This document shows positions 1 through 43,912 of a DNA stretch of 43,912 nucleotides, in pieces (positions within the stretch are counted from its first letter, which is position 1; each line of letters begins with the position of its first letter). The notes beneath the pieces were generated by a model that was not told where the DNA came from, did not search any database, and was given only the letters and a program-made list of their open reading frames with translations. The translations under genes were made by a program, and so were the position numbers. This DNA comes from Planctomycetota bacterium (lineage in GTDB: Bacteria > Planctomycetota > Planctomycetia > Pirellulales > Pirellulaceae): the NCBI GenBank assembly GCA_027622275.1, contig JAQBZB010000039.1:1-43912 (forward strand), given 5' to 3'.

Positions 1-737
1 GGACAGAGAGAACGGCCGCGAAGCTAGGCTTGGAAGCCACGTTGCGGTCTCCAGGTAGGCCAAAGAAGTGAACAACTGGACCTGTCCCCGTTTCCTGTCC
101 TCGAACCGATTGGTTCTTAAGCAGAGGTTGAAGGTACCTTGTTATTTTCCGCAGACCCAGTTGCCATGCACTTACGCCCGATTCCCGCAAACCCCTTTTC
201 CACAGCACCTTACATCAAAAATCTCCCGATCAGCAGTCAGACCACATCAGGAGTTCTGAGCCTGCGGTTCTCTGATCTTCGAGAGAACCGCTTCGCGAGA
301 ACCGCACGCTATCGCGTGGCGGCTGAGTTGCGCGGTGTGTTGGGCTAGATAGCCGTAAGTCCTCTTACAAACGTGTGTTTTGAAGAATGCTGAACGGTTC
401 ATGAATACTCCGGGCTAACCGATTCGACTGCGAGCGAGATCGAATTGCCCGCCCAACTTCTTCGGATTCGCAGTCCGCAAGACTTCGAGCCTGAGTTCAC
501 GTCCTTGCTTCAAGGCGAGCCGGCCGCCTTGCGGCGAACGCCGCGTGCTGCCCGATCCGGCAAAGGTTCGACTGTGCGCGGTTGAAAGTGGCACGGTTAT
601 ACAAGCTCGACGCGCCAGCGAGTGAGTGAGTCAGTGCCGCCCGAACCCACTCGCTTGCGCGTCGTGCTGGTATTTGTGCCATTCTGGAGGCCCTTCGAGA
701 TCGGAGAACAGACCGTTAAGCTCACAGGGACGATCAC
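1..737. other. Gene-poor left edge with one dispersed repeat copy
   Basis: No convincing gene is seen here. The short open frames overlap each other, have no recognisable motifs and no good ribosome binding sites. The only structure I can support is a copy of a dispersed repeat at 277-416, listed separately. The left end may be the edge of a decayed locus. Confidence 0.6.
277..416 (-). repeat. Dispersed ~130-bp repeat, copy B
   Basis: Read on the minus strand, this stretch aligns along its whole length with 13716-13841 on the plus strand. Both begin AGCCCGGA.TATTCATGAACC, share CAGCATTCTT, ACGTTTGT and GCCCAACACACCGCGC, then AGCCGCCACGCG.TAGCG and GGTTCTC.CGAAG. Copy B carries an extra duplication of the CGGTTCTC.CGAAG end. 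By eye about four in five bases agree. It has no coding capacity of its own, so a non-autonomous MITE-like element is the best description. Confidence 0.75.
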
Positions 738-1193
738 GTGTCAGGCGATGCGAAAAGTTATCGAGTTCGTATGAATAAACATTCCCTCAACACCGGCCAG
801 TTACGCCGAGTGGTGTTCTTCGCGGTGAGTGCTTTCCTAATCTTTGGGGGATGGGGCGTTTTCGCAAACTGGCACCATGACATGCACAAGCGTTTGTCGG
901 CCGGGCTGACACAGGGACTGCTTAGCCTCGTCTCGACGGTGATCCTCACGTCCGCGATGGAGACGGTTTTCCGCCGTCTGTCACCCGGAGTAGCCCGATT
1001 CATGGCGACCGGTTTGGGTCCGATCACCGCCACTCTATTCCTCATGGCATTCGCCCATTTTGTCACGGGAACACCGGAGATCGTGGCGACGATGTTACCG
1101 TCCCTGGTCGTGGGATATGCTTATTCACTGATCTACGCCGCCGGACTAACTCGGCACCGCCGCCAGTCGGCTGACACAGATATCGTCGAATGA
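738..1193 (+). CDS. Small integral membrane protein, unknown function
   Basis: A 151-residue protein with about four hydrophobic segments (roughly residues 25-43, 55-75, 92-112 and 116-136) joined by short charged loops. The C-terminus is charged and probably cytoplasmic. The GTG start at 738 has CAGGGA about eight bases upstream. An in-frame ATG at 771 is a reasonable alternative and would give 140 residues. I do not recognise a family, and no catalytic motif is visible. The gene converges on the adenylate kinase gene downstream, with an 83-base gap. Hydrophobic periodicity and a sensible start make it likely to be real. Confidence 0.65.
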   Translation: MSGDAKSYRVRMNKHSLNTGQLRRVVFFAVSAFLIFGGWGVFANWHHDMHKRLSAGLTQGLLSLVSTVILTSAMETVFRRLSPGVARFMATGLGPITATLFLMAFAHFVTGTPEIVATMLPSLVVGYAYSLIYAAGLTRHRRQSADTDIVE

Positions 1194-1276
1194 TCGAACC
1201 TGCGTTCCGTTTTCTCTGCCATCCACGCCCTCGCGCAACGTCGAAATCGCCGCGGATCGTGCGCGCCACAGGAGCT

Positions 1277-1909
1277 TTATACTTTCAGCCGGGAACGAAT
1301 CTCCCTTTGAATCTCGTCCGGCTGCCGTGTCCCGTCGATGTCGAGTACCAATTCCTTGCGGCGGAAGAGGTCGAGAACCGGCTCGGTCTTGGTGTGGTAG
1401 TCTCGCAGCCGGTCGGCCAATACTTCGATGCTGTCGTCGGGACGCGAAATGAGCGGTGCTCCGCAGACATCGCACACGTTCTCCGACGCCGGGCGATGCG
1501 AGATCAGATTATAGTCCAAGCCGCAGCCGCTACAGAGCCGCCGCGACATGACCCGCTCTTGAACGACCTCGTCAGGAAGATGAATGTGTATCACCGCGTC
1601 GATGTCGTAACTCTCAAGGAAGAATTGAGCCTGCGAATCGCTCCGCGGGAAACCGTCCAGAATGAAACCATAATTCCAATCATGCTCCTCAAGCCGACGC
1701 CGGACGATGCCTTCGACAACCGCGTCGTCGACCAGATTGCCGGAGGCTACGATCCGCTTCACCTGGGCACCCAGAGTGGTGTGATTCTGGATGTGCCAGC
1801 GAAAAATGTCGCCCACGCTGATATGCACCACATCCAGAACTTCGCGGAGCATCCGGGCCTGCGTTCCTTTGCCACACCCCTGGACACCCATAACCACGTA
1901 CTTGTGCAT
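1277..1909 (-). CDS. adk: Adenylate kinase
   Basis: This enzyme converts ATP + AMP to two ADP in the cytoplasm. The P-loop GVQGCGKGT lies at residues 8-16, followed by the AMP-binding region (SVGDIFRWHI) and the DGFPRS motif near residue 85. The LID domain has two CxxC pairs, Cys126/Cys129 and Cys146/Cys149, so this is the zinc-LID type. The ATG at 1909 is chosen because the family starts seven or eight residues before the P-loop and a GAGAGTGAG stretch precedes it. An upstream in-frame ATG at 1993 would add 28 unlikely residues. The length of 210 residues is normal. The upstream neighbour is divergent, so the gene is probably monocistronic. Confidence 0.95.
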   Translation of the reverse strand: MHKYVVMGVQGCGKGTQARMLREVLDVVHISVGDIFRWHIQNHTTLGAQVKRIVASGNLVDDAVVEGIVRRRLEEHDWNYGFILDGFPRSDSQAQFFLESYDIDAVIHIHLPDEVVQERVMSRRLCSGCGLDYNLISHRPASENVCDVCGAPLISRPDDSIEVLADRLRDYHTKTEPVLDLFRRKELVLDIDGTRQPDEIQREIRSRLKV

Positions 1910-2139
1910 GACTCGCTCACTCTCAATGTCTCGTGATTCGATAGAAGAAAAGTCGCATGTCGGCGTCAAGGCGGTCTCGGCCGGATATTGCAAATGTTAC
2001 CGAATTGCGGCAAGACTTATCAACCATTAAACGCGGAAGTTCGATCATCAAATCTTCAAATCGAACATTTGATCATCCTTAAGTAGTACACATAGATCCG
2101 CCAGCAGTAACGAGCCAACGCTCATGACAGGTGGTACAG

Positions 2140-3270
2140 ATGGCAAGCCCGATCGAAGTAAGCGCAGTCAGCTCGCGATCAGACAGACGACGGTTTCTGA
2201 ACCTGCCGTGGTCGATTTACCGGGGTGATCCCAACTGGGTGCCGCCGCTACGGATGAATCAAAAGGCAATGGCCGGCTATGCCAGACATCCGTTCTATGA
2301 CGTAGCAACAGCGCAAACATTCTTGGCGCGGCGGGGTGGCGAAGTCTGCGGACGCATCTCGGCGATCGTCAATCCGAACCACAACCGCCGCCACCACGAT
2401 CAGCTCGGCTTCTTTGGATTCTTTGAGTCCGTTGACGACGCGGAGGTGGCGGCGGCGCTGTTCGACGCGGCGAAACAGTGGCTGGTCGAGCGAAAAAGGA
2501 CTGCGATGCGCGGACCGGTGAATCCCTCGATGAACTACGAGTGCGGTCTGTTAGTCGATGGTTTCGACAGTCCTCCCACGTTCATGATGACCTATAATCC
2601 GCCGTATTACGCGCGGCTTCTGGAGTCCTGTGGACTCGAGAAATCGCAGGACCTGTTCAGCTATCGTGAAGACATCAAATTCATGGACGCAATCGATCCG
2701 AAACTGAATCGAATCATGCTTGCCGCTCAAGAGCGATTTCGCGTCAAGGTTCGCAAGTTTGATCATAAGAACTACCAGCGCGAAGTGCAGACGCTCCTGG
2801 GAATGTTCAATCGGGGGACGGTCGGCAGCTGGGGTTTCGTGCCACTGACGGATGACGAGGCGAAACACTTGGGCCAGGAACTCCGTTTTCTGTTGGAGCC
2901 TAATCTGGTGCAGATTGCCAGGGTGGATGATGAACCAGTCGGCGTGCTGATCGGATTGCTGGACTGCAACCCGATCATCAAGCAGATCGATGGGCGACTG
3001 TTTCCATTCGGCTTTCTGCGGTTACTGCGAGGTCGAAAGCGGCTGACTCATTGCCGGTTCATGAGCGCCAACGTCTTGCCCGAATACCAGCGCTGGGGGC
3101 TGGGGCTGATTCTACTTGGAGCCAACAAGGAATACGTCTTGGAGCGAGGCATTCAGACGGGCGAGTTTTCGTGGGTGCTCGAGAGCAACATCCTGTCTCG
3201 CATGACACTCGAGAAGGCTGGCATGAGGCCGAAGAAGACGCATCGTCTTTATGACTGTGCGATCCACTAG
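2140..3270 (+). CDS. GNAT-fold acyltransferase-like protein
   Basis: A 376-residue cytoplasmic protein. The N-terminal part (RRFLNLPWSIYRGDPNWVPP) and the C-terminal part (ANVLPEYQRWGLGLILLGA, then ESNILSRMTLEKAGM) match a long GNAT-superfamily group often annotated only as N-acetyltransferase. The Q/RxxG-like acetyl-CoA loop appears as YQRWGLG near residue 315. The substrate is unknown. The ATG at 2140 has AGGTGG seven bases upstream; an earlier GTG at 2131 is possible. It stands alone between convergent or divergent neighbours, so context gives no hint of its substrate. Confidence 0.75.
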   Translation: MASPIEVSAVSSRSDRRRFLNLPWSIYRGDPNWVPPLRMNQKAMAGYARHPFYDVATAQTFLARRGGEVCGRISAIVNPNHNRRHHDQLGFFGFFESVDDAEVAAALFDAAKQWLVERKRTAMRGPVNPSMNYECGLLVDGFDSPPTFMMTYNPPYYARLLESCGLEKSQDLFSYREDIKFMDAIDPKLNRIMLAAQERFRVKVRKFDHKNYQREVQTLLGMFNRGTVGSWGFVPLTDDEAKHLGQELRFLLEPNLVQIARVDDEPVGVLIGLLDCNPIIKQIDGRLFPFGFLRLLRGRKRLTHCRFMSANVLPEYQRWGLGLILLGANKEYVLERGIQTGEFSWVLESNILSRMTLEKAGMRPKKTHRLYDCAIH

Positions 3271-3408
3271 CTCCACAAAGCCCGGCAAACACTCGATCCG
3301 GTCACCGGCTCACGCCGATCGATCGGATGGCGAAGTGGGGGGTGTCGAGTCGTCTGGGTCGATCACGTCATCCTCCATGCACGAGCGGCACCGAACGGTA
3401 CCGTCGAT

Positions 3409-3636
3409 TCAAGAGATCGCGATGCGAATCACGTAGATTGCGATCAAGACCATGAAGGCGACGAGTCCGGCATACTTGTTGTGTTCCAGCACGGCAGCGC
3501 CGGCTAACAGACCAGCGAACGCGGCGAAGCCGTACCAGGCCCAGCCGACGGAGCGGACGGCGGCCAGTGCGAAACCCATCGCTGTCAAAGCGAGAAAGAG
3601 TTGGACGAGACCAAATTGCGGCTTTGACTTTGCCAT
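3409..3636 (-). CDS. Small membrane protein, unknown function
   Basis: A 75-residue protein starting MAKSKPQFGLVQL, with two or three hydrophobic stretches (about residues 8-28, 30-46 and 50-72) and a Lys-rich N-terminus. No family is recognised. The ATG at 3636 begins just before the hydrophobic part. The longer frame from 3735 adds 33 residues with no hydrophobic pattern and is less likely. There is no obvious Shine-Dalgarno, which is common in planctomycetes. It may be a conserved small membrane protein of the phylum. Confidence 0.5.
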   Translation of the reverse strand: MAKSKPQFGLVQLFLALTAMGFALAAVRSVGWAWYGFAAFAGLLAGAAVLEHNKYAGLVAFMVLIAIYVIRIAIS

Positions 3637-3829
3637 ATCGCTGTGATCGTAACAAATTGTTCCGCGGGCGGCGAAGGCGGCAACGGCGTCACTCGCTGCA
3701 ACGAACGACTGAATTCTACAAAGTGGGAGCTTCAAGGCGGAGCCGCTCGGATGTTAAACTCCTCCTGGGCCGTGCGGTTACCGTTGCCAGTACTGGCATG
3801 CGCACCTCCCCATTGCAACACTTTGCCCG

Positions 3830-4501
3830 ATGAATCTCGTGACGACTCTACTTCTCACGCCCACGCAGCTGGAACGCCGCACGCTCGAGCCCTTGCTGTC
3901 GCCGTCCGGTCGCCGGGCTGACAGCGTGCTGGAGCTGTGCGGTTTCGGGCCGGTTGCAGCCGCCTCGCGAACGATGCAGCTGATCGCAGTGCATCAACCA
4001 GCGCAAGTCATCTTAGTCGGTATCGCAGGAGCGCTGCGACCGGAACTGGAGGTTGGCACGGCGCGAAGTTTTCGACAGGTGACGTGTGTTGGAATTGGTG
4101 TGGGAACTGGAGCCAATCACAAGTCCGTCGGCGAAATCGGATGGAAGCATTGGGTTTCGGCGGGCTCAGCCGGAGACGAACCAGAGGCAGGGATCGGCGA
4201 CGTGATGCCGCTGGCACCGAACTTAACGGACCCGACGGAACTGGGCGGCGAGTTGCTGACGGTTTGCGCGGCTTCCGCCAACGAATCGGATGCCGCGCTG
4301 CGATTGGCCCGGCATCCTGACGCCACGGCGGAAGACATGGAAGGATTTGGTGTTGCGGTCGCGTGTTATTTCGGCGGGGTCCGATTACAGATCATCCGCG
4401 GTATCTCGAATCGAGCCGGCGATCGGGACAAGAGGAATTGGAACATCGACGGAGCACTCCACGCCGCCAGCGCACTGACACTCAAGACTCTATCTGTCTG
4501 A
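3830..4501 (+). CDS. mqnB: Futalosine hydrolase
   Basis: It removes a base from futalosine (or 6-amino-6-deoxyfutalosine) in the futalosine route to menaquinone. It belongs to the MTA/SAH nucleosidase fold, seen in LVGIAGALRPELEVGT (residues 63-78), the acidic ATAEDMEGFGVA stretch with the catalytic-type Glu (about residues 163-174) and RGISNRAGDRD (about 188-198). The length of 223 residues fits. The gene is followed almost directly by mqnD, so the two form an operon for the same pathway. mqnA, mqnC and mqnE are not in the window. Confidence 0.88.
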   Translation: MNLVTTLLLTPTQLERRTLEPLLSPSGRRADSVLELCGFGPVAAASRTMQLIAVHQPAQVILVGIAGALRPELEVGTARSFRQVTCVGIGVGTGANHKSVGEIGWKHWVSAGSAGDEPEAGIGDVMPLAPNLTDPTELGGELLTVCAASANESDAALRLARHPDATAEDMEGFGVAVACYFGGVRLQIIRGISNRAGDRDKRNWNIDGALHAASALTLKTLSV

Positions 4502-4534
4502 GTGGGCGGACTACCACGTTCAGCGAGGACCATC

Positions 4535-5383
4535 GTGACGCCACGAATTCATCTTGGGATTTCGACTTGCCCCAATGACACCTTTGCATTTCATGCACTG
4601 ATGAGCCGTGCCGTCGACTGGCGCGGGCTCGAGTTCGAGATCGAGTTGATCGACATCCAGCAGTTGAACGATCGACTGTTTGCCGACGAATTCGACGTTG
4701 CGAAGGCCAGCTTTCATGCGGCGTTGCTCTTAGCCGACAAAACGATCGTCTTGCCGAGCGGTTCCGCACTGGGATTCGGCGTCGGCCCGTTGCTGTTGTC
4801 CGCCGAAGCGGACACAACTCCCAACAAGACGGATCAAATCACGCTGTGTCCTGGCCGGCACACGACCGCCTCGCTGCTGTTCTCGCTGTTCTATCCGCGG
4901 ACAACGCGCATCGAACATGTCGTCTTCTCCGAGATCATGCCCAAGCTCCAGCGGCGCGAGGCGGAATTTGGGGTGTGCATTCATGAAGGCCGTTTCACCT
5001 GGCAAAAGCAAGGGCTCGGTCTGGTCGAAGACCTCGGCACGCGTTGGGAGTCGGAGACGAATTGTCCGCTGCCGCTGGGAGGCATCGTCGCACAACGGCG
5101 TCTGGCACCGCGGACAATCACGACGATACAAGCCGTGATCCGCGACTCGCTCGAATTCGCCTTGGCGAATCGAGACGCGACGTTCCCGACGATGCGAAGA
5201 TATGCCCAGGAATTCGACGACGACGTGCTGATGAGGCACGTGGATCTCTACGTCAACGAATGGACACTCGATCTTGGAAAAACGGGGCGCGCGGCGCTCG
5301 AACGGCTCTCCGACCGAGCCGCAGCGATTGGTCTCGTGGAGGATGGGACGAAGAAGATTGAAGTGTTCGCTGGCTCGGACTGA
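4535..5383 (+). CDS. mqnD: 1,4-dihydroxy-6-naphthoate synthase
   Basis: It converts the cyclic dehypoxanthine futalosine product to 1,4-dihydroxy-6-naphthoate, a late step of futalosine-pathway menaquinone synthesis. Diagnostic is LGISTCPNDTFAFHAL near the N-terminus, followed by the ASFHA and SALGFGVGPLL stretches of the periplasmic-binding-protein-like fold, and GRHTTASLLF. The GTG at 4535 is chosen because GCGAGGA precedes it and because family members start a few residues before the LGISTCPND motif. A GTG at 4502, which abuts the mqnB stop, would add 11 residues. The length is 282 residues. Confidence 0.9.
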   Translation: MTPRIHLGISTCPNDTFAFHALMSRAVDWRGLEFEIELIDIQQLNDRLFADEFDVAKASFHAALLLADKTIVLPSGSALGFGVGPLLLSAEADTTPNKTDQITLCPGRHTTASLLFSLFYPRTTRIEHVVFSEIMPKLQRREAEFGVCIHEGRFTWQKQGLGLVEDLGTRWESETNCPLPLGGIVAQRRLAPRTITTIQAVIRDSLEFALANRDATFPTMRRYAQEFDDDVLMRHVDLYVNEWTLDLGKTGRAALERLSDRAAAIGLVEDGTKKIEVFAGSD

Positions 5384-5513
5384 CTGGCCCGAGAGGACCG
5401 TTGCGGTGCCGCGAATCGTCGGCTTTCGGCACGTTGTACCGGTCATGCTACGTTCGCTAAAGAACGTTTAACCGTAACCATCGGCGAAAGCGGAATCGTT
5501 CGGCGAGAGTAGG

Positions 5514-6524
5514 CTAGTCGGCACCAGCCGAGTCACGGACGGTGCCGGTTGCCAGGCAACTGCCGCTGGCCCCGCTGCTGAGATCCGTCTTGATCGTTAT
5601 TCGCTGCGAGACCACTCCGGCGGAGTCGGCCTTGAAAGTCACAGGGACAAAGTGCAGCTGCTTCGACTCATCACTGGGGGGCTCGAACGTAAAGCAACCA
5701 TCTTCGCAGTCGATACTGAGAATCCGGAACGGTCGCTTGCCGCGCACGATCAACCGTTTCTTCACGGTTTGCCCCGGTTCCAAGTTCCCCAGGATCAGCG
5801 CTGCGGGGCTCACGGTCAGCGGCGATACGACGCTGCCTTGCACGAGCACGGGAATTGACTGTAATCGTGCGTCGTCGGTGACGATGTCCAGTTGGTCCTG
5901 GAAGTAGCCGGTCGGGGCTCCCTCCGTCAAACGGACCAGCATGTCGTACGACACGTGTCCGCCGCTCCGCGCCGTTTCCGACAACGTCACATCAAAGCGG
6001 TCGCTCCCGCTCCGCACGTCCGTGATCTTCCAGTCCGCACGGCCTGCGTAGGTGACAGTCAGCTTCCTTTCGACGGCGGTGAATTGATCCACTTCGCCGA
6101 AGTTCACATCGCCCGGCTCGAACACCACGTCACTGCGGATGTAACCTTCGATGCTCAGTTGTACTTCGGCGTAGTAGGGCTTGTCGAACACGACGGTGAC
6201 GGTCGCTCCCTTCTGCCCGAGAAAGGAACGGGTGTTGTACTTCGCGACAACCTGAGACTTTTCATACGTCTTCAGATCTCGCTTGGTGATCGTCGGCGTG
6301 GTGCATCCGCAACTGCTCCGGACACTGGCAACATGCAGACCCTCTTCATACAGGTTCTTGAACTCGAACGAGAACTCGGCTTTCGCGCCGCGAGCAACGG
6401 TCCCAAAGTTGTGAGACGTCGTTTCGAACATCTTCGTGGCCCATTCTTGAGCCGACAGATCGATCGCACCGGCCGACAACGCCAGTGCCAGCATCGACAT
6501 CAAGAGCAGAGTTCGACAATTCAC
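5514..6524 (-). CDS. Secreted DUF1573-domain protein
   Basis: A 336-residue protein with an N-terminal signal peptide (MNCRTLLLMSMLALALSAGA, probably cleaved near SAQEW) and a DUF1573 domain at about residues 30-120. The domain is identified by HNFGTVARG, a FEFKN strand and SSCGCTTPTITK. Two further Ig-like, beta-rich repeats follow (about 125-230 and 235-330). DUF1573 domains are extracytoplasmic and of unknown function. The start is a GTG at 6524 with a strong GGAGGAAGG Shine-Dalgarno. It is transcribed away from the thioredoxin/NHL gene. Confidence 0.85.
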   Translation of the reverse strand: MNCRTLLLMSMLALALSAGAIDLSAQEWATKMFETTSHNFGTVARGAKAEFSFEFKNLYEEGLHVASVRSSCGCTTPTITKRDLKTYEKSQVVAKYNTRSFLGQKGATVTVVFDKPYYAEVQLSIEGYIRSDVVFEPGDVNFGEVDQFTAVERKLTVTYAGRADWKITDVRSGSDRFDVTLSETARSGGHVSYDMLVRLTEGAPTGYFQDQLDIVTDDARLQSIPVLVQGSVVSPLTVSPAALILGNLEPGQTVKKRLIVRGKRPFRILSIDCEDGCFTFEPPSDESKQLHFVPVTFKADSAGVVSQRITIKTDLSSGASGSCLATGTVRDSAGAD

Positions 6525-6930
6525 AACAGCCTTCCTCCGTCCGTGGAATCCGTTCCTCCAGCTCCCGCCGAGGCGGGTCGCCGCCGTTCACCGGAGCTTC
6601 GCAACTACTGACAGTGTAACGGTTTCGATCCGCAGCCTACGTGTGGCATCGGATTCTGTCAATGTTTCCCCGGCAATGGATACGACCACTTATTCCGATT
6701 CTTCGGTTCGCAGGCCCCCGTTTGTTCAGGATGTTCCTGCGAACTTCACGCCAAACGAAACGAGAATCATGCTTGTCGATGTGCTAAAGACAGGCTGAAA
6801 ACTGTTCGTCGTGTCGGTTTTGGGCCGGCGCATGATTCACCAGCAGGTGTCTGTCAGTTACGATGTTCTCGAAGCAAAGTGCTGACCGGCCTTGTACTTA
6901 ACCTGCCAGAAGCCCGAGGAGTTGGCCTTC
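6525..6930. other. Divergent intergenic region
   Basis: About 400 bases separate the two divergent genes for secreted proteins. No ORF with a plausible start, no strong hairpin and no clear -35/-10 pair could be assigned. It should hold the promoters of both genes. Confidence 0.4.
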
Positions 6931-8721
6931 ATGTTCAAATACCAGCACGATTCCCGCCGCCTGCGAATTCTCTGCCTCTTGACGCTGCTCGTTGCCAACC
7001 AGTTCTCTTTCGCCGATCGCATCGCCGCCCAGGAGCGGCCCGCCGCCGATGCTAACCCGAATCAGGAGCCGCTCGAGAATCCCTTCGTGCGACGCATTAG
7101 CATTCCCGATTTCCCCAAGGACATGCAGTGGCTGAACACCAGCAAGCCGCTCACCAAACAGGACTTGAAAGGCAAGTTCGTGGTCCTCGACTTTTGGACC
7201 TATTGCTGTATCAACTGCATTCACATCCTGCCCGAGCTGAAGAAGCTGGAGAAGGCATATCCGAATGAGCTAGTCGTGATCGGCGTCCACTCGGCGAAGT
7301 TCGAAGCCGAAAAGAAGACCAAAAACATCGAGGAAGCGATTCTCCGCTACGAGATTGAACATCCGGTCATCAACGACGCGGAACATCGGGTCTGGGACAG
7401 CTTCGGCATCCAAAGCTGGCCGACGGTGTTAATGATCGATCCCGAGGGGAAAGCGGTCTGGGGGACCGGCGGCGAGATTGAATTCAAGACAGTCGACGCC
7501 GTGCTCAAGGCAGCGATTCCTTACTACGCACAACAAGGGACACTCGACCGCACGCCGATGAAGTTCGACTTGCTGGCGGACCAGCAAGATCCGACGCCGC
7601 TGCGCTTCCCCGGCAAAGTGCTCGCCGACGAAGCCAGCAACCGGCTGTTCATCGCGGATAGCAACCACAACCGCATCGTCGTCGCGTCGCTGGACGGCAA
7701 CCTGCTCGACACGATCGGCTCGGGAGCCATCGGGCGCGACGATGGCAACTACGACAAGGCGTCGTTCGATCATCTCCAAGGCATGGCCATCGACGGCGAA
7801 ACACTGTACGTCGCCGATACCGAAAACCATCTGCTGCGGAAGGTGGACCTCAAGTCAAAGCTCGTAACGACGATCGCGGGAACCGGAGCCCAACGCCGCA
7901 GCGCGTGGCCCGGCATGGAGAATCTCGATCTGACGGGCGCGTTACCGCAACGATTCGTTGGCGAACCGCTGGAGACGGCGATCAACAGCCCGTGGGCGCT
8001 GTGGGTCCACAAGGACGCGCTGTATATCGCGATGGCCGGTCCGCATCAAATCTGGAAGATGCTGCTCGACGGATCAGAGATCGGACCCTACGCCGGGAAC
8101 GGCCGCGAAGACATCGTCGACGGACCGCTGCTGCCACCCGTCCCGTATCAGGAAGGATACTCTTCTTTCGCGCAGCCGAGTGGTCTCGCGTCCGACGGCG
8201 AGTGGCTGTTCGTCGCGGACAGCGAAGGCAGCTCGATCCGAGCAGTACCCTTCGACCTCAAACGTGAAGTTCGCACGATCGTCGGCACGTCGAAGTTGGC
8301 AGGCGGACGCCTGTTCGCCTTTGGAGACGTGGATGGCGAGCAACCGTTAGCAACCTACGCCTTGGACGACACAGGGAACGTGCTTCGCGACCCGACCGGT
8401 TATCCGATTATTCAGGGCGTGCGATTGCAACACGCCCTGGGCGTGGCCTATCACGACGGCAAGATCTACGTCACGGATACCTACAACAACAAAATCAAAG
8501 CGGTCGACGCAAAGACCGGTGCGACCAGGACGATCGCGGGCACCGGTGAACCTGGCATTTCCGACGCCCCCGCTCAATTCGACGAACCCGCCGGCATCAC
8601 TTACGCGAACGGCACCCTCTACATCGCCGACACCAACAACCACCTCATCCGCACCCTCACCCTCGCCACCGGCAGCGTCGGCCGGTTTGAGGTTCAGGGG
8701 CTGAAGGTGCCGGCTCAATAG
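6931..8721 (+). CDS. NHLRC2-like thioredoxin / NHL-propeller secreted protein
   Basis: A 596-residue protein with a signal-like N-terminus, then a TlpA-type thioredoxin domain (about residues 55-190) with the redox motif WTYCCINC (Cys93 and Cys96 form CxxC, and Cys92 is an extra neighbour). It ends in an NHL-type beta-propeller (about 215-585) with repeats such as LFIADSNHNRIV, LYVADTENHLLRKV and LYIADTNNHLIRTL. This domain order is that of the NHLRC2 family. The ATG at 6931 has GAGGAG nine bases upstream; a TTG at 6892 is less likely. It probably acts outside the cytoplasm, but the substrate is unknown. Confidence 0.88.
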   Translation: MFKYQHDSRRLRILCLLTLLVANQFSFADRIAAQERPAADANPNQEPLENPFVRRISIPDFPKDMQWLNTSKPLTKQDLKGKFVVLDFWTYCCINCIHILPELKKLEKAYPNELVVIGVHSAKFEAEKKTKNIEEAILRYEIEHPVINDAEHRVWDSFGIQSWPTVLMIDPEGKAVWGTGGEIEFKTVDAVLKAAIPYYAQQGTLDRTPMKFDLLADQQDPTPLRFPGKVLADEASNRLFIADSNHNRIVVASLDGNLLDTIGSGAIGRDDGNYDKASFDHLQGMAIDGETLYVADTENHLLRKVDLKSKLVTTIAGTGAQRRSAWPGMENLDLTGALPQRFVGEPLETAINSPWALWVHKDALYIAMAGPHQIWKMLLDGSEIGPYAGNGREDIVDGPLLPPVPYQEGYSSFAQPSGLASDGEWLFVADSEGSSIRAVPFDLKREVRTIVGTSKLAGGRLFAFGDVDGEQPLATYALDDTGNVLRDPTGYPIIQGVRLQHALGVAYHDGKIYVTDTYNNKIKAVDAKTGATRTIAGTGEPGISDAPAQFDEPAGITYANGTLYIADTNNHLIRTLTLATGSVGRFEVQGLKVPAQ

Positions 8722-8956
8722 ACAAGTCAGGGCATCGAGATAGTCGTCTGACAAGGGTGAGTCGTTCATTTGAGATCGGATAACGATCATGGATTTACTC
8801 GAATGGATGTTCTGCTCTTTCTTGGTATCCGAGCGGCATGCTACTAACCGGCTAATCTTGGGTTCCAAGGGGACCAGCCCGTTGGGGACCAAGGAACAAA
8901 TTCAGCATCACTCGAGAGGCCCGATTTCGTCACGGATCACCAGATTCTGAACACCC

Positions 8957-9091
8957 CAGGGCCTTTCATTTGTTGAAGCTACGCAAGATGTACGACGGGC
9001 CTCCGAGCCCCTCGATTAACGAGTTGCGTACGGCGACGGGCTCGGAGGCCCGTCGTACAAAGCCCGCACTTTGAAAAAGTGAAAGGCCCTG
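8957..9091. repeat. Nested inverted-repeat element
   Basis: A perfect 22-bp inverted repeat (arms 8989-9010 and 9038-9059, starting TGTACGACGGGCC) surrounds a 27-base centre. Outside it lies a second exact 12-bp pair, CAGGGCCTTTCA at 8957-8968 and its complement at 9080-9091. The nested symmetry suggests a small MITE-like palindromic element. It lies in the convergent gap between the NHL protein and the deformylase, so it could also act as a bidirectional terminator, although no T-run follows. Confidence 0.75.
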
Positions 9092-9155
9092 TGGCTGCCC
9101 CGACTTGGCCTACACAGTGCTGGCGGCGTATCGCGATTTCAGCGAAGCGCCCCGC

Positions 9156-10010
9156 CTACTTCCGCGCCACGACGCGATGAAAGTGTAATTGCACTTCGCG
9201 GGCGACGACGCGGCGGACACCTTCGACGAGACAGCGGGGTTCGTTGTCGGCGTGGCCAATGCGGATGATGTTGTCGAGCGCTTCGCCGGGTGGGACGGTG
9301 AACGTGGCTTGGTTGATGATCTGGTTGCCGGCGTCTAGTTCGGGGACGATAAAGTGGCACGTGGCACCGTAGGTCAGCATCCGATTGGCGTAGGCGTCGT
9401 GATAGGGCCGGATGCCGGGGAAGCTGGGGAGAAGGCCGTGGTGCAAGTTGATAATGCGACCGCCGGCGTACTTCCAACAGGCGGCGGCGGTCAGGATTCG
9501 CATGTAACGCGATAGTACCACGTAGTCCACTTCGTATTGATCCAACAACGCGACGAGCTGGTCATCGTCAACGCGTCCCTGCGAATCGCCGATGTTGTGC
9601 CACGGAACGTTGAATTGCTCGGCAATGCCCCGACACGCATTGCGATTTCCGATCACGACGGTCGGATCGGCTTTGATCTGGCCGTCGCGGATCGCGCGGA
9701 GCAGAGCCAGCGGCGTCTCTTGACGATAAGTGGTACAGATCGCGAGTCGCGGGCGCGAAGCTCGTTCGTCCGGTGACCAGACGCGAATCGCAAGATTCTT
9801 CAGCGAACCAATCTCTTTCAACGCGTTACGCACGGCGTCGAGCCGCTCGGCGGGCAGGTCAATCCGCAGCAACATCGCGAACAAAGCTTCCTCGTCATGG
9901 TCATACATCTGGACTTCGGCGATGTTCGCCCCTTCGCTCGTGACGTAGTGGATGATGGGGTCGACCAGGCGGACGTTGTCAGGACCGACGGCGGTGATGA
10001 TGATTTGCAT
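9156..10010 (-). CDS. purU: Formyltetrahydrofolate deformylase (PurU-like)
   Basis: The predicted reaction is hydrolysis of 10-formyl-THF to THF and formate. An N-terminal ACT domain (residues 1-80, TAVGPDNVRLVDPI) is followed by a formyltransferase-fold domain. The latter carries the catalytic signature INLHHGLLPSFPGIRPYHDA (about residues 185-205) and GATCHFIVPELDAGNQI (about 215-231), where His and Asp match the PurU/PurN active site. Length 284 is typical. The middle region (AICTTYRQETPLALL) departs from the usual SKxxHCLxDLL motif, so this is a divergent member. The heptamer array lies directly upstream of the start. Confidence 0.82.
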   Translation of the reverse strand: MQIIITAVGPDNVRLVDPIIHYVTSEGANIAEVQMYDHDEEALFAMLLRIDLPAERLDAVRNALKEIGSLKNLAIRVWSPDERASRPRLAICTTYRQETPLALLRAIRDGQIKADPTVVIGNRNACRGIAEQFNVPWHNIGDSQGRVDDDQLVALLDQYEVDYVVLSRYMRILTAAACWKYAGGRIINLHHGLLPSFPGIRPYHDAYANRMLTYGATCHFIVPELDAGNQIINQATFTVPPGEALDNIIRIGHADNEPRCLVEGVRRVVAREVQLHFHRVVARK

Positions 10011-10012
10011 GT

Positions 10013-10082
10013 GAGGTCAGAGGTCAGAGGTCAGAGGTCGGAGGTCGGAGGTCGGAGGTCGGAGGTCGGAGGTCGGAGGTCA
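10013..10082. repeat. Tandem heptamer array, ten copies of GAGGTCR
   Basis: Exactly ten head-to-tail copies of GAGGTCA or GAGGTCG lie directly upstream of the purU-like start codon. Degenerate copies in the opposite orientation recur at about 10170-10221 and 10733-10750. An array of this kind can expand or contract by slippage. Confidence 0.9.
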
Positions 10083-10169
10083 GGAAGCGACAGGCATTAG
10101 TTTCGCGATCCTTTGCAGTAGCCGAGCTTAGCAAATGAGGCCTGACGTGGGCAATGTCCATTAGACGTT

Positions 10170-10221
10170 CTGACCGACCTCCGACCCCTGACCTCTGACC
10201 CCTGGCCTCCGACCTCCGACC
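10170..10221. repeat. Inverted heptamer array
   Basis: A run of degenerate CGACCTC/TGACCTC/TGACCCC heptamers, the reverse complement of the array at 10013-10082. The two arrays face each other across about 90 bases and could pair. It precedes the YkgJ-type gene. Confidence 0.75.
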
Positions 10222-10299
10222 GCGTCGCCTGTTCACCAGAGAAACGGTTTGTTACCTTTTAGACCAGCCCGAATTGCGACTCGGAACGAGGATACATCG

Positions 10300-10737
10300 A
10301 TGGAAGCAACCCTGACTCGAAAGCCGTCCCGCGAGGAATTGAAGCCCGGCGAAGTGCTGTGCGATCACTGCACGGCCAAGTGCTGCCGGTATTTTGCGTT
10401 GCCCCTCGATACGCCGACGACGCAACGCGACTTCGACTTTATACGTTGGTACTTGTTGCATGATCGAGCGAGTGTGTTCACCGAAGACGAGACCTGGTAT
10501 CTCCTGGTCCATACGGTCTGCAAGCATCTGCAGGCGGATCAGCGGTGCGGCATCTACGAGACACGTCCCCAGATCTGCCGCGAGTACACCACCGACAATT
10601 GTGAATATGACGACGATTGGGTTTACGATCGCTACTTCGAGACGTCCGAGCAAGTCGCGGAGTACGCCGAGGCCGTTCTCCAGCGCCCCGGCAAATCGAT
10701 CCGCGGCCGCAAGCCGCCGCTGTTGCCAATCGTCTGA
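10300..10737 (+). CDS. YkgJ-family cysteine-cluster protein
   Basis: A 145-residue protein whose cysteines follow the YkgJ-type metal-binding pattern. CDHCTAKCCRYF lies near residue 21, then VCKHL, RCGIYETRPQICREY and NC. Members of this family are thought to bind a metal or Fe-S cluster through eight or so cysteines, and the function is unclear. The ATG at 10300 has ACGAGGA upstream. hisS starts 31 bases downstream, so co-transcription is likely. Confidence 0.82.
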   Translation: MEATLTRKPSREELKPGEVLCDHCTAKCCRYFALPLDTPTTQRDFDFIRWYLLHDRASVFTEDETWYLLVHTVCKHLQADQRCGIYETRPQICREYTTDNCEYDDDWVYDRYFETSEQVAEYAEAVLQRPGKSIRGRKPPLLPIV

Positions 10738-10768
10738 CCTCTGACTCCTGTCTTCCGCCCTCTCCCCC

Positions 10769-12106
10769 ATGGCTCTGATTCCACCACGCACGCTGAAAGG
10801 CTTTCGCGATTATCTCCCCGAGGCGATGATTCCGCGCGAGCAACTGATTGCCACGGCACAACGCGTCTATCGTTCGTATGGGTTCAGTCCGATCGATACG
10901 CCGGCGCTGGAGTATCTCGAAATCCTGACCGGCAAGGGCAGCGACGAGACGGATCGCCAGTTGTACAAGTTCCAAGATCATGGCGGCCGCGACGTTGGGC
11001 TGCGGTTCGACCTGACCGTGCCTCTCGCACGATTCGCTGCCCAACATATCCAGAAACTTGGGACGCCGTTCAAGCGCTACCACATCGCCACCGTCTGGCG
11101 CGGGGAGAACACGCAACGCGGCCGTTACCGCGAGTTCATGCAGTGCGACTTCGACACGATCGGTACGAAGTCCGTCACGGCGGACATCGAAACAGGTCTG
11201 GTGATTCACGACCTGCTGCGCGCGATCGGCTTCTCGAAGTTCACCATCCGCATCAATAACCGCATGGTGTTGAATGGCTTGCTGGACAAACTCGGATTGG
11301 CGGACAAATCGACCGAGCTGCTGCGATCGCTCGACAAACTTGCCAAGATCGGTCGTGACAAAGTCGCCGCCGAGATGATTGCCGCTTCCGGTGCGACGGC
11401 CGCGCAAGCGGATGAGGTGCTCAAGCTTTCCGAGCTTGCCGGATCGAACGCCGATATCCTCCAGCAACTCGGGCCGCTCGTTGCCGGTAGCGAAACGGGT
11501 GAAGAAGGCGTTGGCCGCTTGGGCGAAGTGTTAGCCGGAATCGCCGCTGCCGGGATCGACGATGCTCGCCTTCTACTCGACGTTTCGATCGCACGGGGAT
11601 TGGACTACTACACCGGCGTGATCTTCGAGACTTTTTTGGACGATCTGCCAACGATCGGGAGCGTCTGTTCAGGAGGCCGCTACGACAATCTCGCCGGACT
11701 ATTCACCAAGCAAGAGCTGCCCGGCATCGGCGCTTCGCTGGGGTTGGATCGATTGCTCGCCGCGATGGAAGAACTCGACATGTTGGCCAAAGTCCGCACG
11801 ACGGCTCCTGTCTTCATGCCGTACTTCGATCGCGAGCGATTGGGCGACTATTTGGCACTTGCCGCACAAATACGTGGTGCCGACATCGGCGTGGAAGTGT
11901 TCCCTGAGCCGAAGAAGCTCGGGCAGCAGCTGAAGTATGCTGACAGCCGTGGTTTTTCGGTTGCCGTGATCGCGGGTGGCAACGAATTCGCCGCGCGGAC
12001 TGTGCAGTTAAAAAACCTGCACAGCGGCGACAGCGAGGAAGTGTCCCTGGCCGAAGGGAGTGCTGTGCTGGTTGCACGGATTCGTTCGATCCTATCGATC
12101 GTTTAA
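10769..12106 (+). CDS. hisS: Histidine-tRNA ligase
   Basis: It charges tRNA-His with histidine. Class II synthetase motifs are all present: PPRTLKGFRDYLP at the N-terminus, motif 2 in KRYHIATVWRGENTQRGRYR, the HisRS-specific RGLDYYTGVIFE and CSGGRYDNLAG, and motif 3 in GASLGLDRLLAAM. A C-terminal anticodon-binding domain (about residues 350-445) closes the protein. The length of 445 residues is normal. It follows the YkgJ-type gene closely, with a degenerate heptamer run in the spacer. Confidence 0.96.
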   Translation: MALIPPRTLKGFRDYLPEAMIPREQLIATAQRVYRSYGFSPIDTPALEYLEILTGKGSDETDRQLYKFQDHGGRDVGLRFDLTVPLARFAAQHIQKLGTPFKRYHIATVWRGENTQRGRYREFMQCDFDTIGTKSVTADIETGLVIHDLLRAIGFSKFTIRINNRMVLNGLLDKLGLADKSTELLRSLDKLAKIGRDKVAAEMIAASGATAAQADEVLKLSELAGSNADILQQLGPLVAGSETGEEGVGRLGEVLAGIAAAGIDDARLLLDVSIARGLDYYTGVIFETFLDDLPTIGSVCSGGRYDNLAGLFTKQELPGIGASLGLDRLLAAMEELDMLAKVRTTAPVFMPYFDRERLGDYLALAAQIRGADIGVEVFPEPKKLGQQLKYADSRGFSVAVIAGGNEFAARTVQLKNLHSGDSEEVSLAEGSAVLVARIRSILSIV

Positions 12107-12256
12107 TTCAACGATCGCAGGATGCGAAGTCTACAAGTGATTCTTCCGCGATCGCTCCACGCGATGTGCGAGCTATAGTTTCGAGTCCCGATCGGAGCGG
12201 CGGTAAGGGGTTTGCTGTGCTCCGAGGACGAAACGTTTTCTGATACTTCGCAAGAC

Positions 12257-13648
12257 ATGTCCACGCTCGACGCCAATCGCCGCATCCTGATCATCGACGA
12301 CAACGAGTCGATTCACGCCGATTTTCGCGCTTTGTTGGCTCGCTATCGAAACGCAAATTGCGTGCTTGATGCTTCCAAACGGTTGTTGTCAGGCGAGGCA
12401 CCAACTCCGACGTCGATTCCGGAATTCGAAATCGACTCGGCCTATCAAGGCCAGGAAGGGCTGGAACTGGTCCAGTCCGCGAAGCAAGGCGAGCGACCGT
12501 ACTCACTGGCGTTTGTCGACGTTCGGATGCCGCCGGGATGGGACGGAGTCGAGACGACTCGCGCGTTGCTTGCGACGGATGATGAGTTGCAGGTCGTGAT
12601 CTGTTCGGCCCACTCGGATTGCTCACTCGAAGACATCTTACGCCCGTTCGCCGGGACCGGGCGTGTGATGTTGCTGAAGAAGCCGTTCGATATCGCCGAG
12701 ACTTGTTTGCTGGCCACTTCGCTGTCTGACAAATGGCGGTTAACGCATGAGACGAATCGGCGACTCCGACGACAGTGCGACCAGATCTCGAATACCCGCC
12801 GCGTGATGTCGATCATTGAAAGTTGTTTGGACGAACTCGAACACGCGCACGACGAACTGCGCGGCCACGCCAGCCTGTTGACGCAACGCCTCGAACAGCG
12901 CCAAAAGGAGATCGCCGGCACACGCGACTTGACGATGTTCGCTCTGGCTCAGCTTGCCGACTCGCGTGATCCAGAGACCGGCGAGCACTTGTTACGCATG
13001 CGAGCCTACGCGCAATTGCTTGCGGAACACTTGTCCAAGCACGGGCCGTACGCGGGTGCCATCGATCGCCAGTTCCTGGCCGAGTTCTATCGTTCGACAC
13101 CGTTGCACGATATCGGTAAGGTCGGCATCCCCGATCAGATTCTGCTGAAGCCAGGACCACTGACGCACGACGAATTCGAGATCATGAAGCAGCATACGAT
13201 CATCGGAGCCGAAGCGTTGGAGAACGCTGCGAAACAGAGCAACTTCGGCGGCTTCCTGACGATGGCAGCCGTGATCGCCCGCTCGCACCATGAGAAATTC
13301 AACGGAGCCGGTTATCCAGATGGGCTGGCGGGGCAAGCGATCCCGCTGTGCGCCCGGATTACGGCGGTGGCCGATGTCTTTGACGCCTTGACGTCCGCGC
13401 GGGTTTACAAAGACGCCATGCCATGCGAAGAAGCTCGCGAATTGATCGTGTCCCAATCGGGCCAGCACTTCGATCCCGCGGTGATCGCGGCCTTGGCCGC
13501 ATGTTACGACGAGTTCTTGAAGGTCAAGGCAGCAGTCGACGAGGGAGACGTTGATCCCGGTACACCTGTCGTCTGCACGACTCACCCGCTCGCATTGATC
13601 GAGTCGGAGTCGCTGCTCGGCGGCGTCGCGATGCAGACTACGCTGTGA
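12257..13648 (+). CDS. Response regulator with HD-GYP phosphodiesterase domain
   Basis: A 463-residue regulator. The N-terminal receiver domain has the acidic pair Asp14/Asp15, phospho-acceptor Asp88 in AFVDVRMPP and Lys in LLKKPFD. A coiled-coil linker (about 165-222) leads to an HD-GYP domain with HDIGK (His284-Asp285), HHEKFNG and GYPDG (352-356), then DVFDALTS. Such proteins hydrolyse cyclic di-GMP under control of a histidine kinase. The receiver carries about 30 extra residues between the acidic pair and the phospho-acceptor (spacing 73 instead of about 44). The ATG at 12257 is preferred; a TTG at 12212 would add 15 residues. Confidence 0.88.
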   Translation: MSTLDANRRILIIDDNESIHADFRALLARYRNANCVLDASKRLLSGEAPTPTSIPEFEIDSAYQGQEGLELVQSAKQGERPYSLAFVDVRMPPGWDGVETTRALLATDDELQVVICSAHSDCSLEDILRPFAGTGRVMLLKKPFDIAETCLLATSLSDKWRLTHETNRRLRRQCDQISNTRRVMSIIESCLDELEHAHDELRGHASLLTQRLEQRQKEIAGTRDLTMFALAQLADSRDPETGEHLLRMRAYAQLLAEHLSKHGPYAGAIDRQFLAEFYRSTPLHDIGKVGIPDQILLKPGPLTHDEFEIMKQHTIIGAEALENAAKQSNFGGFLTMAAVIARSHHEKFNGAGYPDGLAGQAIPLCARITAVADVFDALTSARVYKDAMPCEEARELIVSQSGQHFDPAVIAALAACYDEFLKVKAAVDEGDVDPGTPVVCTTHPLALIESESLLGGVAMQTTL

Positions 13649-13715
13649 ACGTTCGACGCCTGTGATCTTCTGTTCCGACAGTTGCCTCGCCTTGGAAATT
13701 GTCCCTCGCTTCGCC

Positions 13716-13841
13716 AGCCCGGATTATTCATGAACCGGTCAGCATTCTTGAAAATATACGTTTGTGAAACGAGTTACGGTTATCTTGCCCAACACACCGC
13801 GCCTATTAGCCGCCACGCGCTAGCGAGCGGTTCTCTCGAAG
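13716..13841 (+). repeat. Dispersed ~130-bp repeat, copy A
   Basis: This matches 277-416 read on the other strand over its whole length. Its first 15 bases, AGCCCGGATTATTCA, also occur exactly at 39512-39526 and, inverted, at 39664-39678. The ATG at 13730 and the first roughly 37 codons of the giant downstream frame lie inside this repeat. The repeat therefore seems to have replaced the original 5' end of that gene. Confidence 0.75.
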
Positions 13842-16800
13842 TTCGCGTCAACTCAACAACTCGCGGAAAGCAAGCCGCACCCGCGATCGCCGTGGATGGC
13901 GATGGCGACATCATCGTGGCTTGGGAAGGCCGAGGTTCCGGCGACGACAAAGGAATCTTCATGCAGCGATTCTCCGCCGCTGGTTTGCCGATCGGTAGTG
14001 AAACGCTTGTCAATACCACGACGGATCGAACGCAAAGCGATCCGGGCGTCGCCGCCACTTCGTCTGGTTCCTTGGTGGTGACATGGTCGAGTTCTCGGCA
14101 AGACGGACACGGTTGGGCCGTCATCGCACAGCAGTTCGATGCAGCTGGCGGGAGAATCGGCGCTGAGCAGATCGTCAATACGACCACGAAAGGATCGCAA
14201 CGAGACAGTTCGGTCACAGTGCAGGATAACGGCAACTTTCTGGTCGCCTGGAGTGGACGTGGATTCGGCGATAATCATGGCGTGTTTGCCAGACGCTATG
14301 TGGAAGAAGGTGGCACTGATACAACTCCGCCGACGATTACGGTTGGGTTAGCGAATGACACAGGAACGAGCAGCTCGGGTAGTGTGACATCTGATCCCAC
14401 GGTGGCGGGGTCCGTCGTTGACGCGAGTCCGCTCGCTTCGTTCACACTGACGATCCCGGAGCTGTCGGTCGGACCGATCGGGATTCTGAACGAAGTTAAT
14501 CCCGTCGACGGATCCTACAAATTGACTCGCGTTACCCTCGAAGCGGCGATCGGCGCGACCTTGGGCGACGGCAATTACACGGTGCGATTACAAGCGACGG
14601 ATGTACATGGCAATGTTTCCATCATCAGCGAGGTCGCCTTCGAGTTGGATACTACCAGCTCGACACCTGCGATCCTGTCGATCACCGATGACACGGGGTC
14701 CAGCTCGACCGATGCGATCACCAGCGACAACTCGCTGATCTTTCAAGGCACGGGAGAAGCCGGCAGCGTCATCTCGCTTACCGAAGCAATGCTTGGCGAT
14801 TACGGTTCCACGACCGTTGAGGCATCTGGATTGTGGACACTCGACGCGAACCACATTTTACTCAACCACGGCAGCTACAGCTTCACTGCCGTCGCTCGCG
14901 ATATCGCCGGAAATGTCAGCAGCAACTCGGCCACATTCGTCGTGACCATTGATCAACTTGCTCCCGCCGCGCCAACAAGTCTCGATCTCGTCGCCACCAG
15001 CGACACGGGAACCAGCGACAGCGACAACCTGACCGCTGATTCAACTCCGACATTCTCGGTCGATGCGGAATTGGGTTCGCTGGTAATGCTCTTTGCGAAT
15101 GGTGTGCTCGTTGGCCAAGACGTCGCGAATAGCGTCGTCGAGATTACAGCCAGCGAACTCGCGGACGGCGTTTACGACATCACCGCGACGGCCACCGATC
15201 TGGCCGGTCACGTCAGCGTTGTATCCGCCGCATTGCCAGTTGAGATCCGAAGTGCGGCGTTGACGGCACCCGCATTCGACCTGACTGCGGCGAGCGATTC
15301 CGCGCCAGTTGGCGACCAAGCTACGACGTTCGAGATCGTGGCTTTGGCCGGGCAAACTGCTCCGAACCTGACGGTCGAAGTATTGGAGTTGAATCAGCGG
15401 GCCACGGCGAACAACACGGGGGCCTTCACGTTGCTCGGGATCCCGCTTCGGCTCGGCGACAACATCTTTACCATCAAAGCCAGCGACTTGGCGGGCAACA
15501 CGGCACAGTTCTCGCGGACGATCACTCGATCACCCGTGGCCGACGGCATCGTGTTGGCTGAGGGCGATCGATTCGTCACCGAACACAGCGAAACCGTGGC
15601 GTTGGGACAGTTGCTCGGCACGCGCACGATTCGCTTTGATCTCGCTGCGGATTTCGATACGACCGCTGCCGGGACGGCGTTGGAAGATGCGTTTCTGGTC
15701 TATCTTGTCGATTCGAATGATCCCACTCAAACATTGCTCGACCGAGGTGAAAACGGCACGGCTCTATTCATGCTGGCTGGTGATCGCTTGGAACTTACGC
15801 CTGGCATCGTTCGATTTCGTCGAGATCGACGTCACTAGCCTCGGCGATTTGACCGCGGGCTTGCTCGTCTTTCAGTTGCTCGGCAGCGACAACGATAACG
15901 GTACGCAGATTGAAATCACCAACCTCACGAATACACTCGACCAACTTGGCATCGAAGCCGGTGCGTTTCCCGTCGATGACTATCTTGCCTCGCGCGGTGA
16001 CAGCGTCAATCTCGCGGACTTTACGCAGTCGACCGACCTCCAGCCGCTGTTGTCCAACGTGCGGTTTGATTCCGCGACAGGTCGCTACACGGCGGAGCTG
16101 CGCATCATGAACCACGGTGCGGCGATTGGTCGACACGCCATTGTCAGCTTCCCGGACTTGCCTGCCGGTGTCTCGTTGCTCGATCCATCCGGTGTCACCC
16201 CGAGCGGCGTGCCATACCTTAGTCTCCGCAACGCCATTCAAAGCGGCGGTTTGCTGCATGGTTCCACATCCGACGGCGTTCAGATCGAGTTCGATAACGC
16301 GCAACTGCTTCGATTCGCGTTAACGCCACAAGTACTGGCCGGCCCGCTCAATCAAGGACCGACATTGGCCCCGATCGACTCGGTCACGCTCAAGCCAGGG
16401 CAATTCGCCGACATCTTGCTGGATATTACTGATACGGACGGCGATTCCCTGACGGTCGACGTCCTGTCCCAGCAGGGCGAGTTACCGACGGGACGGCTGT
16501 CTGGCAATCTACTCCGTTTCCAGCCGACGTTCGATGACGTCGGTATGTATGACCTGCCGGTGACCGTTAGCGACGGGGTTTTGCAAACGAGCCGTTCATT
16601 CCAAGTGACGGTCGAACCCGATGCGACGGGTACGACGCGAATTTCCGGTGTTGTGCAAAACGTCGACCTGCAACCGCTGCCCGGTTTGCCGGTCGAAATC
16701 GGCGGCGTCCAAACGACAACCGATGCCAATGGCGCGTTCTTCCTCGAGTTCGCCGGTGCCTTGCCGAGCGATACGCTGAAGATTCACGGTGAAGGCTGGA

Positions 16801-18494
16801 CCGGCTCCGAGGCCTATCCGTTTATTGCCGAGAAGCTACCGCTTGTCCTCGGACATGAAGTGTTTGAGAACCTCGAAAATGCGATCGTGCGACCAATCTT
16901 CTTGCCCGCGTTAGATACCGCCCAAGCGCAACCGATCGATCCGGCAACGTCCGCTTTCGTCGTCGTGTCGTTGCAGCCGAACGAAGCCCCGGCAACCGTG
17001 TCTGTTGCCGCCGGATCACTCGAAGACCAGCAAGGCAATCCCTACACAGGCAACTTGAGCATTACGGAAGTCCCGCGTGATCTCACACCCGCCGCACTGC
17101 CCGGCAATGTCATGCCGGATGTGGTCGTCACGATCCAGCCCGGCGAGATGGTGTTTACTCAACCCGCGCCCCTCAGTCTGCCGAATCGTGCCGGATATCC
17201 CGTCGACGAGCTGTTCGATTTGATGTCGATCAACCCAGTGACTGGCGATTTTGACGTGGTCGGCACGGGACGCGTGACGGGCACGCAGATCGAAACTATC
17301 GAGGGCGGCGTGCGGAACAGCAGCTGGCATTTCTTCCGTCGCCGTCCGCCGGAACTTGAACTCGATCCACTCGACTTGCCCGAAAATGAACAGGACGGTT
17401 GCAATTGCGATTGCCCGGAATGCGAAGCGACGGTGACGACCGGCTCGCGCGTCGAATTGCACTCCGGCTCCTACATCGAGTATCACGAATTGGTCGGCTA
17501 TCAGTCGCAGGGCCAGACCAGAAGCTGGCAATTGACGTACGACTCGAAGCGCGTCACCCCACAGCCGATCGTTCAGTTCGGTTACGCCAACGTCCAGTCG
17601 GCTCCCGATCGGCGGCTCGGCGCGTCGGTCTCTTGGCGGCCCGTCGGCGGCAGCTTCAATCAAGCCGTTGGATTGGCACAGGGTGGCGGCGGATCATCAA
17701 CGGCACCATCGTTTCAACACTATTGGTCGATTCCGGCGGATGGTAACTTCGAGGCGGCGCTGCAAGTCGATATGCGTCACGCACCCTCGGGACATTACAA
17801 CGTCGAACTCAAGAGCGGGTTGGTGCAATACGTCGACGGCCAGGCGTTCGGCGTCAGTAACAGCGCCTTCGTGCCCGTCGAAATCGTGAATACGACCGAC
17901 AGCGTATTTGGGGCCGGCTGGGGACTCAACGGGCTGACGGAATTGGTGCTTAATCCGGACGGTTCGATTTTGAGGATCGATGGCGATGGAAGCGAGTTGC
18001 TTTTCACGGCCACCGGAGCGGGCACCTTCACCTCGCCGCCGGGTGACTTTAGCACTCTCGAACTGGTGGACGAGGGGAGCGGTTCGATCTATCGCCGAAC
18101 CTTCAAGAACCAGACGGTTGACCGCTATCGCAGCGTTTCCGCACCGTCCAGTCGCAGTACACCGCAGCGTGCGGCACAGATTGAAACGATGACCGATCGC
18201 AACGGGAATGAAACTCGCTTTGAATATGATTCCCAGAATCGGCTGAGTCGGATCATCGATCCGGTCGGGCTGGCCACGGTCCTGAATTATGCGGGCGGGA
18301 AGGTGACTTCGATTACCGATCCGGCCGGTCGAGCCACGGAACTCGACTACGATGCCGCTGGCAATTTGATCCGCATTAGCGACCAAGTTCACCGGGCACG
18401 CGGCCCAAGGCGAGTAATCGTTGAACAACCAAAAAGCGCAAACGAAGCGGAAGACGGTGAAAAGCCGAAAGACGAGCGTACTCCCGGCAAGTAG
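13730..18494 (+). pseudogene. Giant Ig-like / RHS-repeat surface protein, decayed
   Basis: One ancestral gene in two frames. The first frame (to the TAG at 15836) holds three copies of a ~50-residue VNTTT...VVxW repeat and then several bacterial Ig-like domains ending in DLAGN or DIAGN. Around 15805-15835 the sense passes to another frame: PGIVRF in the first continues as VEIDVTSLGDL in the second. The second frame has more beta-rich domains, a Cys-rich CNCDCPEC linker (about 17400) and RHS/YD repeats (NGNETRFEYDSQNRL, AGRATELDYDAAGNLI). After this it dissolves into a charged tail that resembles no RHS core. The start has no signal peptide because it lies in a repeat. It was presumably an exported cell-surface or adhesion protein. 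Confidence 0.75.
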
Positions 18495-18603
18495 AGTTGG
18501 GCCTTCGCGATTTAGGACGATGTTTGTGTTCCCTGTTGCCACCCGTTTCCTCTAGTGGTGTCACAAGATCTCGTCCATGTCGTTTGTACCGCAACCCCCT
18601 CTC
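18495..18603. other. Junction between RHS remnant and intron remnant
   Basis: A short stretch of no recognisable coding or RNA character. Read on the minus strand it follows domain V of the group II intron, where a domain VI hairpin and 3' splice site are expected, but the strand complementary to GAGGGGGTT is absent. The intron 3' end therefore appears deleted. Confidence 0.45.
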
Positions 18604-19555
18604 AGAACCAGACGAGCGCCGTTAATGCATCCGGCTCCCAGCCAACACCTGTCACCAAGACACAATTGACGTGGTAATACTGAAAGTGACCTTGCAGCTT
18701 GGCATGCAGCGTCCGCCAGACATCTGCCGTCGGTTTCGTCAGGTTCGCGCGGAACCAGTCTTGCAACGCCCGGTACTTCGCCGCCAGCTTCTTCGTTGCC
18801 GTTTTCCTGTTCAGTTTGAACTTGCCTGCGCGGCTGTGGCCGCAGTAATGCGTGAAACCGAGGAAGTCGAATGTGCCCGGAGTCCCTTCGCCGCGGCGAG
18901 TGGTTTCTCGCTCGGCGAAACGGCCAAACCGTAGCAGCTTCGTCTTCTCTTCGGCCAACTCCAACGAGAACCGGGCCCATCGCTTGGGCAACACTTCTTG
19001 AAATCGCAACGCGTCCGATTCTAACTCAAACGCACAGATGAAATCATCTGACCGAGCACACTTAACGCCTGGTGGCAGGAGCGACCTGGGCGGAATCCGT
19101 AGGAAGCGTCACTAAAGTCCACTTCGTAGATCCGCTGGAGGATCATCACGACCGCGCGCTGCACGATCTTCTCTTCCACGCAAGCCATCCAGCGGGCGTC
19201 GACCAACGCTGCGCGTCGGTGCCCGGCCATTGCCTTTCGGAATGTCGCGACGCAGGCGGGGGTGAGGCCGATAGCTTTGACGGTGCAATCTGGTTTCGAG
19301 ATCTTGCAAGTTCTCCCGCAAGTTGGCCTCGTATTGATCCACCGTCACGCCATCGATCCCCGGTGCCTTGTCTCGCTTGAGCTTGCGGAAGGCGTACCAG
19401 AGCAGTTCGTAGTTCAACCTTGAGTAGAGGTTGTTGAACGTCGCTGTTGGTTCGCTTTCCGCTCGAGTGGTGATGCGATCCAGCCAGGTTAGCACCGAGG
19501 GTCCGTCGCTAGGTACGGTCGTCTCGCGTCTGGATACCCTGTCGAGGTAAGACAA
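18602..19555 (-). pseudogene. Group II intron reverse transcriptase/maturase, broken
   Basis: Three pieces in different frames. From 19555, FRKLKRDKAPGIDGVTVDQYE and SYRPHPRLRRDIPKGNG are the RT0-RT2 region. A frameshift near 19230 leads to EKIVQRAVVMILQRIYEVDF and SYGFRPGRSCHQAL (RT2a/RT3). Next, about 150 residues are missing, including the catalytic YADD motif. From about 19030 the thumb/maturase part resumes with LAEEKTKLLRFGRF and TFDFLGFTHYCG, and runs to a stop in domain V. The order matches LtrA-type RTs of about 420 residues. It cannot be active. Confidence 0.9.
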
Positions 19556-19669
19556 CGCTGCATCGTGCTGCTAGAATGGTTCAAATGTGGTACTTGCCAT
19601 TCACGAGCTTTCGGAAATCTCCGCCTGTCGTCGAGGGCGGTGTTCGCCCCGGCATGAGTTGGGGCGCAC
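18604..19669 (-). mobile_element. Group II intron remnant (antisense)
   Basis: The minus strand carries GAGCCGGATG...GTCTGGTTC at 18637-18605, the expected stem of domain V, overlapping the end of the RT frame as in several bacterial lineages. A GTGCGCCCC at 19669 matches the GUGYG 5' end of group II introns. The flanking DUF1501 homology on the plus strand begins two bases further out, which supports 19669 as the true insertion border. Only about 110 bases lie between that border and the RT frame, so domains I-III are mostly lost. The 3' end is truncated as well. Confidence 0.7.
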
Positions 19670-19670
19670 G

Positions 19671-19841
19671 GATGATTTTTCTTACAACATTTTCGCCGAT
19701 CCCGTCGAGGTCCACGACTTACGCGCCACGATGCTGCATCTGCTGGGCATCGACCATCGCCGTCTCACGTTTCGCTTCCAAGGCCGGGATCATAGGCTGA
19801 CCGATGTCCACGGGCGAGTCGTGCGCGAGTTGCTCGCATGA
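19671..19841 (+). pseudogene. DUF1501 protein, C-terminal fragment only
   Basis: 56 codons plus a stop encode a typical DUF1501 C-terminus: [17 protein letters not shown], then [30 protein letters not shown] and VVRELLA. DUF1501 proteins are Tat-exported, sulfatase-like proteins usually over 400 residues long and very common in Planctomycetes, often paired with DUF1553/cytochrome genes. The homology begins exactly at the intron border. The other roughly 400 residues are absent from the far side of the intron, so the locus was rearranged after or during the insertion. Confidence 0.8.
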
Positions 19842-19950
19842 AGGCTGTCGGCAGAGGGACGAACTGCTTTGGAACACATTCGTGTTTGGATATAACTGTT
19901 GCCATTCTCGACAGATGAACCTGCCGCCGCTGGCGCGAAGGAGCACGGCC

Positions 19951-20211
19951 ATGAATCGCCTCTTGCTGACTTGTAGGCTCGCTTTCTGTTTCAGCCAGCT
20001 TGCGATGGCCGACAACTGGCCTGCCTGGCGTGATGTGGCCGTACGTGGGCATGCACGACGCCGCGCGGGCTTGCCGCTCCGAGCGGATGTTCGTGGGCAC
20101 GAAGCAGTCGGCTTTTCAATGGCTACCGCCTCGACACACTATGTCCTGAGTTACGAAAATCGCTCACGCAGCAGTTCGGCGGCTTGGCACAGGGCTTTGA
20201 GTTTCATGTAA
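19951..20211 (+). pseudogene. Leader of a PQQ-like propeller protein, truncated
   Basis: AAGGAG seven bases before the ATG at 19951 is a textbook ribosome binding site. The frame starts with a signal peptide (MNRLLLTCRLAFCFSQLAMA) and then DNWPAWR, the usual opening of secreted PQQ-like (BamB/WD40-type) propeller proteins of Planctomycetes. After that the sense is lost: VAVRGHARRRAGLP has no propeller character, and the frame runs into the antisense MetE-like gene. It is best read as a gene start cut off by a deletion. Confidence 0.55.
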
Positions 20212-21215
20212 GCTTCATCCAAATCCATCGGATTCTGGACGGATGGCGAGAATCCGCAGTCGGGATGCAGCGTGATACGGTCACTGTTCACGTAACGAAG
20301 AGCACCCTCCACACGGTCGACGATGTCTTGGGGAGTTTCCACTTTGCGGTCGCAATGATCGATGCATCCGAAGCCGAGCCGCACATCCTTGGGAAAATTG
20401 GCGAGCGAATCCGTACCGCCCGCGACCGGCGTTGCGTACTCCAGGGAGATCGTGCCGACCCGCACGTTGGCCAGCGCCGGCATGATCAGGTCATACGGTC
20501 CTTCGCTGCCGTGTTTGCGGTCAAAGTGCGCGTGACAAAGGTGCATTGCGGTGTCGATGCCCTCGATGCCCTCGACAGTTTGATTGACGAGGTCGACGCA
20601 TAAGTCCATCTCATACTGCACGTCCGTGATTCCCTCCTTGGCACGGAAGCTGGGATCGACCAAAGTGCAAAGCCACGGTTCGTCCAACTGTACGGTATCC
20701 GCGCCCGCCTCGCGAAGTGCCTCGATCTCTCGCCGCAGAACCGGCACGCAGGCGGCCATGAACTGTTCGCGATTTGGATACGCCGCGCGCGAATATTGGG
20801 GATGCCACATTCGCCGCCCGATGATGTACGGAGATGGGATGGTTGCCTTGACACGCCGCTGCGTGCGCATGCGAAGGAATCGCACTTCGTCGGCCGCGAT
20901 CGGACGATGATACTCGAGTGGTGCGACGACCGCCGGGTACGGCAAGCCGCCGCTGGGGTTCAGATCGTGTTGAAAACCGCGTACACGTTCGGCAAACACC
21001 TTGACGTAGCTTTCCCGTCTCCATTCACCGTCGGTGATCTCTCCGAGCCCGCTGCGCTCTTGCAACACGATCGCTGATTCGATGGCGCGGTCAAGCAGGC
21101 CGTCAGCCTCGTCCTCGCTGATTCGCCCTTCCTTTCGGTCCAGGATCAATTCGCAAACCCAGCTCGGTCGAGGTAAGCTGCCGATGACAGTCGTGGGAAA
21201 CAAAGTGTCCGCCAT
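20151..21215 (-). CDS. MetE C-terminal-like cobalamin-independent methyltransferase
   Basis: A 354-residue zinc-dependent methyltransferase of the UROD/MetE-like fold. It opens with TTVIGSLPRPSW, has EAGADTVQLDEPWL in the middle, and has candidate zinc ligands in AMHLCHAHFD (His/Cys), SLEYA (Glu) and LHPDCGFSPS (Cys). It lacks the N-terminal half of E. coli MetE, like the short archaeal-type enzymes. It may make methionine from a methyl-corrinoid or another donor, or act on a different thiol such as coenzyme M; the sequence does not decide. The ATG at 21215 has GGAG eight bases upstream. Although it lies in a decay zone, the gene itself looks intact. Confidence 0.8.
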   Translation of the reverse strand: MADTLFPTTVIGSLPRPSWVCELILDRKEGRISEDEADGLLDRAIESAIVLQERSGLGEITDGEWRRESYVKVFAERVRGFQHDLNPSGGLPYPAVVAPLEYHRPIAADEVRFLRMRTQRRVKATIPSPYIIGRRMWHPQYSRAAYPNREQFMAACVPVLRREIEALREAGADTVQLDEPWLCTLVDPSFRAKEGITDVQYEMDLCVDLVNQTVEGIEGIDTAMHLCHAHFDRKHGSEGPYDLIMPALANVRVGTISLEYATPVAGGTDSLANFPKDVRLGFGCIDHCDRKVETPQDIVDRVEGALRYVNSDRITLHPDCGFSPSVQNPMDLDEAYMKLKALCQAAELLRERFS

Positions 21216-21269
21216 GGTCGTGCTCCGGTGTGCCTGTTGAACTCACAATCCAGCGTTATCTTGTCTCTC

Positions 21270-21476
21270 TTATTGTTTCGCGCCCCGTGATGTCGCGTTT
21301 TGTGTCTGCCGCGCTACGCGCGTGATGATACCATCTTCTTGGTCTACAATCGCTGCGTCCCATGAAGCCGCCGGGGCCGTAAGCCGTGCCGGCTCGTCAG
21401 CCGAAAGGACGGCCCGATGTGTCAACGTCGTTGCCATGATACCGGCGGTAGCCTGACAGAATCTGCGACGATCCAT
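21270..21476 (-). pseudogene. Tat-leader stub, probably a gene remnant
   Basis: The ATG at 21476 has GGAAAT upstream and opens MDRRRFCQATAGIMATTL, a twin-arginine-like leader, followed by SADEPARLTAP. The frame then ends after 68 residues with no domain. Many planctomycete secreted proteins begin this way, so this looks like the leader and first residues of a lost gene. A genuine small exported protein cannot be excluded. Confidence 0.4.
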
Positions 21477-21831
21477 TGCTATTTCCAAACCAAAGAACCT
21501 CCGGCAGTAGCTTTGGCACCCGACTCTGGCCGCCTGTCGTGGTGCATAGCCGCGCGATGCTATCATAACCGCTCGTGGAATGTGCGTAGCCGATTTGCAC
21601 AACTTTCTCGGCGCAGCTACGGTACCACCACTGCACCGACCTGATGAAAAGCCGAGGCGAAATGCACGTGATGGGTGTGTCCAGCGGCGACGTGACGGGC
21701 TCCCGCCACGTGTTCGCAATGCTTGCCAATCCATGACAGACTGCGCTGGTGAGTGATTGGGTACCCGCTCCCCTCTGCGGGTCGATTCGCACGCCTTGCA
21801 CTTGGCAAACGGGGTGGTGTGAACAAAGAAT
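21477..21831. other. Intergenic region before the MATE gene
   Basis: The minus-strand frame stays open upstream of the Tat leader, but its composition is basic and repetitive with no motif. I see no hairpin or operator that I would defend. A promoter for the MATE gene is expected here but could not be placed. Confidence 0.35.
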
Positions 21832-23316
21832 ATGCGGATTGATGCCGGACATGCTGTTCTGTCCAAAGATCGCTGCTATCGGCTACTCGACATACCCCGC
21901 TTCGAGAAACAAGAGACAAGCTTGACTGGCCCAACCAACCAAGAGTTGTTTCAACGCATCTGGAGCCTCAGTTGGCCCATCGTCGTTTACCATGTCTTGG
22001 AAATGACCGTCGGGTTCGTCGATTTTCTCATGGTGCGTCCGTTCGGGCCGGAGGCGACGGCTGCCATGGGCCTCAGTCGCCAAGTGACCTTTCTGGTGGA
22101 AGGGGCGGCGATTGCCATCGCAACGGGCGTGATCACGCTGGTGAGCCAGGGCGTTGGAGCGCGCGGCATTCCTGGCAGCGGGCTGCGCGGCATCGATCAG
22201 GTTAACAGCGTTGTTCGACAAAGCGTGTATCTCGTGCTGATCTTGGGACTGCCGACCGCACTGGTCGGCTACTGGCTCAGTCGCCCGTTGCTGCTCGGCA
22301 TGCATGCCGACGCCGGGACGCTGGCGTATGGCACGCCTTACCTGCGTGTGTACTTTTCGGGCATTGTCTTCTTGTGGGGCAATGTAGTGGGGGCCGCAAT
22401 CTTTCGCGGCCAAGGCGACGTGAAGACTCCCCTGAAGCTGGCGCTGGGAATCAACCTGCTGAACGTCGTGGCCAACTACATTTTCATTTTTGGGGCGGGT
22501 CCGGTGCCGGCGTTCGAAGTTCAAGGCGCGGCGATAGGTACAGTGCTGGCCCGGGCCTGCGCGGCGCTGTTGTATTTGGGGCTTCTACTGCGAGGGACAG
22601 GGCTGGCTCGACTTCAAGTGGATCAAGACGCGATGCATCCAAACCGCAATCGCTGGGGATTTGATTTGCAGATGATAGCGAGGATCTTGCGCATCGGAGT
22701 CCCCATGGCCTTGGCCGGTCTGTTGCGGAACGGTTCCCGGTTGGTGTTCTTGGCAATCGTTGGCGTGACTAGTTTGGGAGTTTCGTTTCACGCCGCGATT
22801 GGCATCGGATTGCAGGTGCGTTTGCTCAGCGTCCTGCCTGCAGTTGCCTTTCAAGTCGCCACGGCGACGCTCGTGGGTCAGGCGATTGGGCGAGGAGATT
22901 ATCGGGAAGCGGAAGCGTTGGGGAACCGCAGCTTTCAGTTGTTGGCGCTGATCATGGTCGTGGTGGTGCTGCTGATCATCGTGTTTGCCGGTCCGTTGGC
23001 GGGGTGGCTGATCGATTCGCCGGAAGCCGCCGAGTTGGGAGCCACGGTCTTGCGATGGTTCGCTGTGGCCCAGCTATTCAGCGCGCTGAGCATCGGCACG
23101 CAGGGCGCGCTGATGGGCGCGGGAGACACCGCGCCCACCCTGCGTTATACGCTCGTGTCGCAGTGGTTGGTGATGCTGCCGCTGGCCTACGTCTTGTTGT
23201 ATGCCGGTTGGGTTCCCGGCGGCCCGCTGTTGGCCTGGACCGTAGCGCCGGCGCTCTCGCTGCTGCTCACTCAACGGCGCTGGCGCGGAGGACGATGGAA
23301 AGCCGTTCGCGTGTGA
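21832..23316 (+). CDS. MATE-family efflux transporter
   Basis: A 494-residue polytopic protein with about 12 membrane segments and the internal two-fold repeat of the MATE/NorM family. The first half has LSWPIVVYHVLEMTVGFVD and ALGINLLNVVANYIFIFG; the second has RILRIGVPMALAGLLRNG and FSALSIGTQGALMGAGDT. MATE proteins export organic cations or metabolites in exchange for Na+ or H+. The start is uncertain: an ATG at 21832, or a TTG near 21922 that would remove about 30 non-hydrophobic residues. It is the first gene of the PQQ/dehydrogenase island, with a 118-base gap to the dehydrogenase. A role in moving a product of the island is only a guess from position. Confidence 0.85.
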   Translation: MRIDAGHAVLSKDRCYRLLDIPRFEKQETSLTGPTNQELFQRIWSLSWPIVVYHVLEMTVGFVDFLMVRPFGPEATAAMGLSRQVTFLVEGAAIAIATGVITLVSQGVGARGIPGSGLRGIDQVNSVVRQSVYLVLILGLPTALVGYWLSRPLLLGMHADAGTLAYGTPYLRVYFSGIVFLWGNVVGAAIFRGQGDVKTPLKLALGINLLNVVANYIFIFGAGPVPAFEVQGAAIGTVLARACAALLYLGLLLRGTGLARLQVDQDAMHPNRNRWGFDLQMIARILRIGVPMALAGLLRNGSRLVFLAIVGVTSLGVSFHAAIGIGLQVRLLSVLPAVAFQVATATLVGQAIGRGDYREAEALGNRSFQLLALIMVVVVLLIIVFAGPLAGWLIDSPEAAELGATVLRWFAVAQLFSALSIGTQGALMGAGDTAPTLRYTLVSQWLVMLPLAYVLLYAGWVPGGPLLAWTVAPALSLLLTQRRWRGGRWKAVRV

Positions 23317-23434
23317 CGCCGAGCACTAATGTGTTGCGTTACTTGTTTCGCGCGCCGCGAGTGATATCATGGCGGCTGTCCGAAGTCGAAACGCTACGAA
23401 TTTCAATCTCCTCAGCAAACAGGGAGGCGTTGCG

Positions 23435-25453
23435 GTGACCAAGTACCCTTCTCTTCAATTGATCGCCAACGTCCGGGGCGGATTTGGCATCACGCCGTTG
23501 CTGTTCATCGCGTTGTTCGTGGGAGTCTCCGGTTGCGGGCAAAAGGCGGCCAACCAAGCGCGGCAGCAAGCCGAAGTGGCGCACGAGCGGGCTCAAGTTG
23601 CGACAGCGGAGGCGGAGCAATTACGTCAGGAGTTGGAAGAGTTGAAGAAAGGGGCGAACGAGCCCGATCCGGTCAGCTCGAACGCGCCGCCGGAACCCGA
23701 GCCAGTCGCCGATCCTGAGCCGGCATTCAACGAACCACCCGCAGCGGCAACCGCTGTTGCCATCGAGGCTGCCGAACCGGTGGGACCCGTCGATGACGAG
23801 GACCTCCTAACGGCTCAAGACAACAACGCCAATTGGTTGATGTACGGTCGCACCTACAACAGCCAGCGTTACAGCGGGCTCGATCAGATCAACAAAGACA
23901 ACGTCTCGGAATTGTTGCCAGTCTGGACGTTCCAGACGGGTGTGCTGGACGGCTTTGAATGCTCGCCCTTGGTAATCGACGGCATCATGTACATCACGAC
24001 TCCGTGGAATCACGCCTATGCGATCGATTGCAAAACGGGTTCGCAGCTGTGGCACTATCAAAAGTCGCTGCCGGAGAACCTGGCTCTGTGCTGCGACGCC
24101 GTCAATCGGGGCTTTGCCGTCTATGGCGAAAACCTGTACATGTCGACACTCGACGCGCATCTGGTGTGTCTCGACAAGAACACGGGCGACGAGATCTGGG
24201 ACACCGCGATCACCGCTTACAACGAGAACGGAGAAGAGGAGCAAGACATCTACAAAATGGCGTACAGCGCCACGGTCGCGCCGTTGGTGGTCAAAGGAAA
24301 AGTGATCATCGGCATCAGCGGTGCGGAGTATGGCATCCGCGGATTCATCGACGCCTACAACGCCGAGACCGGTGCGCGGGAGTGGCGTTTTTACACCGTG
24401 CCCGACGCGGACGACGAAGCGGAACATGCCAAAGAGGCGCTGAAGTCGTGGGGAGAAAACTCTTGGCTGACTGGCGGAGGTTCGGCCTGGGTGACCGGCA
24501 CGTATGACCCGGAGTTCAACACACTGTACTGGGGCATCGGCAATCCGTCGCCCGACTTCAACGGAGAAGTTCGCAAGGGAGACAATCTCTACACCTGTTC
24601 AATCCTGGCCCTCAACCCCGACGACGGCACCTACAAGTGGCACTTCCAAAACAGCCCGCACGACGTGTGGGACTATGACGGCGTCAACACGCCAGTCCTG
24701 GTCGATATCGAACGGGACGGACAGCCGATCAAGGCTCTGATCCAGGCGCATCGCAACGGCTACTTCTATTGCCTGAACCGCGAGAACGGCGAGTTCATCT
24801 ACGGCAAACCGTTCTGCGAAGTAACATGGACGGACCGGACGCAAGGCGCGGACGGGCTCGACGCCAAAACAGGCCGGCCGTTCGTCAGCCCCAACGCGCT
24901 GCCGACCGAAGAAGGCGTTCGCGTTTGCCCCGGCGCGGCGGGCGGCAAGGAATGGAACCCCATGGCCTATCATCCAGGCACCGGTTTGGCCTATGTACCA
25001 GTGATCGAGAATTGTGCGAAGTTCACTTCCGGCAAGGCGTTCTTCATCAAAGGTCAACCCTACTGGGGAAGCTCGTTGACATTGATCGACGGCGAGGCGT
25101 CCGGCGCGCTGCGGGCGGTCGATGCGGCCACGGGCGAAATCAAATGGGACGTCGACACGCGTTCTCCGATGGTTGCCGGCGTACTCGCCACCGGCGGTGG
25201 ATTGGTGTTCACCGGCGACGCCGAAGGGTTTCTCACCGCCTACGACGCCAGCTCGGGCGAAGACCTGTGGCATTTCCAATGTGGATCAGGCCATCACGCT
25301 TCGCCCATCACCTACACGCTCGACGGCAAGCAATACCTTGCCGTGTGCGTAGGTTGGGGCGGCTGGACTGCCGGTTTCGCTGGCGACGGCGCCCCGTGGC
25401 TGCGCGACGGTCGCCGGGGAAACACGCTGTTCGTGTTCGCGTTGCCGGATTGA
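23435..25453 (+). CDS. XoxF-like PQQ-dependent alcohol dehydrogenase, lipoprotein type
   Basis: A quinoprotein of the methanol/ethanol family that oxidises an alcohol and passes electrons to a cytochrome c. The GTG at 23435 has AGGGAGG eight bases upstream; the ATG at 23369 has no such site. A lipobox VSGC ends at Cys34, then an Ala/Glu/Gln-rich coiled coil (about 37-72) and a Pro-rich spacer (about 77-118) precede the eight-bladed propeller. Seen in the propeller are the vicinal disulfide Cys219-Cys220 (ALCCDAVNRG), metal ligands Glu298 (SGAEYG) and Asn370 (GIGNPSPD), catalytic Asp413 and Asp415 in WDYDGVN. Asp two residues after the catalytic Asp is the accepted mark of lanthanide-dependent enzymes. 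No heme domain is attached. The substrate is not determined. Confidence 0.88.
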   Translation: MTKYPSLQLIANVRGGFGITPLLFIALFVGVSGCGQKAANQARQQAEVAHERAQVATAEAEQLRQELEELKKGANEPDPVSSNAPPEPEPVADPEPAFNEPPAAATAVAIEAAEPVGPVDDEDLLTAQDNNANWLMYGRTYNSQRYSGLDQINKDNVSELLPVWTFQTGVLDGFECSPLVIDGIMYITTPWNHAYAIDCKTGSQLWHYQKSLPENLALCCDAVNRGFAVYGENLYMSTLDAHLVCLDKNTGDEIWDTAITAYNENGEEEQDIYKMAYSATVAPLVVKGKVIIGISGAEYGIRGFIDAYNAETGAREWRFYTVPDADDEAEHAKEALKSWGENSWLTGGGSAWVTGTYDPEFNTLYWGIGNPSPDFNGEVRKGDNLYTCSILALNPDDGTYKWHFQNSPHDVWDYDGVNTPVLVDIERDGQPIKALIQAHRNGYFYCLNRENGEFIYGKPFCEVTWTDRTQGADGLDAKTGRPFVSPNALPTEEGVRVCPGAAGGKEWNPMAYHPGTGLAYVPVIENCAKFTSGKAFFIKGQPYWGSSLTLIDGEASGALRAVDAATGEIKWDVDTRSPMVAGVLATGGGLVFTGDAEGFLTAYDASSGEDLWHFQCGSGHHASPITYTLDGKQYLAVCVGWGGWTAGFAGDGAPWLRDGRRGNTLFVFALPD

Positions 25454-25498
25454 GCGTTTCCGGTCCCTCTCGCTCCGGCAGACGACGCTCTTCAGGAC

Positions 25499-25602
25499 TA
25501 GAGAATATCGAACAAAGAATGTCGAATGCGGAACGACAGAAAAGCGACAGGCTCTTCACTTCATCATTCAGAGTTCCTTGGTCGATATTCGACATTCATT
25601 GA
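25499..25602. repeat. AT-rich dispersed-type repeat in the operon spacer
   Basis: The 164-base gap between the dehydrogenase and the XoxJ-like gene contains GAATATCGAACAAAGAATG and, inverted near its end, GTCGATATTCGACATTC. The two ends are related by imperfect inverted symmetry. The base composition is more AT-rich than that of the flanking genes. Its presence inside the putative operon may weaken or modulate read-through. Confidence 0.5.
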
Positions 25603-25617
25603 ACGATCGAGACGTAC

Positions 25618-28005
25618 ATGATCAGTTTTGAAACGCCCGCTAGCATGCGAGTAGGTCTTCGCAGCCTGGCCCTTGCGTCCGCTTGTTTTGTGATCCTCCT
25701 GAACACGGGGATCGCAACATCCGACGAGACGTCGAAGGACGCCGACAGCAAGCCGTTGGTCGTGTGCGCTGTGCCCACGGCGATGCCGCGGACGGGTCGC
25801 GCATCGGACGACTCACCGCAAGGTCTTGATGTCGCGGTAGCGCAGCTCGTGGCGAAACAACTCGGGCGGCAGATCGAGTGGCATTGGTGCGCCAGCGCTT
25901 CTTGCTCGTGGAGTTGCATCCGAGATGGCCGCTGTGACCTGGTCATCGGCGTACCGCATGGTTCAGGACCGTCACGCGAACTCGCGTGGAGCGTGCCTTA
26001 CGCCGGCAGCCGCTTCGGGCTTGTCGTTCACAAGGACTCGCAGGGCATCAAGTCGGTCGCAGATCTGGACGGCAAACGAGTGGGAATCGTGAGCGGTACG
26101 GTTGCCTTGTCGTCAGAGGGCCACACGGCGGTTCAATTCAAGACGCGCGAGCAACTCGTGGAAGAGTTCGTCGACCAGCAGCTGGACGCCGCATTTGTCG
26201 ATGACGATTTTGCGGCGTGGTATCTTCACGAGCACCAGGAACTGCCGCTGCGCCGCGTGCCGCAGTACGTCCCCCGCGAGCGCTGGAACATGGCCTTCGC
26301 CGTGCGGGCCAAAGACAAGCCGCTACTGGCCGATATTAATCGTGCCTTGCGAATCGTCTTGTCCAACGGTCAGGTCAGTAAAGCCTTCTCCGAGCAGGGC
26401 GTCGGGTATCGCGCGCCCTTTGCCAACACAGACGGCCGCGAGGTCGTTGAAGACAGCTGGAAGCGGATTCGTGAGCGTGGCGAGTTGGTCGTCAGCATGG
26501 ACCCCGCGAATCTGCCCTACTCAAGCGGGAACGAGGACCAACCCGGATTGGATGTCGAGTTCGCCCGCGCCTTGGCCCAGGAGTTGGATCTCAAATTGCG
26601 CCTGGAGTGGATCGATGTGCAGCGCGAGACTGCGATCGGCGAGTTGCTCGACCGCGAGTGCGACTTAGCCTTTGGTGCCGCGATCGAACCGGCCGCGGTC
26701 GATGACGAGGAAGAACTTGCTGGCAAAGTGATCTACTCGAAGCCGTATTACGGGACGGGCTACTTGCTTATCACGCGCAAAGACGGCCCGAGTGCAAAGT
26801 CCCTGGCCGAGTTGAAAGGCGACAAGTCGCGGCGACTGGGTACCGACGCTGGATCGGTCGCCGATTACCACCTCCGTCAGCGTGGCTATCAGCGGCGGCT
26901 ATTCCGTACGCAGTTGGCCGTGCTCAAATCGCTTCAAGACGGCGGCATCGACTATGCCTACGTCTGGGCCAACGCCGGCTGGGTGTTGCACACGACACCC
27001 GAATTCGAGTTGGAGGTGGTTCCAGGTTACGCGCCGGAAGATCATTGGAACATCGCCATCGCGATGCGGCGGGGGGACGACGAGCTGAAGCGTCATGTGG
27101 ATGCGGCTATCCAGACGCTCGTCTCCCACGGCACCGTGTCGAGCGCGCTGAGCCGTTATCACGTGCCTCACTTTTCGCCCTTCGGTGTTCCAAGTAAGAC
27201 GGATTCGCAATCCGTGCCACCGAAAACCGGTACGATTCACCGCCAGCCAACCGACCGTGGGCTCGAACCACAGATGCAGCGTCGCCAGCAATCAAAGACG
27301 CGGTATGCGGGTCTGGAGCGGCTACGCTCGGCGGGCGAATTGGTCGTCGGGTTGGACCACAATAATCTGCCCTTCTCGACAGCTCACCCCGAAGCATCGG
27401 GTTTGGACTACGAGATCGCTGGTCTGTTGGCCGAACAATTGGGCGTCTCGATGCGCGTCTATTGGGGCTACTCCTCGCACGATTCCTATCCTTCGAAGCT
27501 GGCCAATAAGAAGTTCTGTGACGTGATGCTGGGAGTGATGCCGGACGATCGGTTCGGCAAGCGGGTTATCTATTCGAAGCCGTACTATCATGCCACGTAC
27601 CAGCTTGCCGTTCGCGCCGATCGGGCGGCCCCGGCCACAGACGCTCCCGTCGCCGCCCAGCGCGGACTCGCGGTGCGCGGTCTTGACGGGCGTGACGTGC
27701 GAGCCTATTCAACGCTCGAAGCGATCTTGTCGGCGGTAGCCAAGGATGAAGTGCAGACGGGCTACGTGATTTCGGGCCGCGGGCATTGGCTGGCCGAGCA
27801 GCATTGGCCTGGGGAGTTGAAGTTCATCGGCGGCGGGTCGGAAGCGGTCGATCGTTTTCCGATCTGCGCAGCCGTGCGAAAAGAAGATGCCGACTTGAAA
27901 GCTGCCATTGATGAGGCTCTGGACGAACTGGACAAATCCGGGAAGCTCGCCGAAGTTTTCTCCCGCTGGAAGATCCCGGCTCCTGCTCAAACGCGGGGGA
28001 ACTGA
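25618..28005 (+). CDS. Triple-module XoxJ/MxaJ-like solute-binding protein
   Basis: A 795-residue exported protein built from three tandem family-3 solute-binding domains, about residues 46-268, 288-522 and 573-787, after a signal peptide (about 10-35). Each module opens with an LVV strand; modules 2 and 3 continue with NLPYS or NLPFS, then GLDxE, an acidic CDLAFG or CDVMLGV and IYSKPYYxxxY. That pattern is that of MxaJ/XoxJ, the binding-protein homologues encoded with methanol dehydrogenases and thought to help enzyme activation. Known MxaJ/XoxJ have one module of about 280 residues. A linker (about 523-570) separates modules 2 and 3. Module 1 carries extra cysteines (CASASCSWSCIRDGRC). The cytochrome gene starts seven bases downstream. 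Confidence 0.85.
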   Translation: MISFETPASMRVGLRSLALASACFVILLNTGIATSDETSKDADSKPLVVCAVPTAMPRTGRASDDSPQGLDVAVAQLVAKQLGRQIEWHWCASASCSWSCIRDGRCDLVIGVPHGSGPSRELAWSVPYAGSRFGLVVHKDSQGIKSVADLDGKRVGIVSGTVALSSEGHTAVQFKTREQLVEEFVDQQLDAAFVDDDFAAWYLHEHQELPLRRVPQYVPRERWNMAFAVRAKDKPLLADINRALRIVLSNGQVSKAFSEQGVGYRAPFANTDGREVVEDSWKRIRERGELVVSMDPANLPYSSGNEDQPGLDVEFARALAQELDLKLRLEWIDVQRETAIGELLDRECDLAFGAAIEPAAVDDEEELAGKVIYSKPYYGTGYLLITRKDGPSAKSLAELKGDKSRRLGTDAGSVADYHLRQRGYQRRLFRTQLAVLKSLQDGGIDYAYVWANAGWVLHTTPEFELEVVPGYAPEDHWNIAIAMRRGDDELKRHVDAAIQTLVSHGTVSSALSRYHVPHFSPFGVPSKTDSQSVPPKTGTIHRQPTDRGLEPQMQRRQQSKTRYAGLERLRSAGELVVGLDHNNLPFSTAHPEASGLDYEIAGLLAEQLGVSMRVYWGYSSHDSYPSKLANKKFCDVMLGVMPDDRFGKRVIYSKPYYHATYQLAVRADRAAPATDAPVAAQRGLAVRGLDGRDVRAYSTLEAILSAVAKDEVQTGYVISGRGHWLAEQHWPGELKFIGGGSEAVDRFPICAAVRKEDADLKAAIDEALDELDKSGKLAEVFSRWKIPAPAQTRGN

Positions 28006-28012
28006 CCGGAAT

Positions 28013-28861
28013 ATGAAGACCAGCCAGATCAAGGCACGGGATCATTTTCCTGTCGTCAATTTTCCTGTCGTTGCCGGCATTCTGATCAGCGCGCTCATTT
28101 GCCCTTTGGTTGCGGCTGACGACAACGAAGCGGCGAGCGATCCGGCACCAGAGCAAGTGGCCGCGTTGGCGGAAGGCAAGGCGTTGTACCGCGGTCTGTG
28201 CAGCGGTTGCCACGGCGGCAGCGGTCGCGGCGGCAAAGGGCCGAACTTGACCGACGACCGCTGGCTGCACGGCGACAAAGACGAGGACATCGCCCGCGTC
28301 ATCCAACAGGGCGTACCGAGAACGACGATGAAGAAGCTCGGCGAAGCGTTGGAAGATGAACAGATCGCGAAGATCATCGCCTATCTCCGCCAATTGGGAC
28401 GTGCGCCGACCGACAGTCACTGGCAACCGTACATGTCCGGAGACGCGAAACTCGGGCAGGCGCTTTTCTTCGACGAGAAAGCCAAGGCCCAGTGCGGAAA
28501 ATGCCACACCGTCAACAAACAGGGCGGTCGCGTCGGTCCGGCACTGGACCGCATCGCCGTTCGCCGCTCGCCTGAGTACATCATGGAGTCCATTCTGCAA
28601 TCCTCGAAGTTCATCGATCCGCAGTACGAGGCGGTGCAGGTCGTTACGGATGGCGGTCAGCTGCTGAAGGGCTTGCGAGTCAACGAATCGAATTTCAGTA
28701 TCCAGTTTCGGGAGGAGAACGGGCGTTTCCACTCGTTTCTCAAACGCGATCTGGAAGAATTCCAAGTGCTCAACACGTCGCTGATGCCCGACAATTTCGC
28801 CGAGCAACTGACCGTCAAGCAACTGCACGACCTGTTCGCGTTCCTGATGTCATTGGAGTAG
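28013..28861 (+). CDS. Diheme cytochrome c with Pirellula-type heme-binding domain
   Basis: A 282-residue exported cytochrome with a signal peptide (about residues 14-35) and two CxxCH heme sites. CSGCH at 63-67 lies in a class I cytochrome domain, with Met106 in VPRTTM as possible sixth ligand. CGKCH at 161-165 lies in the TIGR02603-type putative heme-binding domain of Pirellula and Verrucomicrobium, also seen in YIMESILQSSKFIDPQYEA and LLKGLRV. It follows the XoxJ-like gene directly and takes the place where xoxG/mxaG (cytochrome cL) stands in methylotrophs, so it is the likely electron acceptor of the dehydrogenase. The ATG at 28013 lies seven bases after the previous stop; the longer frame overlaps the upstream gene. 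Confidence 0.88.
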   Translation: MKTSQIKARDHFPVVNFPVVAGILISALICPLVAADDNEAASDPAPEQVAALAEGKALYRGLCSGCHGGSGRGGKGPNLTDDRWLHGDKDEDIARVIQQGVPRTTMKKLGEALEDEQIAKIIAYLRQLGRAPTDSHWQPYMSGDAKLGQALFFDEKAKAQCGKCHTVNKQGGRVGPALDRIAVRRSPEYIMESILQSSKFIDPQYEAVQVVTDGGQLLKGLRVNESNFSIQFREENGRFHSFLKRDLEEFQVLNTSLMPDNFAEQLTVKQLHDLFAFLMSLE

Positions 28862-28955
28862 GTTGGGCTTCCAGCTTGGCCCGCTTTCTAGTTGCGACCA
28901 GCGATTCGCTCCGCTAAGCTAACCATTACTGTTGCATCAGATAGAGGAGACCATC

Positions 28956-29111
28956 ATGCAGTGGACCAAGCCTGAGTTTAAGGAAATCTCGCTCGGCGGA
29001 GAGCTAACCGCTTATTGCAATACGGACGACAGCCTGCGACCGACCGCTGAGCGGCCTGTGCCGGCGGAGTCACGGACTGACGCGTACCAGCGGCGCGAAA
29101 CTTCCGTGTGA
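28956..29111 (+). CDS. pqqA: PqqA precursor peptide, extended form
   Basis: This 51-residue peptide is the ribosomal substrate for PQQ. It opens MQWTKPEFKEISLGGELTAY, which carries the KP opening and the conserved Glu-x3-Tyr: Glu16 and Tyr20 are the residues cross-linked by PqqE. The sequence after Asp25 (SLRPTAERPVP and onward to RRETSV) is an unusual tail, since most PqqA are 22-30 residues long. The ATG has AGGAG at seven bases. The stop overlaps the possible GTG start of pqqB, so the two are translationally coupled or nearly so. Confidence 0.88.
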   Translation: MQWTKPEFKEISLGGELTAYCNTDDSLRPTAERPVPAESRTDAYQRRETSV

Positions 29112-29116
29112 CACGC

Positions 29117-30040
29117 ATGCGAGTTCGCATTCTTGGCTCTGCTGCGGGAGGTGGTTTACCGCAGTGGAACTGCCGCTGCGCCAACTGCAAAGCTGTCCGC
29201 GCTGGCTCACCGCATGTTCAGCCTCGCACCCAGTCATCCGTGGCGGTGAGCGCAGACAGTCGCGTCTGGTTCTTGCTGAACGTCTCGGCGGATGTGCGAC
29301 AGCAGCTTTTGGCTTTTGCGGAGCTTTGGCCTCCCCAGCCTAATCGTCGGGGCACGACGATTGGCGGCTGCGTATTGACCGACGCGGAAATCGACCACAC
29401 TAGCGGCTTGCTTCAGCTTCGCGAAGGCTGTCGCTTTGGAGTCTTCAGCACCGCGCTGGTTCACCGCTGGCTTAACCGTTACTTTCCCATCGGAACAATC
29501 TTGGCCGACTTTGCTGATCGGCCCTGGACGGAATTAACTTTGAATGAGGCACTGGAATTGCCGTTACCCACCGGGCATCCCAGCGGCCTGCGGGTCCGGG
29601 CCTTTGAAACCGGACAGGATGCACCGCGCTTTGTCCCAGACGACAACGCAGATCTAACGGGCAGTGTCATCGGCTTGGAAATCACGGATAGCGTCACAGG
29701 CGGCAAACTTGTTTATGCGCCCGGCGTAGCGACCATCTCCGACACGCTCCGGGATGCAGCTCGCGGCGCCAGTTGCATCTTACTGGATGGCACCTTCTGG
29801 ACCGACGATGAGCCGGTTCAGATGGAAATCAGCAGCCGTAGCGCGACAGAGATGGGACACGTTCCAGTGGATGGGCCAAATGGCACGCTCGAGTGGTTAG
29901 GCGGCTTGCCGACCAGGCACCGCGTGTACGTTCATATTAATAACACAAACCCGATGTTAAACGATCGGGGACCGCAGCGCCGGCGTGTGAATGACAAGGG
30001 CGTCCACGTGGGTGCCGATGGCGACGAGTTTGAAGTGTGA
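29117..30040 (+). CDS. pqqB: PQQ biosynthesis protein PqqB
   Basis: A metallo-beta-lactamase-fold protein that hydroxylates the tyrosine-derived part of the PQQ precursor. It has the family opening MRVRILGSAAGGGLPQWNC, a Cys-rich WNCRCANC, the metal motif region LTDAEIDHTSGLLQLREG (about residues 92-109) and the end HINNTNPMLND. Length 307. The ATG at 29117 matches the family start; a GTG at 29108 that overlaps the pqqA stop in a GTGA would add three residues. It is the last pqq gene before the interruption. Confidence 0.93.
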   Translation: MRVRILGSAAGGGLPQWNCRCANCKAVRAGSPHVQPRTQSSVAVSADSRVWFLLNVSADVRQQLLAFAELWPPQPNRRGTTIGGCVLTDAEIDHTSGLLQLREGCRFGVFSTALVHRWLNRYFPIGTILADFADRPWTELTLNEALELPLPTGHPSGLRVRAFETGQDAPRFVPDDNADLTGSVIGLEITDSVTGGKLVYAPGVATISDTLRDAARGASCILLDGTFWTDDEPVQMEISSRSATEMGHVPVDGPNGTLEWLGGLPTRHRVYVHINNTNPMLNDRGPQRRRVNDKGVHVGADGDEFEV

Positions 30041-30411
30041 GTACATATCCCGGACGAATAACGTGGAACTTGTTCGTGGCGGTCCTCGAGCGAGTTGCCA
30101 CCGCCGATCGTCTCTGGATACCTAAGTTGGCCGTCCTTCTGGATGTCTGGAGAACAGGTACGCGCACCCGCGAGCGCCAAAGCTCGCCCAAGTGCCATGC
30201 ACGGTCGGTGCTTTGGCCCGTCGAAACCCAGAAATCGTGACTGCGGGGAAGACGAGGTCAAACCATCACAACGCGGTAGACGCAGAGAGGGCTCGTAGCG
30301 TGTTATAATCGCGAGACTGCGAACCTGGACGGGGCTCAGGCTCGACCCAAATGTGAAATATCGGCGAGGCTTAGAGTCGCGAGCAAACATCGAGAACTGG
30401 ACTAACAACAT
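30041..30411. other. 371-base gap inside the pqq run
   Basis: No gene is seen. The gap holds a short GCCAAAGC/GCTTTGGC inverted repeat (arms 30176-30183 and 30210-30217) and a TATAAT at 30304-30309 that could serve the downstream ATPase. Elsewhere the pqq genes overlap or abut, so a gap of this size marks an insertion scar. Confidence 0.55.
30304..30309 (+). promoter_or_regulatory. Possible -10 box of the ATPase cassette
   Basis: TATAAT followed by CGCG lies about 100 bases before the ATPase start. No good -35 hexamer was found at the right spacing. The same TATAATCGC string occurs before the WD40 gene at 36719. The call is tentative. Confidence 0.35.
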
Positions 30412-31668
30412 ATGAAGATTCTCAAGGTTGAAGTCGAGGGTTATCGGTCATTCAAGTCGCAAACTTGGTGTCCAGGGGATTTGAACGTGCTAATCGGACA
30501 AAATGCGAGCGGCAAGTCCAATCTGCTGCGTGTACTCGAAATCTCACAAGCCGCCGCGAAGGGAAATCTTGGAAAATACGTTCAGCAGGAAGGCGGGATG
30601 GAATCAATTGTCTGGGACGGACAAGCCGACAAAGTTCGCATCCGCATCAAGATGACACCGCTTCCACCGTATTCAGACCCAGAAACGGATGCCCTCACCT
30701 ACGAGTTGGAACTTGCCCGACTCGCCAAGACGAGTTCGTATCGGATCGATCGCGAACTGCTTGGCAACTACTACAAGGTCGAGACCGGCGAAATGCAAGA
30801 ACCATTCAAGTTGCTCGAACGTGATCCGCGGCACGCGGTTGTTTATTCGATGGATTCGAAACGGTTTCAGCACATCCCAACCACGACAACTACTACGACT
30901 CCGTATCCATCGGATGTAAGCCGAATCGAAGCGCCCGAAGATTCACTGTCCGAAGAAGAAACACTTTTGTCCCATGCGGCTGGACCGTTTGCCGCGAATC
31001 GCTTCGTTTCTGAATTTCAGGAGGAACTCGCTTCGTGGAAGATCCACCAAGGATTCCACACGCATCGCGAAGCGGCTATTCGGGCTTCGCAAGTCACGCG
31101 TGCCGACACCCAGGTGAGTCCCGATGGGCAAAACCTCATCTCGGTCTTGCACAGCCTTTATATGAGCAGCCGCGATTTCAAAAGAGAAATCAATGCGGCG
31201 ATGCATAGCGCATTTGGTGACGATTTTGAAGAGTTGGTTTTCCCGCCAGCTGCGGACCAGCGCATTCAATTGCGGATTCGTTGGCGAAGCTTGCGGCGCG
31301 AACTGTCGGCAGCCGATTTGTCAGACGGAACACTGCGGTTTCTTTTCCTCCTGGCAGTGCTCGCCAATCCTGCTCCGCCACCGATAATCGCGATCGACGA
31401 GCCCGAAACAGGGCTACACCCTTCGATGCTGCCGATTATCGCCGAGTACGCGCGAGATGCGTCAAATCGAGCTCAGGTCGTGCTAACAACACATTCCCCA
31501 GAATTACTGGATGCCTTTGGTGAGGAAGTTCCAACAACAACTGTCGTCGAATGGCGTGCCGGCGAAACGACCTTGAGAAATGTCTCCGGTGATGAGTTGG
31601 CATACTGGCTGAAACAGTACACGCTCGGCGAGCTTTATCGCTCGAAGGAGCTGGAGGCCATGCAATGA
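30412..31668 (+). CDS. OLD/AAA_21-type ATPase
   Basis: A 418-residue SMC/ABC-like ATPase. Walker A is GQNASGKS at residues 29-36, after the typical opening VEVEGYRSFKSQTW. The signature is LSDGTLRF, Walker B is PPIIAIDEPETGLHP with Asp329-Glu330, and the H-loop is TTHSPELLDAF. There is a long helical insert between the nucleotide-binding halves. ATPases of this kind power defence and repair complexes such as OLD, RloA-like and PARIS systems. The stop overlaps the next start by four bases (ATGA), so the two products probably work together. The coding sequence looks more AT-rich than its pqq neighbours by eye. Confidence 0.88.
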   Translation: MKILKVEVEGYRSFKSQTWCPGDLNVLIGQNASGKSNLLRVLEISQAAAKGNLGKYVQQEGGMESIVWDGQADKVRIRIKMTPLPPYSDPETDALTYELELARLAKTSSYRIDRELLGNYYKVETGEMQEPFKLLERDPRHAVVYSMDSKRFQHIPTTTTTTTPYPSDVSRIEAPEDSLSEEETLLSHAAGPFAANRFVSEFQEELASWKIHQGFHTHREAAIRASQVTRADTQVSPDGQNLISVLHSLYMSSRDFKREINAAMHSAFGDDFEELVFPPAADQRIQLRIRWRSLRRELSAADLSDGTLRFLFLLAVLANPAPPPIIAIDEPETGLHPSMLPIIAEYARDASNRAQVVLTTHSPELLDAFGEEVPTTTVVEWRAGETTLRNVSGDELAYWLKQYTLGELYRSKELEAMQ

Positions 31669-32291
31669 AGTTTGTTCTCCTAGTTGAAGGGGCCACGGAG
31701 AAGAATGCCGCAGCCGAGTTCCTCAAGCGTTGGCTTGATCCGCAACTTGACCAGGCTGTCGGGATTCAGGTTATTCCGTTCAAAGGCTACGCGCAACTTG
31801 CACGCAAGGTCGTAAAGAAGGCACAGATGTTCCTCGATGGTCCCAAGCACGGAGAGATCATCGCTGTACTTGGCCTGCTTGATCTCTACGGTCCAGGTTT
31901 TTATCCAGACCATGTTACGGAAGCGGATGAACGATTTGAGTGGGGCGTCGATCACTTCCAAAAGCAAGTCGCCCGCGATCGCTTTCGAATGTTCTTTGCC
32001 GTTCACGAGTTTGAGGCATGGCTGCTAAGTCAACCAGAGATTTTTCCTCGTGAAGTGAAGACCTCGCTGCCCGGCAAAGTCGCGAGGCCAGAGACGGTGA
32101 ACTTCGATGAACCACCGGCGAAGTTACTTGACAAGATCTATAAACAAACAGTGAAGCGTGATTACAAGAAAACGACGTATGGTCAGCAGCTATTTCGAAA
32201 GCTGGACCCTGACGTCGCCGCCGAAAAATATCCTTATCTCAAAGAAATGCTAGGCGAGATGTTGAAGATGGCAAAGGCCGCAGGGCTCTAG
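31665..32291 (+). CDS. DUF4276 (Toprim-like) partner protein
   Basis: A 208-residue protein of the DUF4276 family. It opens MKFVLLVEGATEK, with Glu8 as the expected Toprim-type acid. LLDLYGPGF (Asp73) is the second acidic site, and FFAVHEFEAWLLS (His114-Glu115-Phe116-Glu117) is the other family hallmark. DUF4276 genes are often found just after an AAA_21/AAA_15 ATPase gene, and the Toprim relation suggests a nuclease. It is translationally coupled to the ATPase. It is not DUF4435, so it is not a PARIS AriB by family. A role in phage or plasmid defence is inferred only. Confidence 0.85.
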   Translation: MKFVLLVEGATEKNAAAEFLKRWLDPQLDQAVGIQVIPFKGYAQLARKVVKKAQMFLDGPKHGEIIAVLGLLDLYGPGFYPDHVTEADERFEWGVDHFQKQVARDRFRMFFAVHEFEAWLLSQPEIFPREVKTSLPGKVARPETVNFDEPPAKLLDKIYKQTVKRDYKKTTYGQQLFRKLDPDVAAEKYPYLKEMLGEMLKMAKAAGL

Positions 32292-32350
32292 AATATGCCC
32301 TTGTTGATTTTTCTTCCCAATTCATCTTGCAGCTCCCTTACGAGGCAACC

Positions 32351-33061
32351 ATGGATCCTTGGTCCGCCGATGAGTTCACCGAGCGACTACGTGAAGTAGG
32401 CCAGCAGCACTATCACGACAACCACCCGTTCCATGGCTTGATGAACGAAGGCCGGTTGGACCGCGAGCAGATTCAACTGTGGGTCGCCAATCGGTTCTAC
32501 TACCAGAAGAACGTCCCGATCAAAGACGCGATTCTGCTCTCGCGCTGCCCGGTCCGCGAGGTGCGGCGAAAATGGGTGCAGCGGATTCTGGACCACGACG
32601 GATTCGGCGACGATCCGGGCGGCATCGAGAAATGGTTGCGAATGGGCGAGGGGGCGGGCCTCAGCCGCGAGGATTTGGAATCCGAGCGGATGTTGCTGCC
32701 CGGCACGCGCTTCGCCGTGGACGCCTACACGAACTTCGTTGCTACACGTCCATGGATCGAGGGAGTCGCATCGTCGCTGACCGAGTTGTTTGCCCCGGAC
32801 CTGATGACCAAACGACTGGCGGCGTTCGAGAGACATTACACGTGGATCGATCCGGCGGCAATGGAGTACTTCCGTGTCAGGCCTCCGTTGGCCAGGCGGG
32901 ACAGCGAGCATGGCATCGAGCTGATGCACACCTATTGTCGTAGTCGCGAAGAACAGCAACGGGCCATCGCCGCGCTGCGCTTCAAATGCGACCTGTTGTG
33001 GGCTCAACTTGACGCGTTGTACTATCATTGCGTTAATCCGACTCAAGCGTGGCCGTCGTGA
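32351..33061 (+). CDS. pqqC: Pyrroloquinoline-quinone synthase PqqC
   Basis: It performs the last oxidation and ring closure to PQQ without a bound cofactor. Family signatures are HPFHGLMNEGRL near residue 27, WVANRFYYQKNVPIKDA (about 51-67), the helix with RRKWVQRILDHDG and LTELFAPDL with FERHYTWI. Length 236. The ATG at 32351 follows ACGAGGCA; the TTG at 32327 is less likely. pqqD begins inside its last codons, so pqqC, pqqD and pqqE are a coupled trio. It lies 59 bases after the DUF4276 gene. Confidence 0.93.
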   Translation: MDPWSADEFTERLREVGQQHYHDNHPFHGLMNEGRLDREQIQLWVANRFYYQKNVPIKDAILLSRCPVREVRRKWVQRILDHDGFGDDPGGIEKWLRMGEGAGLSREDLESERMLLPGTRFAVDAYTNFVATRPWIEGVASSLTELFAPDLMTKRLAAFERHYTWIDPAAMEYFRVRPPLARRDSEHGIELMHTYCRSREEQQRAIAALRFKCDLLWAQLDALYYHCVNPTQAWPS

Positions 33062-33336
33062 AATCAGAATCCCCGCTGTACTATCCTGTATTCGCGCCCG
33101 GCGCGCGTTATCGCTGGGACGAAGTCCGACAACAGCATCAGATCGTGTTTCCCGAAGGAGTCTTGGTCCTCAACGAATCGGCTGCGGCCGTCGTGCGTCT
33201 GTGCGACGGACGCTCGACGGAAGATGTGATCGTCGCTTTGCGAGAGCAAATTGGCGATGCAGATCCAAGCCGGGACGTGCGTGAGTTCCTTGACCGCTTG
33301 GCGAAGAAAGGACTCCTACGCGATGGAGACTCCTAA
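33049..33336 (+). CDS. pqqD: PQQ peptide chaperone PqqD
   Basis: PqqD is a RiPP recognition element that binds PqqA and presents it to PqqE. The 95-residue protein has the family sequence SPLYYPVFAPGARYRWDE, HQIVFPEGVLVLNESAAAVV and LCDGRSTEDVIVAL. GTG at 33049 and GTG at 33058 (in a GTGA with the pqqC stop) are both possible; neither has a ribosome binding site, which fits coupling. It overlaps pqqE by 14 bases. Confidence 0.92.
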   Translation: MAVVKSESPLYYPVFAPGARYRWDEVRQQHQIVFPEGVLVLNESAAAVVRLCDGRSTEDVIVALREQIGDADPSRDVREFLDRLAKKGLLRDGDS

Positions 33337-34402
33337 TCCCTACAGCCTGCTGGCTGAACTGACCTACCGTTGCCCACTGCAGTGTCCCTATTGCAGTAAT
33401 CCGTTGGAATTGAACCGTTTCCGCACCGAGCTGGACACAGTGGTCTGGCATCGCGTGTTGGACGAGGCGGCACGGTTGGGTGTCGTCCAAGTGCATTTTA
33501 GCGGTGGCGAGCCGTTGCTTCGTCGTGACCTGACCGACTTGGTCCGCACCGCGCGGCAACTCGATCTGTATTCTCATCTCAGTACCAGCGGGCTCGGGGC
33601 TGATCAGGCCAGGCTGGCGAGTCTTCGTGACGCCGGACTGGATGCCTTGCAAATCAGTTTGCAGGACTCTCGGCCACACGAGAACGATTGGTTGGCAGGA
33701 GTACCGTCGTTCGAGAAGAAAAGGCGAGCGATTGAGTCGGCCAAACGACTTGAACTCCCCGTCACGCTCAACATCGTGCTGCATCGGCACAATCTGGATC
33801 GCATCGACGAACTGATCGACCTGGCTTGCCGGTGGAATGTTGACAAGTTGGAACTGGCCCACGCCCAATATGGAGGTTGGGCGTTTCGCAATCGTGCGGC
33901 CTTGCTGCCCACTGAGCAACAGGTCGGGCGCGCCGCCGAAGTTGTCGCCGATGCCAGAGATCGCTTGATCGACAACTTGGAGATCGTCCATGTGCTGCCC
34001 GATTACTTCCAGCAGTTTCCCAAAGCTTGTCTGCACGGCTGGGGCCGCGTCTTCCTGACGGTCGCACCCGACGGGGCCGTGCTGCCGTGTCAGACAGCGC
34101 GGGAGATTCCGGGACTCGTGTTTCCGAACGTGAAAGACACTTCGCTCGAAGAGATCTGGTTCCACGCGCCGGTGTTCCAGCGATTTCGCGGAACCGATTG
34201 GTTGCCCGAACCTTGCCGGAGTTGCGACCGGCGCGAGATCGACTTCGGCGGCTGTCGCTGCCAGGCGTTCCTGCTAACCGGTGACGTCGCGGCCACCGAT
34301 CCTGTTTGTCATCTCGCACCTCAGCATGGAGTCGTGGAAGAGGCGCTCAATGAGGCGGCTAACCAATCAACTGATTTACGGTTCCGCGTCTTCGCATCGT
34401 GA
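33323..34402 (+). CDS. pqqE: PqqA glutamyl-tyrosine cross-linking radical SAM enzyme PqqE
   Basis: PqqE links the Glu side chain of PqqA to the Tyr ring, the first step of PQQ synthesis. The radical SAM motif CPLQCPYC (Cys17, Cys21, Cys24) is followed by HFSGGEPLLRRDL. The SPASM domain carries the auxiliary Fe-S ligands in KACLHGWG, VLPCQTA, CRSCDRREIDFGGCRC and the late DPVC. Length 359 is typical. The ATG at 33323 has AAAGGA upstream and lies in the end of pqqD; a longer frame from 33251 has no motif in its extra part. No pqqF/pqqG protease gene is seen. Confidence 0.94.
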   Translation: METPNPYSLLAELTYRCPLQCPYCSNPLELNRFRTELDTVVWHRVLDEAARLGVVQVHFSGGEPLLRRDLTDLVRTARQLDLYSHLSTSGLGADQARLASLRDAGLDALQISLQDSRPHENDWLAGVPSFEKKRRAIESAKRLELPVTLNIVLHRHNLDRIDELIDLACRWNVDKLELAHAQYGGWAFRNRAALLPTEQQVGRAAEVVADARDRLIDNLEIVHVLPDYFQQFPKACLHGWGRVFLTVAPDGAVLPCQTAREIPGLVFPNVKDTSLEEIWFHAPVFQRFRGTDWLPEPCRSCDRREIDFGGCRCQAFLLTGDVAATDPVCHLAPQHGVVEEALNEAANQSTDLRFRVFAS

Positions 34403-34550
34403 CGCCTTCCATCAGAATCACCGCATGTCCGCAACAGAAACGCGCTGCCCGCGGCACTGATGACGGCTATCGTTTTGTGATTCGCTTTCAGACTGTGCCG
34501 GACAGGGGCAATGACCGGGGCGACGAATGCCACCGCCGTCACCGATTGGG

Positions 34551-34600
34551 CGATAAAGGGGTCGGGAGCATATATTATATGCTCGCTGACCCCTTTATCG
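34551..34600. repeat. 50-base near-perfect hairpin
   Basis: Arms CGATAAAGGGGTC and its complement (13 bp) enclose a small internal bulge and then GAGCATATA-T-TATATGCTC (9 bp around a single T). It lies about 150 bases after pqqE, between convergent genes. The form, with a bulged stem flanked by GGGGTC/GACCCC, recalls REP/REPIN-type elements mobilised by RAYT transposases. It could also act as a terminator. Confidence 0.75.
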
Positions 34601-34666
34601 CTCTCGGCTGCTCGGCGCGGGTGCAACCTGTGTTGCCGGTTTAACTTCTGCACCGATCCGTACCAA

Positions 34667-35674
34667 TTAGGCGTCGCGTTGCCAGCGGAACGTGCCCTTG
34701 AGGCTATCGTTCACCACCGCCCCGTCCGGCCAGTTGCCACGATAGAGCGCGGCGATGCATTGAGCCGCTTCGACACCCATCGCCACGAGCGAGGTTTCGT
34801 CGCCTCCGGCGATGTGCGGGCTGACGACGAGGTTGTCGAGTTGAAAGAGCGGATTGTCCACTGACGGCGGTTCTTGCTCGAACACGTCCAGGCCCGCCGC
34901 ACGAAGGTGTTCCGATTCGAGAGCTTTGTAGAGATCGGCCTCCACCATCAAGCCGCCGCGCGCGGTGTTCAGGAAGATACTTCCGGGCTTCATGCGATTG
35001 AAAGCTTTCGCATTGAACAGTCCTCGCGTTTCGTCGGTCAGCGGCGCGTGGACGCTGACGATATCGCTTTCGGCAAGCAGCCGGTCGAGTTCGACCAGTT
35101 CGATCTTGTGCGATCGTACGAATTCCGCATTCGGGTACTTCTCGGTGGCGAGCACCCGCATGCCCAACGCCACCGCGCGGTAGGCCAGACTGCTGCCGAT
35201 TCGTCCCAGGCCGAAGATGCCCATCGTCTTGCCTCGCGTGGCCATCGGCAAACGACGCGGCCACTGGCCGGCACGAACTTGCTTGTCATTCGAAACGATC
35301 ATTCGGCTGGCGGCGAACATCAACGCCAGCGTCATCTCGGCGACCGCTTCGTGATTCGCGGTGGGAGTGATTGTCACAGGGATACTGTGCGCGGTTGCTG
35401 CTGGCACATTCACGCCGTCGTAACCAACTCCGGCCCGCGCGATCACGCGAAGTGCCGGCGAGGCGGCAAGAACGTTTGGTGTGTAGCCTTCCGATCCCGC
35501 GATGGTTGCGCTGACACCCTGTAGTTCCTCGATGAACTCATCTTCGCCGCCGTGGTTTCTCGCGAGTTCCGGGTTTTTGGGGTAAACGATATCGAAACCG
35601 GCTTCGCGAAGCACGTCGACGTAGCGTTCGGGAACTTCACGCATGGATTCAGGAACAATTAGACAGGTTGGCAT
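34667..35674 (-). CDS. D-isomer 2-hydroxyacid dehydrogenase (phosphoglycerate dehydrogenase-like)
   Basis: A 335-residue NAD-dependent dehydrogenase. The Rossmann motif GLGRIG (about residues 154-159) and the catalytic Arg (NTARGGLM), Glu (LDVFEQEPP) and His (SPHIAGGD) are all in place. Substrate could be 3-phosphoglycerate or another 2-hydroxyacid; there is no ACT/regulatory domain as in long SerA, so I give no symbol. It is convergent with the pqq run. Confidence 0.88.
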   Translation of the reverse strand: MPTCLIVPESMREVPERYVDVLREAGFDIVYPKNPELARNHGGEDEFIEELQGVSATIAGSEGYTPNVLAASPALRVIARAGVGYDGVNVPAATAHSIPVTITPTANHEAVAEMTLALMFAASRMIVSNDKQVRAGQWPRRLPMATRGKTMGIFGLGRIGSSLAYRAVALGMRVLATEKYPNAEFVRSHKIELVELDRLLAESDIVSVHAPLTDETRGLFNAKAFNRMKPGSIFLNTARGGLMVEADLYKALESEHLRAAGLDVFEQEPPSVDNPLFQLDNLVVSPHIAGGDETSLVAMGVEAAQCIAALYRGNWPDGAVVNDSLKGTFRWQRDA

Positions 35675-35828
35675 GTGGTTTAAATCTCTTGACTTGGCGC
35701 GAGTTAACGAAACGTAGACACTGGAAGGGGCTGGCCGGTACGAAGGCGAACAGTATATCCAAAATCGCTCCCTCGGGCAGGACCATGTGTTTACTGATAT
35801 CGCGAATGGAAGGCGTTTGCGCGTTGGT

Positions 35829-35883
35829 ACGATGGCCTTCCAAGGCTGTCGATTGTTTCACGACGGCCTTGGAAGGCCATCGT
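35829..35883. repeat. Inverted repeat, 23-bp arms
   Basis: Arms 35829-35851 and 35861-35883 (ACGATGGCCTTCCAAGG...) are complementary with one mismatch and a nine-base loop. It lies between two divergent genes, 42 bases before the DUF1614 start, so it may act in transcription control or simply be a mobile palindrome. Confidence 0.75.
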
Positions 35884-35924
35884 CCAGGTTCCAACTTCGA
35901 TACTTTGCTGACAAAGTAGGTGGC

Positions 35925-36650
35925 ATGCAATCACGGCGCGACCTACTGGCTCGACGATTCCCTCAACTCGGTTGTCTGCTGGCGGCGATTGCGGGGGTCA
36001 CGATGTGCATCTGGCCCTTCGTCTTGATCAATGCCATGCAGACGGCTCTCACGAAGTTACATCTGCATCCGATCATCGGGATCGGAGTGATGATTGGAAT
36101 CGTGGCGGGCAGTTTCGTCAACTTTCCGGTTCATCGATTGGAACGCGAAGTTGAACAGGTCGAAGCGCAGACCGCGTGGCATCGCTGGCTCGGACGTGTC
36201 CCGCTCGTGCGGCGAACGAAGACGGAGACGATCATCGCGGTCAATCTCGGCGGGTGTCTGATCCCGTTGTCGCTGGCAGGCTTTGAAATACTTGTCGTTT
36301 CTCAAGTTGCGCCGCGGGCGATGTGGGCGATCATCATCGCATCGGTCGCCAACATTTTGGTCTGCTACCGGACCGCACGTCCCATTCAAGGGCTCGGCAT
36401 CGCCATGCCGGCGGTGTTGCCACCGGCGGTTTCGGTCGGTGTGACCTGGCTACTGCTGATGAGTCCCGACTACGATCCGGTGCGCGCCCCGGTGGCTTTT
36501 GTCGCAGGAATCGCAGGGCCGCTGATCGGTGCAGACCTGCTGCATCTTCGAGACATCAGCCGGATCTCGGTCGGTGTCCTGTCCATCGGAGGGGCTGGCA
36601 CGTTTGACGGGATCGTGCTTTCCGGGATGCTTGCGGCACTGGTGGCCTGA
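35925..36650 (+). CDS. DUF1614-family membrane protein
   Basis: A 241-residue protein with about seven hydrophobic segments, without a known enzymatic motif. Its end, GGAGTFDGIVLSGMLAALVA, and the middle ADLLHLRDI match DUF1614 proteins. The ATG at 35925 has TAGGTGG five bases upstream. The longer frame from 35787 runs through the palindrome and is not credible. Function is unknown. Confidence 0.78.
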   Translation: MQSRRDLLARRFPQLGCLLAAIAGVTMCIWPFVLINAMQTALTKLHLHPIIGIGVMIGIVAGSFVNFPVHRLEREVEQVEAQTAWHRWLGRVPLVRRTKTETIIAVNLGGCLIPLSLAGFEILVVSQVAPRAMWAIIIASVANILVCYRTARPIQGLGIAMPAVLPPAVSVGVTWLLLMSPDYDPVRAPVAFVAGIAGPLIGADLLHLRDISRISVGVLSIGGAGTFDGIVLSGMLAALVA

Positions 36651-36693
36651 TTCGGAGCCCATCATAGGTTGGTGGCCAAGTTTGGTAAGTTCT

Positions 36694-36724
36694 TGCGACA
36701 TCGCCGATCTCTGCGTGCTATAAT
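36694..36724 (+). promoter_or_regulatory. Putative sigma70-type promoter of the WD40 gene
   Basis: TTGCGA at 36694 and TATAAT at 36719 lie 19 bases apart, 67 bases before the WD40 start. The spacing is slightly long. The -10 box is a perfect consensus. Confidence 0.45.
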
Positions 36725-36791
36725 CGCTACGCCCACTTGCAGGTTTCCATTTTCCCCGAATCTATAGAAGTAACGACAGAGGGAGAGATTG

Positions 36792-38291
36792 ATGATTCGC
36801 TCCGCACAAGCATTGGCCGCGATCCTACTCGTTTCCATATTGGCACAAATCACCGTTGCAGCAGATGAAGCCCAGACCATCTCCACTCACGAGCGTTGGG
36901 TGACGGCGGTCACTCATTCGCCGGACGGTGCGATCATCGCAACCGCCGGAGGGCAGAGCCTTCAGTATCGCCCCGGCGACGTTTTGCTGTGGGACGCGGC
37001 GAATGGCAACCTGATCGCGACGCTGGAAGGACACACCAGCAATGTTTGGTCCGTCGCGTTTTCACCGGATGGCCAGACGCTCGTATCGAGCGGATACGAC
37101 GGCAAAGTAATCGTCTGGAGCGTCGCCGAGAAGAAGTCGACGGCGACTCTTGAGAAACACAAAGGTTGGTGCCGCAGCGTCGCCTTTCATCCGGGCGGCA
37201 AGCAATTCGCCACGGCCGGCGAAGACGGGACGGCTGTCGTCTGGGACTTGGAAGGCCCGAAGGAAGCCAAGGAGTGGAAGGCTCACGAAGCGGCGATCTA
37301 TCAAGTTGCCTTCTCGGCCGACGGCAACACGCTGGCCACGGCCAGCACCGACAAGACGGTGAAGCTGTGGGATTGGCAAAGCGGAAAGGAAAACGCCAAG
37401 CTGGAAGGAAACGAGGACGCGGTCTGGTGCGTGGCTTTCGGCGGCGACTTGATCGCGACGGGCGGGGCCGATCGCCAACTGCGATTGTTTGAACCGAGCG
37501 GCAAGCTGCTCGCGACATTGCCGGGCCACACCGATTGGATCAGCGGTGTCACGTTCTCGCCCGACGGTAAGACGATTGCCACCAGCAGCCTCGACCGGTC
37601 CGTCCGAACTTGGAACATCGAGCAAGCTCTTGCCGCCGCGCCCGGCGTGCAAGCAGCGGCTGCCACGGTGAAGGAGAACAAGGACCAACTGCAACAAGCC
37701 GAAGACACGATCGCTGACAGTGAACCCAAGATCGAACCGGCGAAGCAGAAGGCCGATATCCTCGCATCGGTCGTCCTCTCTCGCGTCGCCGCCGAAGTCT
37801 TGGCGCAAGCTCAGGAAGCCGCCGAGAAATACAAGGACAACAGTTACGTGAAGGTCGACGTCGAGGGTGCCAAGACGGCCGCGGACGAGGCGGCGAAAGT
37901 TTCCGCCGAAAAGGCCAAACCTCTGGAAGCCGACAAGGAGTTTACCGAATTGGTCGCGAAGCTGAATGGCGGCTCTTCCGCCGACGCGGCGAAGGAGAAG
38001 GATGCCGCTGACAAAGTCGCCGCCGATTTGGCGGAAGGCCTCGCCAAGGCCCAACAGACCAAAGACGCCGCGACCGCCGCGTTGGCCGAAGCAACTGCCG
38101 CGCTGAAGGATCTCTCCAGCAAACAGTCCACGCCGCTGGAGGGCTTCAACAGTACCGTCTGGTCCGTCTCGTTCTCCCCCGACGGCAAGCGGCTCGCCGC
38201 AGGCAGCCACAAGGCGCTGCGCGTCTGGGATCTGGCAGAAGCGAAAGAACTGTTCCCCCGCGTCGAGAAAGAAGAAGTGGCAACCGAGTGA
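36792..38291 (+). CDS. Secreted WD40-repeat protein with coiled-coil insert
   Basis: A 499-residue exported protein. After a signal peptide (about 1-24), six WD40 repeats run to about residue 280 (LEGHTSNVWSVAFSPDGQTL and similar). An Ala/Lys/Glu-rich coiled-coil stretch of about 170 residues (about 285-450) follows. It then returns to one last WD40 blade, STVWSVSFSPDGKRLAAGS with KALRVWDL. Blade seven is thus separated from the rest by the coiled coil. The ATG at 36792 has GGGAGAG upstream. It may be a scaffold. Confidence 0.85.
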   Translation: MIRSAQALAAILLVSILAQITVAADEAQTISTHERWVTAVTHSPDGAIIATAGGQSLQYRPGDVLLWDAANGNLIATLEGHTSNVWSVAFSPDGQTLVSSGYDGKVIVWSVAEKKSTATLEKHKGWCRSVAFHPGGKQFATAGEDGTAVVWDLEGPKEAKEWKAHEAAIYQVAFSADGNTLATASTDKTVKLWDWQSGKENAKLEGNEDAVWCVAFGGDLIATGGADRQLRLFEPSGKLLATLPGHTDWISGVTFSPDGKTIATSSLDRSVRTWNIEQALAAAPGVQAAAATVKENKDQLQQAEDTIADSEPKIEPAKQKADILASVVLSRVAAEVLAQAQEAAEKYKDNSYVKVDVEGAKTAADEAAKVSAEKAKPLEADKEFTELVAKLNGGSSADAAKEKDAADKVAADLAEGLAKAQQTKDAATAALAEATAALKDLSSKQSTPLEGFNSTVWSVSFSPDGKRLAAGSHKALRVWDLAEAKELFPRVEKEEVATE

Positions 38292-38302
38292 TCTTTGGCA
38301 CC

Positions 38303-39442
38303 TCAATAACGACGCACTTGATTGCCGCTGACGCGTCGCACGAGGCGTCGCATCTCGAGGACGCTAATCGTCGATAGCACCCGATGAATCGGCAGGCCGC
38401 TGGCTGCCGTGACTTCGTCCATGCCGGTCGGCTCTTGTTGAATCGCATCGAGGACCGCTTGTTCTTGCGGGTTCAATTGCAATTCCGCCGGATGCCGGAC
38501 TTCGCGTCCGTCCTCACCCGGTGCCGAGGCGAACAACGGGCCCAGTTCTTCCAGCACGTCGTCGACGTTCTCCACCAATTTGGCACCCTCACGCAACAAC
38601 CGATGGCAGCCATGTGAGTTGCGACTGTCGACCCGCCCAGGGACCGCGAATACCTCACGTCCTTGCTCCATCGCATGCTCGGCCGAAATCAACGCGCCCG
38701 ATCGCAACGCCGCCTCCACGACAATCACCCCGAGGCTCAAGCCCGTGACAATGCGGTTCCGCTGCGGAAAGGCTCCGCCCACGGGAGGACTGTGCGGCGA
38801 ACACTCGCTAATCAAGGCACCGCCTTCGATCACCTGCCGACTCAACTCGCGATGCTCGGGCGGATACACATTCAGCAAACCACTTCCCAGCACGGCCAGC
38901 GTCCGCCCACCAACTCGCAACGCCGCTCGATGTGCCGCCGCATCAATGCCGCGAGCCAAGCCGCTGACGATCGTCAGCCCCGCGCGAGCCAGCCCTTCGG
39001 CCAACCGATCCGCCTGCTGCAAACCATATTGAGTCGCATGACGAGTACCGACGATCGCGATCGCTAACCCGTCGTTCGGACGGATTTCACCCTGCACATA
39101 CAGCATCCCTGGCGGGTCGTGAATCTGTCCGAGCAGTTTCGGATACTGCTCGTCGGTGTCCAGCACCAACGAGATGTCGCTGTCGGCACAAAGCTGCAAC
39201 TCGGCAGCCACATCAATGTTCGTTCGAGCATCCGAGATCGCCCGCACCAATTTCGGGCCAACTCCCGGGACTTGCCGCAAGATATTCGGAGCCGTCTCGA
39301 ACACGGCCTCCGCGGAACCGAGGCATTCCAACAACGACTTGCGAGTCAGCGGCCCAACGCCAGGCACCAGCGACAATCGGACGGCCGCTTCGAGAGCCTC
39401 TCGTGTTGATTCAACCCCGTCTGCCAAAGCCACACCTGTCAT
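38303..39442 (-). CDS. dprA: DNA-processing protein DprA
   Basis: DprA binds incoming single-stranded DNA and loads RecA during transformation. An N-terminal HhH-like part (VPGVGPLTRKSLLECLG, VPGVGPKLVRAI) precedes the Rossmann-like domain with VGTRHATQYG, SGLARGIDAAAHRAAL, PPVGGAFPQRNRIVTGLS and SGALISAEHAMEQGREVFAVPG. A winged-helix C-terminus (about 310-379) follows. Length 379 is normal. It converges on the WD40 gene with only 11 bases between. Confidence 0.94.
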   Translation of the reverse strand: MTGVALADGVESTREALEAAVRLSLVPGVGPLTRKSLLECLGSAEAVFETAPNILRQVPGVGPKLVRAISDARTNIDVAAELQLCADSDISLVLDTDEQYPKLLGQIHDPPGMLYVQGEIRPNDGLAIAIVGTRHATQYGLQQADRLAEGLARAGLTIVSGLARGIDAAAHRAALRVGGRTLAVLGSGLLNVYPPEHRELSRQVIEGGALISECSPHSPPVGGAFPQRNRIVTGLSLGVIVVEAALRSGALISAEHAMEQGREVFAVPGRVDSRNSHGCHRLLREGAKLVENVDDVLEELGPLFASAPGEDGREVRHPAELQLNPQEQAVLDAIQQEPTGMDEVTAASGLPIHRVLSTISVLEMRRLVRRVSGNQVRRY

Positions 39443-39511
39443 CGCAGCGAAAAGAGGATCACGCGAATAATGTAAACTGTGTCACTTGCTGCGTCCAGCA
39501 ACGCGAAGCTC

Positions 39512-39678
39512 AGCCCGGATTATTCACGTAGGGTGGGACAAGCGTGCGTAAGTTCATGGTGGGCCGGCGAAAACGGCAGAATCAACGATATGGCCATCAA
39601 ACGAGGGACAGCACGCGCCGGCCCACCAAAACACCGTTTCCTTGTCCCACCCTACGCGTGTCGTGAATAATCCGGGCT
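39512..39678. mobile_element. MITE-like nested palindrome, ~167 bp
   Basis: The ends are AGCCCGGATTATTCA at 39512-39526 and its exact complement at 39664-39678. Inside lie GTAGGGTGGGACAAG (39528-39542) with its complement at 39641-39655, and GGTGGGCCGGCG (39558-39569) with its complement at 39616-39627. Three nested exact pairs, no coding capacity, and a 15-base end shared with the repeat at 13716 point to a non-autonomous mobile element. The GTAGGGTGGG motif recalls palindromes found in many bacterial genomes. Confidence 0.8.
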
Positions 39679-39690
39679 CAGGACGCCGAG

Positions 39691-40785
39691 TTAACTACAG
39701 ACCAGCGCCGCCCGCACGAGATCCGCCGGTACGCCGGAAACAAGTTCGACATGCCCCACACGCGACGGCAAGACGAAGCGGAGCTTGCCGTGCTCGGTCT
39801 TCTTATCCTTTTGCATGGCGCGAATCAAAACGTCGTGATCGACGTCAGGTACCGCCAACGGAAGACCGAGAGCTTCCAGCAATTCGCGTTGCCGGCGCGT
39901 TGCATCGGCGTCGATCCGGCCCATCGATTCGGCCAGTCGCGAGGCACACAACATGCCGATCGCGACGGCCTCGCCGTGCAGATAAGTTCCGTATCCAGTT
40001 TCGGCTTCGATGGCATGACAGAACGTGTGACCGTAGTTCAAAACAGCGCGTAGTCCTGTCTCTTCACGTTCGTCCGCCGAGACGACTTGGGCCTTGAGTT
40101 TACAGCAGCGAGCAACAATGTGACGCATGACGCTCGCGTCGCGATCATTCAAGCCGTCGATGTTGCCTTCGAGATACTCGAAGAACTCGGCATCCAGGAT
40201 CACTCCGTACTTCACGACTTCGGCCAAGCCCGATCGGTACTCGCGAAGCGGCAAGGTGTTTAAGACATCCGTATCGATCAGTACAGCGGCCGGCTGCCAA
40301 AACGCGCCGACCATGTTCTTCGCGCCGGGAAGATTGATGCCGACTTTGCCACCGACGCTCGAATCGACTTGTGCCAGGAGCGTCGTGGGAATCTGAACGA
40401 AGCGGATGCCTCGGCCGTACGTCGCGGCAATGAAGCCTGCCAAGTCACCGACAACTCCGCCACCGACGGCGACGACAAGCGACTTGCGATCCGCACCAAA
40501 CTCCAACATCAACCGCCACAGCTGATCGGCGTGCGTGGCGGACTTGGTCGATTCGCCCGCGGGCACGGTCGCCATGTCAACGCGGATACCGGCCCGTTCC
40601 AGACTTTCAACAACCCGCTGCCCATGGAGCGGTTCGACGTTGGAATCGGTGATCACAACGGCGTGGGAACAGCCCGTATGCTCGACGACGAATCGTCCCG
40701 CGTCAAGCAACAGCCCGTGGCCGATGTCGATATCGTAGCTGCGTTCCGAGAGCGCAACGCGGACGGTCGTGGTATCGCTGGCCAA
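39691..40785 (-). CDS. aroB: 3-dehydroquinate synthase
   Basis: The second shikimate-pathway enzyme turns DAHP into 3-dehydroquinate using NAD and a metal. The 364-residue protein has VGGGVVGDLAGFIAATYGRG, PTTLLAQVDSSVGGK with the substrate-binding Lys, EVVKYGVILD (metal Glu), NYGHTFCHAIE and HGEAVAIGM (metal His). It starts at a TTG (40785) preceded by GGGAGAG. The small gene at 40818 lies 32 bases upstream and is probably co-transcribed. Confidence 0.94.
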   Translation of the reverse strand: MASDTTTVRVALSERSYDIDIGHGLLLDAGRFVVEHTGCSHAVVITDSNVEPLHGQRVVESLERAGIRVDMATVPAGESTKSATHADQLWRLMLEFGADRKSLVVAVGGGVVGDLAGFIAATYGRGIRFVQIPTTLLAQVDSSVGGKVGINLPGAKNMVGAFWQPAAVLIDTDVLNTLPLREYRSGLAEVVKYGVILDAEFFEYLEGNIDGLNDRDASVMRHIVARCCKLKAQVVSADEREETGLRAVLNYGHTFCHAIEAETGYGTYLHGEAVAIGMLCASRLAESMGRIDADATRRQRELLEALGLPLAVPDVDHDVLIRAMQKDKKTEHGKLRFVLPSRVGHVELVSGVPADLVRAALVCS

Positions 40786-40817
40786 CTTTTCTCTCCCGCG
40801 CCGTCAAGCGAACCGCA

Positions 40818-41048
40818 TCACGCCTTTTGGCGGGTACGTTCGATATCATCTTCCGTGACCGTAATCTGGCGGCAAAAGCCGGTATGCATGCGAAGGTATT
40901 CCAGATTCGCACAGCTTTCCGGGTCGGCGTGTAACGCCTCCGCGATGCGAGCCTGTTCGGTCGGTTCCAATTCGTCATATTCTTCCGGCCAGATCGTGCT
41001 GGTCTCAACGACGATCGCCTCACGATACGGGTCGAACTTGTCAGCCAT
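40818..41048 (-). CDS. Small acidic protein, unknown function
   Basis: A 76-residue protein (MADKFDPYREAIVVETSTIW...) rich in Glu and Asp with two helical stretches, and no recognised domain. It starts at an ATG and lies 32 bases upstream of aroB on the same strand. The size, charge and position suggest a conserved small planctomycete gene, but I can assign no function. Confidence 0.6.
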   Translation of the reverse strand: MADKFDPYREAIVVETSTIWPEEYDELEPTEQARIAEALHADPESCANLEYLRMHTGFCRQITVTEDDIERTRQKA

Positions 41049-41179
41049 TTACCTACCTCGCCGCGGCGAAAACTTTGAAACACAGCACTGAGGGACACAT
41101 TCCAAGCCGCCCAGTATACTTGCAGCTAACGTTCTGCAAAATACGGCCAAACGGACGAGAATCGACGGCGAGTCAGGTA

Positions 41180-42130
41180 ATGCAACCACAACGGACATCT
41201 TGGGATGATCAAACGATCCTCGCCGCGCGGCCGCCCAAAAACACGGTCGATCCGCGCCGTCCGTACGCGTATCTCGTGGAACCCGAGTGTGCGGCCAGCG
41301 GGCGAATCGAAGACGTCGCCACGATCTTTCTGACGAATCGTGAATGTCCGTTCCGCTGCCTGATGTGCGATCTGTGGAAGAACACGACCGACGAGCGTGT
41401 TCCCGCGGGCGCGATCCCGGAACAAATCGCGTTCGCACTGTCGAACTTGTCGCGGGCCAAACATGTGAAGTTGTACAACAGCGGCAACTTCTTCGATCGG
41501 CAGGCGATTCCGCGCGAAGACTATGCAGCGATCGCCCAATGCGTGGCACCGTTCGAGACGGTGATCGTCGAGAACCATCCCAAGCTGTGCGGCGACGATT
41601 GCCTGCGGTTTCGCGATTTACTCGCGGGGAAGTTGGAGATTGCCATCGGCCTGGAGACCATTCACCCGGATGTCCTGCCGCGATTGAACAAGCAGATGAC
41701 GACAGACGGCTTTCAGCGGGCCGTTCGCTTTCTGTCAAAGAACGGAATCGCGACACGCGCCTTCATCCTGTTGCGTCCGCCGTTCCTTGACGAAGCGGAA
41801 GGCGTTGAATGGGCGATTCGTTCGATACGGTTTGCCTTCGACGCGGGCGTGCAATGTTGTAGTGTGATTCCGACTCGGGATGGCAACGGCGCGATGGAGC
41901 AACTGCGAACCGAAGGCCGCTTTGAGCCACCGACCTTTCGTTCGCTGGAGACGGTGCTCACGGAAGGGCTCGCGATGCAATCTGGTCGTGTGTTCGTTGA
42001 CTTGTGGGACGCGGAGCGATTCTTCGACTGCCAGCGATGTGGCCCCGCGCGGCGTGAGCGGCTGGCGCGAATGAACCTCACACAACAAGTGCTGCCTGCC
42101 ATCTCGTGCGGCTGCGAGGCAGCTCGATGA
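41180..42130 (+). CDS. Radical SAM protein
   Basis: A 316-residue protein with the 4Fe-4S motif CPFRCLMC in RECPFRCLMCDLWKN, then KLYNSGNFFD, the SAM-side IAIGLETIHPDVLPRLNKQM and TRAFILLRPPFLDEAEG. This order matches Elp3/archaeosine-type radical SAM proteins more than the SPASM type. Near the end, CQRCGP and CGC could bind a second cluster. The ATG at 41180 follows CAGGTA; the earlier in-frame ATG at 41075 is not needed. It overlaps the next gene by four bases (ATGA). The substrate is unknown. Confidence 0.82.
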   Translation: MQPQRTSWDDQTILAARPPKNTVDPRRPYAYLVEPECAASGRIEDVATIFLTNRECPFRCLMCDLWKNTTDERVPAGAIPEQIAFALSNLSRAKHVKLYNSGNFFDRQAIPREDYAAIAQCVAPFETVIVENHPKLCGDDCLRFRDLLAGKLEIAIGLETIHPDVLPRLNKQMTTDGFQRAVRFLSKNGIATRAFILLRPPFLDEAEGVEWAIRSIRFAFDAGVQCCSVIPTRDGNGAMEQLRTEGRFEPPTFRSLETVLTEGLAMQSGRVFVDLWDAERFFDCQRCGPARRERLARMNLTQQVLPAISCGCEAAR

Positions 42131-43632
42131 AGACGCAAGAGTTTGATGTGGTCGTGCTCGGATCGGGTTTTGCCGGGAGTTTGACCGCCATGATCTTGCA
42201 ACGCGTGGGACGACGGGTTGCGCTGATCGACCGAACGCGACATCCGAGATTTGCGATCGGCGAATCGTCAACGCCGATCGCCAACATGGTGTTGCGCGAC
42301 TTGGCGAAGCGGTACGACCTGCCGCGGCTTGTGCCTCTCACGAAATATGGAACCTGGCAGCAGGCTTATCCGCATATCGGTTGCGGCCTGAAGCGGGGCT
42401 TCAGTTATTTCGCGCACGAAGCCGGACGAACCTTCGCGCCATCTCTGACGCACGCCAACGAATTGCTCGTCGCCGCGAGCAGCCATGATCGCGATAGCGA
42501 CACACAATGGCTGCGCGCCGACGTTGATCAATTCTTTTGTGCCGAGGCAGCGACGTTTGGCGTCACGCTGCTTGAAGACTGTGCCGTGCGCGAGATTCAG
42601 CATGACCGCGTTGGCGATTGGTCGATTGATTGTCAGCACGAAGGGCGATCGCTACCGCTTCGCGCAGCCTTCGTCATCGATGCCACGGGCGAAGCGGGCG
42701 TTTTGCCGCACTCGCTCGGCATTGAATCATGTGGCGAGGCGTGCCAGACACACTCCCGCGCGATCTTTTCGCATTTCCGAGGTGTCGGTTCGTGGCATGA
42801 ACGGCTGAACGATCTCGGCGGCAACACGCAGGACCACCCATTTCACTGCGACAACGCAGCCCAGCATCATATTCTGGATGGTGCCTGGCTTTGGATGCTG
42901 CGTTTCAACGACGGACTGACCAGCGCCGGATTGGTTTTGGACGAAGCAAAACATCCGCTGGATCAATCGTTGGATGCCGCCGCCGAATGGCACCAGTGGA
43001 TCGAACGTTATCCATCCGTCGCCGCGATGTTCGCCGATGCAGATTTCTCGCCGGTGCCTGGCGAGTTGATCCGTACCAAGCGACTCCAGCGTCGCTGGGC
43101 GCAGCTGGCGGGTGAGGACTGGGCGCTGTTGCCGCATACGGCCGGGTTCGTCGATCCACTGCACAGCACGGGCATCGCGCATTCGCTGTGTGGTGTCGAA
43201 CACCTCTGCCGGATTCTGGATCGCGAGTGGCGGGCCGAAACTCGCTTGGATTCCCTGCGCGGCTACGGAGACGTCGTCGCGAAAGAGTTCGATTTGATTG
43301 ACGAACTGGTCGCCAGCTGCTTCGCGTGCTTTGGTCAGTTCGATTTACTGGTTGTGGCATCCATGCTGTATTTCGCCGCCGCAACGACCTATGAGCGTTT
43401 GCGCTGTGGCGGAGAAGCCTCGATCGCGTTTCTAGGTGCCGACCGAAAGGAGATACGCGACTTGCTGCACACTGCCTGCAAAGAAGTCTCGCGGCAAGCG
43501 AGCACTCCGGGGCCGGTCGACATCAATCAGTTCCGCTGCGACGTCGCCTCTCTGATTGCGCCGATCAATCACGTCGGCTTGCTCGACACAACGCTCGCCA
43601 ATATGTACCGTCACACGGCCGCCCCGATGTGA
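42127..43632 (+). CDS. FAD-dependent oxidoreductase, halogenase/geranylgeranyl reductase-like
   Basis: A 501-residue flavoprotein. The N-terminal GSGFAGSLTAMILQRVGRRV is the dinucleotide-binding fold, RHPRFAIGESSTP is the region where FAD halogenases carry GESL, and AFVIDATGEAGVLP and GFVDPLHSTGIAHS are the later FAD contacts. WLWMLRFNDGLTSAGLV takes the position of the WxWxIP halogenase motif but does not match it, so a halogenase is not certain; a dehydrogenase or reductase is possible. It is translationally coupled to the radical SAM gene, so the two probably act on one product. Confidence 0.8.
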   Translation: MKTQEFDVVVLGSGFAGSLTAMILQRVGRRVALIDRTRHPRFAIGESSTPIANMVLRDLAKRYDLPRLVPLTKYGTWQQAYPHIGCGLKRGFSYFAHEAGRTFAPSLTHANELLVAASSHDRDSDTQWLRADVDQFFCAEAATFGVTLLEDCAVREIQHDRVGDWSIDCQHEGRSLPLRAAFVIDATGEAGVLPHSLGIESCGEACQTHSRAIFSHFRGVGSWHERLNDLGGNTQDHPFHCDNAAQHHILDGAWLWMLRFNDGLTSAGLVLDEAKHPLDQSLDAAAEWHQWIERYPSVAAMFADADFSPVPGELIRTKRLQRRWAQLAGEDWALLPHTAGFVDPLHSTGIAHSLCGVEHLCRILDREWRAETRLDSLRGYGDVVAKEFDLIDELVASCFACFGQFDLLVVASMLYFAAATTYERLRCGGEASIAFLGADRKEIRDLLHTACKEVSRQASTPGPVDINQFRCDVASLIAPINHVGLLDTTLANMYRHTAAPM

Positions 43633-43912
43633 ACTATTGCAAGTGGAGACGTTCTTTCAACGAAGTCAGGATGCGGAGTACGTGCCGCCCTATGTACACT
43701 CGCGCCATGCGACCGATAATCGTGAAGACGAAACATGTGCTGTTTTCGCATTCCTCATGAGTGATCGATGGGCCGAGCCGAGCAACCGAAGATCGTCGCC
43801 AGGCCGTTGACGCCTTTACAGCGGCGGTTGAGTCGATTCTTCGCAAAGGCTCAGAACTCCTGACTTGGGCTCCACGACTTTGTCTTTTGAGATTCGTGTT
43901 TCTTGGAGTGGT
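43633..43912. other. Right edge, no confident gene
   Basis: A frame from a GTG at 43761 (MIDGPSRATEDRRQ...) is open to the end of the window and might be the start of a gene, but I do not recognise it and its ribosome binding site is poor. No hairpin was seen. Confidence 0.4.

What the first reader, a model, noticed from the sequence alone, without database searches (positions are those of the whole stretch)
21832..34402. A PQQ and lanthanide-type alcohol oxidation island in a planctomycete
On one strand lie a MATE transporter, a PQQ alcohol dehydrogenase, a XoxJ-like binding protein, a cytochrome c, and pqqA-B-C-D-E. Methylotroph xox/mxa clusters have the order F, J, G, but the proteins here are remodelled: a lipoprotein enzyme, a triple XoxJ, and a diheme cytochrome with a Pirellula-type domain. 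Known is the PQQ pathway and the XoxF/XoxJ/XoxG roles; the joint function here is inferred. No formaldehyde or C1 carrier genes are visible, so the alcohol may not be methanol.
Basis: partly seen in the sequence, partly recalled or inferred. Interest (0 to 1): 0.75.

Follow-up and report, generated by a model that had tools for sequence, protein, structure and literature searches.

The report
Laterally acquired planctomycete alcohol-oxidation gene cluster
A planctomycete carries a borrowed set of genes for oxidising an alcohol outside the cytoplasm, with a lanthanide-type enzyme, an unusual triple binding protein and the genes that make its PQQ cofactor, but the set has been split by an inserted pair of defence-like genes.

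Summary
The cluster is real. The PQQ dehydrogenase has the full lanthanide-type metal quartet (E, N, D, D; motif WDYDGVN), a lipobox-like Cys and a CC motif. A three-repeat XoxJ-like protein, a two-CxxCH cytochrome and pqqA-B-C-D-E follow. MATE is not beside the dehydrogenase in two relatives.

The enzyme groups with neither XoxF nor PedH/ExaF: trees and AU tests place it in a separate planctomycete clade, so substrate and metal are inferred. Fae and MCH genes exist elsewhere in the genome, but Fae is in 56 of 60 sampled genomes, so it says nothing about methanol.

The full-length triple protein occurs in 3 of 98 genomes searched. Two same-genus genomes lack it and lack PqqB over cut-off. Synonymous differences from a marine MAG of another genus are 0.27-0.43 per site for 8 island genes, 0.67-0.70 for 4 core genes: the island moved laterally.

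Best reading: a nearly self-sufficient, membrane-anchored, probably lanthanide-dependent alcohol oxidation module; a new variant of a known kind. No metal, substrate or expression data were obtainable.

The parts
23435..25453 (+). PQQ-dependent alcohol dehydrogenase, lipoprotein (ORF opens at 23369; GTG 23435 is the likelier start because the aligned upstream ATG in G018 runs into a stop)
   Evidence: TIGR03075 640.6 bits vs cut-off 480.05; closest solved sequences 6zcv/6zcw; metal quartet and CC motif; start
25618..28005 (+). three-repeat XoxJ-like (SBP_bac_3) periplasmic binding protein, 795 aa
   Evidence: three SBP_bac_3 stretches; TIGR03871 199.5 bits for the whole protein, just under cut-off 212.15; repeats kept by position in three genomes
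28013..28861 (+). c-type cytochrome, two CxxCH motifs: CBB3-type domain plus TIGR02603 putative heme-binding domain; start 28013 inferred
28956..29111 (+). pqqA, 51-aa precursor with an E-x3-Y core (ELTAY; the motif's role is recalled)
   Evidence: TIGR02107 23.1 bits vs cut-off 20
29117..30040 (+). pqqB (ATG 29117; ORF opens at GTG 29108)
   Evidence: TIGR02108 362.8 bits vs 245
30294..30364 (+). 71-base non-coding stretch shared with G018 at the same place (79% identical), upstream of the inserted AAA gene in both
30412..31668 (+). inserted AAA_21 ATPase, HEC-01A-like
   Evidence: AAA_21 2e-34; PADLOC HEC-01A 1.2e-65, best of 111 matching families
31665..32291 (+). inserted DUF4276 (TOPRIM-like) protein, HEC-01B-like
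   Evidence: DUF4276 2.4e-28; PADLOC HEC-01B 2e-12, all 7 matching families are HEC-01B
32351..33061 (+). pqqC (ORF opens at TTG 32327)
   Evidence: TIGR02111 320.9 bits vs 240
33049..33336 (+). pqqD
   Evidence: TIGR03859 64.2 bits vs 46
33323..34402 (+). pqqE, radical SAM/SPASM (ORF opens at TTG 33251)
   Evidence: TIGR02109 499.8 bits vs 381.35
34607..34631 (.). 25-base sequence at the right edge of the island, repeated beside an HIBADH-like gene on another contig of the same genome (G000:C45:1286-1310)
21832..23316 (+). MATE transporter; neighbour, membership not supported
   Evidence: MatE 4.6e-47; no match beside the dehydrogenase in G018 or G093

Best explanation
A laterally acquired periplasmic alcohol oxidation module that is nearly complete in itself. 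PqqA to PqqE make PQQ. The XoxJ-like triple binding protein helps load PQQ and metal into the apo-dehydrogenase or hold it. The lipoprotein dehydrogenase, anchored in a membrane, oxidises an alcohol with PQQ and most likely a lanthanide ion held by Glu, Asn, Asp, Asp. Electrons pass to the two-CxxCH cytochrome encoded next door and on to respiration. Shown: the genes, their family membership, the ligand residues, purifying selection (dN/dS 0.10-0.21 for seven of eight genes), and lateral transfer. Inferred: PQQ made and used, metal identity, substrate, the chaperone role, the electron path. The AAA/DUF4276 pair is a later passenger inserted between pqqB and pqqC and is not part of the oxidation machinery.
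For: Gene identities over curated cut-offs. Metal quartet E-N-D-D plus CC motif in the window enzyme and its two orthologs. Order adh-xoxJ3-cyt kept in G018 and G093; pqqA-B and pqqC-D-E also in G018. G035 has pqqABCDE-cyt-adh contiguous, with the same cytochrome domain type. dN/dS against G018 is 0.10-0.21 for adh, xoxJ, cyt, pqqA, pqqB, pqqC and the part of pqqE compared, 0.54 for the short pqqD. Lateral transfer: pS 0.27-0.43 for 8 island genes against 0.70, 0.70, 0.70 and 0.67 for DHQS, Trx-NHL, MCH and Fae between G000 and G018; even against same-genus G002 seven core genes give 0.54-0.70. Same-genus G001 and G002 have no match to the triple protein and no PqqB over the cut-off. Synteny with G002 stops at the pqqE/2-Hacid_dh boundary. 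XoxJ/MxaJ are suggested to bind partly folded apo-enzyme for PQQ and metal insertion (PMC12997753, passages read).
Against: No expression, metal or activity data. A D-x-D motif does not prove lanthanide use: membrane glucose dehydrogenase has it and is predicted to be promiscuous (PMC11996626, passages read). The enzyme groups with neither characterised lanthanide clade. The operon is interrupted by a 2.3-kb insert, and promoter-like hits in 21200-34800 are at chance level (3 found, 3.7 expected). pqqD is under weaker constraint. G093 has adh-xoxJ-cyt but no PqqB over cut-off and no PqqC match.
Confidence: 0.72

Rival explanations
1. A true xox/mxa methanol oxidation cluster (XoxF, XoxJ, XoxG) feeding the planctomycete H4MPT formaldehyde pathway.
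For: Order F-J-G; D-x-D; Fae and MCH in the same genome.
Against: Outside XoxF/MxaF; grouping with four XoxF rows alone rejected, AU p 4.7e-5, and joining the whole clade p 0.008. MoxJ model 103.1 vs cut-off 258.1 and MoxG model 50.2 vs 147.8 bits. Fae is in 56 of 60 genomes searched, while the triple protein is in 3 of 98, so Fae carries no signal.
Confidence: 0.1
2. A PedH/ExaF-type (ethanol and larger alcohols) system that belongs to that family.
For: Closest solved sequences are 6zcv/6zcw. The best plasmid match, Azospirillum thermophilum at 43.6%, is a pedF-SBP-ADH-pqqABCDE locus.
Against: Separate from a 100/100 PedH/ExaA clade; grouping with its Ln members alone rejected, AU p 3.8e-8, and joining the whole clade p 0.008. 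PedF model 23.4 vs 122 bits. The SoxYZ-like carrier and zinc metallohydrolase of the Azospirillum locus are not among the ten island proteins scanned; they were not sought elsewhere in the genome.
Confidence: 0.15
3. A decaying acquisition: the insert has cut the pqq operon and the genes no longer work together.
For: Insert between pqqB and pqqC here and a larger one in G018; pqqD dN/dS 0.54; patchy distribution.
Against: No stop inside any of the named reading frames; dN/dS 0.10-0.21 for seven of the eight compared genes, pqqE only in part; both genomes with the insert keep pqqC, D and E.
Confidence: 0.13
4. The window is a mis-joined metagenome contig and the island belongs to another organism.
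For: Flanks are syntenic with two different contigs of G002 (C1 and C114). A 25-base repeat lies at the right edge. The assembly has 555 contigs.
Against: GC3 of island genes (0.62-0.75) overlaps that of seven other genes of the genome (0.68-0.78). A homologous island sits in another genome of the same family. The 25-base repeat is internal to both contigs, not at contig ends.
Confidence: 0.07

Closest known systems
PedH/ExaF lanthanide ethanol dehydrogenase and the ped/exa cluster
   Same: D-x-D metal quartet; neighbouring cytochrome and binding protein; pqqABCDE adjacent in Azospirillum thermophilum
   Different: 43% identity and a separate clade; no SoxYZ-like carrier or metallohydrolase among the ten island proteins scanned; lipoprotein; triple binding protein; different cytochrome
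XoxF-XoxJ-XoxG methanol dehydrogenase cluster
   Same: gene order F, J, G; same metal ligands; XoxJ-type domains
   Different: 37-40% identity to the five XoxF rows; outside the clade; the binding protein has three domains; the cytochrome has a second TIGR02603 domain
G035 pqq-linked dehydrogenase and the second dehydrogenase of the window's own genome (C26)
   Same: nearest in the tree (99/98), D-x-D; G035 also has pqqABCDE and the same cytochrome type
   Different: 44-47% identical; no XoxJ-like match in the G035 stretch; the C26 protein carries an N-terminal cytochrome-like stretch
HEC-01 candidate defence system (PADLOC)
   Same: AAA ATPase plus DUF4276-type partner, adjacent and overlapping
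   Different: HEC-01B match is weak (2e-12); the ATPase also matches many other defence ATPase models; function untested; sits inside a pqq operon

Membership tests
TIGR03075 PQQ methanol/ethanol dehydrogenases | curated score cut-off | tested here: met
   640.6 vs 480.05 bits
Lanthanide-type PQQ alcohol dehydrogenases | second Asp of D-x-D and the Glu, Asn, Asp ligands | tested here: met
   E, N, D, D at PedH 199/281/323/325 columns
Lanthanide-type PQQ alcohol dehydrogenases | activity with Ln3+ | not testable with these tools
   needs purified enzyme
XoxF (methanol dehydrogenase) | placement in the XoxF/MxaF clade | tested here: not met
   AU p 4.7e-5 for grouping with four XoxF rows, 0.008 for joining the whole clade; groups named after seeing the tree
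PedH/ExaF | placement in the PedH/ExaA clade | tested here: not met
   AU p 3.8e-8 and 0.008; groups named after seeing the tree
Published numbered PQQ-ADH types (Keltjens scheme) | grouping with reference sequences of a type | not tested
   reference set not on hand
XoxJ/MoxJ | NCBIfam TIGR03871 and TIGR03870 cut-offs | tested here: not met
   199.5 vs 212.15 and 103.1 vs 258.1 bits; repeats 21-28% identical to four single-domain references, two of them called XoxJ from their place beside xoxF
XoxJ/MoxJ | SBP_bac_3 domains, gene next to a PQQ dehydrogenase | tested here: met
   adjacency in three genomes
MoxG or PedF cytochrome | TIGR03872 or TIGR04494 cut-off | tested here: not met
   50.2 vs 147.8; 23.4 vs 122 bits; XoxG as such had no model among the hits
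PQQ biosynthesis pqqABCDE | each protein over its curated cut-off | tested here: met
HEC-01 defence system | both parts match and are adjacent | tested here: inconclusive
   1.2e-65 and only 2e-12; no curated cut-off is shown by that library

The most novel reading that the evidence does not exclude
A third, unnamed lanthanide alcohol dehydrogenase lineage that travels between planctomycetes as a cassette with its own PQQ synthesis and with a dedicated three-lobed maturation protein. Each lobe of that protein would handle a different step: apo-enzyme, metal, PQQ.
Probability: 0.3. Interest if true: 0.68.

Novelty: new variant of a known kind. Interest (0 to 1): 0.5.

Why it matters
PqqB over the family cut-off was found in 3 of 246 genomes searched among relatives, and a dehydrogenase match at E 1e-60 or better in 1 of 392 sampled genomes of the phylum, this one (at most the top two candidates per genome were scored, and the known carriers G018, G035 and G093 gave no match row, so they were evidently not in that sample). 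If active, the module is a small, mobile route by which non-methylotrophs gain lanthanide-type alcohol oxidation. It also gives a natural three-domain version of XoxJ with which the unsettled role of XoxJ/MxaJ could be tested domain by domain.

Tried and rejected
AlphaFold2 on the triple binding protein with its two orthologs gave mean pLDDT 40.5 and was not used; no fold search was run. Rfam found nothing at gathering level in 18000-36000. Promoter and terminator scans gave chance numbers. The named-genome scan with the triple-protein alignment found two full-length relatives and one weak alphaproteobacterial match; its two search patterns came from only three sequences, so distant relatives could be missed. 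A paper search for HEC-01/DUF4276 listed nothing relevant (8 of 15 papers shown).

The 71-base shared stretch: a search of six genomes listed two other weak places (G002:C68, G018:C344) but not the G018:C319 copy that pairwise comparison had found, so that search is not exhaustive. The two other places lie near ORFs that do not look like the AAA/DUF4276 pair (read by eye, not scanned), so the stretch may be a promoter rather than a mobile-element end.

The repeat tree is partly unresolved: R1 (98/99) and R3 (100/100) copies cluster, the three R2 copies do not form a supported group, and long branches were flagged. The by-position reading rests mainly on 83-86% identity between window and G018 copies.

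Considered and rejected: MATE as a module member; C1 genes as evidence for methanol.

Rows dropped or redone: the two Fae rows and the VitK2 row were broken by stop removal and recomputed; the other rows were recomputed with stops kept and no conclusion changed. GC3 of the cytochrome gene was taken out of frame and recomputed. In one search the window row was taken from a gapped alignment; it was de-gapped and trimmed to 564 residues. Four planctomycete rows and one plasmid row of the tree were trimmed by hand. Of 580 plasmid records with a match, 40 were listed, 10 regions fetched and 9 used in the tree (L096, without annotation, left out). Of 33 solved sequences matched, 10 were used.
Full report
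What is there. On the + strand: a PQQ alcohol dehydrogenase (23369-25453), a 795-aa protein with three SBP_bac_3 stretches (25618-28005), a cytochrome (to 28861), pqqA (28956-29111), pqqB, then an AAA_21 ATPase and a DUF4276 protein, then pqqC, pqqD and pqqE to 34402. The five PQQ proteins all pass NCBIfam cut-offs.

The enzyme. The ORF passes TIGR03075. Its closest solved sequences are 6zcv/6zcw. At the four metal positions of PedH it has Glu, Asn, Asp, Asp. The second Asp is Ser in ExaA, Ala in the two MxaF rows and Thr in the three quinohaemoproteins aligned. The PDB titles name 6dam and 6oc5 as lanthanide-dependent XoxF, and PMC11845868 gives the PedH ligands and the Ser/Thr rule for ExaA/PedE (passages read); the other Ln/Ca labels are recalled. 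All five planctomycete enzymes compared carry D-x-D. A 24-row tree puts the window enzyme with G018 and G093 (100/100), then with G035 and a second dehydrogenase of its own genome (99/98), outside XoxF/MxaF and PedH/ExaA. AU tests reject grouping with four XoxF rows (p 4.7e-5) or with the four PedH-like Ln rows (p 3.8e-8); joining either whole clade gives p 0.008. The groups were chosen after seeing the tree, so the weaker values deserve caution. The Cys of a lipobox-like VSGC is at the same column in both orthologs.

The binding protein. Of 98 genomes searched, 24 have a match: three are full-length (this genome, G018 at 83%, G093 at 64%) and 21 have only short weak matches. The repeats are 24-31% alike within the protein. 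Within each position the window and G018 copies are 83-86% alike, so the tripling is older than this pair and maintained; the tree itself leaves the R2 copies unresolved. The protein falls just under the TIGR03871 cut-off and far under MoxJ. Proposed roles for XoxJ/MxaJ, loading PQQ and metal into apo-enzyme, come from PMC12997753 (passages read) and are carried over by inference; PMC10875860 calls XoxJ a protein of unknown function (passages read).

Lateral transfer. Between this genome and G018 (another genus), synonymous differences per site are 0.34, 0.43, 0.34, 0.37, 0.41, 0.37, 0.27 and 0.27 for adh, xoxJ, cyt, pqqA, pqqB, pqqC, pqqD and part of pqqE. They are 0.70, 0.70, 0.70 and 0.67 for DHQS, Trx-NHL, MCH and Fae. 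As a scale, seven core genes differ by 0.54-0.70 from G002 of the same genus. The neighbouring Meth_synt_2 gene is also low at 0.36 and is 89% identical in G018 but at most 46% in the two same-genus genomes. With G093 the island shows no such deficit: pS 0.63-0.72 against 0.61 for DHQS, the one core gene compared. G001 and G002 have no match to the triple protein and no PqqB over the cut-off; G001 is 93% complete with 8% contamination, G002 99% with 3%. PqqB is over the cut-off in 3 of 246 genomes: this one, G018, G035. Synteny with G002 covers 34667-43632 and 3830-8721, on two different contigs, and no ORF between them had a match in the stretches fetched. In G002 the gene next to 2-Hacid_dh is a 3-hydroxyisobutyrate-dehydrogenase-like gene (name from recall). 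Its counterpart here is on contig C45, beside a 25-base copy of window 34607-34631. The window's left part and C45 are not connected in the assembly, so the full event is unresolved.

The split pqq operon. In G035 and in Azospirillum thermophilum pqqB and pqqC overlap by four bases. Here 2.3 kb and in G018 10.8 kb lie between them. G018 keeps a degraded copy of the start of pqqC just after pqqB (32 of 37 positions identical to its own pqqC start), and both genomes share a 71-base stretch just before an AAA gene. No pqqC remnant was found after pqqB in the window. The two AAA proteins are alike only over about 50 residues. An insertion at the start of pqqC in a common ancestor of the two islands, followed by turnover of its cargo, fits this. 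It is an inference from two genomes. The window pair matches HEC-01A and, weakly, HEC-01B.

Substrate. Fae is in 56 of 60 genomes searched and MCH in 6 of 6, this one included; H4MPT-type genes in planctomycetes are long known (PMC5020050, passages read). They therefore do not point to methanol. The alcohol is unknown.

Context in print. D-x-D PQQ dehydrogenases are reported from 14 of 33 phyla in ocean MAGs (PMC11996626, passages and section 17 read); the word planctomyc- does not occur in its main text. Searches for planctomycete + XoxF + lanthanide (20 of 24 papers listed), planctomycete + PQQ + alcohol dehydrogenase (15 of 16) and tandem XoxJ (6 of 6) listed no paper whose title or abstract start describes this cluster. 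Of those papers, passages of PMC10994693, PMC6544822 and PMC12997753 were read; supplements were not searched.

Verdict. A genuine, laterally transferred, probably lanthanide-type alcohol oxidation module: a new variant of a known kind.

Noticed in passing
window 34552-34602: A long near-perfect inverted repeat (AAAGGGGTC arms around ATATATTATAT) lies between pqqE and 2-Hacid_dh, at the island's right edge; a 15-base piece of it occurs once in the window with up to 2 mismatches (0.12 expected) and exactly in none of the 125 loci fetched by then.
   Followed up: partly
window 20151-21215: A cobalamin-independent methionine-synthase-like gene shares the low synonymous divergence with G018 (pS 0.36), although in G018 it lies on a different contig from the dehydrogenase.
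   Followed up: partly
L043 (reverse complement) 7616-7677: Degraded copy of the pqqC start just after pqqB in G018, beside a 10.8-kb insert with DUF1501, PSD1/PSCyt2, FGE-sulfatase, PPC and a short AAA gene.
   Followed up: yes
L044 (G093): A genome with adh-xoxJ-cyt but no PqqB over cut-off and no PqqC match; it may depend on external PQQ or the MAG (94% complete) may be missing them.
   Followed up: partly
G000:C26:8977-11673 (L046): A second D-x-D PQQ dehydrogenase in the same genome, with an N-terminal cytochrome-like stretch and a C-terminal extension; it could use the PQQ made by this island.
   Followed up: partly
relatives: 29 genomes (G035 among them) have a nearly full-length PqqB-like match of E 5e-40 to 6e-27, below the curated cut-off; in the three loci checked no other pqq gene matched nearby.
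   Followed up: partly
window 13682-18494: Two large overlapping ORFs with bacterial Ig-like domains and RHS repeats, in a stretch without synteny to the same-genus genome G002 in the regions fetched.
   Followed up: no
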